Positions 1-64,000 of a DNA stretch of 64,000 nt are shown piece by piece. The stretch lies in assembly GCA_030913385.1 (NCBI GenBank), contig CP133159.1:2502584-2566583 (forward strand), written 5' to 3'. The notes below the pieces were generated by a model. The model saw only the letters and a program-made list of their open reading frames with translations. It was not told the DNA's origin and searched no databases. Each line of letters starts with the position of its first letter. The stretch's first letter is position 1. Source of the DNA: Cytophagaceae bacterium ABcell3 (GTDB lineage Bacteria; Bacteroidota; Bacteroidia; Cytophagales; Cytophagaceae). The position numbers and the translations under genes were made by a program.

Positions 1-50
1 TGAACTGGTGTCCTGTATAGGAGCTACAGTCAGTTTTTCTCCAAGTGGAA

Positions 51-147
51 GCCGTTGAGTATGGAATGTTTTTGCGGAAAGAAACAGGCAGGAGGTGTTC
101 TTTATTGTTAGCGTATAGGTAAATGACAAAGCTGTCATATTTAGCCC
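51..147. repeat. Direct repeat copy A flanking the REP transposase gene
   Basis: This 97-bp stretch recurs in the same orientation at 1273-1369 with about five mismatches that I count by eye. The two copies bracket the REP-associated transposase gene and most of the palindromes. It contains an AGGAGGTG-like purine stretch but no ORF that I can support. It could be a duplicated element edge or part of a larger repeat unit. Confidence 0.85.
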
Positions 148-176
148 TGGCAGGTACATGTTTCATGTTTTTTGGT

Positions 177-242
177 GTAGCTGTAAGCTACTTTTGGTAT
201 TTCGACAATAACATACTGGTGTTCCGTAGCTGGAAGCTACGG
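177..242. repeat. Two GTAGC...GCTAC palindromes upstream of the RAYT gene
   Basis: Two short hairpins are visible. GTAGC-TGTAA-GCTAC lies at 177-191 and CCGTAGC-TGGAA-GCTACGG at 224-242. Both carry the GTAG foot typical of REP elements that RAYT transposases recognise. A similar imperfect hairpin lies at 13-29. Confidence 0.75.
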
Positions 243-275
243 ATAGCAGTGGTGATTTAATACCTCCTACGCTCA

Positions 276-344
276 CTGTAGCTTGAAGCTACAGAAACGT
301 AATATCAATTAAATACGCACTTCCAAAGGTAGCCTGCGGCTACC
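276..344. repeat. Bipartite REP module 1 (69 bp)
   Basis: Palindrome 1 is CTGTAGC-TTGAA-GCTACAG (276-294). Palindrome 2 is GGTAGCC-TGC-GGCTACC (328-344). Exactly 33 bp separate them. The same two-palindrome layout with the same 33-bp spacing recurs at 1092-1160, 6002-6070 and 13712-13780. A CGTACT-like word follows the second palindrome in most copies. Confidence 0.85.
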
Positions 345-427
345 AAACGTACTACCAAGTTTTTAGATATAAATATTTTATATATTATTGTTTATCTGCA
401 TATTGCATTGGATTTTTTTACTTGTTT

Positions 428-1003
428 ATGGCGGCTATAAAAAACATAGATCTTAGTTCAGGTTATAAAATCAGAAACGAAGAGGGCATATTTTATCTTA
501 CGCTACAGGTGGTTTTGTGGGTAGATATTTTCTCTAGGCAAAATTACCGAGATATTATAATAGACAGTTTAAGGTTTGCAAAGATCAATAAAGGGCTTAA
601 TGTCCATGCTTATGTCATTATGAGCAACCATGTGCATATGATCGTTTCGGTAAAAGAAGGGAAATTGAGCAAGGTTATTGGAGAGTTTAAGTCCTATACT
701 AGCAAACAAATTATCGAACATATTAAAGATGTTTCCGAAAGCAGGCGCACTTGGCTTCTTGAACTATTTGGCAGAGAAGGTAAAATTTCGTCTAGAAATA
801 AAAGCTATAAAGTATGGACACATGAAAACCATCCAGTAGAGCTAGAGTCAACATATTTTTTTGACCAGAAACTAAACTACATTCATGAAAATCTTGTTAG
901 GGCCGGTTTGGTTTATAAAGCAGAGGACTATGTTTATTCTAGCGCATCTGCATATGCTGGTATGGAAAGCATTCTTGAGATAGAGATAGATTATCTATAT
1001 TGA
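428..1003 (+). CDS. REP-associated tyrosine transposase (RAYT, Y1/HUH family)
   Basis: The protein has 191 aa from ATG 428; a TTG at 422 is a less likely start. The HUH-type motif SNHVHM places His68 and His70 as metal ligands, and Tyr90 in FKSYTSKQ is the likely nucleophile. The WVDIFSR stretch near residue 31 is also typical of the family. Known RAYTs are single-copy housekeeping-like transposases that cleave single-stranded DNA at palindromic REP elements carrying a GTAG foot. Palindromes with that foot flank this gene on both sides, which fits a RAYT and its substrates. The gene stands alone and is not in an operon. Its length suits the family, and no frameshift is seen, so it may be functional. 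Confidence 0.9.
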   Translation: MAAIKNIDLSSGYKIRNEEGIFYLTLQVVLWVDIFSRQNYRDIIIDSLRFAKINKGLNVHAYVIMSNHVHMIVSVKEGKLSKVIGEFKSYTSKQIIEHIKDVSESRRTWLLELFGREGKISSRNKSYKVWTHENHPVELESTYFFDQKLNYIHENLVRAGLVYKAEDYVYSSASAYAGMESILEIEIDYLY

Positions 1004-1014
1004 ATAAGGCAATC

Positions 1015-1136
1015 CCCCCCTTAATGCTCACTGTAGCTTGTAGCTACAGTACCGTATTGCCAAACAAAGACGCACTCCCCCTTAATGCTTACTGTAGTTT
1101 GCAGCTACAGTACTGTACTATCAAACAAAGACGTAC
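1015..1136. repeat. 61-bp tandem repeat, two copies, each with a REP palindrome
   Basis: Copy 1 (1015-1075) and copy 2 (1076-1136) align end to end with scattered substitutions. Each begins with CCCCCTTAATGC and includes a CTGTAG...CTACAG hairpin, at 1031-1049 and 1092-1110. The second copy leads into a full bipartite REP module. Confidence 0.8.
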
Positions 1137-1160
1137 TTGCAGAGGTAGCCTGTGACTACC
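1092..1160. repeat. Bipartite REP module 2 (69 bp)
   Basis: Palindrome 1 lies at 1092-1110 (one mismatch in the stem, CTGTAGT/GCTACAG). Palindrome 2, GGTAGCC-TGT-GACTACC, lies at 1144-1160. The spacing is 33 bp, as in the other three modules. Confidence 0.85.
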
Positions 1161-1272
1161 AAACGTACTATCTACATATTGTAATGTTTAATTAATACAA
1201 GTGTTCCGTAGCAGGAAGCTAAGGTTAGCAAAGATTCCTTCCTCCTGATAGAAAATTGAATAGACAGCACAA

Positions 1273-1369
1273 GCCGTTAAGTATGGAACATTTTTGCGGA
1301 AAGAAACAGGCAGGAGGTGTTCTTTATTGTTTGCGTATAGGTAAATGACAAAGCTGTCATAGTTAGCCC
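1273..1369. repeat. Direct repeat copy B flanking the REP transposase gene
   Basis: This is the second copy of the 97-bp repeat at 51-147, offset by 1222 bp, with about five substitutions. Both copies end at a TTAGCCC word and are followed by a REP-like palindrome. Confidence 0.85.
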
Positions 1370-1414
1370 GTGGCTGGAAGCTACGGATAGCAAAGGCAAT
1401 CCCCCCATAACCCC

Positions 1415-1894
1415 ATGAGCGTGCTCAAGTTCAAAAGTCCCGGCGCCAACCCACGGGAACCGCTCACGCAGGAAGAACCGGACAGCTCTTCAAAGCAGCG
1501 GAAAACCTGAAAGAGAAAGCGGTGCTGCACCTTTTTTACAGTTGCGGGCTAAGGCGCAAGGAAGGGGAGTCGCTGAACATCCAGGACGTGCACTTCAAGA
1601 AAAACATCCTTTATGTAAGGGAAGGGAAAGGGGCAAAACGGCGGGCCGTGCCAATGCCGGAAAAGGTGCGCAATGAACTGGAAAGCTATTACCTGAACGA
1701 GCGTGCCACGCTGGCCAACGTAAAGGACACAGAAGCCTTTGTCCTCAACAAGCTGGGGGGGGAGGATGAGCGGGAGCGGCCATAACAAGGTATTGAAACA
1801 GATAATCGAAAGGACAGATATCGCAAAAGAGACCAGCCTCCACCACCTACGGCACAGCATAGCCACGCACCTGCTGGACCCTTTTTTTGATTAA
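1415..1894 (+). pseudogene. Tyrosine recombinase (phage integrase family) remnant, frameshifted
   Basis: Three reading frames must be joined to read this gene. The first part (from ATG 1415) gives an LTQEE segment. A shift near 1471 leads into QLFKAAE...FYSCGLRRKE, which carries the first catalytic Arg. A second shift in the G-run near 1755 leads into LHHLRHSIATHLL, which carries the HxxR box. The N-terminal core-binding domain is missing. The frame stops at 1892-1894 before any catalytic Tyr segment. Base composition is clearly richer in G+C than the host genes, which suggests transfer from elsewhere. It lies against the left edge of the IS3 remnant, so later insertions may have cut its 3' end. 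It cannot encode an active recombinase. Confidence 0.85.
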
Positions 1895-1910
1895 TTAATG
1901 CCTGCCGCAG

Positions 1911-1964
1911 GGCTCCTCAAATCCTCCTATGATTTAGAAGAAAAATCATAGGAGGATTTCGAGG
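1911..1964. repeat. Inverted repeat resembling two facing IS termini
   Basis: AAATCCTCCTATGATTT (1919-1935) is followed after a few bases by AAATCATAGGAGGATTT (ending 1959). The right arm, starting TCATAGGAGG near 1946, resembles the TGATAGGACAG end found at the other side of the IS3 remnant (near 5850). The left arm could therefore be the end of a second, mostly lost, inverted copy. A plain transcription terminator is the alternative. Confidence 0.55.
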
Positions 1965-1976
1965 TTTATGCTTCTT

Positions 1977-2418
1977 TTACGCAGCACTTTTTCTATGAAT
2001 ATTATAAAATTCTTCAGGAGAAAGATATCCAAGAGAGGAATGTCTTCTGGTCCTGTTGTACCATATCTCAATGTATTCAAACAATCCCTTTTTTGCCTGC
2101 TTTATTGATTCATATTTCCGGTAACCAGTTTCAGATTTCAGGGTTTTGAAGAAGCTTTCAGCCACTGCATTGTCCCAGCAATTCCCTTTTCTGCTCATGC
2201 TCTGAGTAACATTTAGCTTACCAAGCTCATCCCTGAACTCTTTGCATGCATACTGCACGCCTCTGTCTGAATGAAAAACCAGCTCTTGAAAAACAGGTCT
2301 GTTTATCAGTGCCATCCTCCATGCAGGCACTACTGTTTCATATGCATGCATCGAAGTGGACATAGACCATCCTATTATTTTCCTATCATATAAGTCCATA
2401 ATCATGGTCAGGTATAAC
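1977..2418 (-). pseudogene. IS3 transposase OrfB, C-terminal part
   Basis: The segment carries the DRKIIGWS stretch, the second catalytic Asp in FHSDRGVQYA and the catalytic Glu in NAVAESFFKTLKSE, with the usual RRHSSLGYLSPEEF tail. All are typical of the IS3 rve integrase core. The first DDE Asp (in DITYI) is on the other side of the inserted IS66, at about 4730. The open frame continues past 2418 into IS66 end sequence by chance. It is therefore the 3' part of a gene broken by insertion. Confidence 0.9.
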
Positions 2419-2497
2419 GTATACCTACGGCCAAGTACATCTTTATTCCCAAAAAATAACGCCATAAGTTTGCATTACAAACTATAACAGCAAAATA

Positions 2498-2797
2498 ATG
2501 GCAACAAACACAAAAGTATCTGACCAGATGCGTGAGCTTTATCAGCTCTGGCAACAAAGCGGTATCAGTAAAAAAGAATTTAGCCTTCGGCAGAACATCA
2601 ATTATCAAAAATTCATCTATTGGTGCGGCAAATATAGAACAGAGGAGCCCGGTACCGGATTTGTCCCTCTGAAAGTAAGCAGCCCTGATGAAATTAACCC
2701 TGCGGCCGGCAACATGGAAGTTGTCTTTCCTTCCGGTGCCAAGGTCATATTCCACGGCATGGCAGATCCATCATTTGTTAAACAATTAGTCAGCTAG
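2498..2797 (+). CDS. tnpA: IS66 accessory protein TnpA
   Basis: The 99-aa product has the N-terminal helix-turn-helix-like region of IS66 TnpA proteins (MRELYQLWQQSGISKKEFSL) and a C-terminal IFHGMADPSFVKQLVS tail. In this family TnpA is needed together with TnpB and TnpC for transposition, but its exact role is not settled. Two nucleotides separate its stop from the tnpB start, which suggests coupled translation. Confidence 0.85.
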   Translation: MATNTKVSDQMRELYQLWQQSGISKKEFSLRQNINYQKFIYWCGKYRTEEPGTGFVPLKVSSPDEINPAAGNMEVVFPSGAKVIFHGMADPSFVKQLVS

Positions 2798-2799
2798 CC

Positions 2800-3159
2800 A
2801 TGCTTTCATTGTCTCACCAGTGCAGGTACTTTCTCTATTCGGGCAAAACCGACATGCGGAAAGGGTTTGACAGCCTATCAGGTATTGTAAGGAGCAAACT
2901 TAACGAAAACCCCATGAACGGGGACATTTTTATTTTCCTGAACCGAAACCGAAACCATGTCAAGCTCCTTTTATGGGAAGGCGACGGTTTCAGTATGTAT
3001 CACAAACGCCTTGAAAGAGGGACTTATGAAATACCTGTCCATTGCAAAAATGTGACCAAATCTGAAATATCCGCCTCGGTATTGCAACTGGTCTTACAAG
3101 GGATTTCCCTTGAGTCGGTCAGGCACCGCAAAAGATATAAAAGTCCTGGAAATCTTTAA
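2800..3159 (+). CDS. tnpB: IS66 family insertion sequence protein TnpB (Orf2)
   Basis: The 119-aa product matches the IS66 Orf2-like family throughout: CRYFLYSGKTDMRKGFDSLS near the N-terminus, then NPMNGDIFIFLNRNRNHVKL and LLWEGDGFSMYHKRLERGTY. Known IS66 elements need this small protein for transposition. The length is usual for the family. It follows tnpA directly and precedes tnpC by 56 bp. Confidence 0.93.
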   Translation: MLSLSHQCRYFLYSGKTDMRKGFDSLSGIVRSKLNENPMNGDIFIFLNRNRNHVKLLLWEGDGFSMYHKRLERGTYEIPVHCKNVTKSEISASVLQLVLQGISLESVRHRKRYKSPGNL

Positions 3160-3215
3160 ACTTATTCTTTTTTTCCTAATACCACCTACATAGGTATATT
3201 ATTTATCTTTGCAAC

Positions 3216-4670
3216 ATGCTTGCCGAAGGTATAGACTATAAAGAAAAATATGAGGAGGCGATGTCCGAGATCGCACTTTTGAAGTTTGAGCTCAAAGAGC
3301 TGAAGCGCCTCATATATGGCACCAAAAGCGAGCGTTTTGTGCCTTCGTCCGCACCGGAACAGTTAAACCTGGGACTTGGTGAAGAGCAGGCAACTGCCCC
3401 TGAAAAAGAGGAGGTCGTCAGGTTTAAGCGTGTCAAAAAAGAAACAGCCCGCAAGCACCCGGGCCGCCTCCCTATACCGGCACATGTACCAAGGGTGGAA
3501 GAGATTGTTGAGCCTGAAGAAGATACCTCAGGCATGAAAAAAATTGGGGAAGAGGTGACAGAGGTTCTTGAATATACCACCGGAAAGTTTCATGTGCGCA
3601 AAATTGTACGCCCGAAATACGCAAAACCTGAAGGGGAGGGTGTTGCCATTGGAGAATTGCCATACAGGGCGATAGAGAAAGGGATAGCCGGAGCAAGCCT
3701 TGTCGCTTTCCTTGTTGTCAGCAAGTATGTTGACCACCTTCCTTTATACCGCCAGATACAGATATTTAAGAGAGAAGGCCTTAATTTTCCTTCTTCCACA
3801 ATGTCAGACTGGGTAAAACAAGGGGTAAACAAGCTTAAAATCTTATACGAACTGCATAAAAAGAGGACACTGCAAGCCGGTTACCTGATGGCAGACGAGA
3901 CACCCATAAAAGTTCTCGACAAGGATAAAAAAAGTAAAATCCACCGGGGGTATTACTGGGTATATTATGACCCTGTCGGGAAACAGGTGCTGTTCGACTA
4001 TCGTCCCGGGCGCGGGAGCGAAGGGCCATCAGATATACTGAAGGGTTTTCAGGGATACCTGCAATGTGACGGGTATAACGTATATGATATGTTTGCCAAC
4101 ATCAAGGGCATAACATTGTTCCATTGTATGGCACATGCCAGAAGGATGTTTGAGAAAGCATTGGACAATGACAAAGAAAATGCAGAACATGCCTTGAAAG
4201 AATTTCAGAAGTTATATGATATTGAGCGTAAAGCAAGGGAGGCCGGGATGTCTTTTGAAGAAAGAAAGGAATCAAGGCTTGATGCAAAAACAACATTGGA
4301 CGACCTGGAAGAATGGATGAAAAACCTGTACCCTAATATTGCCCCTAGGAGTCCTATTGGAAAGGCGCTCGAATACTCCTTGAGCAGATGGGAAAGGCTC
4401 TCCATATATCTTGAGGATGGCAAGCTGGAGATAGATAACAATCTGGTGGAAAACTCAATAAGGCCAGTAGCCATAGGAAGGAAAAATTATCTGTTTGCCG
4501 GTTCACATGATGCTGCCCAGAGAGCCGCCCAAATATACTCGCTTGTGGCAAGCTGCAAAATCAACGGTGTAAACCCATTGGAATGGATGAAAGATGTTCT
4601 GGAAAGAATAGACAATCACCCGGTAAACAGGCTGGAAGAACTGCTACCCGGGAAGTGGGTAAAATTATAA
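3216..4670 (+). CDS. tnpC: IS66 family transposase TnpC
   Basis: The 484-aa DDE transposase begins with a coiled-coil leader (about residues 1-40, KYEEAMSEIALLKFELKEL). The catalytic core shows ADETPIKVLD, then QCDGYNVYD, and near the C-terminus DNNLVENSIRPVAIGRKN with the catalytic Glu, followed by the FAGS...ARA-type tail. The Cys residues of the usual IS66 zinc finger are absent. The C-terminal SLVASCKINGVNPLEWMKDVL segment is typical. A TATCTTTG box at 3204-3211 lies almost against the ATG. It resembles a Bacteroidota -7 element, but no -33 partner is clear. The frame is intact. Confidence 0.95.
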   Translation: MLAEGIDYKEKYEEAMSEIALLKFELKELKRLIYGTKSERFVPSSAPEQLNLGLGEEQATAPEKEEVVRFKRVKKETARKHPGRLPIPAHVPRVEEIVEPEEDTSGMKKIGEEVTEVLEYTTGKFHVRKIVRPKYAKPEGEGVAIGELPYRAIEKGIAGASLVAFLVVSKYVDHLPLYRQIQIFKREGLNFPSSTMSDWVKQGVNKLKILYELHKKRTLQAGYLMADETPIKVLDKDKKSKIHRGYYWVYYDPVGKQVLFDYRPGRGSEGPSDILKGFQGYLQCDGYNVYDMFANIKGITLFHCMAHARRMFEKALDNDKENAEHALKEFQKLYDIERKAREAGMSFEERKESRLDAKTTLDDLEEWMKNLYPNIAPRSPIGKALEYSLSRWERLSIYLEDGKLEIDNNLVENSIRPVAIGRKNYLFAGSHDAAQRAAQIYSLVASCKINGVNPLEWMKDVLERIDNHPVNRLEELLPGKWVKL

Positions 4671-4699
4671 AATCAACATGCACTTGCCCGAAGGCTTAC

Positions 4700-4755
4700 G
4701 GTATAACCATGCCTCATTTGTCCGGATATAAGTTATGTCTGATACTTGCTGATGC
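4700..4755 (-). pseudogene. IS3 transposase OrfB, short middle fragment
   Basis: Reading the minus strand gives QVSDITYIRTNEAWLY, the region around the first catalytic Asp of an IS3 transposase. It joins in frame to the C-terminal part at 2410 once the IS66 and one target copy are removed. Its upstream edge coincides with a CTGATGC word (4749-4755) that also occurs where the N-terminal OrfB fragment breaks off (5168-5174). Confidence 0.8.
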
Positions 4756-5050
4756 CAAACTTGGTTGTCAGTTATTTCTAAATAATTGCCAGTCATGCCA
4801 TAGTTTAGGTAGTGATTCTGGATATATAAGTTTAGAGGATACTCCAAAAGAAGCTATAGTTTTAATTATTCCGAACATTAATGATTCTAATTACCACAAG
4901 CCTACCTATTTTGACTTAACAGATTGTGAAAAAGCTCACATAACAGAATATATTCTTTCTTATTATAATGAACCTTTTGATGAACCTATTGTAGAGGTTG
5001 AGAAAAGTTGTTCTCAATTAGGCTTCTTCCCCGAAAGTCCGAGCAAGTGA
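4756..5050 (+). pseudogene. Cytochrome c domain fragment captured inside the IS3 remnant
   Basis: The plus-strand frame reads KLGCQLFLNNCQSCHSLG, a c-type haem site with CQSCH at 4787-4801. It continues through a region ending ...LTDCEKAHITEYILSYYNEP, which resembles the C-terminal helix of class I cytochromes c, and stops at 5048-5050. There is no signal peptide and no start of its own; the open frame runs in from IS66 and IS3 sequence. A possible Met ligand is not obvious. I read it as the 3' part of a cytochrome gene that lost its beginning when IS sequences rearranged here. Confidence 0.6.
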
Positions 5051-5167
5051 TATAACCGCTGTATCCCCCCCCTCTGGTCTAAGATTAGCGATAGCGTATC
5101 TTAGACCCAAAATATTGCAAGCTTGTAGCTTGCGTAATGTGAGTTGGGGAAAAAAGAAAATGAGAAA

Positions 5168-5490
5168 CTGATGCTAAATCCATGGTTTGAATCAGTTGTG
5201 CAGACTTTAAATTTTTTACTTACAACACTCCTGATTCCGTGGTCTTTCATGATCCTGGCAACCCTTGGCCTGGATACTGCAAAACCCTTTTTTCTAAGAT
5301 CTAATGTAATTCTAGGACTTCCATAGGTACCATTGCTTAACTCATGCACTGTTTTGATTTCCTTTAGCAATATCGCTCTTTGTTGAGCCAGTTTGAGTTG
5401 TTTCTCCTTCTTCCACTCATAAAAGCTGTTCCTGGCAACATTAAATGTCCTACACATCTTTTCAACAGCATACTCTTTTCTATGATCCAT
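5168..5490 (-). pseudogene. IS3 transposase OrfB, N-terminal part
   Basis: The reading begins MDHRKEYAVEKMCRTFNVAR and continues with the HTH_21-like region NGTYGSPRITLDLRKKGF and KKFKVCTTDSNH, typical of IS150-like OrfB. After TTDSNHGFSIS the frame enters unrelated sequence. A normal protein would go on for about 20 residues to the DITYI motif. The start overlaps the orfA stop in a TAATG arrangement. Confidence 0.88.
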
Positions 5491-5807
5491 TATGAATTGG
5501 TATATTTGCTGTCTCCCCTGGAAAAGATGCTTACCGCCTTTTTTAGGATTTCCCTTTCAAGCTCAGATTCCTTTAAGGCTTTCCTCAAGGCATGAATTTC
5601 TTTTTGTTCTTCTGAAAGGTTCTGTTTCCCATTTCCTGGAAAACTGGCAGCGCCATTCGTCTTCATTTCACGTGACCATCTCCTTACTAAATCAGGACCA
5701 ATGCCTAATTCTTTCCCAACAGCGGTACTGGTCTTCCCGCTTAAATGCAGCTCTACAGCCATTGTTTTAAATTCGTGGTCATATGACCTTCTTTCTCTTT
5801 TACTCAT
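5490..5807 (-). CDS. IS3 family transposase OrfA
   Basis: The 105-aa protein has an N-terminal helix-turn-helix of the transposase_8 type (YDHEFKTMAVELHLSGKTST...GIGPDLVRRW) and a C-terminal leucine-zipper-like helix (EIHALRKALKESELEREILKKA). In IS3 elements OrfA binds the terminal repeats and is also made as an OrfAB fusion by frameshifting. This copy is intact, but its partner OrfB is broken, so at most it could act on related IS copies elsewhere. Confidence 0.92.
   Translation of the reverse strand: MSKRERRSYDHEFKTMAVELHLSGKTSTAVGKELGIGPDLVRRWSREMKTNGAASFPGNGKQNLSEEQKEIHALRKALKESELEREILKKAVSIFSRGDSKYTNS
5538..5544 (-). promoter_or_regulatory. Programmed -1 frameshift site (A AAA AAG) in the IS3 element
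   Basis: On the minus strand the orfA codons ...CTA AAA AAG GCG form the classical IS3 slippery heptamer. Slipping back one base leads into the frame of orfB without a stop before its ATG, which would give an OrfAB fusion. This is established for IS3-family elements. Use at this locus is inferred. Confidence 0.65.
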
Positions 5808-5865
5808 CGTTCCAAATTTAAGAAAAAGAGCTTAACTTACTGTCCTATCAAATATATACATTCCA

Positions 5866-5921
5866 ATCTTCCTGTTCTTTGGGGAGCCATTCAAAGGCTT
5901 CTTCCACTAGAGCTTTAAAAA
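5866..5921 (-). pseudogene. Short remnant of a paralogue of the 495-aa gene at 6605-8092
   Basis: Bases 5866-5908 match 6692-6734, the 3' part of the next minus-strand gene, at all but one position. The translation EEAFEWLPKEQED is identical in both, and an in-frame upstream stretch (TFFKALV) differs. The remnant lies beside the right end of the IS3 element (about 5850). This suggests that a second copy of the gene once stood here and was destroyed around the insertion. Confidence 0.7.
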
Positions 5922-6202
5922 AAGTTCGACTCAGTGCGTCGGGAATTAAGCTGGACCCATTACCGGTCACTTTTAAAGGTAGACTTAAGTTTATATGCTC
6001 ACTGTAGCTTGCAGCTACAGCACCGTACTATCCAATAAAGCCGTATTGCCAAAGGTAGCTTGCAGCTACCAGAACGTACTGCCAAATAACCCGCTAATAC
6101 ACAATATTATTATAGCGTCTTGCAACAATACCACCCTATGAGGTAAACCACATATGAAAATAAATCGTTAACTTTACTGATGACCAAATGCGGCACTCGA
6201 AC
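5922..6202. other. Gene-free stretch with REP module 3
   Basis: Apart from the palindromes at 6002-6070, I see no coding sequence between the paralogue remnant and the antitoxin gene. Confidence 0.6.
6002..6070. repeat. Bipartite REP module 3 (69 bp)
   Basis: Palindrome 1, CTGTAGC-TTGCA-GCTACAG (6002-6020), and palindrome 2, GGTAGCT-TGC-AGCTACC (6054-6070), stand exactly 33 bp apart. The spacer (CGTACTATCCAATAAAG core) is nearly identical to that of the module at 13712. Confidence 0.88.
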
Positions 6203-6415
6203 ATGAAACCAGAAATTAAATACAAACTAATAGAAAAGCTTATCCAGACCGAGGACGATGCATTGTTGAGCCAGGTACAGGAAATATTGGAAGACAGCAG
6301 TTCCAAAAGCGAAGACCTGAAACAAGAACTCGACAAAAGAATGGAAAAATACCGTCGTGGGGAAAGTAGCCTATATACTTGGGAGGAAGTAAAAAAACAT
6401 GTCAAAAAGAAATGA
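6203..6415 (+). CDS. Putative antitoxin (addiction-module component type)
   Basis: The 70-aa acidic and helical protein begins MKPEIKYKLIEKLIQTEDDALLSQ and ends YTWEEVKKHVKKK. This is the usual build of small RelB-like or addiction-module antitoxins, where a WEEV motif near the C-terminus is common. The ATG at 6203 is preferred over 6188 because the conserved part starts there. Its stop overlaps the start of the toxin frame (ATGA at 6412-6415), a classical toxin-antitoxin coupling. Confidence 0.7.
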   Translation: MKPEIKYKLIEKLIQTEDDALLSQVQEILEDSSSKSEDLKQELDKRMEKYRRGESSLYTWEEVKKHVKKK

Positions 6416-6612
6416 GTTACAGTCTATTTTTTACAGACGATGCCAGAGCTGATATCAAGGAAGGTTATGAGTGGTATGAAGGACAGGGAGAAGAGCTAGG
6501 CGACGAATTTTTAGAGAGCTTAAACGCTACTTTGAAGAAAGTCGAAGAGCATCTGGCTGGCGATCTGCGCTATTCTTTTTTGTCTGAATCGGGATTTTTA
6601 GGTATCAATTAA
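6412..6612 (+). pseudogene. RelE/ParE-type toxin, C-terminally truncated
   Basis: The reading MSYSLFFTDDARADIKEGYE...WYEGQGEELGDEFLESLNATL is the N-terminal half of a ParE/RelE-fold toxin. The fold normally needs about 95 residues, and its C-terminal strands carry the active residues. Here the frame turns into unrelated sequence after about residue 50 and stops at 66 aa. The break lies close to the 3' end of the convergent gene at 6605, which suggests a rearrangement. The toxin is probably dead, leaving an orphan antitoxin. Confidence 0.7.
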
Positions 6613-8092
6613 CCAATTCCAACAGTACCGGATAATATTCTTGTTTCATGAGCTTTGCCTTAAGCCAAGTATAAAAAGCCATGGCCTGAATATCTTCCTG
6701 TTCCTTGGGGAGCCATTCAAAGGCTTCTTCCACTTTAGCATGAATATCTGTAGATAGTGGATTTTGTATATAGTTTTTTACCAAAGTTAGGAAAACAAAC
6801 CCTCTTTTGTAAATAGGATTATCAGCCAAAGCTGCAAAACTTCGTTCTACAGAGCGTATCCTGTTTTCGCAGATGTCCAATTTGTTGAGCTCGTAGTAAA
6901 GAATTACCTCCATCAGGTTCTTTTTAAATACCCATTCAACCCCCATTTGCTTTTTATACCAGTTGTCGGAATGGTCAAAGTGGTAGAACAGGTTTAAGGT
7001 TTTTTTGTAATCCCCACGAATGAAGTGGTACATGCCAAGGTTTATAATGGTGTTGTTTGTTTCATTAGCCTGAAAACCATAATCCATCACCAGCATATCT
7101 GATAAAATTTGAATAGCTTCTTCCAGATGCCCAAGAAACATCTTGTTGGCAGCTTTCATCTGTATGACCCTGCCCCAGAAACGCTTTTTCAATGATTTTG
7201 GGCCGGCGAGCAGGGCTTGCTCCAGCATTATAAGGTGGTCAAGTGATTGGGGAAACTTCTTGTTTCTATACAATGTATGGGCCACCATGTAAAGCATTTC
7301 TATCTGATAGGAGCCATAGCTTTGGGGCGCTTCTTTTTTAAACAGGCTTTTGTAACTGGATGTCAAAAAGGGCTCAAAATTGTGAAAGGCTTTGGTCGCA
7401 ATGGTGCCGGAACGAATTATTTGCAAGAGTTTCAGGAATAGCCTAGGTTGCTGGAGGGTTTCTTGGCTAATTTGGTATTTACTTAATATTTTATTGATGA
7501 GGTACTGAAACTTTACTTCTTTCCCTGATAGTCTGTAGCGCTCCAGCTCTCTCACAATAACACTTTTTACTATAGAAAAGCGCTCATCTACATTCAGTAA
7601 TACCCGATTGCGCTCATACTTCTCAATAATCTCCTCCAGCGACACCTTTTGCTGCAAGTGTGCATAATTTAGTTCTAGCAAATAAATATCGTTGAGAATA
7701 TGAAAAGCGTCTTGTTGCAAAGCCATTTCTTCTGCCGACAGCAGGTATTTCCATCCCAGTTCATGGAGGTGTTTGTCCAACAAAAATTTGGCGGTATTCA
7801 GATTGGCTTGTATTTGCGCCGTTTCATTTTCCTGCTTTGACTGTGACTTTAGCAATATAAAGTCTGAGAGATGTCTAAACAAACGCTTTCTGATGGTGTG
7901 ATAGGCATTGCTGTTCTTAGTGTTCAGGTTTGCAATAAGTTCTTCCGTGTCCCACTTCTTTTTTTCTTTGAGAAGCTTAAACAGCAATAAGTCCTTTCTG
8001 TCTTTTTTAAATCTGGACCTTTGAATGAACCATGAAAATTCTTCGCAGTCACTTGCGTCTAATGAGTGAATTATTTCTTGCAGGTTATCCAT
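6605..8092 (-). CDS. Conserved hypothetical helical-repeat protein (495 aa)
   Basis: I do not recognise a named family. The protein has no signal peptide and is almost wholly helical. It starts MDNLQEIIHSLDASDCEEF and contains an early basic region (RSRFKKDRKDLLLFKLLKEK). Many leucine-rich helical pairs follow, resembling degenerate TPR units (for example ILNDIYLLELNYAHLQQ and TIINLGMYHFIRGDYKKTLN). A scaffold role in the cytoplasm is plausible, but nothing shows a function. A short fragment of a paralogue lies at 5866-5921. An ISAon1-family element sits only 12 bp upstream of the ATG, separating the gene from its original 5' region at 9531 and beyond. Expression may therefore be lost or driven from the IS. 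Confidence 0.75.
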   Translation of the reverse strand: MDNLQEIIHSLDASDCEEFSWFIQRSRFKKDRKDLLLFKLLKEKKKWDTEELIANLNTKNSNAYHTIRKRLFRHLSDFILLKSQSKQENETAQIQANLNTAKFLLDKHLHELGWKYLLSAEEMALQQDAFHILNDIYLLELNYAHLQQKVSLEEIIEKYERNRVLLNVDERFSIVKSVIVRELERYRLSGKEVKFQYLINKILSKYQISQETLQQPRLFLKLLQIIRSGTIATKAFHNFEPFLTSSYKSLFKKEAPQSYGSYQIEMLYMVAHTLYRNKKFPQSLDHLIMLEQALLAGPKSLKKRFWGRVIQMKAANKMFLGHLEEAIQILSDMLVMDYGFQANETNNTIINLGMYHFIRGDYKKTLNLFYHFDHSDNWYKKQMGVEWVFKKNLMEVILYYELNKLDICENRIRSVERSFAALADNPIYKRGFVFLTLVKNYIQNPLSTDIHAKVEEAFEWLPKEQEDIQAMAFYTWLKAKLMKQEYYPVLLELVN

Positions 8093-8159
8093 AGGGTAAA
8101 TTGTGGCTCACACGTAAAAGTTGGGGAGTTTTGGTTTGATTTGTTAATTTTAAGGCAAG

Positions 8160-8546
8160 ATGAAAGAAAATATTATTGCCCCTTTTTTGCCGGAAGGCAT
8201 ACTAGATTTTTTTGAAATAGAAGCTGTAATAGAGCTATGTGACCTGAACAGCAAAAGATCCTTTTATAAAATCAACCTCATTGAGCAGAACCGGCTATTA
8301 GGAAAACATAATCCTGAAGAGTACGAGTCTAAAGGTTTTTATGAACCTAAAATTGTGCAAGATTTCCCTATAAGGGGAAAAGCCGTTTATCTTGAATTTA
8401 AGCGACGAAGGTGGAGGCATAAAACATGCAAGAACAAAATAGTTTACAATGACTATTCATTTGTAGCTGAAGGCTCTAAAATCACTCAAGAGCTTTCAGA
8501 TTTTTTAAAAGGTACAGGTCGAGACCCGCGAAGATACCATTGGTAA
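8160..8546 (+). CDS. ISAon1 family transposase, N-terminal region protein
   Basis: The 128-aa product begins MKENIIAPFLPEGILDFFEI and includes YEPKIVQDFPIRGKAVYLEF and RRRWRHKTCKN. This resembles the separate DNA-binding N-terminal ORF of ISAon1-like elements, which is related to the zinc-binding N-terminus of ISL3 transposases. It ends in a frame different from that of the catalytic ORF. The downstream frame is open from 8509, just after a TTTTTTAAAA run, so frameshifting could join the two. Confidence 0.85.
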   Translation: MKENIIAPFLPEGILDFFEIEAVIELCDLNSKRSFYKINLIEQNRLLGKHNPEEYESKGFYEPKIVQDFPIRGKAVYLEFKRRRWRHKTCKNKIVYNDYSFVAEGSKITQELSDFLKGTGRDPRRYHW

Positions 8547-8577
8547 CATTGGCAGCTATTATGAGGTCAAAGGGGAT

Positions 8578-9498
8578 TTGTTGAGGAGGCACTATAAGAA
8601 GAAAAGCAGTGGGTTTAAGCAGTGGGAACAAAAAGAGCATGCAGAAGACTATTTGGTCTTTCCGGACAATATCGGAGAGCATCTCAGTATAGACGAAGTT
8701 GCACTGTCAAAAGGAGAGTTGTACACTTTTATTACCAATAAAAACGGGAGAGGCAAAAGAGGCTCTTTGGTAGCTTCTGTAAAAGGCACATTGTCGGCAA
8801 ATATCATACAAGTTCTGGAGAAAATCCCTCTGGAACAAAGGAATAAAGTAAAGGAAGTAACCCTTGACATGGCAAAAAACATGGAGTCATCCGCAAGAAC
8901 ATGTTTCCCCATGGCAAATTTGGTTACAGACCGCTTTCATGTAGTAAGGCTGGCCCTGGAGGCTCTACAACATATAAGGGTCAATCAAAGATGGGTTGAA
9001 CTGGATATGGAAAACAAGGCTATCGAAGCTGCCAAAAAGAATGGCGTTAGGTATAAAGCACCCTTATTGCCCAATGGGGACACCCCAAAGCAACTTTTGG
9101 CCCGCTGCAGGTATGTCTTTGCCAAAAAGAAAGCTGATTGGACTCAAAGCCAAGAGCAGAGAGCCAACATAGCTTTTGAAAATTATCCAGACCTCAAAAA
9201 AGCTTATGACCATGTTCTTGAGTTTAGGCTAATATATGAAAGCAACACAAAAATTTCCGCTGAAAAAAAGTTTAATGAATGGATCAATAAAACTCATGAG
9301 ATGGAAATTAAAGAATTTTTAACGGTAGCAAATACAGTAAGCAACCATATGAGCAATATTCTAAACTTCTTTGACAATAGATCTACCAATGCAAATGCGG
9401 AATCTTTTAATTCAAAAATAAAGCTCTTCAGGGCAAACTTAAGAGGCGTTGTAGATACCAGGTTTTTCTTGTTCAGGCTCTCTAAGCTTTTTGCTTAA
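8578..9498 (+). CDS. ISAon1 family transposase, catalytic region
   Basis: The 306-aa product has a DDE layout of the ISL3 type: the first Asp in LSIDEVALSKGELYT, the second in EVTLDMAKNM with TDRFHVVRLA after it, and the Glu in NANAESFNSKIK near the C-terminus. The TTG at 8578 gives the start used here. The same frame is open upstream to 8509, so a fusion with the first ORF by a +1 shift is equally possible. No internal stop is seen. Confidence 0.92.
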   Translation: MLRRHYKKKSSGFKQWEQKEHAEDYLVFPDNIGEHLSIDEVALSKGELYTFITNKNGRGKRGSLVASVKGTLSANIIQVLEKIPLEQRNKVKEVTLDMAKNMESSARTCFPMANLVTDRFHVVRLALEALQHIRVNQRWVELDMENKAIEAAKKNGVRYKAPLLPNGDTPKQLLARCRYVFAKKKADWTQSQEQRANIAFENYPDLKKAYDHVLEFRLIYESNTKISAEKKFNEWINKTHEMEIKEFLTVANTVSNHMSNILNFFDNRSTNANAESFNSKIKLFRANLRGVVDTRFFLFRLSKLFA

Positions 9499-9530
9499 AT
9501 CCCCAGAAAAATACGGTGACCCTAAATTGT

Positions 9531-9832
9531 TTGTCGATGAGGGTAAAGTGATGGATTTTAGTTATGTAGGATATACTAAGTTCATTGTTTCGTTTCCGTA
9601 CTTTGCCCTTTAAATGTTGGGTGTAAGGAAAGAGGTATAGGCGTTCCATTACCAATATTTCTCAAAAACGGAATGTTTTACTAGTTTTTAAAAGTACGTT
9701 TTAAAATTTAAAAATTCAATTTAATGTAAATAAATGCCTTTTTTTAAGTAATAAAAAAGTACGTAAAGTGAGGATTATGGATTGAAAGCTCTATCAAGAC
9801 GGCCTACTTTTGCTTCATAAACCTTTATACTT
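9531..9832. other. Intergenic region; displaced 5' region of the 495-aa gene plus a promoter
   Basis: The left part continues what was the leader of the minus-strand gene before the ISAon1 insertion. No ORF is supported. The right part carries the promoter for the gene starting at 9833. Confidence 0.6.
9782..9812 (+). promoter_or_regulatory. Bacteroidota-type promoter for the acyltransferase fusion gene
   Basis: TTG at 9782-9784 is followed after 20 bp by TACTTTTG (9805-9812), which matches the TAnnTTTG -7 box of Bacteroidota sigma factors. The start codon lies 21 bp downstream. This is a match by eye only. Confidence 0.5.
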
Positions 9833-12001
9833 ATGAAAAAGGCACGGTTCAATTTGTTTATCACCCAGTTTTATGGAGTTTTCAACGATAACCTACTCAA
9901 GAGCCTCATCTGTTTTGTGGCTGTTTATTGGCTTAGTCCCGAAAACAGGAGCATGGTTATTCCTTGCGCATCCGCATTGCTGGTACTTCCTTTTATTCTG
10001 TTTTCACCACTTGCCGGGGCATTGGCACAGCGATATCCTAAACAGCAGATCTTACAATTATGTAAACTAGCCGAATTGCCCATTATGGCCATTGCCATTA
10101 CTGGGTTCTATTTTCAAAGTTTGGCAGTTGTGATGTTTGCCTTGCTGCTTATGGCTTTACAAAGCGCAATATACTCGCCGTCCAAGTATGGGCTTATCAA
10201 AGAAATATCACAGGAGGAAGGGCTTTCGGAAACTGTAGGTATTATGGAAATGCTCTCTTTTGCAGCAGTATTGCTAGGCACCACACTGGCAGGTTTTATA
10301 GCCGATGCCAGAGAAATTCAAACCTTACTGCTAGCTACAGCACTGGCAGTACCTGCAATCATGGGCTATGTTTCCAGCACCAGGATCACCCGCTCGGAGG
10401 CGGCCAATAAAAAAGACACTTCTATAAGCCTTAACCCCTATACCTTTACCAAGTCTGCCTGGAAACAAGCAAAGAGTTTTAAAGGGGTTAATTCCAGCCT
10501 TGTCGGCTTGGGTATATTCTGGCTGGTAGCGTCCATTGTACAGATGAACCTGCTGGTACATTGTCCTGAGCGCTTAGGTTTTACCCCCACCCAGACAGGG
10601 TTCGTAACCGCGGCACTTGCCATAGGTATTGGGTTAGGATGCTTTGCTGCCGGAAGAGTTACCAAATCACGTCTTGAAATTGGAATTGTTCCTTTTGCCG
10701 GCATTGGCTTAAGTTTGGCTACCATGGCCCTTTCGTTTAACCTTTCGCCAACCTTTTTTATAGTGGTACTAATTATTGCCGCCTTTTTGGGGGGACTGTT
10801 TAAAGTGCCTCTAGATGCCTGGGTGCAGGAAAGAAGTTCTAAAGAAAAGCTCGGACAGATACTGGCGCTCAGCAACATGGTTGTTTTTATATTTTTCCTG
10901 CTTTCTGCAGCTCTCTTTGCCTTGGCACAGCCGATAATAGGCTCCAAAGGAATCTTCTTGTTAACGGGCGGAATAATGTCAGTTACTAGCTTAGTTTGTT
11001 TTATTAAATTACCTGCAGCTGTGGTAAGGTTCATACTATGGACCCTGGCGCATACTATTTATAAGTTAAGAATTTCAGGCATGGAAAACATTAGCAAAAC
11101 ACAGGGAGCCATACTGGTTTGTAACCATGTTAGCCTACTGGATTCATTGCTGGTGGTGGCCGCAGTGCCTCGTAATACCAGATTTGTCATGCACGAGAAA
11201 GTGTATCACAATCCATGGCTGCACTGGTTTTTCAAAAGTGTTAATATGATACCTGTGGGCGATAATAAGAGCAAGGAAGACCTTTGGAACTTTACCATGA
11301 AATGTAAGCAGGAACTCGATAACCAGCACATGGTATGTCTGTTTACCGAAGGCCAAATCAGCCGAAACGGGCATTTACTGGAATTCAAAAAGGGTATAGA
11401 ATACCTGATAAAAGCTTCTAAAGCCCCAGTTGTGCTGCTGCACATGGGCAATGTGGTAGGGTCGCCGCTTTCTTACCAGACAGGTACTTGTAAAACTTAT
11501 GGGTTTAATTTTAGAACTTTAAGAAGACTTGTGTATCTTAAAATTAGTGAAGCTTATCATCAACCCTTAACTTCTTTTCAGATTCGGCAGAAAATGAAAG
11601 AGCTGGAAGTATACAATTTTAAGCAATTGATAAAAGATCATAATTATGATACTGGCATGGCACTAGAGAAAGCCCATCAAATGGTGTTGTTGGGCAAGGA
11701 CAAAACAGGGCTGCTTGCAAAAAACGGTAGCGATTTGGAAAACCTGGTCGTCAGTACCCCAGACTGCACCATCAAAGATATCTCTGGCAAGCAGATTCAG
11801 CTTAATGGCTCCCAGCCGGGCAGTATAGGCAGACCTTTACCTGGGGTAGCCGTCAAAGTGGTAGACATAGACGGCAACGAACTTCCCGAAAACCAAAGCG
11901 GTATTATTTGCTACCTTGCTGCCTTCTGGGACGATGTTCACTGGAAGGCCACCGAATTGTGGGGAAGTATAGATAGGGAAGGGTTTGTGAGGTTAGGGTG
12001 A
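9833..12001 (+). CDS. MFS lysophospholipid transporter / PlsC acyltransferase fusion with acyl-CoA synthetase remnant
   Basis: The 722-aa membrane protein has three parts. Residues 1 to about 395 are an LplT-like major facilitator with many hydrophobic helices. Residues about 415-600 are a PlsC-type acyltransferase with NHVSLLD (His432, Asp437) and the second block FTEGQ (504-508). Residues about 640-722 match the C-terminal part of an AMP-binding acyl-CoA/ACP synthetase (GSIGRPLPGVAVKVVD from about 662, then LWGSIDREGFV). Full-length relatives carry a complete AMP-binding domain there and exceed 1100 aa. Here its body is missing and the protein ends right after EGFVRLG. The likely role is lysophospholipid uptake and re-acylation at the inner membrane, with acyl donor activation supplied elsewhere. 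Confidence 0.85.
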   Translation: MKKARFNLFITQFYGVFNDNLLKSLICFVAVYWLSPENRSMVIPCASALLVLPFILFSPLAGALAQRYPKQQILQLCKLAELPIMAIAITGFYFQSLAVVMFALLLMALQSAIYSPSKYGLIKEISQEEGLSETVGIMEMLSFAAVLLGTTLAGFIADAREIQTLLLATALAVPAIMGYVSSTRITRSEAANKKDTSISLNPYTFTKSAWKQAKSFKGVNSSLVGLGIFWLVASIVQMNLLVHCPERLGFTPTQTGFVTAALAIGIGLGCFAAGRVTKSRLEIGIVPFAGIGLSLATMALSFNLSPTFFIVVLIIAAFLGGLFKVPLDAWVQERSSKEKLGQILALSNMVVFIFFLLSAALFALAQPIIGSKGIFLLTGGIMSVTSLVCFIKLPAAVVRFILWTLAHTIYKLRISGMENISKTQGAILVCNHVSLLDSLLVVAAVPRNTRFVMHEKVYHNPWLHWFFKSVNMIPVGDNKSKEDLWNFTMKCKQELDNQHMVCLFTEGQISRNGHLLEFKKGIEYLIKASKAPVVLLHMGNVVGSPLSYQTGTCKTYGFNFRTLRRLVYLKISEAYHQPLTSFQIRQKMKELEVYNFKQLIKDHNYDTGMALEKAHQMVLLGKDKTGLLAKNGSDLENLVVSTPDCTIKDISGKQIQLNGSQPGSIGRPLPGVAVKVVDIDGNELPENQSGIICYLAAFWDDVHWKATELWGSIDREGFVRLG

Positions 12002-12067
12002 AGAAGTTACAAGACCTGCCGTGACATTTAAAGAAAACCTAGCGATTCACTCTAAAACAACGACAAA

Positions 12068-12820
12068 ATGCCAACATACTTACAAAACAACTGGTTTTAT
12101 ATTTTTGCGTTAACGTGTGCAGGATTGCTTTTGCTGATGGATCCAATTCCTCAAAGCAGTATGTACCATCATTTTGCTGATCAGAGAACATGCTTTTCCA
12201 TACCCCACTTTCATAATGTATGGACAAATATCCCTTTTGTGGCCATAGGGGTTTGGGGTTTATTTTCTACCAGGCTTAGCTCTTATCCTCCACTTTTACG
12301 TCAGATTAGCCAGATACTTTTTATAGGGTTTGTTTTAACAGGATTGGGTTCCGGGTATTATCATCTGGATCCGCATAACGCTACCTTGTTGTGGGACCGC
12401 TTGCCCATGACCATTATCTTTATAAGCTTTTTTAGCCTAATTTTTACCCAAGCTTATGGTTTAGAGAAAGGAAAGCCAATATTCTACTTTGGCTTACCGA
12501 TAGGTATTCTTTCGGTCATTTATTGGTACGTTACAGAAAAGGCCGGATCAGGCGACCTGCGCCCTTATGTTTTTACACAGTTTTTTCCCATGCTGGCTTT
12601 GCCTATTATACTCGTTTCTGGGAAAAGAAAACTCCAAAACATGAGACTGATTATCATTATATTGCTATGTTATGTAATAGCCAAAGTATTTGAACATTTT
12701 GACCATGAAATCATGCATGCCCTGTCTTATAGCGGCCATGCCCTTAAGCATCTTGCAGCAGCATTGGCCATGTATTTTATGTATAGGTATATTGGGAAAT
12801 CCACATACAAAGCATCCTAA
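12068..12820 (+). CDS. CREST/alkaline ceramidase-like membrane hydrolase
   Basis: The 250-aa protein has about seven hydrophobic helices. It shows the conserved features of the ceramidase (CREST) superfamily: GSGYYHLDP (Ser and His), WDRLP (Asp) and a C-terminal GHALKHLAAA with the HxxxH metal pair. Members are integral-membrane zinc hydrolases acting on lipid amides. Bacteroidota often make sphingolipids, so a sphingolipid substrate is plausible but not shown. It lies 66 bp after the acyltransferase fusion in the same direction, so the two may share a lipid-remodelling role. Confidence 0.75.
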   Translation: MPTYLQNNWFYIFALTCAGLLLLMDPIPQSSMYHHFADQRTCFSIPHFHNVWTNIPFVAIGVWGLFSTRLSSYPPLLRQISQILFIGFVLTGLGSGYYHLDPHNATLLWDRLPMTIIFISFFSLIFTQAYGLEKGKPIFYFGLPIGILSVIYWYVTEKAGSGDLRPYVFTQFFPMLALPIILVSGKRKLQNMRLIIIILLCYVIAKVFEHFDHEIMHALSYSGHALKHLAAALAMYFMYRYIGKSTYKAS

Positions 12821-12938
12821 TGGTTGACTTTGCTTGCTTTGGTTTTAACCTGATTGATGCGATAGATTTTGCTGTGAAGGAGCTTGTTGACTTATTGAAG
12901 TAAATTTGTTTGGTTTAGATAGGTTACATTATCAGATT

Positions 12939-13517
12939 ATGCTTTATACTTTCAAATTGTTTAATATACTAGCTTTGGTTAGTATTAGTTTTTTAGGTTT
13001 TTCTCAACCTCAATTAAAGTATGTAGAAGAGTATAACGAGTTGGTCAACAATTGTATTGGGTGTAGGTGTTCCATGTATGATATAGTGAAAATATTTGGC
13101 GAGCCTCGGTCGGTTAAGCAAAATGTAGAAAAGAGGGCAGAAAAGGTGATGACTTATGATGGTCGGTGGATTAGGCCAACTTTAAAAAATGTTGTTCTGC
13201 ATTATAAAGATGTAAGCTTCTATTATACAGTGTCTCCTATATTTGAGGTATCAGAAGCGGTTGCAGACACAGTTTTTGGTTTAAAGTTTATAAAGCTTAA
13301 CAAAAATAGTAGTTTGGGTACAAAACATGGCGTCTTCTTGGGTTGTGATTATGATACTGTTGTTTCCAAACTGCGACAACATCATGTGCTTTTTGAAGAG
13401 AGAGGAAAGGTGCTGTATTTAACTGGCGAGGGAATTTCTTTTTACTTTAAAAGAAATAAGTTGAACCGGATCATTCTATCTCACACTTGCTCCCAGTCAC
13501 TTTTTTTTGATGAGTGA
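12939..13517 (+). CDS. Hypothetical secreted protein with a Cys-rich motif
   Basis: The ATG at 12939 is chosen because it gives a signal peptide (MLYTFKLFNILALVSISFLG...FSQ) and a mature protein of about 170 aa. An in-frame TTG at 12906 would add 11 residues before it. The mature part contains NNCIGCRCSMYDIVKIFGEP. The Cys cluster could form a disulfide or bind a metal, and the D..KIFGEP stretch recalls small SmpA/BamE-like or DUF-type periplasmic domains, but I do not recognise the family. It stands alone. Confidence 0.65.
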   Translation: MLYTFKLFNILALVSISFLGFSQPQLKYVEEYNELVNNCIGCRCSMYDIVKIFGEPRSVKQNVEKRAEKVMTYDGRWIRPTLKNVVLHYKDVSFYYTVSPIFEVSEAVADTVFGLKFIKLNKNSSLGTKHGVFLGCDYDTVVSKLRQHHVLFEERGKVLYLTGEGISFYFKRNKLNRIILSHTCSQSLFFDE

Positions 13518-13880
13518 ATGGTTCTGCTGGCGTTTGAAAGCGGATTTCTTCCATTTTTATCATAGTTTATATTTTTCACTAACCCTTGGCCTTTGTTTAG
13601 AATATTTTTTTAGTTAGCGAATATCCGAAGTAGTAGGGATTTTTCAGACTAAATGTTCTTTAGCTAAAAGAAACGGTTAATGTCTTAGTTTAATATTAGC
13701 GTATACGCTCTCTGTAGCTTCCAGCTACAGCCCCGTACTATCCAATAAAGCTGTATTGCCAAAGGTAGCTTGCAGCTATCAAAATGTACTGTTTAGTCAC
13801 AGTGGCATACTCCAAAGTTCGCTCTTTTATATCTTATAATCCATCATAATATTTATTTTTCTACCATTATAAGTGAGAGT
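13518..13880. other. Gene-free region with REP module 4
   Basis: No ORF is supported here. The only structure is the bipartite palindromic module at 13712-13780. Confidence 0.65.
13712..13780. repeat. Bipartite REP module 4 (69 bp)
   Basis: Palindrome 1, CTGTAGC-TTCCA-GCTACAG (13712-13730), and palindrome 2, GGTAGCT-TGC-AGCTATC (13764-13780, one mismatch), stand exactly 33 bp apart. The spacer is nearly the same as in the module at 6002. Confidence 0.88.
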
Positions 13881-14843
13881 TTAGAAAGTACATACCAGCC
13901 AAAAGTAAATTGGCATGCCTATGGTAATGTTTACTGGAAATGTAACTGCCAGGGTCATAGGTAGGAACATGCCTGGGTTAGCTTTCGGTACGGCAATTTT
14001 CATCGCTGCAGGTACTGCAATATAAGAAGCACTGGCAGCAAGAATGGCAAAAACAAACCTACTCCCTATATCTTGAGTTACAAAAGCGCTCAAGAAAGCT
14101 ACTATAACGCCATTCAGTATAGGTATGATTATGGCAAAGAACATTGGAAAATACCCTGCGTTAAGAAAGGCTTTTAGACGTTTGCCACTTGCAATTCCCA
14201 TATCCAGAAGAAAAATAGCCAGAAAGCCTTTAAAAATATCTGTTGTAAAAGGTTTTATCCCTTCAGCATGTTTTTCGCTGGCTAGAAAGCCAATTGCCAA
14301 GCTTCCCAGGATCATCAAAACGCTGCCATTGGTAAATGAATGCTTAAGGGCCGAGGCTTTGTCAATGGTGTCTTCTGTATTTTTATTATAAATGGTTATC
14401 AAAATTAGGCCTGCAATGATTGCGGGCGACTCCATCAATGCCATAATGGCTACCATATGACCACGAATTTCATATTGCTGCATTTCTAGGTATCCAACAG
14501 CCGTTACAAAGGTAACAGCACTGACCGAACCATAAGCTGCGGCAATTGCGCCCGAGTCAAAAATATTGAGTTTCTGCTTTAATATAAAGAAAGTATACAA
14601 TGGAATTGCTACTGAGACCCCTACACCAAAAAACATAGACCACAAAATCTCATTTGTAAAATGTTCGTGTGATAGCTCTTGGCCACCTTTAAAGCCAATA
14701 CTAAACAACAGGTATAAAGAGATAAACTTTGACGAGTTTGCAGGGATTTTTAGATCGCTCTTTAACGAAACCGCTACAATGCCGAGTATAAAGAATAACA
14801 ACGCCGGATTGGTCAAGTTTTCGAGTAATAGTTGAATATTCAT
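13881..14843 (-). CDS. sbtA: Sodium-dependent bicarbonate transport family permease (SbtA-like)
   Basis: The 320-aa membrane protein has about ten hydrophobic helices in two repeats, starting MNIQLLLENLTNPALLFFIL. The stretches YLLFSIGFKGGQEL, YGSVSAVTFVTAVGYLE and MALMESPAIIAGL are typical of the SBT (former DUF897) family, of which cyanobacterial SbtA is the known member. The function in heterotrophs is probably bicarbonate or anion uptake coupled to Na+. No SbtB-like PII regulator is adjacent. Confidence 0.85.
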   Translation of the reverse strand: MNIQLLLENLTNPALLFFILGIVAVSLKSDLKIPANSSKFISLYLLFSIGFKGGQELSHEHFTNEILWSMFFGVGVSVAIPLYTFFILKQKLNIFDSGAIAAAYGSVSAVTFVTAVGYLEMQQYEIRGHMVAIMALMESPAIIAGLILITIYNKNTEDTIDKASALKHSFTNGSVLMILGSLAIGFLASEKHAEGIKPFTTDIFKGFLAIFLLDMGIASGKRLKAFLNAGYFPMFFAIIIPILNGVIVAFLSAFVTQDIGSRFVFAILAASASYIAVPAAMKIAVPKANPGMFLPMTLAVTFPVNITIGMPIYFWLVCTF

Positions 14844-15274
14844 TTGTTTGAATAGTTAAGAATTTCTCTCAAGTTTTTTTCGGCAAATATGTGTAGTTTT
14901 TTATATAAATTTTTATTTATATTTATAATGATTTGCATATATGTTTATTTATAATTTATTAAAGGAATCAATCATATCCTGTCTTATACAATAACTTATA
15001 TATATCAGGCTAAGAAAAGACTTGCAACAAGGGGGAGTTTTGGCTGTCCAGTGATTTGTATGATTTCTTGTCTTTAATCTAGTCAGGTTAAGAATGAGGT
15101 TTATAGCTGAATGTATATGCAGGTATTCAGGTGCTGTTTCTAAAGGCTATTTGGCACATTTTGTTAACTTTGCTTGGTTAAATACTTTTTGCCATCTATA
15201 ATTAGTTGTATATTATAATAATGTGCAAAAATGCCTTCCATGGAATTTTGGGGTTGGCAAACATTTGAAAGACT
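14844..15274. other. A+T-rich intergenic region between divergent genes
   Basis: This region presumably holds the promoters of sbtA (minus) and of the MBOAT gene (plus). I see no convincing ORF, RNA gene or repeat. Confidence 0.5.
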
Positions 15275-16708
15275 ATGTTATTTAATTCGTTCGAATTTTT
15301 AATCTTTCTACCTGTTGTTTTTCTGTTATACTGGTTTGTTTTTCAGAAGAATATAAAGGCTAGGAACCTCTTTTTGCTGGTAGTGAGTTACGTTTTTTAT
15401 GGATGGTGGGACTGGAGGTTTTTATTATTGATCTTTGCCAGCTCGTTGATAGACTTTATTCTAGGAAGTGCTATTTCCAAGTCAAGGGAGAAGAATCTCA
15501 GGCGTGTGTACCTTTCGCTCAGTATTTTGTTTAACCTAGGTTGTTTGGGGCTGTTCAAATATTACAATTTTTTCATAGAGTCTTTTGTGGAAATGACTGC
15601 TGCCTTCGGGTTGCAGGCAAATGTTACCTCTTTGTCGCTGATATTGCCTGTAGGTATTAGTTTTTACACCTTTCAGACGCTAAGTTATACCATTGATGTT
15701 TATAGAAAGCAAATTGATGCAGTAAAGGATCCGGTCGTTTTTTTTGCTTTTGTAAGCTTTTTACCTCAATTGGTGGCTGGCCCAATAGAACGGGCTCGGA
15801 ACCTTATCCCGCAATTTCAGGGGCAAAAAATTTTTGATTATGATAAAGCTGTCAATGGCATGCGCCTTATTTTGTGGGGCTTGTTCAAAAAAGTGGTTAT
15901 TGCAGATGGGGCTGCTCTAGCGGTAGAGCGTATTTTCAGCAATTATGAGTCAATGTCTGTTGCTTATTTGGCACTAGGGGCGATATTGTTTGCTGTACAG
16001 ATTTACGGAGACTTTTCAGGTTACTCTGATATAGCCATTGGCGTGGCCGCTTTGTTGGGTTTTAATCTTATGGTGAATTTTAAAACACCTTATTTTTCAA
16101 GAGATATAAGTGAATTTTGGCGACGGTGGCATATTTCTTTATCAACCTGGTTTAGAGATTATCTATACATTCCCATAGGAGGCAACCGGGGAACTATGCT
16201 TAAAGTGGTAAGAAATACCTTTGTGATTTTCCTTGTCAGTGGTTTTTGGCATGGTGCTAATTGGACGTATATTTTCTGGGGCGGGTTAAACGCACTTTAC
16301 TTTCTTCCCTTACTGCTTGCTAATAGAAACCGTAAGCACCTAGACACCGTAGCAGAAAATAGGTATTTGCCTAGCATGAAAGAAATATTGCAAATGACTT
16401 TCACTTTCGTATTGGTATGTTTTGCTTGGATTTTCTTCAGGGCGGAGAGCCTTAGTCATGCTTTTGGGTACATTCAAGGGTTTTGGGCGAACCCTTTGTG
16501 GGAGTCTAAACTTGTTATTTCTGTCCATTACTTTTACATGTTAGGTGTTTTTTTATTGATAGAATGGTTGATTAGGGAAAAAGGTTTTTCAGCTACAGTA
16601 GCCGATAGTTCTGTTTTCTTACGAAGATGTACATATACGATGCTTTTTCTATGTATTGTGTTTTTTGGTGTATTCAATGGTTCTGAGTTCATATATTTTC
16701 AGTTTTAG
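15275..16708 (+). CDS. MBOAT family O-acyltransferase (AlgI-like)
   Basis: The 477-aa polytopic membrane protein opens with the hallmark MLFNSFEFLIFLPVVFLLYW and contains QLVAGPIERARNLIPQF and SEFWRRWHISLSTWFRDYLY. The catalytic His326 sits in SGFWHGANWTYIFWG. AlgI-type MBOATs move acetyl groups across the inner membrane to O-acetylate polysaccharides. The next gene, two nucleotides downstream, is the likely periplasmic partner. The substrate, an exopolysaccharide or cell-wall polymer, cannot be told from the window because no polymer synthesis genes are adjacent. Confidence 0.93.
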   Translation: MLFNSFEFLIFLPVVFLLYWFVFQKNIKARNLFLLVVSYVFYGWWDWRFLLLIFASSLIDFILGSAISKSREKNLRRVYLSLSILFNLGCLGLFKYYNFFIESFVEMTAAFGLQANVTSLSLILPVGISFYTFQTLSYTIDVYRKQIDAVKDPVVFFAFVSFLPQLVAGPIERARNLIPQFQGQKIFDYDKAVNGMRLILWGLFKKVVIADGAALAVERIFSNYESMSVAYLALGAILFAVQIYGDFSGYSDIAIGVAALLGFNLMVNFKTPYFSRDISEFWRRWHISLSTWFRDYLYIPIGGNRGTMLKVVRNTFVIFLVSGFWHGANWTYIFWGGLNALYFLPLLLANRNRKHLDTVAENRYLPSMKEILQMTFTFVLVCFAWIFFRAESLSHAFGYIQGFWANPLWESKLVISVHYFYMLGVFLLIEWLIREKGFSATVADSSVFLRRCTYTMLFLCIVFFGVFNGSEFIYFQF

Positions 16709-16710
16709 TT

Positions 16711-17709
16711 ATGAGGAAGTTTGTTTTTAATTTATTGAAGACTTTGGCCTATTTGGGACTTTCTTATGTGATGTTTGTCTGTGCTTTAGTTTTTACAGGA
16801 GATGGGTATTTGCAAAACATTGTAGATGCCAGGGGAGGGGTAGGACATAGTTTAGTGCGCTTTAGTGAAGCTGAAAACGTTTCTGATGTAGATGTTTGTT
16901 TTATAGGCTCTTCTCACGCCTACAGGGGTTTTGATACCAGGTTTTTTGATAAGGAAGGTTTGTCTGCTGTAAATCTTGGTTCTCCTATACAAACACCTTT
17001 TAATACCTATTTTGTGCTGAATGAATATTTGGAAAAGGTTAATCCTAAAGTAGTTGTAATAGAAACTTATTGGAACATGTTGGTCAATGACGGTACAGAG
17101 TCGGCTATAGATCTTATATCTAATATTGGTTTTACAAGCAATATGCTTGAAATGGCCTGGGAGAAAAAACGTGATATCAGGTTTCTGAACTCTGCTTTTT
17201 TAGGTTGGTTGAAATATAGCTTTTTTGATGTTGCACAAAAGGATATTCCGCATGATATTTATATATCAGGTGGCTTTGTTATGTCCGATACCATTGCCAA
17301 CCTGCCAGGTTTCGAACGTAAAATATTGTCTTCTAAATGGGACGTGCATCCAGTGCAAATGGAATATTTGGGTAAAATTCTCGATTTGTGCCAGTCTAAA
17401 AATATTCGGGTAATGCTGGTTTCCGCTCCTGTTACCAGAGAATTGTATCATTCGGTTCAAAAAGATTATGAAGCTAAGTATTATAACCCTATTCATGACC
17501 TCGCTGTAAGATATGGTATTCCTTTTTGGGATTATAATTACTCAGAAGACGTAAAACTAGACGCTTTAACGCACTTTTTTGATACTAACCACTTAACTCA
17601 AGCTGGTGTAGAGCTTTTTAACCAGCATTTTATAAGTAGGTTTAAAAGAGAAGTGTATGAAGTTGATTTAATGGCAGAAACAGTTGAAGAGGAAGTAAAT
17701 ATATTGTAA
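16711..17709 (+). CDS. SGNH-type O-acetyltransferase partner of the MBOAT protein
   Basis: The 332-aa protein has an N-terminal membrane anchor (about residues 8-30) and an extracytoplasmic SGNH-like domain. Block I is CFIGSSHAYRGFD (around residues 64-76). The terminal catalytic pair lies in DTNHLTQAGVELF near residue 295. It resembles AlgJ/AlgX/DltD-like partners of MBOAT proteins, which transfer the acetyl group to the polymer. Two nucleotides separate it from the MBOAT stop, so they are very probably co-translated. Confidence 0.8.
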   Translation: MRKFVFNLLKTLAYLGLSYVMFVCALVFTGDGYLQNIVDARGGVGHSLVRFSEAENVSDVDVCFIGSSHAYRGFDTRFFDKEGLSAVNLGSPIQTPFNTYFVLNEYLEKVNPKVVVIETYWNMLVNDGTESAIDLISNIGFTSNMLEMAWEKKRDIRFLNSAFLGWLKYSFFDVAQKDIPHDIYISGGFVMSDTIANLPGFERKILSSKWDVHPVQMEYLGKILDLCQSKNIRVMLVSAPVTRELYHSVQKDYEAKYYNPIHDLAVRYGIPFWDYNYSEDVKLDALTHFFDTNHLTQAGVELFNQHFISRFKREVYEVDLMAETVEEEVNIL

Positions 17710-17811
17710 TGGATATTTGACGTATATAATTATCTCTTATTTGTCTCTGATGCCTTTGGCCTAGTTTTCAGTGTTTACCTAAAGTTGCTCAGACCTGCTA
17801 TTTTTTGGATT

Positions 17812-17842
17812 AAGCCAGAAGCCCTTGTGGGCTCCTGCTTTT
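17812..17842. terminator. Bidirectional hairpin between convergent genes
   Basis: AAGCCAGAAGCCC-TTGT-GGGCTCCTGCTT forms an imperfect stem between the plus-strand SGNH gene and the minus-strand DUF4136 gene. A short T run follows on the plus side and T-rich sequence on the minus side. Confidence 0.65.
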
Positions 17843-18497
17843 ACTCTCTATCTACCGGAAAGTCCTCAAACATGATGCAAACATGTCTAGGAATTCTTTC
17901 TTGGAATCTTTGCGGATTGTTGACCCTTTTTTCTATGCCGCCTCTCCAAATGTGTTGATTGTTTCTTCTGTCAAACATATCGACCACAATAGTTGCGTAC
18001 TGGTAATGTACTTGCCTGACGCCATGGCCCCAGCCGCCCCAGCCGCCATATGGATGGCCCCAGCCACCCCAGCCGCCCCAAGCGCCCCAGGGATGTCCCC
18101 AAGCACCCCAGCCGCGATATGGATGACCCCAGCCGTAAAATCCAGGGCCCCACATGCCGCCCCAGCCAAAGGCTGGTCCTGTGGTAATCATTTCACGGCG
18201 TGTCTCGGTTTCTGTATCTACCCTAAGCAGAATGTCTGGATTTTCGGTGTCAAGCTCAAACCCTCTTTCGCGCATTTGGGTGTTTACTGCACTTTTTATG
18301 TTCTCAATATGAATTTCTGAATTGATCCTTAGATTATTTCCATTTTCGTCATCATCTTCTTCTGTTGGTACCCAGGCGTATGTATTATATTGTTCATAAT
18401 CATGCCCTTCTACTTTTTCGTCAAAGTAGCTAGCCCGCCTACATGAAGCGACCACTACCAACATTGCCAAAACACTTAAATACAAACGTAGTTTCAT
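17841..18497 (-). CDS. DUF4136 lipoprotein with a Gly/Trp/His-rich insert
   Basis: The 218-aa protein has a lipoprotein signal (MLVVVASCRR, Cys19) and the DUF4136 fold. The start is YEQYNTYAWVPTEED and the end is IWRGGIEKRVNNPQRFQERI. Between residues about 110 and 160 there is a low-complexity run built of GWG, HPY, GGWGGWGH and similar units. DUF4136 proteins are outer-membrane or periplasmic lipoproteins of unknown function in Bacteroidota. A shorter paralogue without the repeat is at 51561-52172. The insert is expected to be flexible and aromatic. Confidence 0.85.
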   Translation of the reverse strand: MKLRLYLSVLAMLVVVASCRRASYFDEKVEGHDYEQYNTYAWVPTEEDDDENGNNLRINSEIHIENIKSAVNTQMRERGFELDTENPDILLRVDTETETRREMITTGPAFGWGGMWGPGFYGWGHPYRGWGAWGHPWGAWGGWGGWGHPYGGWGGWGHGVRQVHYQYATIVVDMFDRRNNQHIWRGGIEKRVNNPQRFQERIPRHVCIMFEDFPVDRE

Positions 18498-18711
18498 TCC
18501 TTTCCCGATTTATCTAACCCTCCTTTTATTAAACAAATAAAGATATAGAAAATGTTTAAAGTGGTGTTTTTATGAGTTGTTTGTGCTGATTATTGTAGAT
18601 GTCAACAATGCGTTTTAAACTTGGGTATAGTATGATCATCAATGTGTTGCATGTTCTAAAATGGGCGGTTAAAGACAACATTAGGGTGTGTTGTTGTTTT
18701 ATTGGTGTTGA

Positions 18712-19023
18712 CTATTTTATTTTATCGTATATTTTGTTGAATATTAGCATTACGGTATTTATTCCTGATGCGGCCAAAACAGTAAATAGTACTATAGGAA
18801 AAGTTAGTAGTGTGAAGTCTTCAAGACCTGAAAAGTGTCCCGTGATGTATATAATCGTGCCCCACCAAGGAGTCATGCATATAGGACAGTCAAACAAAGG
18901 TTTTCTTACAGACTCTGGCAACACCATTAACTTCTCTTTGATTCCATAGAAAATCATTCCCCTCCACGTAGTTGCTTTTATAAAATAAACTATAAATGCA
19001 ACTATAAATGCCGTCTGTAACAT
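18712..19023 (-). CDS. Small membrane protein with a CPIC motif
   Basis: The 103-aa protein has three hydrophobic segments. A central loop reads KPLFDCPICMTPWWGTII. The CPxC pair before an aromatic membrane entry recalls DUF1360-like small membrane proteins, but the assignment is tentative. It stands alone on the minus strand, 59 bp after the stop of the next cytochrome gene, and could share its transcript. Confidence 0.6.
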   Translation of the reverse strand: MLQTAFIVAFIVYFIKATTWRGMIFYGIKEKLMVLPESVRKPLFDCPICMTPWWGTIIYITGHFSGLEDFTLLTFPIVLFTVLAASGINTVMLIFNKIYDKIK

Positions 19024-19082
19024 AAAACCTTTGTTTGTTCAATTCTTGTTTTTGTTTTTGAAAACCACTTTTATAATATTAA

Positions 19083-19436
19083 TTAATTCGCACTCTCTTT
19101 GGTTATGTAATCTAATACTTCTTTTATTTCGGCATCTGATAAATTTTGGTCAGGCATCATTACCTGATTGTATTTGTTGAATAAATCATTAGCAGTTTTG
19201 TCTCCGTTTTTGATCATTTTTTGAGGAGATTTAATAAATTCAATTAGCCATTCCTCATCACGATTTTCCGTAATGTTTTTTAAATCTGGGCCAGTTATGT
19301 CTCCACCTCCAATAGTATGACAAGCAGTGCAATTTTGGGTGAATGTTTTTTCTCCATCATCATTAGTTGTAAAATTAAAGCTGAAAATAATCGGAATTAC
19401 TAGAGATGAAATTAAGTAAGTTGTTAGCTTTCTCAT
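19083..19436 (-). CDS. Periplasmic class I cytochrome c
   Basis: The start at 19436 gives a signal peptide (MRKLTTYLISSLVIPIIFSF) and a mature domain of about 95 aa. The haem site is CTACH, followed by the usual GPDLKNI segment. The likely axial Met lies in NQVMMPDQNLSD, and the C-terminal helix is EIKEVLDYITK. It is a soluble electron carrier in the periplasm. Two CRP/FNR-like palindromes stand upstream (19500-19511 and 19541-19552), which suggests redox- or NO-responsive control. Confidence 0.9.
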   Translation of the reverse strand: MRKLTTYLISSLVIPIIFSFNFTTNDDGEKTFTQNCTACHTIGGGDITGPDLKNITENRDEEWLIEFIKSPQKMIKNGDKTANDLFNKYNQVMMPDQNLSDAEIKEVLDYITKESAN

Positions 19437-19499
19437 AATGTTTAAGTTTTCTGTTAGTATTACCTGCTTAACTTTTGTATTGAACAAAGGTTCTAAAGA

Positions 19500-19511
19500 T
19501 GATATTTATCA
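19500..19511. promoter_or_regulatory. CRP/FNR-like palindrome TGATATTTATCA
   Basis: The arms TGAT and ATCA surround four A/T bases, the layout of FNR/CRP-family boxes. It lies 63 bp upstream of the cytochrome c start at 19436. Confidence 0.5.
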
Positions 19512-19540
19512 TCTTTTGTAGTGAATTTTTTATTAAATAT

Positions 19541-19552
19541 TGATATATATCA
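19541..19552. promoter_or_regulatory. CRP/FNR-like palindrome TGATATATATCA
   Basis: This perfect TGAT-ATAT-ATCA palindrome lies in the divergent space between the cytochrome c gene and the beta-propeller gene. The same 12-mer recurs at 23675-23686 and, within one base of its edges, at 23708-23719. Confidence 0.55.
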
Positions 19553-19653
19553 TTGTTAAATAAGTTTTTTGTATACGTGATAGATTAACTTAAACGGAGA
19601 AGAACAAATGGGATTATTGGTAGTTAAAATGGCATAACCAAAATCGTTTTTTT

Positions 19654-21576
19654 ATGAAAGTATATTCTACTTTATTCTCAGTTTTTAGAAGTGTTAATAA
19701 GCTATTAGTTGTCTTTTTATGTGTGTTTTTTTATAGTAGTAATGCGCAGGATTTTTCTGAAAGTAAACTAAAAAATTTTTCCATTCATAACCCTACATCC
19801 TTACAATTTGGCCCTGATGGAAGGCTTTATGTTTCTCAGCAAAATGGTTTAATTAAAATATTTGAAATAGAGAAAAAAGACTCTAGTTCTTATGAGGTCA
19901 CATCTACGGAAACTGTAAACCTTGTACAGAAAATTCCTAATCATAATGATGACGGTTCACCTAATCCGGAGGTAAATACACGGTTGGTTACAGGGATTTT
20001 TGTGGCAGGTACAGAGTCAAATCCGGTTATATTTGTTTCATCGAGCGATAGTCGAATAGGTGGAGGTGCGTTGGGTACAATGGATCTTTGTACCAATTCT
20101 GGTATTATATCTAAATTGAGCAAAGAGAAAGGCAATTGGGAGAAAGTCGACCTTGTGAGGGGTTTGCCTAGGAGCCAAGAAAACCACGCGCCAAACGGTT
20201 TGCAGTTTGATGAAGATAATAACCGACTTTTTGCTGTAATAGGAGGGATTACCAATGCAGGAGGACCATCTTCTATGTTTGGTATGACCAACGAATACGC
20301 ATTGTCGGCTGCCATTTTAAGCATAGATCTCGATGCTATAGAGGCTATGTCCATCAAGGATGATCCAACAGGTAATCACCCTTATAAGTATGACCTTCCA
20401 ACACTTGATGACCCTACACGGGAAAACAATGCAGATGGGTCCGATGTCAACGATCCTTGGGGTGGGAACCGTGGTTTGAACCAGGCAAAAATTGATCCTG
20501 ACGGGCCTGTTCAGGTATATGCTTCTGGTTTTAGAAACACCTATGATATTTTAATTACCAGCACTCCCGGTCGCGAAGGTAACATGTATGCCATTGATAA
20601 TGGTGCTAATCCAGGGTATGGAGGTTTTCCTTACAATGAAGGTCCAGATGGTACGGTTACCAATAATTATGATCCTGACGAACCGGGGTCTTTGGGGCCT
20701 GGAGAAAACTCGCCTATGGTCAATAATTTAGATGGTATGCACTTTATTGGAAACATTAATGACTATGATGAAGGTAGCTATTATGGTGGACACCCTAATC
20801 CTGTGAGGGCAAATCCTGAAGGTGCCGGTCTTTTTACACACTTTGGCGGTGAAGATGAAGAGGGCGTTTGGAGATCAAGCACCACTGATTCTGATTATCC
20901 TTTGCCGAATGATTGGCCACCTGTTCCAGTAGATATGGCAAATCCTGCTGAAGGTGAATATCAAAACCCAGGTGAAGAAGATCCGTCTTTGGTGACTTTT
21001 ACAACTTCAACCAATGGCATGTGTGAGTATAAAGCCTCAAACTATGATATGAAAGGCGATATTTTAACTGTGGGCTATAGTATAACTGGTCCTGTATACC
21101 ATATTAAACTTAATGAATCTGGGAGCAGTGTAGTTAATAACTTGGGCGACCGAAAACTCTATGACGATTCGCTATTTGCTTCTGGTATGGACAAACCATT
21201 GGATATTACATGTCAAGGAGATGATGACGTTTTTCCTGGTAGTGTTTGGATTGCTGGCTATGGCGATGACCATATCTTTATTTATGAACCTATGGAAAAG
21301 GTTACTGCTAGTAGAGTGGAAAAAGATTACACCTTTAAGTTATACCCAAACCCTGTTAATGATCGCTTGTTTTTGAATGTAAATGCTGATTCTGATCCAC
21401 AGTATCAGGTAGAAATATATAATGAGCTTGGGCAGGTGTTGTTAGATAAGCAGTTTTACATTACGTCAGGTGCTTCTGAAGAAGTGTTAGACATTTCCAG
21501 TTTTTCACCTGGTGTGTATCAGGTAAAGGTTACTTTCGATTCTGGCTATGAGGTCGTTAAGGTGGTTAAGCTTTAG
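19654..21576 (+). CDS. Secreted beta-propeller protein with T9SS sorting domain (sugar dehydrogenase-like)
   Basis: The 640-aa protein has a signal peptide ending near SNAQ (about residue 32). A propeller domain (about 40-550) shows FGPDGRLYVSQQNGLIKIFE, YASGFRNTYDILI and YAIDNGANPGYGG, resembling the glucose/sorbosone dehydrogenase fold. The C-terminal 80 residues are a type A T9SS sorting domain (FKLYPNPVNDRLFLN ... LDISSFSPGVYQVKV). It should cross the outer membrane by the type IX system and be released or attached at the surface. A substrate or PQQ-binding activity is not proven, and it could be an adhesive or binding propeller only. Confidence 0.85.
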   Translation: MKVYSTLFSVFRSVNKLLVVFLCVFFYSSNAQDFSESKLKNFSIHNPTSLQFGPDGRLYVSQQNGLIKIFEIEKKDSSSYEVTSTETVNLVQKIPNHNDDGSPNPEVNTRLVTGIFVAGTESNPVIFVSSSDSRIGGGALGTMDLCTNSGIISKLSKEKGNWEKVDLVRGLPRSQENHAPNGLQFDEDNNRLFAVIGGITNAGGPSSMFGMTNEYALSAAILSIDLDAIEAMSIKDDPTGNHPYKYDLPTLDDPTRENNADGSDVNDPWGGNRGLNQAKIDPDGPVQVYASGFRNTYDILITSTPGREGNMYAIDNGANPGYGGFPYNEGPDGTVTNNYDPDEPGSLGPGENSPMVNNLDGMHFIGNINDYDEGSYYGGHPNPVRANPEGAGLFTHFGGEDEEGVWRSSTTDSDYPLPNDWPPVPVDMANPAEGEYQNPGEEDPSLVTFTTSTNGMCEYKASNYDMKGDILTVGYSITGPVYHIKLNESGSSVVNNLGDRKLYDDSLFASGMDKPLDITCQGDDDVFPGSVWIAGYGDDHIFIYEPMEKVTASRVEKDYTFKLYPNPVNDRLFLNVNADSDPQYQVEIYNELGQVLLDKQFYITSGASEEVLDISSFSPGVYQVKVTFDSGYEVVKVVKL

Positions 21577-21643
21577 CCGTTTTATAGTTTTATGGTTTCT
21601 GCTTATTTTACTGCATGTTGAATAGGTTTTAGTGTAGTGTTAT

Positions 21644-21674
21644 GATAGGAGAGGGGCGTTCCCTTTCCTATTTT
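21644..21674 (+). terminator. Rho-independent terminator after the beta-propeller gene
   Basis: GATAGGAGAGGG-GCGTT-CCCTTTCCTAT forms a strong stem, followed by TTTATTTT on the plus strand. It lies 68 bp after the stop codon. Confidence 0.8.
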
Positions 21675-22120
21675 ATTTTCCGGCCAATACTAAAGGTGTT
21701 GAACATTCTAATTTATTTACATTTAGGTCGATAGGTGTTTTTCTGCCACAATACGCTAACATGTAGCTTAGTACCAAAGTTTTACCAGTTAAAATGTATT
21801 GCATAATTCAGGTTTAGATAGCCTTTTTCCTGCTTTAAAAGTGGTTTTTTTTATAGCTTTGGGTCAAGGTTTTGTATTCTTGCAGTGTTCTTGTTTTCGT
21901 ATTGGAATCAATCATTTTTCGAAAAGTTAGACCTCTTGGATCCGCAAATGAAATCTCATTGCAGGGTCTTCTAGGTGTTGTTTACTTTATTTTTAGTTGG
22001 TCATCATGTATGGTGTTTTACATTAGGCTTTTTTAGTTGTCTAGTTGAAAAAAAAGAGAATGTGCGTTTTGTCTTGCTATGACCATCACTTTGCTTTATT
22101 AGGATTAAAGTGAAAAGAGA
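21675..22120. other. Gene-free region with a single MITE-like end
   Basis: TATTGCATAATTCAGGTT at 21797-21814 matches the terminal repeat of the MITE-like elements at 24024-24192 and 28214-28340, but no partner end was found. I see nothing else of note. Confidence 0.5.
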
Positions 22121-22148
22121 AAACCCGCCTCTTTTAAAAGACGGGTTT
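22121..22148 (-). terminator. Terminator of the cytochrome lipoprotein operon
   Basis: AAACCCG at 22121-22127 pairs with CGGGTTT at 22142-22148, with an inner AGAG...CTTT extension. A T-rich run follows on the minus strand. It lies 42 bp downstream of the stop at 22190. Confidence 0.75.
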
Positions 22149-22189
22149 GTTTAGCAAGCGAGCATGAAGAAAATTATAAAGCGTTACTT

Positions 22190-22630
22190 TTAGTTGTTTT
22201 TAGCGCCCTCTTTTATCCAAGTTAGAATTTTGTCCACATCGCTTTCGCTAAGCGGGTTGGCAGGAGGCATTCTTGGGTTTGGATGTTTTATTTCCCTGTA
22301 TAAAGGACTATCCTCTGGACTGCTAGTGTTTACATAACCTTTGGTAGTGAGTATTTCATGTGCACAGCAAGACTCTAGGTTTAGCTGGTGAAATTCACCA
22401 TGGCATGTTACACAGTTTTGGTTGAAAATGGGCTGAATATCATCTTTAAAACTAAATGTATAAGTTTCTGTTTCTTCGTCTGGGTTTTCTTCATCTGAAG
22501 TCTCTTCTTTTTCGTCATCACCATTTTCAGCTATGGGTTCGTCTTCTGGTACAACCAAAGGTCCTTTGTCTTTAGCGCAAGCTAAAAGCAATGCCAAAAT
22601 TAAAAGAGGTATTATGTTCTTTAGTTTCAT
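22190..22630 (-). CDS. c-type cytochrome lipoprotein
   Basis: The 146-aa protein has a lipobox (LLLACAKD, Cys18). A very acidic linker of Glu and Asp covers about residues 28-55. The haem domain starts FKDDIQPIFNQNCVTCHGEF. A later NPRMPPANPLSESDVDKIL segment supplies the probable Met ligand. It is probably anchored in the outer membrane and moves electrons near the surface. One base separates its start codon from the stop of the upstream barrel gene. Confidence 0.88.
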   Translation of the reverse strand: MKLKNIIPLLILALLLACAKDKGPLVVPEDEPIAENGDDEKEETSDEENPDEETETYTFSFKDDIQPIFNQNCVTCHGEFHQLNLESCCAHEILTTKGYVNTSSPEDSPLYREIKHPNPRMPPANPLSESDVDKILTWIKEGAKNN

Positions 22631-22631
22631 A

Positions 22632-23531
22632 TTACTTTTTGTTTCTTTTCCAAAAAACTCTTTTTAAGTTAAATCCTAGCACAAAGTTTCCGTTTAGATA
22701 ATCTGCTTGTTCTGTAGTGAGCAGTTGTTGCTGTAATATATGTTGGCTAGATGTTAAGAATATTTGAAATGTATGTCCAGCCGTTGCTATTTCATATCCT
22801 ATAGATAGTGGATACCTATGATTTGAAAGGTTTTCATTTATAATATATGAGTATTCAAAAATGATAGAAGAAGTTAAACCTGTCTTTATAGATCCTCCAA
22901 TTGGAACGGCCATTACATAGTTGTCTCTTTCTGGCGAAACTAGGTTTCTGTAAACCAATGTAGGCGCCACTTGTAAAGATAACTTATTGCCAAATTTTCG
23001 TGATATTATTAATTGACTATTATAAGCTAATCTGTGCACAAAATGGTATTCGAAAGGCGTATGTCCATCTTCGAAATAAGCATTATCAGGTACTGATGGG
23101 AAGTTGTCAGTTCGTATTGCCGCATTGAAATAAGCAGCAATTGACACAGGTGAACTTTCGTCTTCGGTTTGTTGTGTTACTATATATTTTCCTTCAAAAT
23201 CATATATTTTATTAAACCTTGTTCTTCCCACTCCAATATATAAACGATCTGAAATTGGTATAGCTAAACCTAATCTAATGTTCGATGGTAAATCCATACC
23301 TAAAAACTCCGTTAGTATTTCCCTTCCGGGGCTTACTACACCAAACCTGTGTTTAATATTAAATTCAACAGCATTACTTTGTATTGATTCTGTGGTCTGT
23401 GTATTTATGAGTTCATTACTTCTAAAGTTCTTAATAACTGCCGGTTTTTCACTGTCTTGTCCATAACATATAGTTGTATAAAAACTAATAATTATGAAGA
23501 CTGAATATTTTAAGTATTTTTCTTTTTTCAT
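22632..23531 (-). CDS. DUF5777-type outer-membrane beta-barrel protein
   Basis: The 299-aa protein has a signal peptide ending TICYGQ. Alternating strands are visible, such as NAVEFNIKHRFGVVSPG, LYIGVGRTRFNKIYDF and NSQLIISRKFGNKLSLQVAP. The build matches DUF5777 barrels, which often neighbour c-type cytochromes and YceI-like proteins in Bacteroidota. The next gene is such a cytochrome, so the pair may form a surface electron-transfer or porin unit. Two CRP/FNR-like boxes lie 143 and 176 bp upstream. Confidence 0.75.
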   Translation of the reverse strand: MKKEKYLKYSVFIIISFYTTICYGQDSEKPAVIKNFRSNELINTQTTESIQSNAVEFNIKHRFGVVSPGREILTEFLGMDLPSNIRLGLAIPISDRLYIGVGRTRFNKIYDFEGKYIVTQQTEDESSPVSIAAYFNAAIRTDNFPSVPDNAYFEDGHTPFEYHFVHRLAYNSQLIISRKFGNKLSLQVAPTLVYRNLVSPERDNYVMAVPIGGSIKTGLTSSIIFEYSYIINENLSNHRYPLSIGYEIATAGHTFQIFLTSSQHILQQQLLTTEQADYLNGNFVLGFNLKRVFWKRNKK

Positions 23532-23673
23532 AAAATATCTTATGCTTAAAAACTCAATATTAAGTTTAAATTGATATATTAAAAATGATATAATATTTCA
23601 TAAATCTTATGCTATTAAACTGTAATCATTAATAATAACTTTAGTTGTATATGGTATGTTGGAAGTAATTAGG

Positions 23674-23687
23674 GTGATATATATCAC
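23674..23687. promoter_or_regulatory. CRP/FNR-like palindrome GTGATATATATCAC
   Basis: This is a perfect 14-bp palindrome upstream of the DUF5777-cytochrome operon. Its core 12-mer is the same as the box at 19541-19552. Confidence 0.6.
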
Positions 23688-23706
23688 TGGTTTTCTTTGT
23701 TAAAAA

Positions 23707-23720
23707 GTGATATATATCAT
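23707..23720. promoter_or_regulatory. CRP/FNR-like palindrome GTGATATATATCAT
   Basis: This is the second copy, 33 bp centre to centre from the first, about three helical turns, so two dimers could bind on the same face of the DNA. Confidence 0.58.
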
Positions 23721-23797
23721 TTCTTTTTTGTAGGTTTTAATGCTATAGTTTATTTATGATCTTCTTCCATTGTTGATATGTTGCCCTTCTTTTTTAT

Positions 23798-23820
23798 AAT
23801 CTCTTAATAGAGATTTTTTT
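23798..23820 (+). terminator. Terminator-like hairpin without an upstream gene
   Basis: AATCTC-TTAATA-GAGATT is followed by TTTTT on the plus strand. No plus-strand ORF precedes it. It could end a small RNA that starts near the CRP/FNR boxes, or be chance. Confidence 0.4.
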
Positions 23821-24023
23821 AGTTCAAATACTTTCCTGCACTATTTATAATTAGATTGCTTTTTGGGTAGAAAGGGAAAACTTTTATGGAATAGTAGGGG
23901 GAAGGGAATTTTGTAGGAGCTTTTGATTATAAAACAGGTGTTTATGACAAAAAATAATTGAACCCAAGCAGTTACTCAGGAATATGCAAGGAAGGCAGGT
24001 AATCTTTATGAATCCAGAAGTTA

Positions 24024-24192
24024 AACCTGAAATATGCACTAGAATGTTCTATTGCGTGGCAAAAAATTATCAAATCAGACGCTTTGCTCGCATTTGGTTT
24101 TTAACCATAGAACCACTATGCTTTGCAAACCAAATACGCTGATTTTTTGTTCTTTTGCCCCTCATAACGAAATCTAATGCATAATCCAGGTT
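24024..24192. repeat. MITE-like inverted-repeat element A (169 bp)
   Basis: Terminal inverted repeats are AACCTGAAATATGCACTAGA (24024-24043) and TCTAATGCATAATCCAGGTT (24173-24192). The interior is itself a long imperfect hairpin (AAATCAG...CATTTGGTT pairing with AACCAAATACGCTGATTT) with an inner CATAG-AACCA-CTATG loop. No ORF is present. Related ends occur at 28214-28340 and 21797-21814. Confidence 0.75.
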
Positions 24193-24358
24193 AAAAAAAT
24201 GTTGCATATTCTGAAGTAAAAAAATACTGCTTGGGCATAATATAAATAAGTGGGTGGTACGTTAAGTCGCCCCACTTATTTTTTATTAAAGCATTTTATA
24301 TAGGCTTCCATGTTTACCAAGTTTTAGGAGCCTCAAATGCTTGTTTATGGCCACCAGC

Positions 24359-24766
24359 CTAGGCGTATGAAGCTTCAAGCATGGTGGATGACAAAATGCT
24401 GTATACTTCAGCCCATGCGGCCTCTGTTTCTTCGGTAAAGCTTTCTCCGAGCCCTTCTTTTAATGTAGCCAGTAAGGCCGCGCCTACTGTATTGTAGTGG
24501 TCTGGTTTAACGCCATAACCTACATGTCTTCTGCCCAAGTCTTGTACCGCAGGAACTAATGCATCTAGATCGTCAAGGCCTTTAACAGCGGTTTTTATCA
24601 TAAGCATTAGTTTTTTGCCCTGTTCTTTCATATCTCCCTTAAATAATGGTTTCAGGGAAGGGTCTAAGGTGAATAGTTTCTTATAAAAAATTTCTGCTGC
24701 TATTTCTGAAATGGGTTCAACTTTTTCAAAAGATTTTTGCACTAGGATTTTTTGTCTTTCAGTCAT
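24359..24766 (-). CDS. Single-domain globin, flavohaemoglobin-type active site
   Basis: The 135-aa protein aligns along its whole length with the globin domain of flavohaemoglobins and Vitreoscilla haemoglobin. From family knowledge I place Tyr28 (B10), Phe42 (CD1), Gln49 (E7), the proximal His81 in GRRHVGYGVKPDHY, Tyr91 (G5) and Glu115 (H23). These are the residues used for NO dioxygenation in Hmp. No reductase domain is attached, but an FAD/2Fe-2S reductase is encoded two genes upstream in the same operon. It is the last gene, 22 bp after the multihaem cytochrome. NO or O2 chemistry is likely; which one is an inference. Confidence 0.92.
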   Translation of the reverse strand: MTERQKILVQKSFEKVEPISEIAAEIFYKKLFTLDPSLKPLFKGDMKEQGKKLMLMIKTAVKGLDDLDALVPAVQDLGRRHVGYGVKPDHYNTVGAALLATLKEGLGESFTEETEAAWAEVYSILSSTMLEASYA

Positions 24767-24788
24767 GATAATTGGTATTTATAGGTTG

Positions 24789-25502
24789 TTAATAAGATGC
24801 TTCTTTATATTGATTGTCTTCTGTTTTTTCTACTTTGTATTTTTTGCTGTCGCCATATGGGTCAGGTCCACCTAAGAAATAGTCTTTTATTCTTGCAGTT
24901 TCTATGGTATCCCTCAATTTTTCGGGTGCTTCCATCAGGTGATTTCCATGGAAGTCGTGGCATTGCAGGCAAGAAGTCCACATAGCGTTTTGAATTAGTT
25001 CCACATGAGGCACGTCTAAAGGGTCGTTTTTCATATTCAAGTCACTGTGACAGTTAATGCAATATGAAGTCTCGTTTATAGTAAGCCTTACCCCTTTATG
25101 TTCTAGGTGGCAAGACTCGCACTTTTCAGGGCCAATTGCTAGCCGTGCTTCTTCGAATCGTGGCTCTTCAAACCTATGTACAGGGTGTCTGTCATTTGGG
25201 CGGTCATGACAGGAAATGCACTTTGCATTGTCTACATCCTGCATGCCAAAGTCAGCCATCGTTTTTCGTTGGCCTGTTAGGTATAAGATGTTTGCATGTA
25301 TTTGCTGAAAAGGGTTCCCTTTTGCTTTTGTATGGCATGCCTGACATTCCAGCTCTTCATGACCTGTGTTCATAGGCCCTAAAGAAAGCATATGTTCATT
25401 GGATGGAATGGTAAGGATTGCCCATGCCGTTACACCTAAAAATAGCCCTACGGACATACCTAACACCTGTCTTTTTCTTTTCCTGCTTATGTTAAGTTTC
25501 AT
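24789..25502 (-). CDS. Membrane-anchored pentahaem cytochrome c
   Basis: The 237-aa protein has an N-terminal membrane anchor after a basic stretch (VLGMSVGLFLGVTAWAIL, about residues 13-30). Five c-haem sites follow: CQACH, CISCH, CESCH, CINCH and CLQCH. Several additional His residues (for example DRHPVHRF and DFHGNH) can be the second ligands. The layout resembles NapC/NrfH-like or cytochrome c3-type electron carriers without being a clear member of either. The start codon is one base after the stop of the reductase gene, so tight coupling is expected. It probably carries electrons between the membrane and periplasmic partners. Confidence 0.88.
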   Translation of the reverse strand: MKLNISRKRKRQVLGMSVGLFLGVTAWAILTIPSNEHMLSLGPMNTGHEELECQACHTKAKGNPFQQIHANILYLTGQRKTMADFGMQDVDNAKCISCHDRPNDRHPVHRFEEPRFEEARLAIGPEKCESCHLEHKGVRLTINETSYCINCHSDLNMKNDPLDVPHVELIQNAMWTSCLQCHDFHGNHLMEAPEKLRDTIETARIKDYFLGGPDPYGDSKKYKVEKTEDNQYKEASY

Positions 25503-25503
25503 G

Positions 25504-26535
25504 CTAACTTTTCATTTCTATCTTTACATTGTCATCTTCTGGGAAGCACACGCAAGGGAGTATATATCCTGCTTCTTTTTCTTCTGCTGAGAGGATGTTT
25601 TTTTCCTCGTTTTTTATTTTTCCAGAGATTAACTTGCTTTTACAAGAGCCACATATTCCACTTAGACAAGAGTAAGTCGCTTTAATATCTTCATCTAGTA
25701 CAGCATCTAATATGCTTTTATTGGGTGTTACAGGTACCTTGTGTTCTTTTCCATTTAGAACAAAAGCCACTTGGTGCTCTGAGGCTGCCCCGCATGCTTT
25801 TTTTACAGGCGCTGTAAAAGATTCTATGTGGATTTTTTCTTCAGGTATGTCTAAATCGTACAAGCTGTTTTGAACCACTTCCATCATCCCTGTTGGGCCG
25901 CAGATATAGTAGGCTCTTTGATCGGCGCTTTCAGGTAGCATATTGTTGATCCAGCCAGCTATTTTGTCTTTGTTTATCCTACCTGTTTCTCCTGTCCAAT
26001 TAGGTGAAGGTTTTTCTAAAATATGGACTAGGTTAAACCTGTCAGGAAATTGTTCTTCTAGTTGTTTGAGTTGTCTTTTGAATATGATCGACTGTTCGTT
26101 TAGGTTTGCGTAGTATAATGAAACATTGCTTTGAGGCTCAAAATACAATATGCTTTTGGTTATGGACATGAGTGGTGTAATGCCGCTACCGCCTCCAAAG
26201 AGGACAAAGTGTCTCCGGACACCTTTGGCCGCTTCAAACACAAAGTTTCCCATAGGTTTCATTACCTTTAGCGTGTCTCCTGGCTTTAGTTCCTCAAACA
26301 GTCTGTTCGAAACTTTTCCATCTTTAACCCTTTTTACTGTTACCGTTACTGTCTTGTCTATCTTAGGTGTGCTGTTGATAGAATATGCCCTTCTTACTTC
26401 TTTGCCGTCCACATCAAGGATCAAGGTCAAGAATTGGCCTGGTTTATATTTTATCTTGTTGAAAAATGGTTGTTTAAAATGGATGCTTATAGAGTCAGAT
26501 GTTTCTTTTTCTACATTCAATACTTTAAGTTTCAT
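25504..26535 (-). CDS. FAD/2Fe-2S oxidoreductase (ferredoxin-NADP reductase type, PaaE/Hcr-like)
   Basis: The 343-aa cytoplasmic protein has three domains. An FAD-binding barrel carries RRAYSINS (about residues 48-55). An NAD(P)-binding domain has GGGSGITPLM and CGPTGMMEVV. A C-terminal plant-type ferredoxin domain has CLSGICGSC and a later Cys in ILPCVCFP. Enzymes of this build pass electrons from NAD(P)H through FAD and 2Fe-2S to a partner such as a hybrid-cluster protein, an oxygenase or a haem protein. Here the candidates in the same operon are the globin (as a split flavohaemoglobin) or the membrane protein upstream. Confidence 0.93.
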   Translation of the reverse strand: MKLKVLNVEKETSDSISIHFKQPFFNKIKYKPGQFLTLILDVDGKEVRRAYSINSTPKIDKTVTVTVKRVKDGKVSNRLFEELKPGDTLKVMKPMGNFVFEAAKGVRRHFVLFGGGSGITPLMSITKSILYFEPQSNVSLYYANLNEQSIIFKRQLKQLEEQFPDRFNLVHILEKPSPNWTGETGRINKDKIAGWINNMLPESADQRAYYICGPTGMMEVVQNSLYDLDIPEEKIHIESFTAPVKKACGAASEHQVAFVLNGKEHKVPVTPNKSILDAVLDEDIKATYSCLSGICGSCKSKLISGKIKNEEKNILSAEEKEAGYILPCVCFPEDDNVKIEMKS

Positions 26536-26559
26536 AGCTCTATTTATTTAGATTATTTA

Positions 26560-27039
26560 TTATTCATAATAGAATACCATCCAGACATGGTATATCATAA
26601 GCATGGAAATCAGAAGAGAGAAAGCCACATGGGCTATCATCCACCCCTGTAAGTACCAGTTTGCTTTGGTTTTTATTACCTCTGGATTAAGTAAGCCTAA
26701 TGCATAGTTGGAAAAGAAGGTGATGCTAAGAAAAAACAGGTACGCATAGCCTAAATACATGGTATGTATATAGAATACTAGTGGCGCTATAGCCCCCATC
26801 CACTTATGAATGGTTGTAAACAACTGGTTGTTCTTTTCTAGCATTTTATTGAGCCTGACAGGAGTCAGAAACCATTGGGAGAGTATGTATATCCCAAGGG
26901 CAAGTCCCGTCCAGCGGTTAAACATTTCACCTGTTTGCAGCGACTCCAAGTATTCCCATCGGATATCCAGTAGGTGCTGGCCTAGGTAAAGCGTTAGCAG
27001 GATCCACCCAACTATGATATATCCCTTGTTGTTGCTCAT
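26560..27039 (-). CDS. Four-helix membrane protein with conserved His (cytochrome b-like)
   Basis: The 159-aa protein has four hydrophobic helices. His residues occur at or near helices in HKWMGAIAPLVFYIHTMY, AHVAFSLLISML and MIYHVW, a pattern consistent with haem b in small ferric-reductase or cytochrome b-like proteins. I do not recognise a named family. Its start codon overlaps the stop of the upstream lipoprotein gene (TAATG). It could link the cytoplasmic reductase to periplasmic cytochromes; this is an inference from context. Confidence 0.75.
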   Translation of the reverse strand: MSNNKGYIIVGWILLTLYLGQHLLDIRWEYLESLQTGEMFNRWTGLALGIYILSQWFLTPVRLNKMLEKNNQLFTTIHKWMGAIAPLVFYIHTMYLGYAYLFFLSITFFSNYALGLLNPEVIKTKANWYLQGWMIAHVAFSLLISMLMIYHVWMVFYYE

Positions 27040-27863
27040 TAGTACTTTAAGATAGAATTTAGACTTGTATGAGATGTTATCTTTGATATGCTGTCAACAA
27101 AAACAGCCGTTTCCGGTAAGGAATATCCGTGCGCTGGCCATTCAGCTCCTATAATCGGTTTTTCCTTATCTTTAAAAGTATTGGTCTTGTCAAGGTATGA
27201 CTGGTAGGTTTTTGATGCTCCCATTCGATAAACCCTTAGCAGAGCTTTCATTTCATCAACTGTAACCGAATCTTTAGGGAAAGTCCAAGTGGTAGCTCCC
27301 ATGATATCTCCCAGCTTCCAATCGTCTTTTGGTGACTCGGGATGTTCATTATGGCAAGTTACGCAACCTTGTACGACGGCAAAGTCTGGAAACATAGCAG
27401 TATGTTTGCCCGCTTTTTCGTCAAAGAAAAATTTTGGTTCTTTGTCCTCTTTAATTTTCTCAAATAACTCTTTTTGTTTTCCTGTAAATTCATTTGCTTG
27501 GTTCACAGGAAAATCGCTTCCTAAAAATAATCCTAAGGGAATATCTGTTTTTTGAATTTCCATAGAGGTTGCTCTAAGGAATAAGGCTGGCAATGGGCCT
27601 GCTTCTATGTGGTTCTTTTGCCAGTCCTCGTCAAAAGCAAGGCCTTTAAGTTTGCCAGCATCTACAATGGCTTTTGTGTATAATGTACGTGCAGCATCGT
27701 TCTCTTGGGCCAGCATGGTAAAGGCCTCTTCTATTGGGTATTTTGTACCAGAACTAGTTTCTTCGGGCAAAGGGTCACCACATGAAACTACAACAAAGGT
27801 CAATAATGTTAAACATAAAATCGATCCTTTAGGGAAAGCCATAAACTTTGGTAATGCACGCAT
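27039..27863 (-). CDS. Haem-binding lipoprotein, Tll0287-like (DUF3365) domain
   Basis: The 274-aa protein has a lipoprotein signal (LLTFVVVSCGD) and a helical domain. That domain contains the c-haem site CVTCHNEHPESPKDDWKLGD and the downstream MGATTWTFP segment, typical of Tll0287-like proteins. In known proteins this domain has a PAS-like fold that binds c-haem and is proposed to sense redox state or small gases. It is the first gene of the five-gene operon, preceding the membrane protein with a one-base overlap. It may be the sensor or the entry point of the chain. Confidence 0.8.
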   Translation of the reverse strand: MRALPKFMAFPKGSILCLTLLTFVVVSCGDPLPEETSSGTKYPIEEAFTMLAQENDAARTLYTKAIVDAGKLKGLAFDEDWQKNHIEAGPLPALFLRATSMEIQKTDIPLGLFLGSDFPVNQANEFTGKQKELFEKIKEDKEPKFFFDEKAGKHTAMFPDFAVVQGCVTCHNEHPESPKDDWKLGDIMGATTWTFPKDSVTVDEMKALLRVYRMGASKTYQSYLDKTNTFKDKEKPIIGAEWPAHGYSLPETAVFVDSISKITSHTSLNSILKY

Positions 27864-28213
27864 GGTAATAATTTTTTTGGTGAATTTTATAAGTATTAAC
27901 TATGACATAAACATAAGTATAAATACTTAAATAGTCAATACGTATATTAGGTAAAAATACCTGTGCGAGAATTTTCCTTGGATATTTATATTTAATGGTT
28001 TAAAAATATTATTTATGTCTTATCTATTGTAAGATTCTGGTTTTGATGAATATGTTTTACTATAGTAGTACTTTTGAACTGAGATTAGAATTGTTGTTGT
28101 GTACGGGAAAATACTTAGTGTGTGAGCTTGCCTTTTATTGCTTTTGCTGGTAGAATGTAATAAAGGTATTGTACGGAATGATGGGGACAGATTAAAGAAT
28201 GTCTACCATATTT
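27864..28213. other. Upstream region of the globin operon
   Basis: The stretch is A+T rich and presumably holds the operon promoter. An imperfect palindrome TAAGTAT-AA-ATACTTA stands at 27914-27929, about 50 bp before the first ATG, and could be an operator. No FNR-type box like those at 19541 and 23675 was seen here. Confidence 0.5.
27914..27929. promoter_or_regulatory. Possible operator of the globin operon
   Basis: TAAGTAT and ATACTTA are inverted arms around two A bases. The position fits a promoter-proximal operator. The regulator is unknown. Confidence 0.35.
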
Positions 28214-28340
28214 AACCTGAATTATGCAATAGCCTTTTTTTGTGGCAAAACAAATCGAGAAAACTCGTAATAGTGTTTATCCTGCTGTGTGACACCTAAT
28301 ATTTGTTTTGGTATTACTACCTTATTGCATAGTTCAGGTT
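28214..28340. repeat. MITE-like inverted-repeat element B (127 bp)
   Basis: Terminal repeats AACCTGAATTATGCAATA (28214-28231) and TATTGCATAGTTCAGGTT (28323-28340) pair at all but one position. A GTGGCAAAA word just inside the left end is shared with element A (24054 onward). There is no ORF. It lies upstream of the globin operon, while element A lies downstream of it. Confidence 0.78.
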
Positions 28341-28381
28341 AACAAAAAAATGGTGGTTTTACGATATTCTAAACCAATTAA

Positions 28382-28567
28382 TTAACCATGGGAACCCGAA
28401 TGTCCACCTTTTGGCTGGTGTATTTTCCTGCCTAATACATTGATGTCTTCCTCTTGAGCGTTTTTTATCTGCTCCTTGTCTTTTTCCTTGCTCTCTTTTT
28501 TTTCTGTATTAGGGGACTCTTTTTCTTTGTTTAGCTTCTTTTCTTCACCCTTTTGTTTATCTGTCAT
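28382..28567 (-). CDS. Small Lys/Glu-rich hypothetical protein
   Basis: From the ATG at 28567 the product has 61 aa: MTDKQKGEEKKLNKEKESPN, then more charged repeats, then EEDINVLGRKIHQPKGGHSG. The non-repetitive C-terminus looks conserved rather than random, but I do not know the family. An upstream in-frame ATG at 28627 would add 20 less plausible residues. Confidence 0.45.
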   Translation of the reverse strand: MTDKQKGEEKKLNKEKESPNTEKKESKEKDKEQIKNAQEEDINVLGRKIHQPKGGHSGSHG

Positions 28568-28714
28568 AAAACTGCTCTTTGTTTGGTAAGAAAACATTTG
28601 GGTTGATTGTATGAGTTCCCAAACCATTGGAGATATGTAAAAGGCGTTTTACGATTTATAAAGTTATTGAATGGCTTAAGAGTCGCTTTTTGTCATCAAA
28701 TACTTTTAATGCTA

Positions 28715-30199
28715 TTAAAAAGTGTGGCCAAATACAAAGAAGAACTGAGAGTCTTCCGCTGACCTTGCATAGTCAAATCTGAGAATGGTAGCTTGGTTCC
28801 ACGCAATCCGTAAGCCTAGCCCAGGGTTTCCTTTGTACTGGCTTAGCTCAATTTCTCTAAAGCTGTCCCATATGGTACCTGCGTCAAAAAATGGAACTGC
28901 GTAAAATGCCAGGTGTTGGTTCAATATGTTTGTTTGGTAAAACCGGCTCCTAAGTTCGAGGTTCATGAGGTGGGTGACCATGCCAGCGAACCTTCCCTCT
29001 CTGTATCCACGTAGTGCTCTTGCGCCTCCTAGCACCGGGATGCCACCTTCTTCAGAAGCGCCCCAAAGGTCAAGCACTTCTGTAAAAGGGATGTTTTGGC
29101 CTCTGATATAACCTAAAGCCATTCTTCCTGTAAGTACCGTTCTGCCCAGTTTGTCAGGGAACAGCCTTTTATAGAAAATACCATGCATTAAGTGTTTTGT
29201 AAAGCTGAACTCTGACAAAGTCCAGGGAGCTGATATTTCTTGGGCATATTCTAAGAAAACACCACTGGATGGGTCTGGCTCTAGGTCACGTGTGTCCCAC
29301 ATTAGGCCGGTTTGTAACAGGCCAATGCGACCGCCTTCATAACCTCCAATATTATGTCTAGCCCATGGAGAATTGGGGTCTTCTTGGCCTGCCCGAAAAT
29401 CTCTGGTAAGCCTTGTTTCTCCTTGAACTGCCTCTACATCTTCTCCTGTTTCATGATGAATGGCTTCTGGTGTCACTTCATTGTCATAGGTGTTGATTCT
29501 TATTATGAGTATTTCATAGCCAAACATCAAGCGCATCCTGCCTTCAAAAAACGTTCTTTCTCCTACCACGGCAGTTAGGAATTCTGTATAGTCAAGCTCG
29601 TTGTAATGGGCGTTGGTAAATAACTGGCCATTTATTTCTTGTGTCATGGCAAGGTTATGGTAATAATTGCTGAACCTTGCTCTATCTATACGGTCCCCTG
29701 TTCTTTTGTCTGTATATTGTAAAGGGTTTAATGTTTGTCTTCCAATGCCAAAATATTGCCAGTTGGGATCGTTGGCATAAATAAAGTCTCCACGTAGTCT
29801 CCATTTGGTGTTAAAAGCAAAGGGAACATCTACGCTTACAGCGCCATCAATACGTCCATTTTGAGCAGCCCTGAAGTTTAATGCATACCTCGCACGGTAG
29901 GGAGTATAATAAAAAAATGGATCGCTACGGTCTCTGTTGTTAAAAAGGAACGCATTGGCTCCTATACTTAAACCACGAATAGGGTCTATGGTCATTTCTG
30001 GTAGCCCCGTTACATAATACCCTTCTCTTTTATTTTCTATGTCTTCTCTGTTCAATCTTTTAGAAGCATCAAGAGCAAAAGGGAGCTGAAGTGTGTCTGT
30101 TTCTGTAACTACAATGCTGTCTCCGATAAACGACACCTGTGCGTTTGATACAAAGGTGGCTATAACAAGGTATAGCAGTCCTGTAAGGGTTCTCTTCAT
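28715..30199 (-). CDS. BamA/TamA (Omp85) family outer-membrane protein
   Basis: The 494-aa protein has a signal peptide ending VSNAQ, a short N-terminal domain and a C-terminal 16-strand-type barrel. The Omp85 signature lies in GGARALRGYREGRFAGM (about residue 400), and the last residue is Phe (FVFGHTF). There are no obvious POTRA repeats, so it is not the essential BamA. It resembles the shorter surface-antigen D15-type proteins found in Bacteroidota. Its role may be protein or lipid export; the window does not tell. Confidence 0.85.
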   Translation of the reverse strand: MKRTLTGLLYLVIATFVSNAQVSFIGDSIVVTETDTLQLPFALDASKRLNREDIENKREGYYVTGLPEMTIDPIRGLSIGANAFLFNNRDRSDPFFYYTPYRARYALNFRAAQNGRIDGAVSVDVPFAFNTKWRLRGDFIYANDPNWQYFGIGRQTLNPLQYTDKRTGDRIDRARFSNYYHNLAMTQEINGQLFTNAHYNELDYTEFLTAVVGERTFFEGRMRLMFGYEILIIRINTYDNEVTPEAIHHETGEDVEAVQGETRLTRDFRAGQEDPNSPWARHNIGGYEGGRIGLLQTGLMWDTRDLEPDPSSGVFLEYAQEISAPWTLSEFSFTKHLMHGIFYKRLFPDKLGRTVLTGRMALGYIRGQNIPFTEVLDLWGASEEGGIPVLGGARALRGYREGRFAGMVTHLMNLELRSRFYQTNILNQHLAFYAVPFFDAGTIWDSFREIELSQYKGNPGLGLRIAWNQATILRFDYARSAEDSQFFFVFGHTF

Positions 30200-30420
30200 T
30201 CAATCTATTGGTCTTTTCAGCTTAAAGATAATGCCAGTTAGAGAAATAAAAAAACTTTGGATGCTTATACGCTATACTTACTCAGCAGGTAGTTGTTAGG
30301 AAGGGGTAATGGGGTGTTGAAAATTATTGGGCGAGTTGATTAAAGTTTCAGTTATGTTTTTATCTGTATGCTATTTTTATTCACACCGTTTATATTAATC
30401 TTAGAGTTAAATAAAATGAA

Positions 30421-30444
30421 AAAGCCGGGCTATTGACCGGCTTT
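30421..30444 (-). terminator. Terminator of the transketolase C-terminal gene
   Basis: AAAGCCGG and CCGGCTTT pair around GCTATTGA. A T run follows on the minus strand. It lies 22 bp after the stop at 30467. Confidence 0.85.
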
Positions 30445-30466
30445 CTATAAGGTATAACGAGTGTTG

Positions 30467-31423
30467 TTATCTTTTTCTTTTGATGACGTTTTGAGCTGCC
30501 TCTACAATGTTTTTTGCTTTCAGGCCATACTTTTCCATTAATTGATCAGGTTTTCCACTTTCCCCAAAGCTGTCTTTGACTGCTACAAATTCAATAGGGG
30601 CAGGGTAGTTACGACCTAAAGTACCTGCTACGCTTTCTCCTAAACCTCCCAAAACCTGATGTTCTTCAGCGGTTACCACACAACCAGTTTTTTGTACTGA
30701 CTGGATGATGGCTTGCTCATCTAGAGGCTTAATGGTATGGATGTTTATAATTTCTGCGTCGATTCCTTGTGCTTCTAACATTTCTCCAGCTTGTATGGCT
30801 TCCCATACTAAGTGTCCAGTAGCAACAATGGTAACATCTTTACCTTCATTGAGCATTACTGCTTTGCCAATTTCAAAGTTTTGATCGGCTGGTGTAAAGT
30901 TAGGGACAACAGGGCGTCCAAACCTTAAATAAACCGGGCCATTGTAATCAGCAATAGCCATAGTTGCAGCCTTAGTCTGGTTAAAGTCACAAGTGTTGAT
31001 CACTGTCATGTGAGGCAACATTTTCATCATGCCCACATCTTCGAGGATTTGGTGGGTAGCACCGTCTTCGCCAAGGGTGATTCCGGCATGAGAAGCACAT
31101 ATTTTTACATTTTTGCCCGAATATGCAACCGATTGCCTGATTTGGTCAAAAACCCTTCCGGTAGAGAAGTTGGCGAAAGTCCCGGTAAATGGAATATATC
31201 CACCTATGGTCATACCGGCAGCAAGACCGATCATGTTGGCCTCAGCAATTCCGACTTGATAGAAACGTTCAGGAAATTCTTTTTTGAAATCTCCCATCTT
31301 TAATGAACCGATTAGGTCTGCACAAAGGCCAACTACCTTAGGATTTTTTCTTGCTACTTCTACAAGACCTGCACCAAAACCGGAACGGGTATCAAATTTT
31401 TCTGTATAGGTGTATTTTTTCAT
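30467..31423 (-). CDS. Transketolase, C-terminal subunit
   Basis: The 318-aa protein covers the pyrimidine-binding and C-terminal domains of transketolase: RSGFGAGLVEVARKNPKVVG, then QVGIAEANMIGLAAGMTIGG with the catalytic Glu, and later VTAEEHQVLGGLGE. It needs the separate N-terminal thiamine-diphosphate-binding subunit, which is encoded at 34385-35257, not next to it. Split transketolases are known in many bacteria, usually as adjacent genes. It acts in the non-oxidative pentose phosphate pathway. Confidence 0.93.
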   Translation of the reverse strand: MKKYTYTEKFDTRSGFGAGLVEVARKNPKVVGLCADLIGSLKMGDFKKEFPERFYQVGIAEANMIGLAAGMTIGGYIPFTGTFANFSTGRVFDQIRQSVAYSGKNVKICASHAGITLGEDGATHQILEDVGMMKMLPHMTVINTCDFNQTKAATMAIADYNGPVYLRFGRPVVPNFTPADQNFEIGKAVMLNEGKDVTIVATGHLVWEAIQAGEMLEAQGIDAEIINIHTIKPLDEQAIIQSVQKTGCVVTAEEHQVLGGLGESVAGTLGRNYPAPIEFVAVKDSFGESGKPDQLMEKYGLKAKNIVEAAQNVIKRKR

Positions 31424-31493
31424 TGAATTATAAAAAACTTCGCATGCAAATTTGGGAAATTATGTGGTAAAATCAGCATGATTTCCAGTAAAT

Positions 31494-32870
31494 TTATTTA
31501 CTGAATAATTTTACTGCAACAGAAGCCCCCGAACGGACGGTAAAATACTTCACATCGGTAAATTTACTGTTAATGCTCTTGTCTACCCTAAAAACCACTT
31601 TGTAGTTTCCTGGTTGTAAAGGCTGGCTCATTCGAGCGTTGGTAAAGTTATGTACCCACTCTGGATCTCCATTGCTTTTTATTTTATAGATGCTACCATA
31701 GCCAGTAAGTGCGTCACTTATATTTAATATGCCAGGAGAGGGTATGGGAATGCTTTTGATTTTCCCTTGCTCGATCTTAACATTTTTTAAATGTATTCTG
31801 GGTAAGGTCAAGATCTCTATGTCATAATTACCTGTTATATATTTTTCTTGTGTGCCTGCATTTTGGACATGCAGGGTCTGTGCAGACCCTGACTTTCGGA
31901 CTATGGCTTGAAGATTTCTGTAATCTTTAGGGTTGTCTTTAAGCAGTAAGGTTCCCTGTGGTGTACTGATGTCTATTATGTTTTCTTTGCCCCCCTCTAG
32001 CACTATGTTTCTTTTCACAGTCTGAGGAATGGTGTTTACTATAATATCATAAGTAATTACCGGGTCTACCTCCACTTCGTCAGACTTTCCGTTGGGTTTG
32101 ATCAGGTGTACATAATCATGCAACACCTCTCCTGTGATACTGTTTTTAAAAGTCATATTGACATTCGTTTCGGTAGGCTTGCTATATGCATCCAACAGGT
32201 TGACCCTGACTGTGGTTTCTGAAAGGCTGTGTTTGAGTATTTTTTGTAGATTGCCTTGAAACTCGCTTACTTTATTTGCGTCAAAATATTTACCAATACA
32301 ACCAAGTTCTTTGGCAAAGTCTTCTTCAGGGCCTATGCCTATGATAAAAGGGGTTAGAAATATGTTTTTTTTCTGCAAGGCAAGAGAAACAGCACAAGGG
32401 TCGCCTCCACAAACTTCTATGCCATCTGTCAAAAGAATGAGGATATTTCTCACATTGTCATCCTTCGGAAAATCGTTGGCGGCCTGTTCAAGTGTATAGG
32501 CTATTAGCGTAGTACCGTTTGGCTCTATAGTTTTTAGCTTTTTCTTAATGGCTTCGTGGTTTTTGTTTCCAAAAGGTACTTCTAGTTTTGTGTCTTTACA
32601 GTTTTGATACCTCTTATGGTATTCATGGCCATAGACCCTGAGTGCCACCTCAATATTTTGATCGTTACTTAAGGAGTCAACCAAATTAGAAAGCACTTCA
32701 CGGGCAATTTCCATTCTGGATTTACCTTCCCAAATAGCATACATGCTGCCTGAGGCGTCTAGCACAAACAATATCCTGGTTTTTTTGGGGATTTGTTGGG
32801 TAGACCCTGGTTGGGGAAGCATTATAAAGAAGATGAACAGTAATAAAAGTGTTCGTAATAGTAGATACAA
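31494..32870 (-). CDS. Secreted von Willebrand factor A domain protein
   Basis: The 458-aa protein has a signal peptide ending PGSTQ. The VWA domain (about residues 30-220) shows the MIDAS motif FVLDASGSM, then PNGTTLI and LLTDGIEVCGGDPC. Its C-terminal half has beta-rich segments without a clear family. Metal-dependent adhesion or protein-protein contact in the periplasm is likely. It is 70 bp upstream of the transketolase gene and follows a membrane protein gene in the same direction. Confidence 0.85.
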   Translation of the reverse strand: MYLLLRTLLLLFIFFIMLPQPGSTQQIPKKTRILFVLDASGSMYAIWEGKSRMEIAREVLSNLVDSLSNDQNIEVALRVYGHEYHKRYQNCKDTKLEVPFGNKNHEAIKKKLKTIEPNGTTLIAYTLEQAANDFPKDDNVRNILILLTDGIEVCGGDPCAVSLALQKKNIFLTPFIIGIGPEEDFAKELGCIGKYFDANKVSEFQGNLQKILKHSLSETTVRVNLLDAYSKPTETNVNMTFKNSITGEVLHDYVHLIKPNGKSDEVEVDPVITYDIIVNTIPQTVKRNIVLEGGKENIIDISTPQGTLLLKDNPKDYRNLQAIVRKSGSAQTLHVQNAGTQEKYITGNYDIEILTLPRIHLKNVKIEQGKIKSIPIPSPGILNISDALTGYGSIYKIKSNGDPEWVHNFTNARMSQPLQPGNYKVVFRVDKSINSKFTDVKYFTVRSGASVAVKLFSK

Positions 32871-32954
32871 TTTTGCTGAATATTATATTTTCTCTGGATT
32901 ATACGAAAAAATAACGTTTAAGATTAAAATAAAAGTGTAATATAATGTGCTCGA

Positions 32955-34148
32955 CTACCTTTTTTGTTTGTTGTTGATTGTTATGATTTTTTTCCTACCC
33001 TTTATTATTTCATTAATCCTAAGTACAAAGCTAAACAAGACTTCATTAAGCTTTTTAATAAAAATGTCTGCCATTTTTACCCAATGAAGCTTTTCCGTAG
33101 CCCAGTTTAGGATATTTAAAGTGTAAAGAGACAGGGCCAAGGTGGCCAATAGCCCTAATAAGGTAATTGTAATATTGGTACTTATGTTAGGGGTGAGCAG
33201 TATAATCATGTTCCCGAAGAAGAATATCGAGAACGTGTTCCCGCCGTAAACTGAAATAACGTTTTTTATTTTACTGTTCAGGAACTTTGCTGCAACCATG
33301 GAGATGACCCAAAGCAATAAAAATGATACTATGCCATAGCAGAAGTATACATAACTGTTGTTTGCCCTATATTGGTCATAGTCGGCAATGGAGGCTTTAA
33401 ATTCAGAAAATCCAATATTGTATATTTCATGCCCTAAAAGCACGGCAGATGTTACCCCCATGGCTGTTAATGCCAATAAATAGCTGTTTTTTTTCTTAAG
33501 AATAAAATTTGCAGCAATGGACCCACATAGAACAAAAGCGAATGAATGCATGATGCTTGGTCCTAAAATATCATCATATCCAAAAGTCAAAGCTGCAAAG
33601 TGTTGTAGTGCATAGTGCAGTTCAAAGTCTGCACTGTTGAGCAGTTCTGCAGTGGCTATCAGGGCTGCCACACAAACGCTTTTGGCCACAAATCCAAACT
33701 TGAACCTAACAGACATAAGCAGAAAGGTGAGCGGGATCAGTATGGCATAATATTTAAATAAATGAGCATGGAGTGATGTGCTCAAAAAAACTATACATGC
33801 AGCAAAAATTCTTAATTCTGTATGCCCTGCCAGCAATCCCACAAAAGCCAGGGCTACAAAAGCCAAATAACTTAATATGGTACGGTAAAGCATTCTGTTG
33901 AAGATGGTTGCCCCTCCTTTTACTTTCCATTTGCTGGCATAAATATACTCTACCATAAAACCGAAAATAATAAGTAGTCCAGGTAAGGACATCCGGGTAA
34001 GCAATCTTATGTTGGACACTGTTTCTGTGCCCATGAGTGTACGCCAGTCTTGGGAGATAAGGTAATGGGAGAGGAGCGCTGCTAATACAAGAAACAGCCT
34101 TAGGAAATCAAAATGATAAAGTCTTTGCAAATTGTATTGTGAACTCAT
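32955..34148 (-). CDS. Acyltransferase_3-like multi-pass membrane protein
   Basis: The 397-aa protein has about ten hydrophobic helices. The N-terminus LYHFDFLRLFLVLAALLSHY and the following RMSLPGLLIIFGFMV recall the acyltransferase_3 family (OpgC/OafA-like), in which an early His in the first helix is catalytic. The match is partial, so another membrane transferase is possible. The C-terminus is strongly basic (KGRKKIITINNKQKR). Confidence 0.6.
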   Translation of the reverse strand: MSSQYNLQRLYHFDFLRLFLVLAALLSHYLISQDWRTLMGTETVSNIRLLTRMSLPGLLIIFGFMVEYIYASKWKVKGGATIFNRMLYRTILSYLAFVALAFVGLLAGHTELRIFAACIVFLSTSLHAHLFKYYAILIPLTFLLMSVRFKFGFVAKSVCVAALIATAELLNSADFELHYALQHFAALTFGYDDILGPSIMHSFAFVLCGSIAANFILKKKNSYLLALTAMGVTSAVLLGHEIYNIGFSEFKASIADYDQYRANNSYVYFCYGIVSFLLLWVISMVAAKFLNSKIKNVISVYGGNTFSIFFFGNMIILLTPNISTNITITLLGLLATLALSLYTLNILNWATEKLHWVKMADIFIKKLNEVLFSFVLRINEIIKGRKKIITINNKQKR

Positions 34149-34331
34149 CTAATAAGTTTGTTCAATATATGGCATTAGCTAAGTATGCAAAATCTATGTA
34201 GCTAAGCTTTGTTTGGTTCCTTTTTTCTCAAATGATTCCCCGGCTATAATTATTTATGTCCTAGGATAAATATTGGTTATATTATAAGTAACCGATATTT
34301 GTGTAAAATAGTGTAAGTTTATCAGTAACAA

Positions 34332-34358
34332 AAGAGGCTGTTTTATTGACAGCCTCTT
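34332..34358 (-). terminator. Terminator of the transketolase N-terminal operon
   Basis: AAGAGGCTGT pairs with ACAGCCTCTT around TTTATTG. It lies 26 bp after the stop at 34385. It separates the two transketolase halves into different transcription units. Confidence 0.85.
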
Positions 34359-34384
34359 CTTATATGTTTATTAAGAACAAAAGT

Positions 34385-35257
34385 TTAGCCTGGATAGTCC
34401 CCAAGGGTTTCTTCGAGCTGGCCTAATGCTTGTTCTAATTGCTCATTGTTAGGCGCAACACCATGCCATTTGTGCGTGCCCATCATAAAATCTACGCCGT
34501 ATCCCATTTCAGTTTTCAAAAGAATCATGACAGGTTTGCTTTTGCCAGTACGTTTTTTTGCTTCTTCCAAAGTGTTCAAAACCGCTGCCATGTCATTTCC
34601 TTTGTCAAGCTCTAGTACATCCCATCCGAAGGCACGATATTTATCTGCTAAGTTTCTCAGAGAAAGCACTTCGTCTACAGGGCCGTCAATTTGCTGTCCG
34701 TTGTAGTCTATGGCCGCAATGATATTGTCTATTTTATTGTGGGCAGCATACATAGCAGCTTCCCATACCTGACCTTCTTGCTGCTCGCCATCGCCCATAA
34801 GTACATAAACAAGCTTGTCGTCGTTGTTTAGTTTCTTGGCTTGTGCAGCCCCAATTCCCGCTGAAAGTCCTTGACCAAGAGACCCAGAAGCCATTCTAAT
34901 GCCTGGCAGGTTTTCTTCTGTAGCAGGGTGTCCTTGTAGCCTTGAGTTTATTCTTCTGAACGTTCCTAGCTCAGAAAGCTCAAAGTAACCAGCCCTGGCA
35001 AGGGTGCTATACCAAACTGGTGAGATATGGCCATTAGATAAGAAGAATAAATCTTCGTCTATGCCGTCCATTTTAAAATCTGGGTTGTGCTTCATTACCT
35101 TAAAATACAAGGCAACAAAATACTCTGTACAGCCCAATGACCCGCCTGGGTGTCCAGAGTTGCAGCAGTTGACCATTCTAAGGATATCTCTCCTTATTTG
35201 AGTGGCCATTTTTTTTAGATATACAATATCGTAGTTTTGTGTAGTTGTGGTGGACAT
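34385..35257 (-). CDS. Transketolase, N-terminal subunit
   Basis: The 290-aa protein covers the thiamine-diphosphate-binding domain: GHPGGSLGCTEYFVAL, then MASGSLGQGLSAGIGAA and MGDGEQQEGQVWEAAM with the GDG...N cofactor motif, and the TEMGYGVDFM tail. It should pair with the C-terminal subunit at 30467-31423. It is the last gene of a minus-strand run with bcp, the M23 peptidase and the FAH-family hydrolase; the gap to bcp is 22 bp. Confidence 0.93.
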   Translation of the reverse strand: MSTTTTQNYDIVYLKKMATQIRRDILRMVNCCNSGHPGGSLGCTEYFVALYFKVMKHNPDFKMDGIDEDLFFLSNGHISPVWYSTLARAGYFELSELGTFRRINSRLQGHPATEENLPGIRMASGSLGQGLSAGIGAAQAKKLNNDDKLVYVLMGDGEQQEGQVWEAAMYAAHNKIDNIIAAIDYNGQQIDGPVDEVLSLRNLADKYRAFGWDVLELDKGNDMAAVLNTLEEAKKRTGKSKPVMILLKTEMGYGVDFMMGTHKWHGVAPNNEQLEQALGQLEETLGDYPG

Positions 35258-35279
35258 TTATGTAAAATATAATTAGATA

Positions 35280-35729
35280 CTAGCTTAGGATTTGATTGGT
35301 ATGTTCCTTGGTTTTTACTTTTTTGATGATGTCTTCTATGTTGCCATTTTCATCAATAATGAATGTTGTTCTGGCTGTGCCCATGTATTTTCTTCCGTAC
35401 ATGTTTTTTTCTACCCACACACCGTAAGTTTCATTGATCTTTTTGTCAGGATCAGCAACCAAAGAAAAAGGGAGGTCATATTTTTCAGCAAATTTCTTGT
35501 GAGAAGCTTCATCATCGCCACTTACGCCAAGCACCACAAAACCTTGACTAAGAAATCTGTCATAATTATCTCTCAGGTCACAAGCCTGTGCTGTACAGCC
35601 AGGAGTGTCATCTTTAGGATAAAAATAGAGAATAACTTTTTTGCCTTTGAAGTCAGAAAGCTTTATAGTGTTGCCATTTTGGTCTTTGCCTTCAAACTCT
35701 GGTGCTTTGTCACCTTTACTTAGTGCCAT
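35280..35729 (-). CDS. bcp: Thioredoxin-dependent thiol peroxidase Bcp
   Basis: The 149-aa peroxiredoxin shows the active site YFYPKDDTPGCTAQACDLRD with the peroxidatic Cys in PGCT and the nearby resolving Cys of the Bcp type. It also has the C-terminal GTARTTFIIDENGNI segment. It reduces hydroperoxides in the cytoplasm with electrons from thioredoxin. It lies six bases after the M23 peptidase gene. Confidence 0.95.
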   Translation of the reverse strand: MALSKGDKAPEFEGKDQNGNTIKLSDFKGKKVILYFYPKDDTPGCTAQACDLRDNYDRFLSQGFVVLGVSGDDEASHKKFAEKYDLPFSLVADPDKKINETYGVWVEKNMYGRKYMGTARTTFIIDENGNIEDIIKKVKTKEHTNQILS

Positions 35730-35735
35730 AGAACT

Positions 35736-37655
35736 TTATAGTTTTGTTTTAAAAATACTGCTATTGCCAGCATTGTCTTTGACCTCTATTTCAAAATTTC
35801 CTTTTAAAGGCGCAGATTTGTCAAGCCTGTCAGACCAGAGCAGGTTCCGCTTATGGTCATAGTTCATTAGTATCCACTCACCATCTAAAGTTGCTCTGAA
35901 GCTTCCTATGCCAGATTTCTCATCTTTGATAGTGAGGTAGATAGTGTTTCCCTGAACAGACTTTAGCTTGATTTCAGGAGCAATGCTGTCTTGTTCAAAT
36001 GTAAAAGTACCAAAATTTTTTGTTTTAAGGACAATTTTATTTTTATCCCATGTACCTCCTTCAAAACCGGCCTTCCCGTATTTATTGAGGTGATATAAGT
36101 GGGTGTTGCTGCTTTCGTAGTTTGTTAGCAGTGGGTCTATGGTTACCTTTATAGGGCGGTAAAGCGAGGTCTGGAGGTTGTGGATATGGAAATACTCTTT
36201 GCCTTTATCCGTCACTTGGTGATTTAGCTTAAGGTACAGTGAGTCAAACAGTGCATTGGACGGAAACTCTATTTTGATACCATCTTTTTCTATTGTATGG
36301 TTTTCGCCCGAGGGTACCATGGCCGAAAAGTTGAATACCTCTTTGTTGTTTCCTGCCACTACCGAATCAGGTATACCTTTTTTCAAGTCATACAGGTATA
36401 CATTGTACCCGCTTTTTCTATAGGCAGGCTCTAAGCTGATCGTATCTCTATCTTTAGTATAGAATAAAGCCGGTATGGTCGCCCCATTGCGATTAATGAT
36501 TTTTAAGGTGTTTTTCGTAACATCGCTTGTCCAAGAACCAGAAGCGGGCGGGGAGCCCGTTAGGGATGTTTTCGGCTTTTCTCCTTTTATTTTAAAGTTA
36601 AGAGTCGAAAGATTGCCAAAAGCATCATATGCATTGATCTTTACTGTGTGTACATCAGTGTCATATATAGTGATTTTGCCATTGTTGCGCAAGGTGGTAT
36701 AAATTGGAAGCAAGTTGCCGTCATCAACATAGCATTTTTCAAACCTTTGGCCTTTTTGGTGATAGGTGCAGTAATCGATATGGTGGTTTATATAGCGGCT
36801 TTTCTCTATTGGGTGAAAGCTTATGCTTTGGGAGAAAATAGTGTCACCATCAAAGATCACTTCTGTTGTTTCCAGACCATAGACATTGCTGGTATAATTC
36901 ATTTTGTCAATAGCTTTCAATTCTATACCAATAGTACCCCAAGCAGAAATTGTTTCTGAGATGGTATAGGAATTTTGACCTGTCTTGGTAGGTGTGAATT
37001 CAAACCTTTCGAATTCATTTTTGACCCTTCCATCAATAGCAAGCGGTTTTACGGCTATCTTTTGAATGATAGGAGCAATGTTGTCTTTCAATTCAGAAAA
37101 GCCCAGTAAAAGCGGGTTGAATATATTGTCTAGGGTATCTCTGATTTCCCAGTGTAGATGGGGGCCTGTAGAGCCGCCGGAGTTTCCAGAGAGCGCTAAA
37201 ACTTCATCTTTCTTTACTTTGAGCTCGTCTTTTTTAGGAAATAGTTCTATGTCAAAACTTTCATTGTCATACTGTTTTTGCCTGACATAATCTGCTATGG
37301 GTTTGCTGAATTTCTCCAAGTGTGCATACACGGTAACAAAATTATTGGGGTGCCTGACATATAGCACATTTCCATAGCCGGTGGTAGAAACCTTTACCCT
37401 ACATACATAACCATCTGCTGATGCATAGACCGGGTGGTTAATGACGCCGTCTGTTTTTATGTCTATGCCACCGTGGAAGTGGTTAGGTCTAAGTTCACCC
37501 ATGCTCCCTGCGATATAATTTTGCTTTCCTGGTTTAATTGGAAAGGTAAAGTAGTCTTTGGGCAGCTCGGGCATAGGCGGCCTTTGGTGTTGAGCATTGA
37601 CCTGAAAGGCTAATAACAAGCCTATGAAATATAAAACCGATTTATTTAATTTCAA
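35736..37655 (-). CDS. Secreted M23-family metallopeptidase
   Basis: The zinc ligands are in NHFHGGIDIK (HxxxD) and GPHLHWEIRD (HxH), as in lysostaphin-type M23 endopeptidases that cut peptidoglycan cross-bridges. A long beta-rich C-terminal part follows. I prefer the TTG at 37655 as the start because it gives a neat signal peptide (KLNKSVLYFIGLLLAF...NA). The ATG at 37703 would put 16 extra residues before it and overlap the upstream gene by 62 bp. With TTG the overlap is 14 bp. Confidence 0.85.
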   Translation of the reverse strand: MKLNKSVLYFIGLLLAFQVNAQHQRPPMPELPKDYFTFPIKPGKQNYIAGSMGELRPNHFHGGIDIKTDGVINHPVYASADGYVCRVKVSTTGYGNVLYVRHPNNFVTVYAHLEKFSKPIADYVRQKQYDNESFDIELFPKKDELKVKKDEVLALSGNSGGSTGPHLHWEIRDTLDNIFNPLLLGFSELKDNIAPIIQKIAVKPLAIDGRVKNEFERFEFTPTKTGQNSYTISETISAWGTIGIELKAIDKMNYTSNVYGLETTEVIFDGDTIFSQSISFHPIEKSRYINHHIDYCTYHQKGQRFEKCYVDDGNLLPIYTTLRNNGKITIYDTDVHTVKINAYDAFGNLSTLNFKIKGEKPKTSLTGSPPASGSWTSDVTKNTLKIINRNGATIPALFYTKDRDTISLEPAYRKSGYNVYLYDLKKGIPDSVVAGNNKEVFNFSAMVPSGENHTIEKDGIKIEFPSNALFDSLYLKLNHQVTDKGKEYFHIHNLQTSLYRPIKVTIDPLLTNYESSNTHLYHLNKYGKAGFEGGTWDKNKIVLKTKNFGTFTFEQDSIAPEIKLKSVQGNTIYLTIKDEKSGIGSFRATLDGEWILMNYDHKRNLLWSDRLDKSAPLKGNFEIEVKDNAGNSSIFKTKL

Positions 37656-38253
37656 CGGTAAGAAGTTTTTTGTCTTCCAGATAAGCTTCAAGTACATCTC
37701 CAATATTTATTTTGCTGACCCCTTCAGGTGTGCCTGTAAAGATAATATCACCTTTCTTTAAAGTAATGAATTTTGAGATATAGGATATTGTTTCATCAAA
37801 CTGGAAAATCATTTCATTAGAATTTCCCACCTGTTTTTTTTCGCCATTAACAAAAAGGCTAAAGTTTAAGTTTCTAATATCGTCAAGTTCTTCTAGTGGA
37901 ATAAACTCCGAAATCGGTGCTGAACCGTTAAAAGCTTTCGACAGTTCCCAAGGAAGTCCCTGTTCCTTGGCCTTTTGCTGCAAGTCTCTTGCTGTAAAAT
38001 CAATACCTACGCCTATGGCATCGTAATATTTATGTGCAAATTTCTCCTGAATATTTTTACCTTCTTTGCATATCCTTATTATAAGCTCTACTTCATGATG
38101 AATGTTTTGCGAAAAGGATGGGTGATAAAAAGGTGCATTTTTCTTCAAGAGTGCAGTGTCTGGCTTTAAAAATATAACTGGCTCTTCGCTTTTTTTATTT
38201 TGCAGTTCCTTTATATGGCCGGAATAGTTTCTTCCTACGGCAATGATTTTCAT
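37642..38253 (-). CDS. Fumarylacetoacetate hydrolase family protein
   Basis: The 203-aa protein opens with MKIIAVGRNYSGHIKELQN and has the metal-binding block HHEVELIIRI, then GIDFTARDLQ and the GDIIFTGTPEGVSKI tail. This is the pattern of acylpyruvase or fumarylpyruvate hydrolase-type FAH proteins. The length matches the short members. It probably hydrolyses an acylpyruvate or acts as an oxaloacetate tautomerase or decarboxylase; the exact substrate is unknown. It is the first gene of the operon ending with the transketolase N-terminal subunit. Confidence 0.88.
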   Translation of the reverse strand: MKIIAVGRNYSGHIKELQNKKSEEPVIFLKPDTALLKKNAPFYHPSFSQNIHHEVELIIRICKEGKNIQEKFAHKYYDAIGVGIDFTARDLQQKAKEQGLPWELSKAFNGSAPISEFIPLEELDDIRNLNFSLFVNGEKKQVGNSNEMIFQFDETISYISKFITLKKGDIIFTGTPEGVSKINIGDVLEAYLEDKKLLTVEIK

Positions 38254-38376
38254 TTTCAGTTTTTAATATATGACATGCAAAAATATTTTTTTCTGAACAG
38301 GATAAAAAGACAAACTTAAACAAATGCCTGTAGCCTATGTTTTTTTATATATAAATAAGGAAAAACTTGGAGGAGG

Positions 38377-39198
38377 ATGAGAAAAACAAAATACACCTTT
38401 TTGCTGGTTGTGTTGACCATTTTTGCTGATTGTAGTAGGGTACCCATTACTGGTAGACGTCAATTGGACTTGGTTCCTGATCAGCAGATACACAATATGG
38501 CCCAAGAGCAGTATAACCAGATGCTGGATCAGGAAAGGCTTTCTGATGATCCTGAACAGGTTGAAATGGTTCAACGTGTTGGCCATGACATTGCAGCGGC
38601 AATAGAACAGTATTTCCGCGATAACAATATGGAAGATGAGCTGGAAGATTATGATTGGGAGTTTAATTTAATAGATGATGACGAGCAAGTAAATGCTTGG
38701 GCAATGCCAGGCGGAAAAGTGGCTTTTTATACTGGCATTCTACCTGTTACCCAAGATGAGACAGGGCTTGCTGTTGTTATGGGGCATGAGATAGCGCACG
38801 TGGTGGCCAAGCATGGAAATGAAAGGATGAGCCAAGCGCTTACTGCTGAACTTGGTGGTGTGGCATTGGCTGTAGCCATGCGTGAGCGTCCTCAGCAAAC
38901 ACAGCAATTGTTTATGGCTGCTTATGGCTTAGGTGCTCAAGTGGGCATTATGTTGCCTTTTAGCCGAAGACAAGAATCTGAAGCTGATCATTTAGGCTTA
39001 TTGTTTATGGCTATGGCTGGGTATGACCCTCGTGAGGCTGTTAGCTTTTGGGAAAGAATGGCTGAAATCAACAGGGGACCTGAACCTCCAGAACTTTTGG
39101 CTACACACCCGCCTACAGAGCAGAGGATAGAGGATATGCAAGAGTCGTTGCCCGAAGCTTTAGAGTATTATGAGCAACATGCAGCAGCGGGTAATTAG
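38377..39198 (+). CDS. M48-family metallopeptidase lipoprotein
   Basis: The 273-aa protein has a lipoprotein-type signal (TIFADCSRVPITGRRQL). The zinc site is GHEIAHVVAKHGNERM with the third ligand in QESEADHLGLLFMAM. It resembles BepA/LoiP-like periplasmic proteases involved in outer-membrane protein quality control. It stands alone on the plus strand. Confidence 0.92.
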   Translation: MRKTKYTFLLVVLTIFADCSRVPITGRRQLDLVPDQQIHNMAQEQYNQMLDQERLSDDPEQVEMVQRVGHDIAAAIEQYFRDNNMEDELEDYDWEFNLIDDDEQVNAWAMPGGKVAFYTGILPVTQDETGLAVVMGHEIAHVVAKHGNERMSQALTAELGGVALAVAMRERPQQTQQLFMAAYGLGAQVGIMLPFSRRQESEADHLGLLFMAMAGYDPREAVSFWERMAEINRGPEPPELLATHPPTEQRIEDMQESLPEALEYYEQHAAAGN

Positions 39199-39390
39199 AA
39201 TTCTAGGTTTTAAATGATGTGGATAAGTAATTTTACTAGCGAAACTTAATTGTTTTGTTTGTGGCGAATTGTTTTAGACAAACAGCTTTCTTTGGGAGGC
39301 TGTTTTTTTGGTTTTGCCCAAACAATCCTTTTTGCTCACCTGTTTATTTTATACACTCCTTATAGATTCAATTTTTAACCTCTAAAATGT

Positions 39391-39693
39391 ATGCCTATGA
39401 ATATGTCTGACCACCTAAACTGCAAAGAAAGAGAGTATGAAGTAGTTCTGAATTCATTCAAAGAGTCGCTTTATAAAGAGTTTCACCTTGAGCGGTTAAA
39501 TTCAAAATTGCACGACTGGCACAAGCTTGACTTTCAGGATTTTTTGAAAGAAATACTGAAAACTGGTGAAAAGCTAAACTATAGAAAAATAATGGATTGG
39601 AAAAGGTTTTTTAGCATTCAAAAAGAAAAAGCTGTTACTTTGGAAAAGCAAATAAGAATGCAAAAATTTAAAGAAGAACGTTGTTTAAACTAA
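39391..39693 (+). CDS. Small hypothetical protein resembling the tail of Eco57I-type methylases
   Basis: The 100-aa hydrophilic, helical protein contains KLHDWHKLDFQDFLKEILK, then KIMDWKRFFSIQKEKAVTL. From memory this spacing (KL..W..LDF..F..E ... W...F...K..A) recalls the helical segment near the C-terminus of Eco57I-like restriction-methylase enzymes. No methylase is nearby. It lies eight bases before the holin-family gene, so both may be in one transcript. The function is unknown. Confidence 0.6.
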   Translation: MPMNMSDHLNCKEREYEVVLNSFKESLYKEFHLERLNSKLHDWHKLDFQDFLKEILKTGEKLNYRKIMDWKRFFSIQKEKAVTLEKQIRMQKFKEERCLN

Positions 39694-39700
39694 TACTCAA

Positions 39701-40027
39701 GTGAACTTTTTAATTAGCCTCGTTATTTTATCCATTTTTGTCCTTGGGGTGTCTGCCATACTTCCAGGGGTTACAGTTACAGGTTTTTGGTCTGCTTTAG
39801 CACTGGTGCTGGTATTGTCACTGCTAAATTTATTTATTAAACCTATACTGGTTTTTCTAACCATACCTGTAACTGTATTTACTCTTGGACTTTTTTTGTT
39901 GGTCATCAATGGTTTTATCGTTATGCTCGCAGCCTATCTGGTACCAGGGTTCGAAGTAGTCAATTTTTGGTGGGCTCTACTTTTTAGCTTAGGCATATCA
40001 TTTATCAACTCTTTACTGTATAAATAG
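39701..40027 (+). CDS. Phage holin family IV (DUF360) membrane protein
   Basis: The 108-aa protein has four hydrophobic helices with the family stretches LPGVTVTGFWSALALVLVL, NLFIKPILVFLTIPVTVFT and LVPGFEVVNFWWALLFSL. Despite the family name, such proteins are common chromosomal membrane proteins with no known phage link. The GTG at 39701 is the start. Confidence 0.85.
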   Translation: MNFLISLVILSIFVLGVSAILPGVTVTGFWSALALVLVLSLLNLFIKPILVFLTIPVTVFTLGLFLLVINGFIVMLAAYLVPGFEVVNFWWALLFSLGISFINSLLYK

Positions 40028-40141
40028 ATTGTGTTTTTTATCGTACCTTACTAACTTTTGCAAAAAGGAATGCCTTGGGGTTGCTGCTTGTTTTTCTTAA
40101 AAACTTTATAACCAAAAGTAGGTAAAAACCGTTTTTATTAT

Positions 40142-40792
40142 ATGCAAACGGAGAATAGGAAAGCTTTTGAGAGTTTGGTTTTTACCGCTATTTTTATCTG
40201 TATCTTATGGCTTGTAAGACTTGGAGAGGAAGCACTTGGTACTGATTTTAGGACTTTAGGTATTTTCCCTAGGAGTGTATCTGGACTCCCTGGAATTTTT
40301 ACGGCACCATTGATACATGGGGATAATGAGCATTTGATGTCCAATACCTTGCCTTTGGCCACCTTAGGGATTATTATATTATATTTTTACCGGAAGATTG
40401 CCCTTGAAGTAGTGCTTTGGATTTACTTTTTGAGTGGGATATGGGTATGGATTTCAGCTACTAGCGATGGATATCATTTAGGTGCAAGTGGGCTGATTTA
40501 TGGTTTGGCTTCGTTTATATTTTTCAGTGGAATATTCAGGAACGACAGAAAGTCCATAACTCTTTCGCTATTGGTGACCATTGTTTATGGAAGTATGGTA
40601 TGGGGCATATTCCCATTTTATCAGAACATTTCTTGGGAAACCCACTTTTTTGGAGCCTTGGCGGGTATAATGTGCGCATGGTATTACCGAAAAATTAATA
40701 CGATTCCCAAAACTGGCATCCTGAGCAAGCAAGAAGGTCCAGATAAGGACTCTAAAGAAAGTGATACGGACGATCAGGTGGTGAGTAGCTGA
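40142..40792 (+). CDS. Rhomboid-family intramembrane serine protease
   Basis: The 216-aa protein has about six hydrophobic helices. The nucleophile lies in HLGASGLIYGLASF (GxSG) and the catalytic His in WETHFFGALAGIM. An early loop reads APLIHGDNEHLMSNTLPL, as usual in rhomboids (HxxxHLxxN). The C-terminal tail is acidic and cytoplasmic. Its 3' end overlaps the convergent sirtuin gene by 19 bp. Confidence 0.92.
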   Translation: MQTENRKAFESLVFTAIFICILWLVRLGEEALGTDFRTLGIFPRSVSGLPGIFTAPLIHGDNEHLMSNTLPLATLGIIILYFYRKIALEVVLWIYFLSGIWVWISATSDGYHLGASGLIYGLASFIFFSGIFRNDRKSITLSLLVTIVYGSMVWGIFPFYQNISWETHFFGALAGIMCAWYYRKINTIPKTGILSKQEGPDKDSKESDTDDQVVSS

Positions 40793-41457
40793 TCAACCAG
40801 TTTAGGCAAACCTGTTCCTGCTTTTTCTTTAATGATGCTTACGTCGCGAAGCTCAAGTTCGGGTGTTTTGGGATCCACAAGATATATGGGAATGCCAGGT
40901 GTCCTGTAGTGGAGCAGGCTGGCGGCAGGGTAAACTTGTAAAGATGTTCCTGTTACGATAACAATATCAGCTTCAGCAACCAATCCTATAGCTACTTCCA
41001 TCATTGGTACCATTTCGCCAAACCATACAATGTGTGGCCTTAATTGGCTGCCTTTGGCACATTTGTCACCAAGCCTAAGTTCCCAACCTTCTACATCATA
41101 TATCAAGTTTTCATCTACGGTGCTTCTGGATTTGAAAAGTTCCCCATGTAGGTGCAATACCTTTGAGGAACCCGCTTTCTCATGCAAGTTATCTACATTT
41201 TGGGTGATAACAGTTACATCATATTTTTCTTCAAGCTTTTTTATGGCTTTATGCCCTGCATTGGGCTGTGCTGAAAGTGCTTGTTTCCTGCGCTGGTTGT
41301 AGAACTCTAAAACCAGCGCAGGGTTTCTTTCCCATCCTTCAGGGGTAGCGACATCGGTCACTTCATGATTTTCCCATAGACCGTTGGAATCTCTAAAAGT
41401 GGCAATGCCGCTTTCGGCACTTATACCTGCTCCTGATAAGACTACAAGCTTTTTCAT
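40774..41457 (-). CDS. cobB: NAD-dependent protein deacylase, sirtuin (CobB-like)
   Basis: The 227-aa protein shows SGAGISAESGIATFRD, TQNVDNLHEKAG and LHLHGEL with the catalytic His. The Tyr and Arg in EFYNQRR match the class III (SIRT5-like) YxxR pair, which in known enzymes favours succinyl or malonyl lysine. The four zinc Cys are missing; only one Cys (KCAKG) lies in that region. It acts on cytoplasmic proteins. The stop is separated from topA by three bases, so both may form one operon. Confidence 0.94.
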   Translation of the reverse strand: MKKLVVLSGAGISAESGIATFRDSNGLWENHEVTDVATPEGWERNPALVLEFYNQRRKQALSAQPNAGHKAIKKLEEKYDVTVITQNVDNLHEKAGSSKVLHLHGELFKSRSTVDENLIYDVEGWELRLGDKCAKGSQLRPHIVWFGEMVPMMEVAIGLVAEADIVIVTGTSLQVYPAASLLHYRTPGIPIYLVDPKTPELELRDVSIIKEKAGTGLPKLVDQLLTT

Positions 41458-41460
41458 TAC

Positions 41461-43791
41461 TTATTTTTTCTTTTTGGCAAATCTACCTTTCTTTTCTGGT
41501 GCTTTTTCAGCAAGTTCTATGCATTCCTCAAGGGTAAGACTTTTTGGGTCTTTGTCTTTTGGTATTTTTACATTCTTTTTGCCTGCAGAAATATATGGGC
41601 CAAACCTTCCATTCAGTACTTTGATGTCAGGGTTTTCAGGGAAAACTTTGATTTCTTTTTCTGCATCAGCCTTTCTTTTGGCCTCTATTATTTCAATAGC
41701 CTTTTTCTCGTCTACATCAAGAGGGTCTAAATCTTTGCCTATGGAAAAGAATTTTCCGTCATGTTTTACATATGGGCCAAATCTCCCAATGGCAACCGTC
41801 ATAGGCTTGTCTTCAAACACGCCAACTTCTTTAGGAAGCTTAAATAGCTCTAAGGCTTCTTCAAGTGTAATGTTTTCAATGAGCTGCCCTTTTCTGAGGC
41901 TTGCATAAATAGGTTTTTCGCCATCTTCGCCTTCGGCAGGTTGTTCGCCTAGTTGGGCCAAAGGGCCAAATCTACCCAAACGTACAATTACTTTTTTACC
42001 AGTTTTTGGGTCTATCCCTAATTCCCTTGAAGTGCCAACACTGGCCCTGTCAATATTAGATGTTTCTTCTACCCGGTCATGAAAACCTGAATAGAAAGTT
42101 TCTATCATTTTATTCCATTCTTTCAAGCCACTTGCTATTTCATCAAACTCTTTCTCGACAGTGGCAGTAAAAGAGTAGTCTGTAATATTGGGGAAGTGTT
42201 GTACCAAAAAGTCATTGACAATCATGGCTAGGTCTGTAGGGAACAGTTTCCCTTTTTCCTGCCCTGTCATTTCGGTAATAGTATTATTTTCAATTTTACC
42301 TTTCTTAAGGACAAGTTCTTTAAGCTTCCGTTCTTTTCCGTCCCTATTTTCCTTGATAATATAGCCTCGTTTTTGAATGGTAGAAATAGTGGGAGCGTAG
42401 GTAGATGGACGACCTATGCCCATTTCTTCCAGTTTTTTTACCAAACTAGCTTCAGTATACCTAGCAGGAGGGCGAGAGTACCTCTCTAAAGCTTTCATTT
42501 GAAGCAGGCCTAGTGTTTGTCCGATGTTTAACGGAGGTAACATGCCAGCACTTTCCTCGTCGCTTTCTTCTTCGTCTGTTGACTCAATATAAACTTTTAG
42601 AAAACCTTCAAACTTGATTACTTCACCTTTAGCTACTAATGTTTGAGGCACGGTAGATATACCAATAGTGACTATTGTTCTTTCTAGTTGTGCATCGGAC
42701 ATCTGTGAGGCAATGGCCCTTTTCCATATTAGCTCATAAAGCCTTTGTTCGTTTCTGTCTCCTTCTACCTCATGGGCAGAAAAGTCTGTAGGTCTGATGG
42801 CTTCGTGCGCTTCCTGTGCCGACTGAGACTTTGTTTTATATTTTCTGGCATGGGCAAATTCATCGCCGTACGCTTTACTGATTTCATTTTTTGCAGCGTC
42901 TATTGCAAAGTCTGACAGGTTCAATGAGTCCGTTCTCATATAAGAGATTTTTCCAGCCTCATAAAGTCTTTGGGCTATGGTCATGGTTTGTGCCACTGAA
43001 AAACCAAGTTTCCTTGATGCCTCCTGCTGCAAGGTAGAAGTTGTAAAAGGAGGGGCGGGCGTTTTTTTTGCAGGTTTTTTTTCTAGGTTCTTGATTGAAA
43101 ACTCTGCGTCTTTACATTTCTCCAGAAAAGCTAAGGCTTCTTCTTCAGTGTCGAAGCGCTCACCTAGCTCAGCGGTGAGCTTTTTGCCTTTTTCTACTTC
43201 AAAAATGGCATTTACCTTAAAGGCAGCTTTGGCCTTAAACTTCTCAACTTCTCTTTCTCTTTCTACCACCATACGCACTGCTACCGATTGTACTCTTCCT
43301 GCAGATAGTCCGGTTTTAATTTTTTTCCAAAGAATAGGGGAGATCTCAAAACCTACCAACCTGTCGAGAACCCTTCTTGCCTGTTGGGCATTGACCAAGT
43401 CCTGATCTATGCCCCTCGGAGATTCTATGGCATTGGAAATAGCTTGTTTGGTTATTTCCCTAAATACAATTCTTCTGGTTTTTTCATTGTTGAGGTCCAG
43501 TGCCTCCTTCAAATGCCAGGAAATGGCTTCACCTTCACGGTCGTCGTCCGTTGCGAGCCAGACTGTTTCTGCTTCGCTGGTCAGTTTTTTTAATTGATCT
43601 ATAACTTCTTTCTTATCAGGAGAAACCTGATAAGTAGGTACAAACCCGTTTTTAACATCAATGGCGAGATCACCTTTTGGTAGATCGCGCACATGACCAT
43701 AGCTAGATTTAACTAAAAAGTCTTTTCCTAAATAGCCTTCTATGGTTTTTGCCTTTGCCGGCGACTCAACTATCACTAAATTCTTTGACAT
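41461..43791 (-). CDS. topA: DNA topoisomerase I
   Basis: The 776-aa protein begins with the TOPRIM motif NLVIVESPAKAKTIEGYLG and has the acidic pair DDDREGEAI. The active-site Tyr lies in GKISYMRTDSLNLSD. The C-terminal region has repeats of the bacterial type (FGPLAQLGEQ, GRFGPYVKHDGKFFS, GRFGPYISAGKKNVK) in place of zinc fingers and ends with a basic tail. It relaxes negative supercoils. This is the usual Bacteroidota length. Confidence 0.97.
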   Translation of the reverse strand: MSKNLVIVESPAKAKTIEGYLGKDFLVKSSYGHVRDLPKGDLAIDVKNGFVPTYQVSPDKKEVIDQLKKLTSEAETVWLATDDDREGEAISWHLKEALDLNNEKTRRIVFREITKQAISNAIESPRGIDQDLVNAQQARRVLDRLVGFEISPILWKKIKTGLSAGRVQSVAVRMVVEREREVEKFKAKAAFKVNAIFEVEKGKKLTAELGERFDTEEEALAFLEKCKDAEFSIKNLEKKPAKKTPAPPFTTSTLQQEASRKLGFSVAQTMTIAQRLYEAGKISYMRTDSLNLSDFAIDAAKNEISKAYGDEFAHARKYKTKSQSAQEAHEAIRPTDFSAHEVEGDRNEQRLYELIWKRAIASQMSDAQLERTIVTIGISTVPQTLVAKGEVIKFEGFLKVYIESTDEEESDEESAGMLPPLNIGQTLGLLQMKALERYSRPPARYTEASLVKKLEEMGIGRPSTYAPTISTIQKRGYIIKENRDGKERKLKELVLKKGKIENNTITEMTGQEKGKLFPTDLAMIVNDFLVQHFPNITDYSFTATVEKEFDEIASGLKEWNKMIETFYSGFHDRVEETSNIDRASVGTSRELGIDPKTGKKVIVRLGRFGPLAQLGEQPAEGEDGEKPIYASLRKGQLIENITLEEALELFKLPKEVGVFEDKPMTVAIGRFGPYVKHDGKFFSIGKDLDPLDVDEKKAIEIIEAKRKADAEKEIKVFPENPDIKVLNGRFGPYISAGKKNVKIPKDKDPKSLTLEECIELAEKAPEKKGRFAKKKK

Positions 43792-43918
43792 AATATAAAT
43801 CTGAATTCCCCACGTAAACGTTTAGATTTGATCAAATATGTGTATTTTTTTTTAAAAAGAACAAACTTTGCATTATTAATAACTCTTATTTAATTAAATT
43901 TGATTAGTAAAATAGCTT

Positions 43919-44416
43919 ATGAGCCGTACACTAATACTAATAAGACACGCCAAGTCAGACTGGTCAGTGTCAGGACAAAAGGACTTTGACCGAGACCTTA
44001 ACAGTAGGGGGTATAGCGATGCTCCCCGTATTGGAAAAAGATTGTCTTCTTTGGGAGTACAACCTCAACTAATTATCAGTAGCCCGGCTAAACGTGCTAA
44101 GCTCACTGCTGAACTGGTCACTGAACAAATCAATTTTGATAGTAATAAGATAGTTTTTAATGAAGATGTTTATGAAGCCTCTTTGAGAACTTTATTGAGC
44201 TTGGTCAATAACTTGGATAATAAGTATACAGAAGTGGCGATATTTGGCCATAATCCGGGTTTTACCTGGTTTGCCGAATATCTTACAAAGGATGAAATAA
44301 ATAATATACCTACCTGTGGTGCTATTAGTATAAGGATTGATGTTGATAGCTGGGAGGAGGTGTCTGGCGGACTCGGCTATACTAACTGGTTTATTTACCC
44401 TAAGCTTTACAAATAA
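43919..44416 (+). CDS. sixA: Histidine phosphatase family protein (SixA-like)
   Basis: The 165-aa protein starts with the phosphatase signature LILIRHAKSDWSVSG (catalytic His in RHA). It has SSPAKRAKLTAE and the second catalytic His in AIFGHNPGFTWF. SixA removes phosphate from His-containing phosphotransfer domains in known cases. It is divergent from topA and convergent with a secreted basic protein gene. Confidence 0.88.
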   Translation: MSRTLILIRHAKSDWSVSGQKDFDRDLNSRGYSDAPRIGKRLSSLGVQPQLIISSPAKRAKLTAELVTEQINFDSNKIVFNEDVYEASLRTLLSLVNNLDNKYTEVAIFGHNPGFTWFAEYLTKDEINNIPTCGAISIRIDVDSWEEVSGGLGYTNWFIYPKLYK

Positions 44417-44424
44417 ATGTTGGC

Positions 44425-44724
44425 TTAACGTCTACCATAGTTCCTTTTGTTTTTTCTGGTTTTTCGCTGTGCTTTTCTAAGCCTTTTGTTAGCCTTTCTT
44501 TCTGCTTTTTTGCGGGTTATTTTGTTTTTCTTTTCTTTCTTTTTTCGCTCTTTTTCCTTTTGCTTTTCGTAATAGGTCTTTTTGTTAGATTTACGTTCTG
44601 CTTTTTTGTTTTCCTTGTCCAAATCTTCCTGAGAGCCCATTCCTTTTTTTGGTGACTGGGCATAGGTCGTATGGGTGAAATTTAAAAAAGCGAATGAAAA
44701 AAGTATAAGAAATAAGTATTTCAT
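44425..44724 (-). CDS. Secreted polycationic protein 1
   Basis: The 99-aa protein has a signal peptide (MKYLFLILFSFAFLNF...TYAQ). The mature part is almost entirely Lys, Arg, Glu and Asn, rising to mostly Lys and Arg at the end (KRLRKAQRKTRKNKRNYGRR). A related gene lies at 44848-45192. No family is recognised. It should leave the cytoplasm and could bind anionic polymers such as LPS, DNA or peptidoglycan; this is an inference from charge only. Confidence 0.6.
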   Translation of the reverse strand: MKYLFLILFSFAFLNFTHTTYAQSPKKGMGSQEDLDKENKKAERKSNKKTYYEKQKEKERKKKEKKNKITRKKAERKANKRLRKAQRKTRKNKRNYGRR

Positions 44725-44805
44725 GTAAATTCCTTTCTATTCAAGTACGCTCAGATGTTGGACTTATTGTTCACTTGCAAGTTAATTAAAAAGTCCTTAG
44801 ATTAA

Positions 44806-44840
44806 AAAAAGAGGAACATTTTTAGAAATATGCCCCTCTT
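44806..44840 (-). terminator. Terminator-like hairpin between the two polycationic protein genes
   Basis: AAAAGAGG pairs with CCCTCTTTT across about 17 bases. The T-rich side faces the minus strand, downstream of the gene at 44848. Confidence 0.6.
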
Positions 44841-44847
44841 TTGTCAT

Positions 44848-45192
44848 TTACCTTTCTCCTTTAAAAATCCTTAACGGATTGTTGCTGCTATAATATCTTG
44901 AAGCAGGCGTCCCGTAATACTTTTTGTTGTTTTTAACCTTTTGTTGTCTGGTGCGTCTTTGTTGACGCTTTTTGCGCTCTAAACGTTTTCTTTTTCTTTT
45001 GTCGAGTTTTTGTTTTCGTTTTAAGTCGCGTACTCTTTTTTTGTTGTTGAACTTCCTGTCGTTTATTTGACTTTTTTCCTTGTATTTTTGTGTGTAAAGC
45101 TTTTTTTCTGAGTTTTTACTTAAAATTTGCGCTTGTGCATCATTTACAGTGCTCATCAAAGCGAACACCATAACCAGTATAAGATATCTCAT
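44848..45192 (-). CDS. Secreted polycationic protein 2
   Basis: The 114-aa protein has a signal peptide (MRYLILVMVFALMSTV...AQAQ). The highly basic mature part (for example RKRKRLERKKRQQRRTRQQK) ends in YYGTPASRYYSSNNPL. It resembles the neighbour at 44425 in build but not closely in sequence, so the two are probably diverged paralogues. Function unknown. Confidence 0.6.
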   Translation of the reverse strand: MRYLILVMVFALMSTVNDAQAQILSKNSEKKLYTQKYKEKSQINDRKFNNKKRVRDLKRKQKLDKRKRKRLERKKRQQRRTRQQKVKNNKKYYGTPASRYYSSNNPLRIFKGER

Positions 45193-45726
45193 TGCCCCTC
45201 AAATTTTCTTCCCACATTCATTATCTTATTATAGTAACATGTGGATTTGGTGCATTGTTAGGTGTTTTTTTGAATTTTCTTCTTTATAATCTGGTTTTTG
45301 GTAAAATATGTTGGCTATATCTATTTTTATAGTTATAATATAAATAGGATTACCCATTTAAGTCTCTAGGAAGTAATAAGTTTTTTTTGTACGATAAAAT
45401 GCTTTTAACTGCCTTTCTTAAATGGCGATATGTGCCATTGTTAGAAAATAAGGTGGCCATTGATGAAATTGCGTTAAGAACTTTATAAGCATGAAGCGGC
45501 CAAAAAATTTGCTGTTTGAGCCCGACGCAAGGAGGGTTAGTTTCAAATTTTTTAGCGTAATGGTTATAAAGTTTAGCAAATTTCATCACAGGCCTTGACT
45601 TTTTTGCTTACTTTTTTTGTCTAATAAAAAAAGTAAGGCCCTGCCGGCGAGGCAAAAATCTGCTAAGCGAGTCTTGGTAAGCTAATAACACATAAGATAT
45701 CTAAGTGGGTAACACTATTATATAAC
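45193..45726. other. Intergenic region with a doubtful ORF and a long hairpin
   Basis: A minus-strand ORF at 45350-45589 (79 aa, start MMKFAKLYNHYAKKFETNPP) is open, but I cannot support it as a gene. Its wording recalls small repeated ORFs seen in Bacteroidota genomes. A hairpin CTTACTTTTTTT-(7)-AAAAAAAGTAAG lies at 45607-45637, next to its start. Confidence 0.45.
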
Positions 45727-46599
45727 ATGATTATGGTTGTTTTAAGAAATATTTTTTATTCCCTTATAATTGTCTGGTTTTCTGCAGGCGCTGTGTTTTC
45801 CCAAGAGGGTTCCTTGCTTTGGGAGATATCTGGCAATGGTATCGAAAAGCCTTCCTACCTTTTTGGCACTATGCATGTAAAAGACAAAAGAGCTTTTTTC
45901 TTTGGAGACTCTTTGTTGAACAAACTTGACAAATGCGATGCTATGGCTGGTGAAATAGTTGCGGATCTTGATGTGATCAAAAAAGATATTGGTATGATTT
46001 TGATGCCAGATAGTGTCAACCTCAAATCGTTACTGGATAAAGATGATTATAAAACTGTACAAAAATATGCGAGGAAGAACTTAGGTGTTTATGCCCTGAT
46101 GATTAATAAAATAAAGCCTATTTTTACATCCGCTCTTGTTACAGAAAAAATGATGGAGCAAGATGTAGGTGAGACTATTGATGAATATTTGCAGCGACAA
46201 GCAAAAAAACGTGATAAAGAGGTGTTTGGCCTTGAAAGTATCAGTGACCAGTTGGAAGTGCTTAACCTCTACTCCCTTGAAGAGCAAGCGGAAATGCTGG
46301 TGGATATGGTAGTTAATATTGATAAATATCAAGAAGCTACATTAAAGATGCTTCATACCTATATAGCTCAAGACTTGGAAGGTTTGCTAGTGGCTGTTAA
46401 GGACTCTGATATAGGGGATGAGTTTAGCTATGCTCTGTTGGAAGAGCGGAATAAAAAAATGGTTAAGAGAATACAGGAACTCCTTCATGAAAAACCTGTT
46501 TTTTATGCAGTAGGAGCAGGGCACCTGCCTGGTGAAGAGGGAATATTAGAACTTTTAAGAAAGGAAGGTTATACGCTTAAACCACTTCCTGTCAAATAA
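45727..46599 (+). CDS. TraB/GumN family protein
   Basis: The 290-aa protein has a signal peptide ending GAVFSQ. It has the family hallmarks SYLFGTMHVKDKRAFFF near the N-terminus and FYAVGAGHLPGEEGILELLR at the C-terminus. These conserved His and Glu residues suggest a metal-dependent protease-like fold, as proposed for Tiki-type relatives. The biochemical role in bacteria is unknown. Confidence 0.9.
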   Translation: MIMVVLRNIFYSLIIVWFSAGAVFSQEGSLLWEISGNGIEKPSYLFGTMHVKDKRAFFFGDSLLNKLDKCDAMAGEIVADLDVIKKDIGMILMPDSVNLKSLLDKDDYKTVQKYARKNLGVYALMINKIKPIFTSALVTEKMMEQDVGETIDEYLQRQAKKRDKEVFGLESISDQLEVLNLYSLEEQAEMLVDMVVNIDKYQEATLKMLHTYIAQDLEGLLVAVKDSDIGDEFSYALLEERNKKMVKRIQELLHEKPVFYAVGAGHLPGEEGILELLRKEGYTLKPLPVK

Positions 46600-46713
46600 T
46601 TAATTTAATATGTACAGCTTTGGTTATTACATGTGGATATTTTCTTACCGCTTTTTAAATTCTCTTTGATATTTTTGGAAACTATTTGTGTTTAATATTA
46701 AAATTTAAATCAA

Positions 46714-48951
46714 TTGGCATTGCACAGTAATCAGATTGCACAAGAGTTGAACCTGCCTGAAAAAAATGTACAGGCGGTTTTAAAACTTCTTGAAGAAGGT
46801 GCTACAGTACCGTTTATTTCCCGTTACCGGAAAGAGATGACCGGTAGTCTCGATGAGGTTTTTATTACCTCTATTAAAGACCGGAACAATCAACTGACCG
46901 AATTAGCAAAAAGACGGGAGGCTATTCTTAAATCTGTTAAAGATCAAGGTAAACTTACTGAAGAGCTTGAAGATAAGATAAAGCAAGCAGAAACAATGTC
47001 TGAGTTGGAGGATATTTATCTGCCTTACAAGCCAAAAAGGAGGACAAGGGCGACTATTGCTAGGGAAAAAGGGCTTGAACCTTTGGCCGAGATGCTTCTT
47101 GCTCAAGATAGCAGTGAGGTTGTTGGAGAAGCCGAGAAGTATGTTGATGCAGAAAAGCAGGTTAACTCTTCTGAAGAAGCTTTAGCTGGCGCAAGGGATA
47201 TCATAGCTGAAAAAGTCAATGAAGACCAAGAGGCGAGAAAGAAAATGCGTAACCTATTTACCAAAAAAGGTATTGTGCAGTCGCGCGTTATACCTGGAAA
47301 AGAAAAAGAAGGGGAGAAGTATAAAGACTATTTTGAATGGGAAGAGGAGATATCCAAAGTACCTTCGCACCGGATGCTTGCTATGCGTAGGGGTGAAAGA
47401 GAAATGATTTTAATGTTAGATATTTATCCTCCGGAAGACGATGCTATTGACCTTTTGGAGAAGCAGTTTGTAAAGTCGAATAATGAGGCAGGTGCGCAGG
47501 TAAAACTTGCGGTTACAGATAGCTATAAGCGGTTGTTAAAACCATCTATGGAAACCGAGGTACGCATGGGCTCTAAACTAAAAGCTGACGATGAAGCCAT
47601 CCGTGTTTTTAGTGATAATATTAAACAGTTGCTTTTGGCTGCGCCTTTAGGACAAAAGAATATTCTAGCTATAGATCCAGCCTTTAGGACTGGTTGTAAA
47701 ACAGTTGTGCTGAACAGACAGGGGAAGTTGATGCACTATACCACTATTTTCCCCCATGATTATCAGCATAAAGTGGCTGAAGCAGAAGCCGAGCTAAAGG
47801 GGTTATGTGAAAAATATAAAGTTGAGGCTGTTGCCATTGGCAATGGAACGGCATGTAGGGAAACTGAGGCCTTTGTTCGCAAAGCAGGGTTGCCTTCGTC
47901 TATTGCTATTGTCATGGTCAATGAAAGCGGTGCTTCTGTTTACTCTGCCTCTGAAGTGGCCAGGGAAGAATTCCCAGATTATGATTTGACGGTACGCGGT
48001 GCGGTTTCTATTGGGCGTAGGCTTATGGATCCTTTGGCTGAACTGGTAAAGATTGACCCTAAGTCTATTGGTGTTGGTCAGTATCAGCATGACGTGGATC
48101 AACATGCATTGAAAGAAAAGCTGGATGAAACTGTCATGAGTTGTGTAAACTCTGTTGGAGTTGAGCTAAATACAGCTAGTAAACAAATACTGACTTATGT
48201 GTCAGGCCTAGGGCCGCAATTGGCAAAAAATATTGTTGAGTACCGGGATCAAAATGGCCCTTTTAATAGCAGAAAAGAGCTTTTAAAGGTAGCTAGGATG
48301 GGTGAAAAAGCTTTTGAGCAATGTGCAGGTTTTCTTCGCATACGTGATGCCAAACACCCTCTTGATGCTAGTGCTGTACACCCTGAAAGTTATCATTTGG
48401 TAGAAAAAATGGCCAAAGACTTAGGTTGTGAAATTGAAGACTTGTTGAAAAAGCCTGAGTTAAGGAAAAAAATTGACCCAAAGAAGTATGTGACTGATAC
48501 TATCGGTTTGCCTACTTTAAATGATATTCTTCAGGAACTGGAAAAACCTGGTAGGGATCCTCGTGAAAAATTTGAGATGTTTAGTTTTGCCGAAGGAATA
48601 GAAAAGCCTTCTGACTTGAAAGTAGGTATGCGTTTACCTGGTATAGTGACTAATATAACCAAGTTTGGAGTATTTGTTGACATTGGCGTGCATCAGGATG
48701 GGCTAGTACATATTAGCCACCTTGCAGACAAGTTTGTCTCAGATCCTAACGAAGTAGTCAAAGTGGCACAAAAGGTGAATGTGACTGTACTAGAAGTTGA
48801 CCTTCAGCGAAAAAGGATTTCACTGTCAATGAAAGCAGACCCGATGACAGGGCAAGCTAAAGAAAAGAAGCCTAAGAGAAAAGCCTCAGCCAATGATAGT
48901 GGCGGAGATATGAATGACATGCTAGCCAAGCTTAAGCAAAAGTTCAAGTAA
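46714..48951 (+). CDS. tex: RNA-binding transcription accessory protein Tex
   Basis: The 745-aa protein begins from TTG at 46714 (no ATG fits). It has the Tex N-terminal region (ATVPFISRYRKEMTGSLDE), the YqgF-like nuclease-fold domain (ILAIDPAFRTGCKTVVLNR), helix-hairpin-helix segments (GLGPQLAKNIVEYRDQNGPF) and a C-terminal S1 RNA-binding domain (PGIVTNITKFGVFVDIGVHQ). Tex binds nucleic acids and transcription elongation complexes. A strong terminator follows within 40 bp. Confidence 0.96.
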   Translation: MALHSNQIAQELNLPEKNVQAVLKLLEEGATVPFISRYRKEMTGSLDEVFITSIKDRNNQLTELAKRREAILKSVKDQGKLTEELEDKIKQAETMSELEDIYLPYKPKRRTRATIAREKGLEPLAEMLLAQDSSEVVGEAEKYVDAEKQVNSSEEALAGARDIIAEKVNEDQEARKKMRNLFTKKGIVQSRVIPGKEKEGEKYKDYFEWEEEISKVPSHRMLAMRRGEREMILMLDIYPPEDDAIDLLEKQFVKSNNEAGAQVKLAVTDSYKRLLKPSMETEVRMGSKLKADDEAIRVFSDNIKQLLLAAPLGQKNILAIDPAFRTGCKTVVLNRQGKLMHYTTIFPHDYQHKVAEAEAELKGLCEKYKVEAVAIGNGTACRETEAFVRKAGLPSSIAIVMVNESGASVYSASEVAREEFPDYDLTVRGAVSIGRRLMDPLAELVKIDPKSIGVGQYQHDVDQHALKEKLDETVMSCVNSVGVELNTASKQILTYVSGLGPQLAKNIVEYRDQNGPFNSRKELLKVARMGEKAFEQCAGFLRIRDAKHPLDASAVHPESYHLVEKMAKDLGCEIEDLLKKPELRKKIDPKKYVTDTIGLPTLNDILQELEKPGRDPREKFEMFSFAEGIEKPSDLKVGMRLPGIVTNITKFGVFVDIGVHQDGLVHISHLADKFVSDPNEVVKVAQKVNVTVLEVDLQRKRISLSMKADPMTGQAKEKKPKRKASANDSGGDMNDMLAKLKQKFK

Positions 48952-48953
48952 AT

Positions 48954-48987
48954 AAAAAAGGGGTTAATTCAATTTAACCCCTTTTTT
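48954..48987 (+). terminator. Terminator of tex
   Basis: AAAAAAGGGGTTAA pairs with TTTAACCCCTTTTTT around TTCAA, with the T run on the plus strand. The A run also makes it usable by the convergent small lipoprotein gene. Confidence 0.9.
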
Positions 48988-49003
48988 ATGTATGACAAAT
49001 CGC

Positions 49004-49129
49004 TCAGATTCTTTCTTCTTGAGATTTGATTGTTTTCACATCCTCCTTAGTATAAGTCGGACAGGTGTATTGACGGCAAGCGCTCGCCAGAAATACAATC
49101 ATACCAAAGAGTAATAATGATTTTTTCAT
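49004..49129 (-). CDS. Small lipoprotein (41 aa)
   Basis: The minus-strand ORF reads MKKSLLLFGMIVFLASACRQ, then YTCPTYTKEDV and a short charged tail. The lipobox LASAC is clear (Cys18). CPTYTKED is typical of short Bacteroidota lipoproteins. It is convergent with tex. It is probably an envelope protein of unknown role. Confidence 0.7.
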   Translation of the reverse strand: MKKSLLLFGMIVFLASACRQYTCPTYTKEDVKTIKSQEERI

Positions 49130-49337
49130 AAGCCCTTATAAATTTTAACAGTTTTAATAGAATTATTCAAATATAAGATAAATATTGTAAAACCTGGCAA
49201 TTTTTTTCAATTCTTAAAATAAAAAAATTAATTTAAGAAATGGTCATGATTCGCACATTTTCTTTTTAACGCATTATCTTTATAAAAGTTTTACAAAAAT
49301 AAATTAGATATTTGTTTTTTCTAATGATACATCAAAA

Positions 49338-50081
49338 ATGAAAAATCTTGGTATAGTAGGTTTTGGGAGTTTTGGTCAGTTTATTGTCCCGCACTTGAAG
49401 CCTTATTTTAATATATATGTCCATGACCGTATGGATCTATCTGATGCAGCTTCCAAATTGGGCGTTAAATGGGGGTCGCTCAAAGAAGTTGTTCAAAAGG
49501 ATATCGTTGTCTTGGGAGTTCCTGTGCAGTATTTGGAAGATTTGGTTATTTCCGTAAAGGATATTATCAACCCACATGCACTGGTGCTAGATATTTCTTC
49601 TGTCAAGATCAAACCTGTAGATTTAATGATGCAGCACCTTCCATCTAGTGTACAGATTGTAGGCACGCACCCTTTGTTTGGGCCACAGAGTGGAAGGAAT
49701 GGCATTAAAGGCTTTAATATGGTGGTTAGCCCGGTGAGGACTCGCTTATATGGCAACTTGTTCAGGTTTTTTTCTAAAATTCTTGAGCTAAATGTGTTGG
49801 AGCGGACGCCTGTTGTACATGATAAGCAGATGGCTTATGTGCAAGCGCTGACACATTTTATAGGAAGGGCTGTCAATGAAATGGACATACCTGATGTAGA
49901 GCAAAAAACGCAAGCTTATCAGTACCTTCTTGATATAAAAAGGAACTTAGGACAAGATTCATTAGATCTGTTCTTGACCATAGAAAAAGAAAATCCCTTT
50001 GCCAAAGAGGTAAGGGATCAGTTTATTGATGAACTTAATATTTTAAATAAGAAATTGGAAGATCCAAAAGTTTTGATGTGA
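49338..50081 (+). CDS. tyrA: Prephenate/arogenate dehydrogenase
   Basis: The 247-aa protein has the NAD(P) fold start LGIVGFGSFGQFIVPHLKPY, VLDISSVKIKPVDLM and the catalytic-region motif VGTHPLFGPQSG. The later VVHDKQMAYVQALTHFIGRA is also typical. It performs oxidative decarboxylation in tyrosine biosynthesis. It is somewhat shorter than usual stand-alone TyrA and has no ACT or chorismate mutase domain. No other aromatic pathway genes are adjacent. Confidence 0.88.
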   Translation: MKNLGIVGFGSFGQFIVPHLKPYFNIYVHDRMDLSDAASKLGVKWGSLKEVVQKDIVVLGVPVQYLEDLVISVKDIINPHALVLDISSVKIKPVDLMMQHLPSSVQIVGTHPLFGPQSGRNGIKGFNMVVSPVRTRLYGNLFRFFSKILELNVLERTPVVHDKQMAYVQALTHFIGRAVNEMDIPDVEQKTQAYQYLLDIKRNLGQDSLDLFLTIEKENPFAKEVRDQFIDELNILNKKLEDPKVLM

Positions 50082-50100
50082 TACGGTTTCGTATCACATC
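50075..50100. terminator. Perfect hairpin over the tyrA stop codon
   Basis: GATGTGATAC and GTATCACATC pair perfectly around GGTTTC. The tyrA stop (50079-50081) lies inside the stem. No T run follows on the plus strand, so it may act as a bidirectional block between tyrA and gltA or protect the 3' end. Confidence 0.55.
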
Positions 50101-50120
50101 GTTACCTTTGGCTTAATTAA

Positions 50121-51407
50121 TTATCTTTTTTCTACAGGAACGTAGTTTCTTTCATTGTGGCCTACATAAACTTGTCTTGGTCTACCAATCGGCTCACCAG
50201 CTTCTCTCATTTCTTTCCATTGAGCAATCCAACCTGGAAGACGTCCAAGAGCAAACATAACTGTAAACAGGTCTGTTCTAAGCCCTAGTGCCCTGTAGAT
50301 GATACCAGAGTAGAAGTCTACATTAGGATAAAGCTTTCTGTCTATGAAGTAAGGGTCGCTTAGAGCTTCTTCTTCAAGTTTTTTAGCTATATCTAATACA
50401 GGGTCGTTGATACCTAGCTTAGAAAGAACCTGATCGCAAGCTTTTTTGATGATCTTAGCTCTTGGGTCAAAGTTTTTGTATACTCTGTGACCAAAGCCCA
50501 TTAGTCTAAATGGATCATTTTTGTCTTTAGCTTTGGCAAGATACTTTTTAGCATCGCCACCGTCAGCTTTAATAGCTTCTAGCATTTCAATTACAGCTTG
50601 GTTTGCACCACCGTGTAGCGGTCCCCAAAGTGCATTGATACCAGCAGCTACAGAAGAATAAAGGCTTGCGTGAGCTGAACCTACAATTCTAACAGTAGAG
50701 GTAGAGCAGTTTTGCTCATGGTCTGCATGTAGAATTAAAAGCGTATTTAGGGCATCAACAACTACAGGGTCTACTTCGTATTGCTCATTTGGAAGGCCAA
50801 ACATCATGTACAAGAAGTTAGAGCAGTAGTCTAAGTCATTTCTTGGGTACATTTCAAGTTGCCCTTTAGAGTTTTTGTAAGACCATGCTGCAATGGTTGG
50901 CAGCTTAGCCATGAGCCTGATGATGGTCAGGTCTATATCATCATTAGTTGCATTTGGGTTAATAGAACCAGGGTAAAATGCAGTCAGCGAACATACCATA
51001 GATGACAATACGCCCATAGGGTGCGCATTGGATGGGAAACCATCAAAAATCTTTTTAAAGTCTTCGTGAAGGTTGGTATGCTTTCTAATTCTTCCTGCAA
51101 AGCTCTCTAGTTCTTGCTTAGAAGGAAGTTCGCCGTATATTAACAAGTAAGAAACCTCTAGGAAAGAAGATTTTTCAGCTAGCTGTTCGATAGGATAACC
51201 TCTGTAGCGAAGTATCCCTTTTTCTCCATCAAGAAAAGTAATAGCACTCTGAGTAGCGCCTGTATTTTTATACCCTGTGTCAAGAGTGATATAACCAGAT
51301 TGACCTCTAAGTTTAGTTATGTCAACGGCTTTTTCATTTTCAGTACCTTCTATAACAGGTAGTTGGTAACTCTTGCCATCAAGGATCAGTTCAGCTTGTT
51401 TGGACAT
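50121..51407 (-). CDS. gltA: Citrate synthase
   Basis: The 428-aa protein starts at the ATG of MSKQAELILDG; two more codons (MI) upstream are in frame. It shows the hexameric type II features, including HADHEQNCSTSTVRIVGSAH and GHRVYKNFDPRAKIIKKACD with the catalytic His and Asp, and FYSGIIYRALG near the C-terminus. It condenses acetyl-CoA and oxaloacetate in the TCA cycle. Confidence 0.97.
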   Translation of the reverse strand: MSKQAELILDGKSYQLPVIEGTENEKAVDITKLRGQSGYITLDTGYKNTGATQSAITFLDGEKGILRYRGYPIEQLAEKSSFLEVSYLLIYGELPSKQELESFAGRIRKHTNLHEDFKKIFDGFPSNAHPMGVLSSMVCSLTAFYPGSINPNATNDDIDLTIIRLMAKLPTIAAWSYKNSKGQLEMYPRNDLDYCSNFLYMMFGLPNEQYEVDPVVVDALNTLLILHADHEQNCSTSTVRIVGSAHASLYSSVAAGINALWGPLHGGANQAVIEMLEAIKADGGDAKKYLAKAKDKNDPFRLMGFGHRVYKNFDPRAKIIKKACDQVLSKLGINDPVLDIAKKLEEEALSDPYFIDRKLYPNVDFYSGIIYRALGLRTDLFTVMFALGRLPGWIAQWKEMREAGEPIGRPRQVYVGHNERNYVPVEKR

Positions 51408-51560
51408 TATCAAAAATTTTTGGAGTGAAAAAACGATTCATTGGCGAGCGAAAATATTAAAAAAAATGATTCTTTGAAAGTCCTGCAACGCAATTTTTTT
51501 TAGTAATTGAAACATTCATGCTTGTTTTTGGGTGAATTATATAGATAAGGATAGGAGGGT

Positions 51561-52172
51561 ATGAAACTAAAACTGATTTACTTACTGACCGCAGTTGTAG
51601 TCACTGTAGGCTGTAGAAGGGGGAATTATTACTCCGACCAAATAGACGGCTTGGATTATGGCCAATTTCAGACGTATGCCTGGTTGCCTTTGCCAGACAC
51701 TGCCTTAAACAAAGAGCACAGTCTTATTAACAATGAAATTTTGGTTGAAAGTATCCGGCAGGCTGTGGACAGCGAAATGGAGTCCCGTGGTTTTGAGGTC
51801 GATGTCGATAGCCCTGATGTTCTTTTGCTTATTCATACCATGCTCGAAGACAGGCAGGAGTTGATTGATGCTAGTCCTTTATATAGTACTTACGGTTATT
51901 ATTATCCTGGTATTTTTACTGGGCCAATGCACCCGTTCTACTATGACCGGTTTTATACCATGCCTTTTGTCGAAGGTTACGGCATAAGGCAAGTAGAGTA
52001 TACGGAAGGGGCTATGGTTGTCGATATGATAGAAAGGGATGAAAACCGACTTGTCTGGAGAGGGTGGATGGAAAAGCGAATCACTAATCCTGACAGGTTG
52101 CAAAGAAATATTCCGGAGCATGTGGCTAAGATATTTGAAGGTTTTCCTTTAGAGGGGCATGAGGCGAATTAG
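51561..52172 (+). CDS. DUF4136 lipoprotein (paralogue of 17841-18497)
   Basis: The 203-aa protein has a lipoprotein signal (VVVTVGCRRGN, Cys18). DUF4136 blocks include YGQFQTYAWLPLPD, VDSEMESRGFEVD and RLVWRGWMEKRITNPDRLQ. The first residues after the Cys resemble those of the paralogue at 17841, but the middle is Tyr-rich (YSTYGYYYPGIF) rather than a Gly/Trp repeat. The 3' end overlaps the next convergent gene by four bases. Confidence 0.87.
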   Translation: MKLKLIYLLTAVVVTVGCRRGNYYSDQIDGLDYGQFQTYAWLPLPDTALNKEHSLINNEILVESIRQAVDSEMESRGFEVDVDSPDVLLLIHTMLEDRQELIDASPLYSTYGYYYPGIFTGPMHPFYYDRFYTMPFVEGYGIRQVEYTEGAMVVDMIERDENRLVWRGWMEKRITNPDRLQRNIPEHVAKIFEGFPLEGHEAN

Positions 52173-53161
52173 AAGATTGGTTGCGTGTTATTAAGGTATT
52201 TTTGTATAAGGTCGTAATACCTGTTGAACTTTTTATGCGGAAATGTGTCCTCTATGCCTAATAGTATGACTTTTAAGCGTACGCATGCACGGTAAAGCTT
52301 GTAGTACTGTAGCAGGTGCTGTTCTTTCTTCGGGTCGTAACTGGGGAAGGCAGAGTGGTAGCTATCTATAAACGCCTTGCTTAGGCCCCAGTGCCCAAAC
52401 GCTTCTAGATCCATGCTCAGAAAAGCTATTTCGTTTAATGTGTCTATGGTTCTAAAGCCTTTGTTGAATTCAATACAATCAAAAATCACAGGTTCTGGAA
52501 GTAGAAATATATTTCCACTGTGAAGGTCTCCGTGTAAGTCCCTGAAGAACCCTTCTTCTGCTCTTTTTTTATATAAAAATTGAGATTCTTGGAGGTGTTC
52601 ACAAGAGTAGGCGATCGCTTCTTCTATTGTGTCAACCCCATCGCTTCCCAGATACTTTTCTATTATTTCTTTAATGCTCCTTAAATCATTGAAATCGTTT
52701 CGGTATCTTTCTGTAGAAAAAGCTCCAGGTACGATGTCTGCTGTTTTGTGAAAGTCAGCCACACGCTCGGCCAGTATTTCAACGTGTTTCTTATTGACCT
52801 TGTTTTGTTCCAATAGCGTTGACATTAATTTGTCTTGGGGTAATGTATGCATAACCACGGCATACTCTACTATTTCACCATTTGGTTCAAAAGAAACCTG
52901 CTGGCCTTTCTTGGTTAATGCTTGGACAAAGAGGTAAACGTCTTTAGTCAACCGTTGATTTAGCCGCAGTTCTTCAAAACAGTACTTTTTCCTTAAAGAC
53001 AGTGAGCTAAAGTCTAGAAAGGAGGTTTTTACAGATTTTTTTATTTTGTATGTGTACGCAGGGGTGATGAAAATATGTGAAATATGGGTTTCCAGATACT
53101 TGACTTCCTTGTGCTTTGAGGTTAGGTAATGATGTAATTGCTGGGTATCATGCTTGTTCAT
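52169..53161 (-). CDS. Aminoglycoside phosphotransferase (APH)-fold kinase
   Basis: The 330-aa protein has the APH catalytic loop FFRDLHGDLHSGNIFLL and the metal motif FDCIEF. Its N-terminal lobe includes YTYKIKKSVKTSFLDF. In many bacteria this domain is fused at its C-terminus to a P-loop kinase domain. Here the P-loop protein is a separate gene directly upstream that overlaps by 14 bp. The substrate is unknown, and antibiotic resistance is not implied. Confidence 0.85.
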   Translation of the reverse strand: MNKHDTQQLHHYLTSKHKEVKYLETHISHIFITPAYTYKIKKSVKTSFLDFSSLSLRKKYCFEELRLNQRLTKDVYLFVQALTKKGQQVSFEPNGEIVEYAVVMHTLPQDKLMSTLLEQNKVNKKHVEILAERVADFHKTADIVPGAFSTERYRNDFNDLRSIKEIIEKYLGSDGVDTIEEAIAYSCEHLQESQFLYKKRAEEGFFRDLHGDLHSGNIFLLPEPVIFDCIEFNKGFRTIDTLNEIAFLSMDLEAFGHWGLSKAFIDSYHSAFPSYDPKKEQHLLQYYKLYRACVRLKVILLGIEDTFPHKKFNRYYDLIQKYLNNTQPIF

Positions 53162-53642
53162 AGTCTAAGTGTTTTAGTGCCAATGCGATCATTTGGTTAA
53201 TATTTTCATTGGTAGACTCAAGTGTTAAATGTTCTTCCCTTAGGTCTTCTTCCTCATTTTTAATTTGTTGATATACATTATAGTCTGCATCACTGTCTTG
53301 GCGCTTTTTTGATAGCCTATCTATGATTAATGTTTCATTGGCTACTACCTTAATCCACTTAATTTCGACTTCAGGAAAGTGGGCTTTTAAGCTATCTCTG
53401 GTGCTTTGTTTGTGGAATGTCGCATCTAGAACAACTGTATTGTTGGTTTTTAAAGCCTCTTGGGCCAGGTTGTACATTTTTTTGTACACTTGTATTTTTC
53501 CTTGAGGGGAATAGTCTTTTTTTGAAAAGGCATTGTTCCTTACTTGGTCACTGTTAAAGTATGTTGCATTTAGCTTTTCGGAAAGTTTTTTTGCAAACCA
53601 GCTTTTTCCAGATCCGGGCAATCCTGTGATGGCTATTACCAT
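53148..53642 (-). CDS. AAA-type P-loop nucleotide kinase
   Basis: The 164-aa protein starts MVIAITGLPGSGKSWFAKKL (Walker A GLPGSGKS) and has VVLDATFHKQSTRD (Walker B-like). It is of the zeta-toxin or small-molecule kinase-like type fused to APH domains elsewhere. It overlaps the APH-fold gene, so both should be made together as a two-subunit version of the fused enzyme. Confidence 0.85.
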   Translation of the reverse strand: MVIAITGLPGSGKSWFAKKLSEKLNATYFNSDQVRNNAFSKKDYSPQGKIQVYKKMYNLAQEALKTNNTVVLDATFHKQSTRDSLKAHFPEVEIKWIKVVANETLIIDRLSKKRQDSDADYNVYQQIKNEEEDLREEHLTLESTNENINQMIALALKHLDYEQA

Positions 53643-53748
53643 AGGCTCTTTTTTGATTCTTTAAGAAGTGAGAAAACCTATTAGTTGTAATTTATGTTTT
53701 GGGGTTAAGGGAAAAGAATATTCTACTTATTAGTTAAACATAAGATTT

Positions 53749-53967
53749 ATGAAGAAAGAAGTAAAGGTAAACCTTAAGAAAAAGACTAAAGAAGCAAATT
53801 CCTTCATGAAGAAATACATGACTACTAAAAATGTTCTTACTGGTGTAGGAATTTTGTCTGCAGCCGGTGTTATTGGCTATGGAATTAAAACCAGTGGGTT
53901 TAAGGATGTGCGTGATAAAGTGGAGAAAGCAGAAGAGGATTACAAAATACCAATTAACATAAGTTAA
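53749..53967 (+). CDS. Small hypothetical membrane-associated protein
   Basis: The 72-aa protein has a Lys-rich start (MKKEVKVNLKKKTKEANSFM), one hydrophobic helix (VLTGVGILSAAGVIGYGI) and an acidic amphipathic tail. A terminator follows. The family is unknown; the build recalls YtxH-like short stress proteins. Confidence 0.6.
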   Translation: MKKEVKVNLKKKTKEANSFMKKYMTTKNVLTGVGILSAAGVIGYGIKTSGFKDVRDKVEKAEEDYKIPINIS

Positions 53968-53999
53968 TCTGCGAAATTTCTATTATAAATATGGATGAT

Positions 54000-54023
54000 A
54001 AAAGGAGCTATAATGCTCCTTTT
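54000..54023 (+). terminator. Terminator after the small membrane protein gene
   Basis: AAAAGGAGC pairs with GCTCCTTTT around TATAAT, followed by TGTTTGTT. It lies 33 bp after the stop. Confidence 0.8.
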
Positions 54024-54067
54024 TGTTTGTTCTATCTGTACTATAGATAATAGGAATGTGATTAGGA

Positions 54068-54922
54068 CTACACTTTTTTTAAGAATATTAATATCTCATT
54101 ACAAGCCTTTTGCATGTCATCTGGAAGCTGTTGTTTTTCCCATGGGTGTGCGCCTCCAAAAACGTGATCGGCTCCATCGATGATCATAAGTTCAGCATTG
54201 TTGTTTAGTTCTTTAAACTTATATGCATGACTCACATCAACTGAAGTATCGGCTGAACCATGCACAATAAGCCAAGGTTTTGAGAGTTTTGAAGCCTTTT
54301 CGTTTATATTCAATCGGTCATGGTTTTCTATCAAATCTTCATAAAGCGTAAAGTTTAAAGGCATTTGCTGTTTTGTTCTTGCGTTTTCTATATACATTAC
54401 GCCATCAGCCTTCCAAAGCTCTATCTGTTGCTCTGTATAGCGGTTTTTAAAGTCAGCAACAGCCGCTAAGGTTACCAGCCCATGGACTTTGTTGGAGTCA
54501 AAAGCTTCCAAAGTGGCAATAAACCCACCCCGGCTGTGGCCTAGGAGAAAGACTTTTTGAATATTTTCTTTCGGTAAGAACTCATTGTTTTCTGTAACCC
54601 AATTGATCACAGCGTCTAGGTCTGCAAGTTCTTGCGAAAAAGTGTTCTTAGCGAAAGATTCTAGGTCGACAAACTCATCAGGCTTTTCAGGAGAAGTGCC
54701 ATTAAGGCTAAAATTAAATTTTATAAAAACATACCCTTGGTTGGCAAAAAAGTCTGCCATCAGGTCAAAATAGCCCCAATCTTTAAAGCCTTTAAAGCCA
54801 TGCGAAAAGACAATAACATCTTTTGGGGCATCAGATTCCTTAAAATATATATCTAAAAGAATCTTAGAACCGCTTTTTGGGTCCGTAAAAACGTGGTTTT
54901 TAATTTTCTTTAAATTTCCCAT
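54068..54922 (-). CDS. Alpha/beta hydrolase (dienelactone hydrolase-like)
   Basis: The 284-aa cytoplasmic protein has the oxyanion region VIVFSHGFKGFKDWG and the nucleophile elbow LLGHSRGGFIA (Ser). A later Asp lies in HGSADTSVDV and the His in DGADHVFGGAHPW. Substrate unknown. Confidence 0.9.
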   Translation of the reverse strand: MGNLKKIKNHVFTDPKSGSKILLDIYFKESDAPKDVIVFSHGFKGFKDWGYFDLMADFFANQGYVFIKFNFSLNGTSPEKPDEFVDLESFAKNTFSQELADLDAVINWVTENNEFLPKENIQKVFLLGHSRGGFIATLEAFDSNKVHGLVTLAAVADFKNRYTEQQIELWKADGVMYIENARTKQQMPLNFTLYEDLIENHDRLNINEKASKLSKPWLIVHGSADTSVDVSHAYKFKELNNNAELMIIDGADHVFGGAHPWEKQQLPDDMQKACNEILIFLKKV

Positions 54923-54970
54923 GCCACAATATTAAGAAAATAACGTTTTTCATAGTAATATTGCAGTCAT

Positions 54971-55948
54971 ATGGCTGCAGATCTTAGGAGCATTCAGGAA
55001 CCGATCGCTGACGATATCAAGAATTTTGAGATAAAATTCCGTGAGAGCATGAAAAGTAAATTCATGCTGCTTGACCGGATAATGACCTATATTGTCAAAC
55101 GCAAAGGAAAACAGCTGCGTCCGATGTTTGTTTTTCTCATGGCGAGGCTGTGTGGCGGTATAAATGATTCATCTTATCGCGGGGCTGCTTTAATTGAGCT
55201 GCTTCATACCGCTACCTTAGTTCATGACGATGTGGTCGATGACGCCCATTACCGAAGGGGATTTTTCTCTGTAAATGCTTTATGGAAAAATAAAATCGCC
55301 GTGCTGGTTGGTGACTATTTGCTTTCCAGGGGCTTGTTGTTATCATTGGAAAATGATGATTTTCAGTTGTTGAAAATAGTCTCTAAAGCTGTTAAGGAAA
55401 TGAGCGAGGGAGAATTGCTGCAGATGGAGAAAGCCCGCAACCTAGATATTACCGAAGATGTATATTATGAGATCATCAGGCAGAAGACAGCTTCGTTAAT
55501 CTCGTCTTGTTGTGCTGTAGGAGCAGCTTCTGCCGGAGCTGATGAACAAACGGTAAAAAACGCAGCACTTTTTGGGGAAAAGGTAGGTATGGCCTTTCAA
55601 ATTAAAGATGACCTGTTCGACTATAGCACTTCAGAAGCCATAGGAAAACCTGTTGGCATCGATATTAAAGAAAAAAAGTTAACCCTTCCGCTAATACACG
55701 CCCTCAATAAAGCAAGTTGGCTTAAAAAAAGGCAGATTATCAACATCGTTCGTAATGAAAGCGCTAAACCGGCAAAAGTTAAAGAAGTCATTAATTTTGT
55801 AAAGTCCTCCGGCGGTATAGAATATGCTACAGAAGTTATGCACCGGATCAAGGATGAGGCCTTAGGCCTTTTGGATGGTTTCCCAGACTCTGCCAGCAAA
55901 CAATCGCTTCACCAGTTGGTTATTTATACTATAGAGAGAAAGAAATAA
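54971..55948 (+). CDS. Polyprenyl diphosphate synthase
   Basis: The 325-aa all-helical enzyme shows the first Asp-rich motif LVHDDVVDDAHYRRG and the second FQIKDDLFDYST, plus KRKGKQLRPMFVFLMARLC. It makes a long-chain prenyl diphosphate, probably the menaquinone side chain. It is divergent from the hydrolase gene and is followed by a small basic protein gene. Confidence 0.94.
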   Translation: MAADLRSIQEPIADDIKNFEIKFRESMKSKFMLLDRIMTYIVKRKGKQLRPMFVFLMARLCGGINDSSYRGAALIELLHTATLVHDDVVDDAHYRRGFFSVNALWKNKIAVLVGDYLLSRGLLLSLENDDFQLLKIVSKAVKEMSEGELLQMEKARNLDITEDVYYEIIRQKTASLISSCCAVGAASAGADEQTVKNAALFGEKVGMAFQIKDDLFDYSTSEAIGKPVGIDIKEKKLTLPLIHALNKASWLKKRQIINIVRNESAKPAKVKEVINFVKSSGGIEYATEVMHRIKDEALGLLDGFPDSASKQSLHQLVIYTIERKK

Positions 55949-55988
55949 ATGTAGGTTTCGTTTTTTTGAAAACAAAAAATGTAGGGTT

Positions 55989-56426
55989 ATGGCAAGGATG
56001 ATGTTGTTTAAGAAAAAAAGAAGGTCTGTTTTCAATGACATTTTATTGGCAAGTGCAGTTGGCCTTTCTAGCAGATATACAAGAAAGTATAGGAAAAAAA
56101 TGAAGAAGAATTTTGCGAAATCTGTAAGGACTTCTTATAGAAAGGTTGGAAAGACGATTTCTTCAAATACTGTTAAGGTGCAAAAATGGTTTAGAAAAAA
56201 ATATAAGGCTATCCGCAAATCGGAATGGTATAAGGATATTAAAAAAGGCCGCTTTTTCTCTAAACGTTATAAGATGTTTAATAAGTGGACTCAGAAGAAA
56301 GTTAAACCAGTTTCAACTTCTTATACCAAAACAGTGAAGTGGGTCAACAGAACCTATCCTATGGTTAAAAAGTCGGTTACTAATTCCTATAGTGGGGTTC
56401 AAAATGTATTGGCAAAAGTAGCCTGA
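55989..56426 (+). CDS. Highly basic hypothetical protein
   Basis: The 145-aa protein is rich in Lys, Arg, Tyr and Trp (for example KKYKAIRKSEWYKDIKKGRF) and has no clear signal peptide or membrane helix. Spaced aromatic and basic residues suggest nucleic-acid or membrane-surface binding. I do not recognise the family. It lies 40 bp after the polyprenyl synthase gene and may share its transcript. Confidence 0.55.
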   Translation: MARMMLFKKKRRSVFNDILLASAVGLSSRYTRKYRKKMKKNFAKSVRTSYRKVGKTISSNTVKVQKWFRKKYKAIRKSEWYKDIKKGRFFSKRYKMFNKWTQKKVKPVSTSYTKTVKWVNRTYPMVKKSVTNSYSGVQNVLAKVA

Positions 56427-56650
56427 TTTTCTCAGGGTAAAAGGATAATGGTGATGCCTCAGTAACAGGGGCATCTTTTTTTTTTCATTTAGTTTGTGTT
56501 TAACCCACATCATTTTATTTTTACTTATAAGATTATTTAAGAAAAACAGGCAAAAAAGCTCAAGGCGCACTGTTATGGCATTGGGTAACAAAATTGTGTA
56601 AAGCGGCTGATCGTAGAACAGCTCTTTTGATATGTAGAATCAGTAGTTTT

Positions 56651-57751
56651 ATGGATACCAATTTTTTTGATACGGATGAATGGGTTCGTACTGGAATAAG
56701 CATGGGTGAGCTTGTTCTGGTTGTGCTGCTGGGTTGGGGAGTTTCTTTTGTAATGCTTAAGATCGCATACTTTTTACTGCAGAGAAGAAGTGATTTTATG
56801 GCTTCTTCATTAAAGAAAAGGGTTTTCTTACCTATTTACTTATTGCTTATTCTTTTCTTTATTAACCTGGCATATCCACTTATTCAATTCCCTCAGCTAT
56901 TGCACCAGTATTTGCAGAAGGGGCTTGAAATAGGGTGGATTGTTATATTTTCCTGGATTATCATTAAGCTTTCTTATGTCCTCGAAGACTTTATTTATGT
57001 AAAGTATACTATTGATATTGAGGATAACATGAGTCGGCGGAGAATCAGGACTCAGTTTCAATTTATAAAAAAGATATTTATTACCATTGTTTGTATAATC
57101 GCCCTTTCTCTCATCTTAATGACCTTTGAAAGAGTCAGGGAAATAGGTACCAGTTTACTAGCCTCTGCCGGTGTTGCTGGCGTAATAATTGGTTTTGCCG
57201 CTCAACGTACTATTGCCAATATTTTGGCAGGTTTTCAGATAGCTTTCACCCAACCTATTAGGATCGATGATGTAGTCATTGTTGAGAATGAATGGGGGAG
57301 GATAGAAGAAATTAATTTGACCTATGTTGTAGTAAAGATTTGGGATTTGAGAAGGTTAGTTTTGCCTATTACCTATTTTATTGAAAAACCTTTCCAAAAC
57401 TGGACGAGAAACCATTCCGATATACTAGGCTCGGTGTTTTTATATGTGGACTACTCGATTCCGTTAGAACCCTTAAGGCAAGAGTTGAAAAGGGTTTTAG
57501 ACAGTAGCCCTCTTTGGGATAAAAAAGTTTGGGTGCTCCAGGTGACCAATACCACAGAAAAAACCATGGAGTTGAGAGCGCTTATGAGTGCAAAAGATGC
57601 TCCTAGGGCTTGGGATTTGCGCTGCTATGTACGTGAACAGTTAATTACATTTGTTCAACAGAATTACCCGGACTCCTTACCTAAAGTACGGGCTGAATTA
57701 CAGGAGAAAGAAAATTCTACAAATGATGAAGTGCCTCCAAGAATGGTTTAA
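56651..57751 (+). CDS. MscS-type mechanosensitive ion channel
   Basis: The start is ATG 56651 (MDTNFFDTDEWVRTG); the open frame upstream is not conserved-looking. Several membrane helices lead to the pore helix and MscS core GTSLLASAGVAGVIIGFAAQ and RTIANILAGFQIAFTQPIRI. The soluble beta domain follows (WGRIEEINLTYVVVKIWD). The length, 366 aa, fits the YnaI/YbdG-like groups. Confidence 0.92.
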   Translation: MDTNFFDTDEWVRTGISMGELVLVVLLGWGVSFVMLKIAYFLLQRRSDFMASSLKKRVFLPIYLLLILFFINLAYPLIQFPQLLHQYLQKGLEIGWIVIFSWIIIKLSYVLEDFIYVKYTIDIEDNMSRRRIRTQFQFIKKIFITIVCIIALSLILMTFERVREIGTSLLASAGVAGVIIGFAAQRTIANILAGFQIAFTQPIRIDDVVIVENEWGRIEEINLTYVVVKIWDLRRLVLPITYFIEKPFQNWTRNHSDILGSVFLYVDYSIPLEPLRQELKRVLDSSPLWDKKVWVLQVTNTTEKTMELRALMSAKDAPRAWDLRCYVREQLITFVQQNYPDSLPKVRAELQEKENSTNDEVPPRMV

Positions 57752-57799
57752 TAGCAGTTGTTTAATCTCCAGGTAAAAAAAGGCGTTTTTCTATTTATA

Positions 57800-58081
57800 T
57801 TAAAGATCTTTTTGATTTTTAAGCTTTGTGATTTGTTCTTTTTTTAACCCGGTGGAATGAATGATAATGTCTATATCTACATTATTTTTTAGTAGTTCTC
57901 TAGCTATTTCAAAAGCTCTTTCTTCTCTACCTTCCTCTTTGGCTGTGTCCAGAGAGTTTTTTAGGTCACGGTAATACTTTAAACTGTCCTCGTATGGTTG
58001 GACTTGTTCTGGCGTAAATTTTGCAATTTCAGCCGTTTCGAAAAGTTTTTCAAAAATATGCTCTCTTAACTTATCAGGCAC
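57800..58081 (-). pseudogene. Duplicated 3' part of the PD-(D/E)XK transposase-like gene
   Basis: The open 93-aa frame repeats the C-terminus of the next gene (58141-59022) almost exactly: EHIFEKLFETAEIAKFTPEQ, then YEDSLKYYRDLKNSLDTAKE and the KKEQITKLKNQKD end. At the DNA level 57816-58103 matches 58151-58462 apart from a 24-bp gap (eight codons, GKEIGREE-like). It has no start region or catalytic domain. Confidence 0.85.
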
Positions 58082-58462
58082 TCGGTCTAGTTTGTTGAGG
58101 TTCTGCTATACTACCATTGTTTGTATATTTTCCTTTTTCCTTAATTTTGGTTTTTAAGCTTTGTGATTTGTTCTTTTTTTAACCCTGTAGAATGAATGAT
58201 AATGTCTATATCTACATTATTTTTTAGTAGTTCTCTAGCTATTTCAAAAGCTCTTTCTTCTCTGCCAATTTCTTTTCCTTCTTCTCTACCTTCCTCTTTG
58301 GCTGTGTCCAGAGAGTTTTTTAGGTCACGGTAATACTTTAAACTGTCCTCGTATGATTGGACTTGTTCTGGCGTAAACTTTGCAATTTCAGCCGTTTCGA
58401 AAATTTTTTCAAAAATATGTTCTCTTAACTTGTCAGGCACTCGGTCTAGTTTGTTGAGGTTC
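57816..58462. repeat. Tandem duplication of a 0.3-kb gene 3' end
   Basis: Copy 1 is 57816-58103 and copy 2 is 58151-58462, in direct orientation, nearly identical, separated by 47 bp. The copies differ mainly by one 24-bp length change in the coiled-coil repeat region. Confidence 0.88.
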
Positions 58463-59022
58463 CTTAATACAAACAGCCATTTGTCAAACCTTGTTTCCAG
58501 TTCATCAATGGTTTTATTGAACTTTGGCATTTCAAGATATACGAATGTCAACTTATCATAGAAAACTTTTTTGGTCTCTATGTCTGATAGCTTAATGTCA
58601 TAGCGGTATTTATTGGGCTCGTGCTTGTCTTCGTCAAACACAAAATCGAGAATGGCTATTGTGTAAACAGCCTTTAATTCATAGTTCCAATCTGCACGTT
58701 TTGCCTGCTCGCGTATAGGGAAGGTTGAGTAATAGACAGTTCTGTCTTTGAAAAAATTCTGCTTAGTTTTTTGAAGCTCTACGATAAATTTTTCACCTTT
58801 CTCATTTTCACAGTATAGGTCAAAAATGGCTTTTCTGTCCACTTCGGTTGCACCTAACTGTTTTCCTTTCAGATAGGTTAGATCTGTTATTTCTCCTTGT
58901 TCTTCTTTTAATAGTACATTCAGAAAGTCTAGAAGCAAGTCTTTGTTGGGTTCCTCACCAAATAGGCGTTTGAAACCGTAATCAGTAAAAGGGTTTATGT
59001 ATTTTTCTTTAAACTCAGCCAT
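58141..59022 (-). CDS. Rpn family PD-(D/E)XK nuclease / transposase-like protein
   Basis: The 293-aa protein begins INPFTDYGFKRLFGEEPNKD (family hallmark). The nuclease core includes DRKAIFDLYCENEKGEKFIVELQKTKQ, quoted here in part for the D...E-x-Q/K pattern near residues 62-85. The C-terminus has a Glu/Arg-rich repeat and an IIHSTGLKKEQI helix-turn-helix-like end. Relatives (RpnA-type) promote recombination and are known for internal repeats that vary in number. A TAACTTTG box lies just upstream (minus strand, 59046-59039). Confidence 0.9.
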   Translation of the reverse strand: MAEFKEKYINPFTDYGFKRLFGEEPNKDLLLDFLNVLLKEEQGEITDLTYLKGKQLGATEVDRKAIFDLYCENEKGEKFIVELQKTKQNFFKDRTVYYSTFPIREQAKRADWNYELKAVYTIAILDFVFDEDKHEPNKYRYDIKLSDIETKKVFYDKLTFVYLEMPKFNKTIDELETRFDKWLFVLRNLNKLDRVPDKLREHIFEKIFETAEIAKFTPEQVQSYEDSLKYYRDLKNSLDTAKEEGREEGKEIGREERAFEIARELLKNNVDIDIIIHSTGLKKEQITKLKNQN

Positions 59023-59206
59023 GACAAGTATCTTTGTACAAAGTTACTACTTTTGGGGATTTGCCTGTCTCTTTTTCTTATAATACAAGGAAATATCGCC
59101 CTGCTATTATTTAATTGTTCTTTAATATACCTGAAAAATTAAACATATTCAAGTTGTTTACTGTGAGGGTTTAGGGCTGATAGTTGAGGCTTAATTCTCG
59201 TAACCC

Positions 59207-60073
59207 TTAATAATCGAGCTGTAGTAAGGTATACCTAATGGTAAATGTCAGTGTACTGAGGTTGAAGTTGGATAATGGGTATTGTGGCGCCTGATCTAAT
59301 GCTGCTGCTCTGCCACTTTCTGTAAAGATAAAGTTGTTATAAGTGCTTTCTGCTATGTCTCCGACCACTAGAGGTGTTCTAGTAAGTGGAAGGTTATACC
59401 TTAGCTCAATGAACATGTCTCTGCGTAGAAGTCTTGTGGCGCTTCCAATACCCAATATAAAATCAAACCTGACGGGGTTAAAGTCGGTTACTTGGGCTTC
59501 AGCACTTTTTTCTTCTATATAAGTGTTATTGATCGCATCGTACTCATAGACCGAAAACATATTTTTCTCATGTGACTGAAAACGCCCACGGAATACAAAG
59601 TTTGCGGCAAAGCCACCTAGTGCATAAGTTCGTCTGTTATGGGGAAAAGCGTATTTGGCAAGGATGGGTACGCTCACATATCCAAACCTAAATGATCCAC
59701 TGGATGATATTCTTCTACTGCTGCCATGTAAGGCTCCATCTGCTTCATAAAAGTTTTCGGAAACAGTGGTCAAGAAGATTTTGCTGCGGGTAAAATTTAC
59801 AGAAGGGTCTGAAAGTAAAGAAAATGAAGGAGAGAAGATATGTTCCCCAAATATACCGATGGAGTAGTGTCCTCCATATCCTGGGTTTGCCCCGGCATGC
59901 TCTAATGAACTGTTTTCTTCTGTACGGTTTTGCATGGAGTTCATTAAGTGCGAGGATCCTAACCTTGACAGTCCACCACCCAGCTTAATACCCACTTTTT
60001 GAGCTACACCTGTGGTTGGATGCAAGAAGGTGCATATAATTGCTGTAACAAAAAAGAATTTGAAGTACTTCAT
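59207..60073 (-). CDS. PorT-like outer-membrane beta-barrel protein
   Basis: The start at 60073 (MKYFKFFFVTAIICTF) gives a normal signal peptide ending GVAQ. The mature protein has alternating strands such as KVGIKLGGGLSRLG, FRFGYVSVPILAKYAF, FIELRYNLPLTRTP and a final TFTIRYTLLQLDY. This build fits the PorT/OmpW-like barrels common in Bacteroidota. It stands alone. Confidence 0.78.
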   Translation of the reverse strand: MKYFKFFFVTAIICTFLHPTTGVAQKVGIKLGGGLSRLGSSHLMNSMQNRTEENSSLEHAGANPGYGGHYSIGIFGEHIFSPSFSLLSDPSVNFTRSKIFLTTVSENFYEADGALHGSSRRISSSGSFRFGYVSVPILAKYAFPHNRRTYALGGFAANFVFRGRFQSHEKNMFSVYEYDAINNTYIEEKSAEAQVTDFNPVRFDFILGIGSATRLLRRDMFIELRYNLPLTRTPLVVGDIAESTYNNFIFTESGRAAALDQAPQYPLSNFNLSTLTFTIRYTLLQLDY

Positions 60074-60178
60074 CAGTTTGAAAAACTCTATCAATAGCGT
60101 TTTGTACGTAAATCTCGCTTTAATGTTGTGTTAAACTTAATTGCGGTTGGGCTTTGTTAATTAAATAAAAAGGAGCTT

Positions 60179-60397
60179 ATGACAAGGAATGTATGCCATA
60201 ATGATAAGGTAGTACGGGTTGTGTTAGGGATAATCTTGCTGATACTAGCCATTTCGATCAATAGTTGGATATTTGGAGGGTTTGCGGTGTATTTCTTGCT
60301 CACGGCTTTTTTCTCCTTTTGTCCAATCAACAAAGCGGTAAACTATAATTCTTGCCGAATTGGTAATAGAAAGCGAAAAGGTGCTTCTGAAGTGTAA
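60179..60397 (+). CDS. DUF2892 (YgaP-like) small membrane protein
   Basis: The 72-aa protein shows the family start CHNDKVVRVVLGIILLILAI and the C-terminal FCPINKAVNYNSC. Two hydrophobic helices are present. In other proteins this domain anchors a rhodanese, but here it stands alone. Confidence 0.88.
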   Translation: MTRNVCHNDKVVRVVLGIILLILAISINSWIFGGFAVYFLLTAFFSFCPINKAVNYNSCRIGNRKRKGASEV

Positions 60398-60460
60398 GCA
60401 TATAGGTAATGGTAACGGTTTAGATCATAAGAAAAAATCAGTCCTATAGCATCACCTGGC

Positions 60461-60847
60461 TTAATATTGATGGGAAGGAAAATCGTCTTCAATCCCCGCT
60501 TCCTGTAAGGTAGGTTTGAAAACCTGTTCTAAGAGGATGAAGTTTTCATATTGCTCCTCCAGGGTTCTACTGATCATAATTTTTCCAGAGAGGTCGATAA
60601 GCTCGGAATAGTCTCTTTCTGGAAAAGTTTTTTCAAGTCTAGTTATGATCCTGTTGAACCTGCCTGCATGAATGGCAGCTGCATCTGCATCGTTTTGGTG
60701 GATGGAGTCATTGATCCCGATAAACTGTCGGTAGGCTCTTCGCAGCAAAGTGACTTCCTGGTTGATATCCTTTGGTGCCAAAAAGCGCTCTAGGTTTTCG
60801 GGAAGAAAGGTTAAGCTCAGAAATATCGTTAGAAAAAGAATTTGCAT
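60461..60847 (-). CDS. Hypothetical secreted helical protein
   Basis: The 128-aa protein has a signal-like start (MQILFLTIFLSLTFLP) and a helical mature part with RRAYRQFIGINDSIHQND and RIITRLEKTFPERDYSELID. I do not recognise the family. Confidence 0.6.
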   Translation of the reverse strand: MQILFLTIFLSLTFLPENLERFLAPKDINQEVTLLRRAYRQFIGINDSIHQNDADAAAIHAGRFNRIITRLEKTFPERDYSELIDLSGKIMISRTLEEQYENFILLEQVFKPTLQEAGIEDDFPSHQY

Positions 60848-60939
60848 TGCTTTTTCTATGATAACCCTGATTGGTTAAGAGAGTTTGTTGGAAAGAGAAA
60901 ATATATGCTAGAAAAGTAAAGCTTCGACTTAGGTTGCTG

Positions 60940-61989
60940 CTATTCTTCGTCTTCGTAATAGAACTTGTAAAAGTTCATCCCTTTCCCTTCGTCGTAGCCT
61001 TTTTCTATGCGCTCTTTGTTGCCGTGAATATAAATATGGAAATTACTGTCCAATTTGAGCACACTTCTTATATATTTACCTGACTTTTTTACTGCTACAG
61101 GAGAGATTGCAAATTCGTCTGCTATAACAATGGATTTTTGTTCTTCGTAGTTTTTTTTGTGCTCTTTGAATGCGTCTATCACTTCCGGCTCCTTAATCAC
61201 TTCATTGTTAAACTCGTCCATGTTAAAATTTTCTTTTTCTTGGAAAAAAGAAAATGACTGGTTCAGTAGCTCTATCTCATCAGTTCTAGAAAGCTCTTTC
61301 TCTTCTTTGAGCTTGCCGCTTATAAAGTCTTTGCAAACTTTTAAATAGTTTTGAGTATTGTGGTATTCGTCCTGTATAGGGGAGAGGCCTAAGAAGTCAT
61401 CCTTCCAAAAAGAAGCCTCGTCTGCTTTGTTGGTCTTGTCAATAATATTTACGATATAACCTTCTTCTTGAAATGTATTAAAAATAAGGCAGCCTTTGTC
61501 CAATTTATGGATATCTATACCTTCGTCTTTATTTATGCCAATATTTCCTTGTGCGGTATATATTTTCAGGAACTTCTGTTTGTTTTCAGATTTGAATATG
61601 CCGATGGCGTCTATGAGTTCATCTTCGTATACACAATCTGTAAAATAAGCAATGCAAAGCTCTCCACCTTTAATTTTAGGATGCCTGGAAATTTCGTAAA
61701 GGTGTTCAGCAATAAGCCTGCTGTTAGGAAGCAACTGTTGTGGTTCCTCAAATATTGCAGAAATTAGCTTAACAATACCGTCCTCTTTAGAGAACTGGTA
61801 ATGTTCCTCTTTGGGGATGGAGGACAAAAAAAAGTTCTTTAAGAGGCTATTGAGTTCAGTATCGCTTATGTCTGTAAAGTCATTGGAAAGCACCAGGTCT
61901 TCGTTTCGAACCCTGTTTCCAATTTTATGGATACATAAATTTTTTAGATGTGCTTTGGTAAAGTCAAGCATCTTAGTTGGAGTATACAT
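60940..61989 (-). CDS. Nucleoid-associated protein (NdpA/YejK family)
   Basis: The 349-aa protein matches the 37-kDa nucleoid-associated family: early AHLKNLCIHKIGNRVRNED, then GGELCIAYFTDCVYEDELID, and a C-terminal ADEFAISPVAVKKSGKYIRS with DSNFHIYIHGNKERIEKGYD. It is cytoplasmic and DNA-associated in known cases. It lies downstream of the tRNA-Arg gene on the same strand. Confidence 0.88.
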   Translation of the reverse strand: MYTPTKMLDFTKAHLKNLCIHKIGNRVRNEDLVLSNDFTDISDTELNSLLKNFFLSSIPKEEHYQFSKEDGIVKLISAIFEEPQQLLPNSRLIAEHLYEISRHPKIKGGELCIAYFTDCVYEDELIDAIGIFKSENKQKFLKIYTAQGNIGINKDEGIDIHKLDKGCLIFNTFQEEGYIVNIIDKTNKADEASFWKDDFLGLSPIQDEYHNTQNYLKVCKDFISGKLKEEKELSRTDEIELLNQSFSFFQEKENFNMDEFNNEVIKEPEVIDAFKEHKKNYEEQKSIVIADEFAISPVAVKKSGKYIRSVLKLDSNFHIYIHGNKERIEKGYDEGKGMNFYKFYYEDEE

Positions 61990-61990
61990 A

Positions 61991-62015
61991 AAAAGGTGCC
62001 AATTAATGACACCTT
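61991..62015 (-). terminator. Terminator of the tRNA-Arg gene
   Basis: AAGGTG and CACCTT form the stem, with TTTTT following on the minus strand, 22 bp after the tRNA 3' end. Confidence 0.75.
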
Positions 62016-62036
62016 AGATTGTTAGGTTTGGCTTTG

Positions 62037-62108
62037 TACACCCGGCAGGAATCGAACCTGCACCGTCAGAACCGGAATCTGATATTCTATCCATTAAACT
62101 ACGGGTGC
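62037..62108 (-). tRNA. tRNA-Arg (anticodon CCG)
   Basis: The 72-nt minus-strand sequence folds as a cloverleaf. The acceptor arm is GCACCCG/CGGGTGT with a G-U first pair. The anticodon stem is TCAGA/TCTGA with loop TTCCGGT, and the T arm is GCAGG-TTCGATT-CCTGC. The anticodon CCG (62073-62075) reads CGG arginine codons. The terminal CCA is not encoded. A TATATTTG box lies upstream on the minus strand. Confidence 0.95.
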
Positions 62109-62194
62109 AAACAATCCAAATATACTATATAGTATACCTTGATTAATTTGGATACAAATCTAACTGAAAAAAGATTTTAAAATAAAGAAAAAAA

Positions 62195-62214
62195 GGCTGA
62201 ATTTTTTATCAGCC
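62195..62214 (-). terminator. Terminator of sucC
   Basis: GGCTGA and TCAGCC pair around an A+T-rich loop, with a long T run on the minus strand, 24 bp after the stop. Confidence 0.82.
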
Positions 62215-62238
62215 CTTTTTGATTATTTTAAGTGCTTA

Positions 62239-63429
62239 TTAGCTAAGTACTTCTTTTACTTTAGTAGCAGCATCTTTAAGCAAGATAGCAGGGAATACTT
62301 TCAATCCAGACTCTTCAATAATTTTCGCGCCTTCCTCAGCATTGGTTCCCTGAAGCCTTACAATAATCGGTACTTTAATGTCGCCGATATTTTTATAAGC
62401 TTCTACAACTCCATTAGCAACCCTGTCACATCTAACAATACCACCAAATACATTAATAAGTATGGCCTTTACATTAGGGTCTTTAAGAATGATTCTGAAG
62501 CCAGCTTCTACCGTTTGAGCATTTGCTCCACCTCCTACATCAAGGAAGTTTGCAGGCTCACCACCAGACAGCTTGATTATATCCATGGTTGCCATAGCTA
62601 AACCTGCGCCATTAACCATACAGCCTACATTTCCATCTAACTTAACATAGTTAAGGCCAGATTCAGAAGCTTCTACCTCTAATGGATCTTCTTCGTTTAA
62701 GTCTCTTAGTTCTGCAAGCTCCTTGTGACGGAAAAGAGCATTGTCGTCAAGACCTACTTTTGCGTCAACCGCGAGTATTTTATTGTCAGAAGTTTTAAGC
62801 GCTGGGTTAATTTCTACCATAGCAGCATCTGATCCTTCGTAAGCCCTATAAAGGTTGGTTACAAACTTGACCATTTCTTTGAAAGCATCGCCTTCTAGAC
62901 CTAGTTTGAAAGCAATTTTCCTAGCTTGGAAAGGCTGAAGACCAGTAAGAGGGTCTACCCATTCTTTAAAGATCTTGTCAGGGTGTTGTTCTGCAACCTC
63001 TTCAATATCCATACCGCCTTCTGTACTTGCGATAATTACGTTTCTGCCAAGAGCCCTGTCCAAAAGGATACCTAAATAGAACTCTTTTGTCTCAGATGGT
63101 CCTGGATAATATACATCCTGTGCAATAAGAACTTTACGTACAAGTCTTCCTTCAGCTCCAGTTTGCTTGGTTACAAGGTTCATCCCTAGGATATTTCCTG
63201 AGACCTCCTTTACCTGGTCAAGGTTTTTGGCCAGCTTCACACCACCACCTTTTCCTCTTCCTCCTGCATGAATCTGAGCTTTTACCACATACCATTCGGT
63301 ACCAGTTTGCGCATTTAACTTTTTTGCGGCCTCTACTGCACCTTCGGGTGTGTCAGCGGTTATACCTTCCTGAATTCTTACTCCGTAGCTCTTTATTAGC
63401 TCTTTTCCTTGGTATTCGTGTATATTCAT
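62239..63429 (-). CDS. sucC: Succinyl-CoA synthetase (ADP-forming), beta subunit
   Basis: The 396-aa protein starts MNIHEYQGKELIKSYGVRIQ (ATG 63429; the open frame upstream is not part of it). It has the ATP-grasp region KAQIHAGGRGKGGGVKLAKN, FLDVGGGANAQTVEAGFRII and FGGIVRCDRVANGVVEA. It makes succinate and ATP (or GTP) from succinyl-CoA in the TCA cycle with the alpha subunit SucD, which is not in this window. Confidence 0.97.
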   Translation of the reverse strand: MNIHEYQGKELIKSYGVRIQEGITADTPEGAVEAAKKLNAQTGTEWYVVKAQIHAGGRGKGGGVKLAKNLDQVKEVSGNILGMNLVTKQTGAEGRLVRKVLIAQDVYYPGPSETKEFYLGILLDRALGRNVIIASTEGGMDIEEVAEQHPDKIFKEWVDPLTGLQPFQARKIAFKLGLEGDAFKEMVKFVTNLYRAYEGSDAAMVEINPALKTSDNKILAVDAKVGLDDNALFRHKELAELRDLNEEDPLEVEASESGLNYVKLDGNVGCMVNGAGLAMATMDIIKLSGGEPANFLDVGGGANAQTVEAGFRIILKDPNVKAILINVFGGIVRCDRVANGVVEAYKNIGDIKVPIIVRLQGTNAEEGAKIIEESGLKVFPAILLKDAATKVKEVLS

Positions 63430-63554
63430 AAGTAAAAATTTTAGCTGCACGAATCTAAACCATTTGGATATGAATATCAAGAAAAGCGTTTATTTTAATC
63501 CTTTTGCCTTAGATTTGGGTTATTTTTTGTTAATTAAGGATTAAATTTAAACGC

Positions 63555-64000
63555 ATGCTGAACGCCAAAAACATTTATAAGTCATATAGTGATCTACAGG
63601 TGCTCAAAGGAATAGACCTGGAGATTAAAAAAGGAGAGGTGGTTTCTGTAACAGGTGCCTCGGGAGCTGGGAAAAGTACTCTTTTACATATTTTAGGCAC
63701 TTTAGATAGGCCTGACAGTGGTGAGCTTATTATCGATGGTGTTGATGTTTCTACAATTTCGGATAGAGAGTTGGCTGCTTTTAGAAACAATTCGATTGGC
63801 TTTGTATTTCAATTTCATAATTTATTGCCAGAGTTCACAGCTTTAGAAAATGTGTGTATGCCTGGGTATATAGGCAAAAAGGATAAGGAGCAGGTGGAGC
63901 AAAGGGGCAAAGAGCTTCTTGTATACTTTGGGTTAAAGGACAGGTTGCACCATAAACCTTCACAAATGTCCGGCGGGGAGCAACAAAGAGCCGCTGTGGC
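63555..64000 (+). CDS. lolD: ABC transporter ATP-binding protein, LolD-like (runs off the window)
   Basis: The frame starts at ATG 63555 and is still open at 64000, about 149 residues in. Walker A is GASGAGKSTLLHI, the Q-loop lies in FVFQFHNLLPEFTALENV, and the signature motif is MSGGEQQRAAVA at the window edge. The FQ.H.LLPEFTALENV wording is typical of LolD/MacB-type ATPases that drive lipoprotein release or related mechanotransmission. Confidence 0.85.
   Translation, partial: MLNAKNIYKSYSDLQVLKGIDLEIKKGEVVSVTGASGAGKSTLLHILGTLDRPDSGELIIDGVDVSTISDRELAAFRNNSIGFVFQFHNLLPEFTALENVCMPGYIGKKDKEQVEQRGKELLVYFGLKDRLHHKPSQMSGGEQQRAAV

Follow-up and report, generated by a model that had tools for sequence, protein, structure and literature searches.

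The locus examined here raises the question of what a Tll0287-like haem lipoprotein, a small membrane protein, a reductase, a pentahaem cytochrome c and a globin do together in Cytophagaceae bacterium ABcell3. An earlier note on this DNA had read the five genes as a split flavohaemoglobin coupled to a trans-membrane cytochrome chain, able to detoxify NO or to sense and use O2 or NO at the envelope. The window analysed is a stretch of 64,000 nucleotides of the ABcell3 genome. The five minus-strand genes were found again at the same coordinates (Table 1), with gaps of -1, 24, 1 and 22 bp in transcription order, and the families given for the Tll0287-like protein, FAD/2Fe-2S reductase, five-haem cytochrome c and globin are borne out by Pfam matches. 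The inverted repeat beyond the globin gene, whose loop exceeds the limit of the terminator scan, is tentatively taken as the probable transcription end of the operon. A c-type cytochrome and a DUF5777 barrel encoded downstream (22190-23531) were rejected as cassette members: they are absent from related cassettes elsewhere, and this cytochrome is unrelated to the small cytochrome found 3' of the cassette in Aquimarina.

Table 1. Features of the five-gene cassette and its flanks, in positions of the window
Feature	Position	Strand	Remarks
Tll0287-like (sCache_heme) c-haem lipoprotein gene	27039..27863	-	274 aa; PF11845
Small membrane protein gene	26560..27039	-	Predicted bis-b-haem trans-membrane electron carrier
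NAD(P)H reductase gene	25504..26535	-	FAD, NAD and plant-type 2Fe-2S domains; PaaE/Hcr-like
Pentahaem cytochrome c gene	24789..25502	-	Membrane-anchored; 237 aa; five CXXCH
Single-domain globin gene	24359..24766	-	135 aa; PF00042
Palindromic operator (predicted), TAAGTATAAATACTTA	27914..27929	.	Lies 50 bp ahead of the Tll0287-like gene, the first of the five
Inverted repeat AATAAGTGGG ... CCCACTTATT with T-rich stretch	24240..24284	-	Read directly in the sequence

Gene order was compared outside ABcell3, and the operon is conserved: of the 80 Bacteroidota loci fetched, about 75 contain the complete set of families as a cluster. The commonest order is globin–Tll0287-like–membrane b–reductase–pentahaem c, of which the order in the window is a rotation. 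A Sporocytophaga locus (L011/L045) keeps the cytochrome, Tll0287-like and membrane genes and lacks those for the reductase and globin. A phylum-wide scan with a single membrane-protein sequence found only the ABcell3 genome among 395; it was too insensitive, because a profile search found 22 positive genomes among 249 Flavobacteriaceae. The globin travels with the cassette, as 15 of 16 NasC-positive Flavobacteriaceae that lack the cassette have no globin match and the other has one long match (455-aa frame). The cassette counts take no account of phylogeny, which leaves some room for hitch-hiking, that is, for unrelated haem genes that a few lineages happen to have kept as one operon. This explanation is extremely improbable and already contradicted by conservation: the five families stay together across families and orders, through rotation, fusion and ccmF insertion, and the cassette has a conserved operator (see below). 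No description of the five-component combination was found in a literature search.

The globin matches PF00042 (Pfam; E-value: 5e-21). Among solved chains, Hell's Gate globin I (3s1i and 3ubc; E-value: 7e-31) comes nearest to it, the best flavohaemoglobin reaching 8e-15, and by domain content and nearest solved relatives the cassette protein is a single-domain bacterial globin. Tyr28, Phe42, Gln49, His81 and Tyr91, named earlier as the B10, CD1, E7, F8 and G5 residues of the haem pocket, are present and near-invariant (70-71 of 71 sequences). Glu115 had been assigned to H23, and this assignment fails: the residue, Glu in ABcell3, is Lys in 64 of the 71. By its spacing from a conserved Trp in the E. 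coli Hmp numbering, the H23 place is presumably close to residue 133. This residue is Ala or Ser, residue 131 is variable, and on this placement, which rests on known Hmp numbering, the H23 Glu is absent from the family. Because of this absence, and because the nearest solved globins are Hell's Gate globins, the term "flavohaemoglobin-type" is too specific; what stands of the split flavohaemoglobin is a stand-alone globin with a separate FAD/2Fe-2S reductase. Membership of the flavohaemoglobins was rejected, as the globin is 135 aa alone, the reductase has a gene of its own and the H23 Glu is missing.

The reductase has the domains FAD_binding_6, NAD_binding_1 and Fer2 (PF00970, PF00175 and PF00111), and its best NCBIfam matches, to PaaE at 266 bits and Hcr at 193 bits, do not reach cut-off. 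The pentahaem cytochrome is of the Cytochrom_c3 type: it passes Cytochrom_c3_2 (35.2 bits; cut-off 25) and does not reach Cytochrom_NNT, the NapC/NirT quinol dehydrogenase family (13 bits; cut-off 24.1). An Arg/Lys-rich N terminus is followed by a single anchor helix, and the five CXXCH motifs and His 48, 106, 135, 166, 185 and 188 are invariant in 81 of 81 sequences. The membrane protein had been called a four-helix His-rich protein; its model (pLDDT 91) has five long helices, four of which form a bundle. Four of its His are conserved, His78/His92 and His137/His151 making up two H-x13-H pairs that are invariant in 70-71 sequences, and His22 is not. With a spacing of the pairs that suits two haems spanning the bundle, the protein is predicted to be of the trans-membrane di-haem b type. 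It scores below cut-off against Ferric_reduct (PF01794; 14.3 bits, cut-off 28), and by sequence neither it, the pentahaem cytochrome nor the Tll0287-like protein has a convincing relative among solved structures. Its structural look-alikes include cytochrome b561 and three proteins whose VIA Z values lie in a range common for helical bundles: the superoxide oxidase CybB (9.2), cytochrome b6 (9.0) and bacterial NOX (8.0). Foldseek alone gives no significant match.

The trans-membrane cytochrome chain proposed earlier is supported by the two H-x13-H pairs and by the occurrence of the reductase and pentahaem cytochrome as one protein in two genomes (loci L040 and L096). These fusions speak for a predicted electron flow from the reductase to the membrane chain; no globin-reductase fusion is found among the cassette loci. 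A layout like that of a split NOX or ferric reductase, a multihaem c carrier, and di-haem b look-alikes that include superoxide oxidase and bacterial NOX would also suit a trans-membrane NAD(P)H oxidase or a metal or quinone reductase, delivering electrons to O2, Fe(III) or quinone outside, with redox balancing during assimilation as the link to nitrate. Such a role is very unlikely; it leaves unexplained both the co-regulated globin and the tie to nitrate genes.

The Tll0287-like protein matches PF11845 (Pfam; E-value: 2.3e-9) and has one CXXCH motif and a lipobox (Cys28). The best solved match of its AlphaFold model (pLDDT 86) is Tll0287 itself (5b82; Foldseek probability 1.00; VIA Z 10.2, next structure 6.8). 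Apart from the lipobox and CXXCH the family has no conserved Cys, and the axial Cys of the Tll0287 type is absent. PMC12889525 describes tight NO binding by an sCache_heme protein that lacks the Cys, and NO-sensor behaviour of relatives fused to signalling domains. A gene for a Crp/Fnr-type regulator lies just upstream of the globin gene in 42 of the 80 loci. Both observations would fit a sensor module in which the Tll0287-like protein and the pentahaem cytochrome relay information on NO, nitrite or redox state to the other side of the membrane, the globin buffers NO and the Crp/Fnr-type nitrate regulon is tuned. This is quite improbable, however: no cassette protein has a signalling domain, the FAD reductase and five c haems far exceed the electron-transfer needs of a sensor, and stand-alone sCache_heme proteins are proposed to have redox rather than sensor roles (PMC12889525), although the one tested does have the Cys ligand.

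Nitrate genes (NrtA, NrtB, NasC, NarK or nitrite reductase) lie within about 10 kb of the cassette in 60 of the 80 loci, and in 31 nrtA is next downstream of the cytochrome gene. Among sampled Flavobacteriaceae, each of the 22 genomes that carry the membrane gene also has NasC, compared with 38 of the 227 others (p = 8e-16, ignoring relatedness). The corresponding figures for Cytophagales with and without the cassette are 7 of 8 and 45 of 140 (p = 0.003, again ignoring relatedness). NasC is full-length or near-full-length in 35 of the 37 genomes behind the cassette loci, and NrtA is found in 22 of 22 cassette-bearing versus 27 of 38 other NasC genomes. Nitrate assimilation does not depend on the cassette, which is missing from 38 of 60 sampled NasC genomes. 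In the ABcell3 window the cassette is not beside nitrate genes; NasC is about 220 kb away, so the cassette is not in a nasC operon. The nitrate-assimilation context was missed in the earlier note.

A palindrome, TAAGTAT-NN-ATACTTA (core TAAGT-N6-ACTTA), precedes both the cassette and nitrate genes. Of 80 related loci, 54 have it before the cassette, a number that rises to 66 when the pattern is relaxed, whereas among control genes it precedes 10 of 575. The 135 sites in 1.54 Mb (5 expected) are nearly all just upstream of the cassette, nrtA, crp/fnr, nasC or narK. ABcell3 has the identical 16-mer 50 bp before the cassette operon and 102 bp before nrtA, and variants before narK, narX and nirB; the copy in Table 1 is the sole match in the window at one mismatch or fewer. 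A pattern match at 24263, in the hairpin 3' of the globin gene, was judged a terminator stem. Canonical Fnr, Crp and other palindromes are not enriched upstream of the cassette. In NarL 7-2-7 sites the heptamers are oriented opposite to those in the palindrome, which argues against that identity. A Crp/Fnr-type factor is the preferred, though unproven, candidate to act here; the palindrome and a Crp/Fnr gene share a fetched locus in 32 of 54 cases, with no strict coincidence. The predicted membership of the cassette in a nitrate-assimilation regulon of Bacteroidota is well supported, and no earlier description of an operator for such a regulon was found in the literature searched.

The strict NasC association and the operator common to nrtA and nasC could also mean that the cassette feeds electrons to nitrate or nitrite reduction (by NasC, NirB or the periplasmic nitrate reductase), the globin being a side protector or O2 scavenger. 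Growth of Bradyrhizobium on nitrate requires Flp, for which the role of NasC donor has been proposed (PMC4724949), ABcell3 has a Nap-type enzyme, and Nap-like genes adjoin the cassette in about 7-10 loci. The NasC of these Bacteroidota, however, is fused to its own NirB-like NADH-FAD-BFD reductase domain, and the cassette reductase is therefore probably not needed as its donor. NirB likewise has its own reductase, the Nap cluster has FeS/NrfD/NapB-like proteins, and the NasC genomes without the cassette manage without this supply, which is thus an unlikely function.

Because the cassette is conserved, shares its operator with nitrate genes and is nearly confined to NasC genomes, it is, with modest confidence, proposed to be a nitrate-regulon NO-protection module like Bjgb–Flp of Bradyrhizobium, with an added haem wire from NAD(P)H to the periplasm. 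Both its NO chemistry and its electron path are inferred. During nitrate assimilation, NasC (in ABcell3 also the periplasmic nitrate reductase) would release some NO from nitrite. The cytoplasmic globin would remove this NO, most likely by converting NO and O2 to nitrate, and, as in the Bjgb–Flp pair, the FAD/2Fe-2S reductase would restore it to the reduced state with electrons from NAD(P)H. Two b haems in the membrane protein, an inner one bound by His78-His137 and an outer one by His92-His151, would also receive electrons from the same reductase and could hand them to the five haems of the anchored cytochrome c and on to the Tll0287-like lipoprotein. The haem of the latter, with no Cys ligand, would most likely be the periplasmic site that reacts with or senses NO or a related oxidant. 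The link to NO drawn earlier is plausible through nitrate metabolism. ABcell3 holds besides a complete flavohaemoglobin (L002), a quinol NO reductase and ScdA/RIC, so NO removal by the cassette would be redundant. The O2 use or sensing at the envelope also put forward earlier finds no support in this analysis.

A possible but doubtful extension is a previously undescribed two-sided NO machine of the inner membrane, switched on by nitrate and driven by one reductase. Here a wire resembling a split NADPH oxidase (NAD(P)H, FAD/2Fe-2S, two b haems, five c haems and the Cys-less sCache haem lipoprotein) would reduce NO or nitrite-derived species in the periplasm, and the globin, membrane-bound in some lineages, would remove cytoplasmic NO. 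The nitrate-assimilation regulon of Bacteroidota from sea and soil thereby gains a globin and a predicted trans-membrane haem wire, and the way in which these bacteria handle assimilation-derived NO becomes testable. The analysis also provides a predicted operator for this regulon and a functional context for three families without an assigned role: the small di-haem b protein, the pentahaem cytochrome and the Cys-less sCache_heme lipoprotein.

Among known systems, the narK-bjgb-flp-nasC operon of Bradyrhizobium is a genetic precedent for nitrate-linked NO detoxification and, like the cassette, combines a single-domain haemoglobin with a separate FAD-NAD(P)H reductase (PMC4724949). There, globin and reductase share their regulation with NarK, an ABC nitrate transporter and NasC; the cassette is linked to nitrate genes by operator, neighbourhood and co-occurrence, its control element differs and NasC has its own reductase domain. 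The Bradyrhizobium operon is described without a trans-membrane b protein or pentahaem or Tll0287-like cytochromes (PMC4724949). Hell's Gate globin I of Methylacidiphilum infernorum is likewise a single-domain globin, with no partner cassette described in PMC11203436. Like the cassette, the flavohaemoglobin Hmp has a globin with Tyr B10, Gln E7, His F8 and Tyr G5 and an available FAD/NAD reductase; the cassette differs in having two separate proteins, an added 2Fe-2S domain and no H23 Glu. Tll0287 and other sCache_heme proteins (PMC12889525) also carry CXXCH in a Cache fold and are stand-alone and periplasmic; the cassette protein differs in lacking the axial Cys and in being a lipoprotein with an extra C-terminal segment, encoded in an electron-transfer operon. 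Finally, the group of NADPH oxidase, ferric reductase, cytochrome b561 and superoxide oxidase has in common with the cassette two H-x13-H pairs on two bundle helices and a cytoplasmic NAD(P)H-FAD reductase. Unlike that group, the cassette encodes its reductase and b protein separately and has a pentahaem cytochrome c as acceptor.

The five minus-strand open reading frames of the cassette lie exactly where the earlier note placed them, with gaps of -1, 24, 1 and 22 bp. The families it had claimed are borne out by Pfam matches to a globin, a c3-type cytochrome (five CXXCH motifs), an FAD/NAD/2Fe-2S reductase and a Tll0287-like c-haem lipoprotein (here Tll). The small membrane protein had no Pfam match above threshold, Ferric_reduct being sub-threshold only. 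Gene order in the window is rotated, with Tll first and the globin last. Downstream of the globin are a c-type cytochrome lipoprotein and a DUF5777 outer-membrane-barrel gene, a pair not found beside the cassette in the other genomes searched. Several transposase-like ORFs of different families occur in the first 10 kb.

Co-occurrence of the five families outside ABcell3, a check that the note had proposed, was found to be conserved, usually in the order globin, Tll, membrane protein, reductase, cytochrome. A cytochrome alignment run against 84,980 species genomes gave 133 relatives. The 80 that were fetched are from Bacteroidota throughout, wherever the record title names a group. The membrane gene is present in 8/148 genomes of the order (ABcell3 counted), with other cassette genes adjoining. 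In L040 and L096, reductase and cytochrome are fused (585-587 aa; reductase, then anchor helix and five haems), and the Tll, membrane and globin genes follow. A ccmF-type cytochrome c maturation gene is inserted between reductase and cytochrome in four loci (L018, L019, L021 and L024), and hemA precedes the globin in seven. The Sporocytophaga locus (L011/L045) has only the cytochrome, Tll and membrane genes; the closest reductase in that genome, located elsewhere, is only 44% identical. Because the five genes have mostly stayed together through rearrangement, a joint function is favoured.

Nitrate genes, absent from the earlier account, were found around the cassette by comparison of loci. They flank it in 60 of the 80, with nrtA directly after the cytochrome gene in 31. 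The neighbours include components of a nitrate ABC transporter, NarK, a regulator of the Crp/Fnr type, a kinase resembling NarX, and a nitrate reductase of the NasC type that carries fused NirB-like FAD/NADH and BFD domains. Among 249 Flavobacteriaceae, all 22 genomes with the membrane gene are among the 60 with this NasC fusion (p 8e-16, relatedness ignored). In Cytophagales, NasC occurs in 7/8 carriers, five of the eight belonging to one genus, vs 45/140 others (p 0.003, relatedness ignored); the assembly of the eighth carrier is 84% complete. The ABcell3 genome (G000) encodes NasC, NarK, NarXL-like, NirB and NrtABCD-type proteins, a Nap-type cluster, a quinol NO reductase, ScdA/RIC and, outside the cassette, a full-length flavohaemoglobin. 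The Nap-type genes (locus L122: Tat-type NapA-like enzyme, two tetrahaem cytochromes, FeS protein, NrfD) are a periplasmic nitrate reductase cluster, which adjoins the NO reductase and ScdA/RIC genes; a second molybdoenzyme is also encoded there. Similar NrfD, FeS and tetrahaem genes adjoin the cassette in some Flavobacteriaceae.

The palindrome TAAGTAT-NN-ATACTTA links these genes. Its core, TAAGT-N6-ACTTA, is upstream of the globin in 44/67 regions (expected none) and occurs 135 times across 1.54 Mb of related loci vs five expected, ahead of globin (50), nrtA (35), crp/fnr (13), nasC (10), narK (8), Tll (6) and other genes. It precedes the cassette in 54/80 loci vs 10/575 control genes. The sole match in the window, up to one mismatch allowed, is 50 bp before the first gene, there Tll instead of the globin. 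In G000 the identical 16-mer lies 102 bp before nrtA, ~0.95 Mb from the cassette, and variants precede narX, narK and nirB. These sites tie the isolated ABcell3 cassette to nitrate genes and could allow a genome-wide nitrate regulon to be drawn, to which the cassette very probably belongs. A Crp/Fnr gene is just upstream in 42 loci, and a regulator of this type is the best candidate to act at the palindrome.

Coordinates of features in the window and in related loci
Feature	Location	Remarks
Transposase-like ORFs	422-9498	window
Cytochrome lipoprotein and DUF5777 barrel	22190-23531	window, same strand as cassette
Cassette	24359-27863	window, minus strand
Palindrome	27914-27929	window
Operator or TACGTA variant	L123:2728, L123:7853, L124:10092, L125:9893	G000; genes narX-like, narK, nrtA, nirB
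NapA-like gene group (L122)	G000:C1:2598500-2618000	
Second molybdoenzyme	L122:16011-18227	
Double globins	L052:11910-12788, L033:14387-15271, L042:6941-7822	and four other loci; mostly Aquimarina
Tandem single-domain globins	G103:C61:183968-185433	

All globin pocket residues named in the note are present; its assignment of Glu115 to H23 did not hold, as Lys is there in 64/71 sequences. By E. coli Hmp numbering, H23 is presumably the place occupied by Ala/Ser in cassette globins. Short tails of membrane-seeking look occur in three lineages: N-terminal MxFxKSLFGKK in Cytophagales, C-terminal KPWWKFW in Aquimarina double globins and KKWYEFWK at Saprospiraceae-type loci. The globin of the window has none of these. 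Double globins (291-296 aa, two cassette-type domains, KPWWK[FV]W at the end) are encoded on the opposite strand, downstream of cassettes without their own globin. In the genus Sporocytophaga, tandem single-domain globins less similar to the cassette type occur both in genomes that have the cassette and in genomes that lack it.

In the membrane protein, His78, His92, His137 and His151 are invariant across 70-71 sequences. The structural model (pLDDT 91) places them on two helices with one other between, so the two are expected to be parallel, the arrangement found in cytochrome b, NOX and b561 proteins. A number of such proteins are structural look-alikes of the model, with Z-scores within the chance range for helical bundles; the case thus rests on His spacing and invariance. 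The Lys/Arg-rich loops point to a cytoplasmic side for His78/137 and a periplasmic one for His92/151. The cytochrome has six further invariant His besides its five CXXCH motifs, so that every haem could have bis-His ligation; a role as carrier is therefore likelier than one as enzyme. Tll resembles Tll0287 in fold but lacks its Cys ligand. Among measured sCache_heme relatives, a Cys-less one binds NO tightly and a Cys-bearing stand-alone one does not (PMC12889525).

The proposed model is as follows. NasC in these Bacteroidota has its own NADH reductase, which leaves the cassette reductase free for the globin and for a wire of membrane b haems and c haems; it would serve both. The reductase-cytochrome fusion points to the wire as one partner at least, and electrons probably flow into it from the reductase. 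NO protection is somewhat favoured as the main role. No description of the five-gene set was found in the open-access papers searched. A two-sided NO machine is a less probable reading of the cassette and would be more novel than a variant of a known system. The nearest well-studied system is Bradyrhizobium narK-bjgb-flp-nasC, whose single-domain haemoglobin acts with an FAD reductase against the NO that NasC forms (PMC4724949). The Bacteroidota set has the same logic, to which it adds the putative trans-membrane haem wire.
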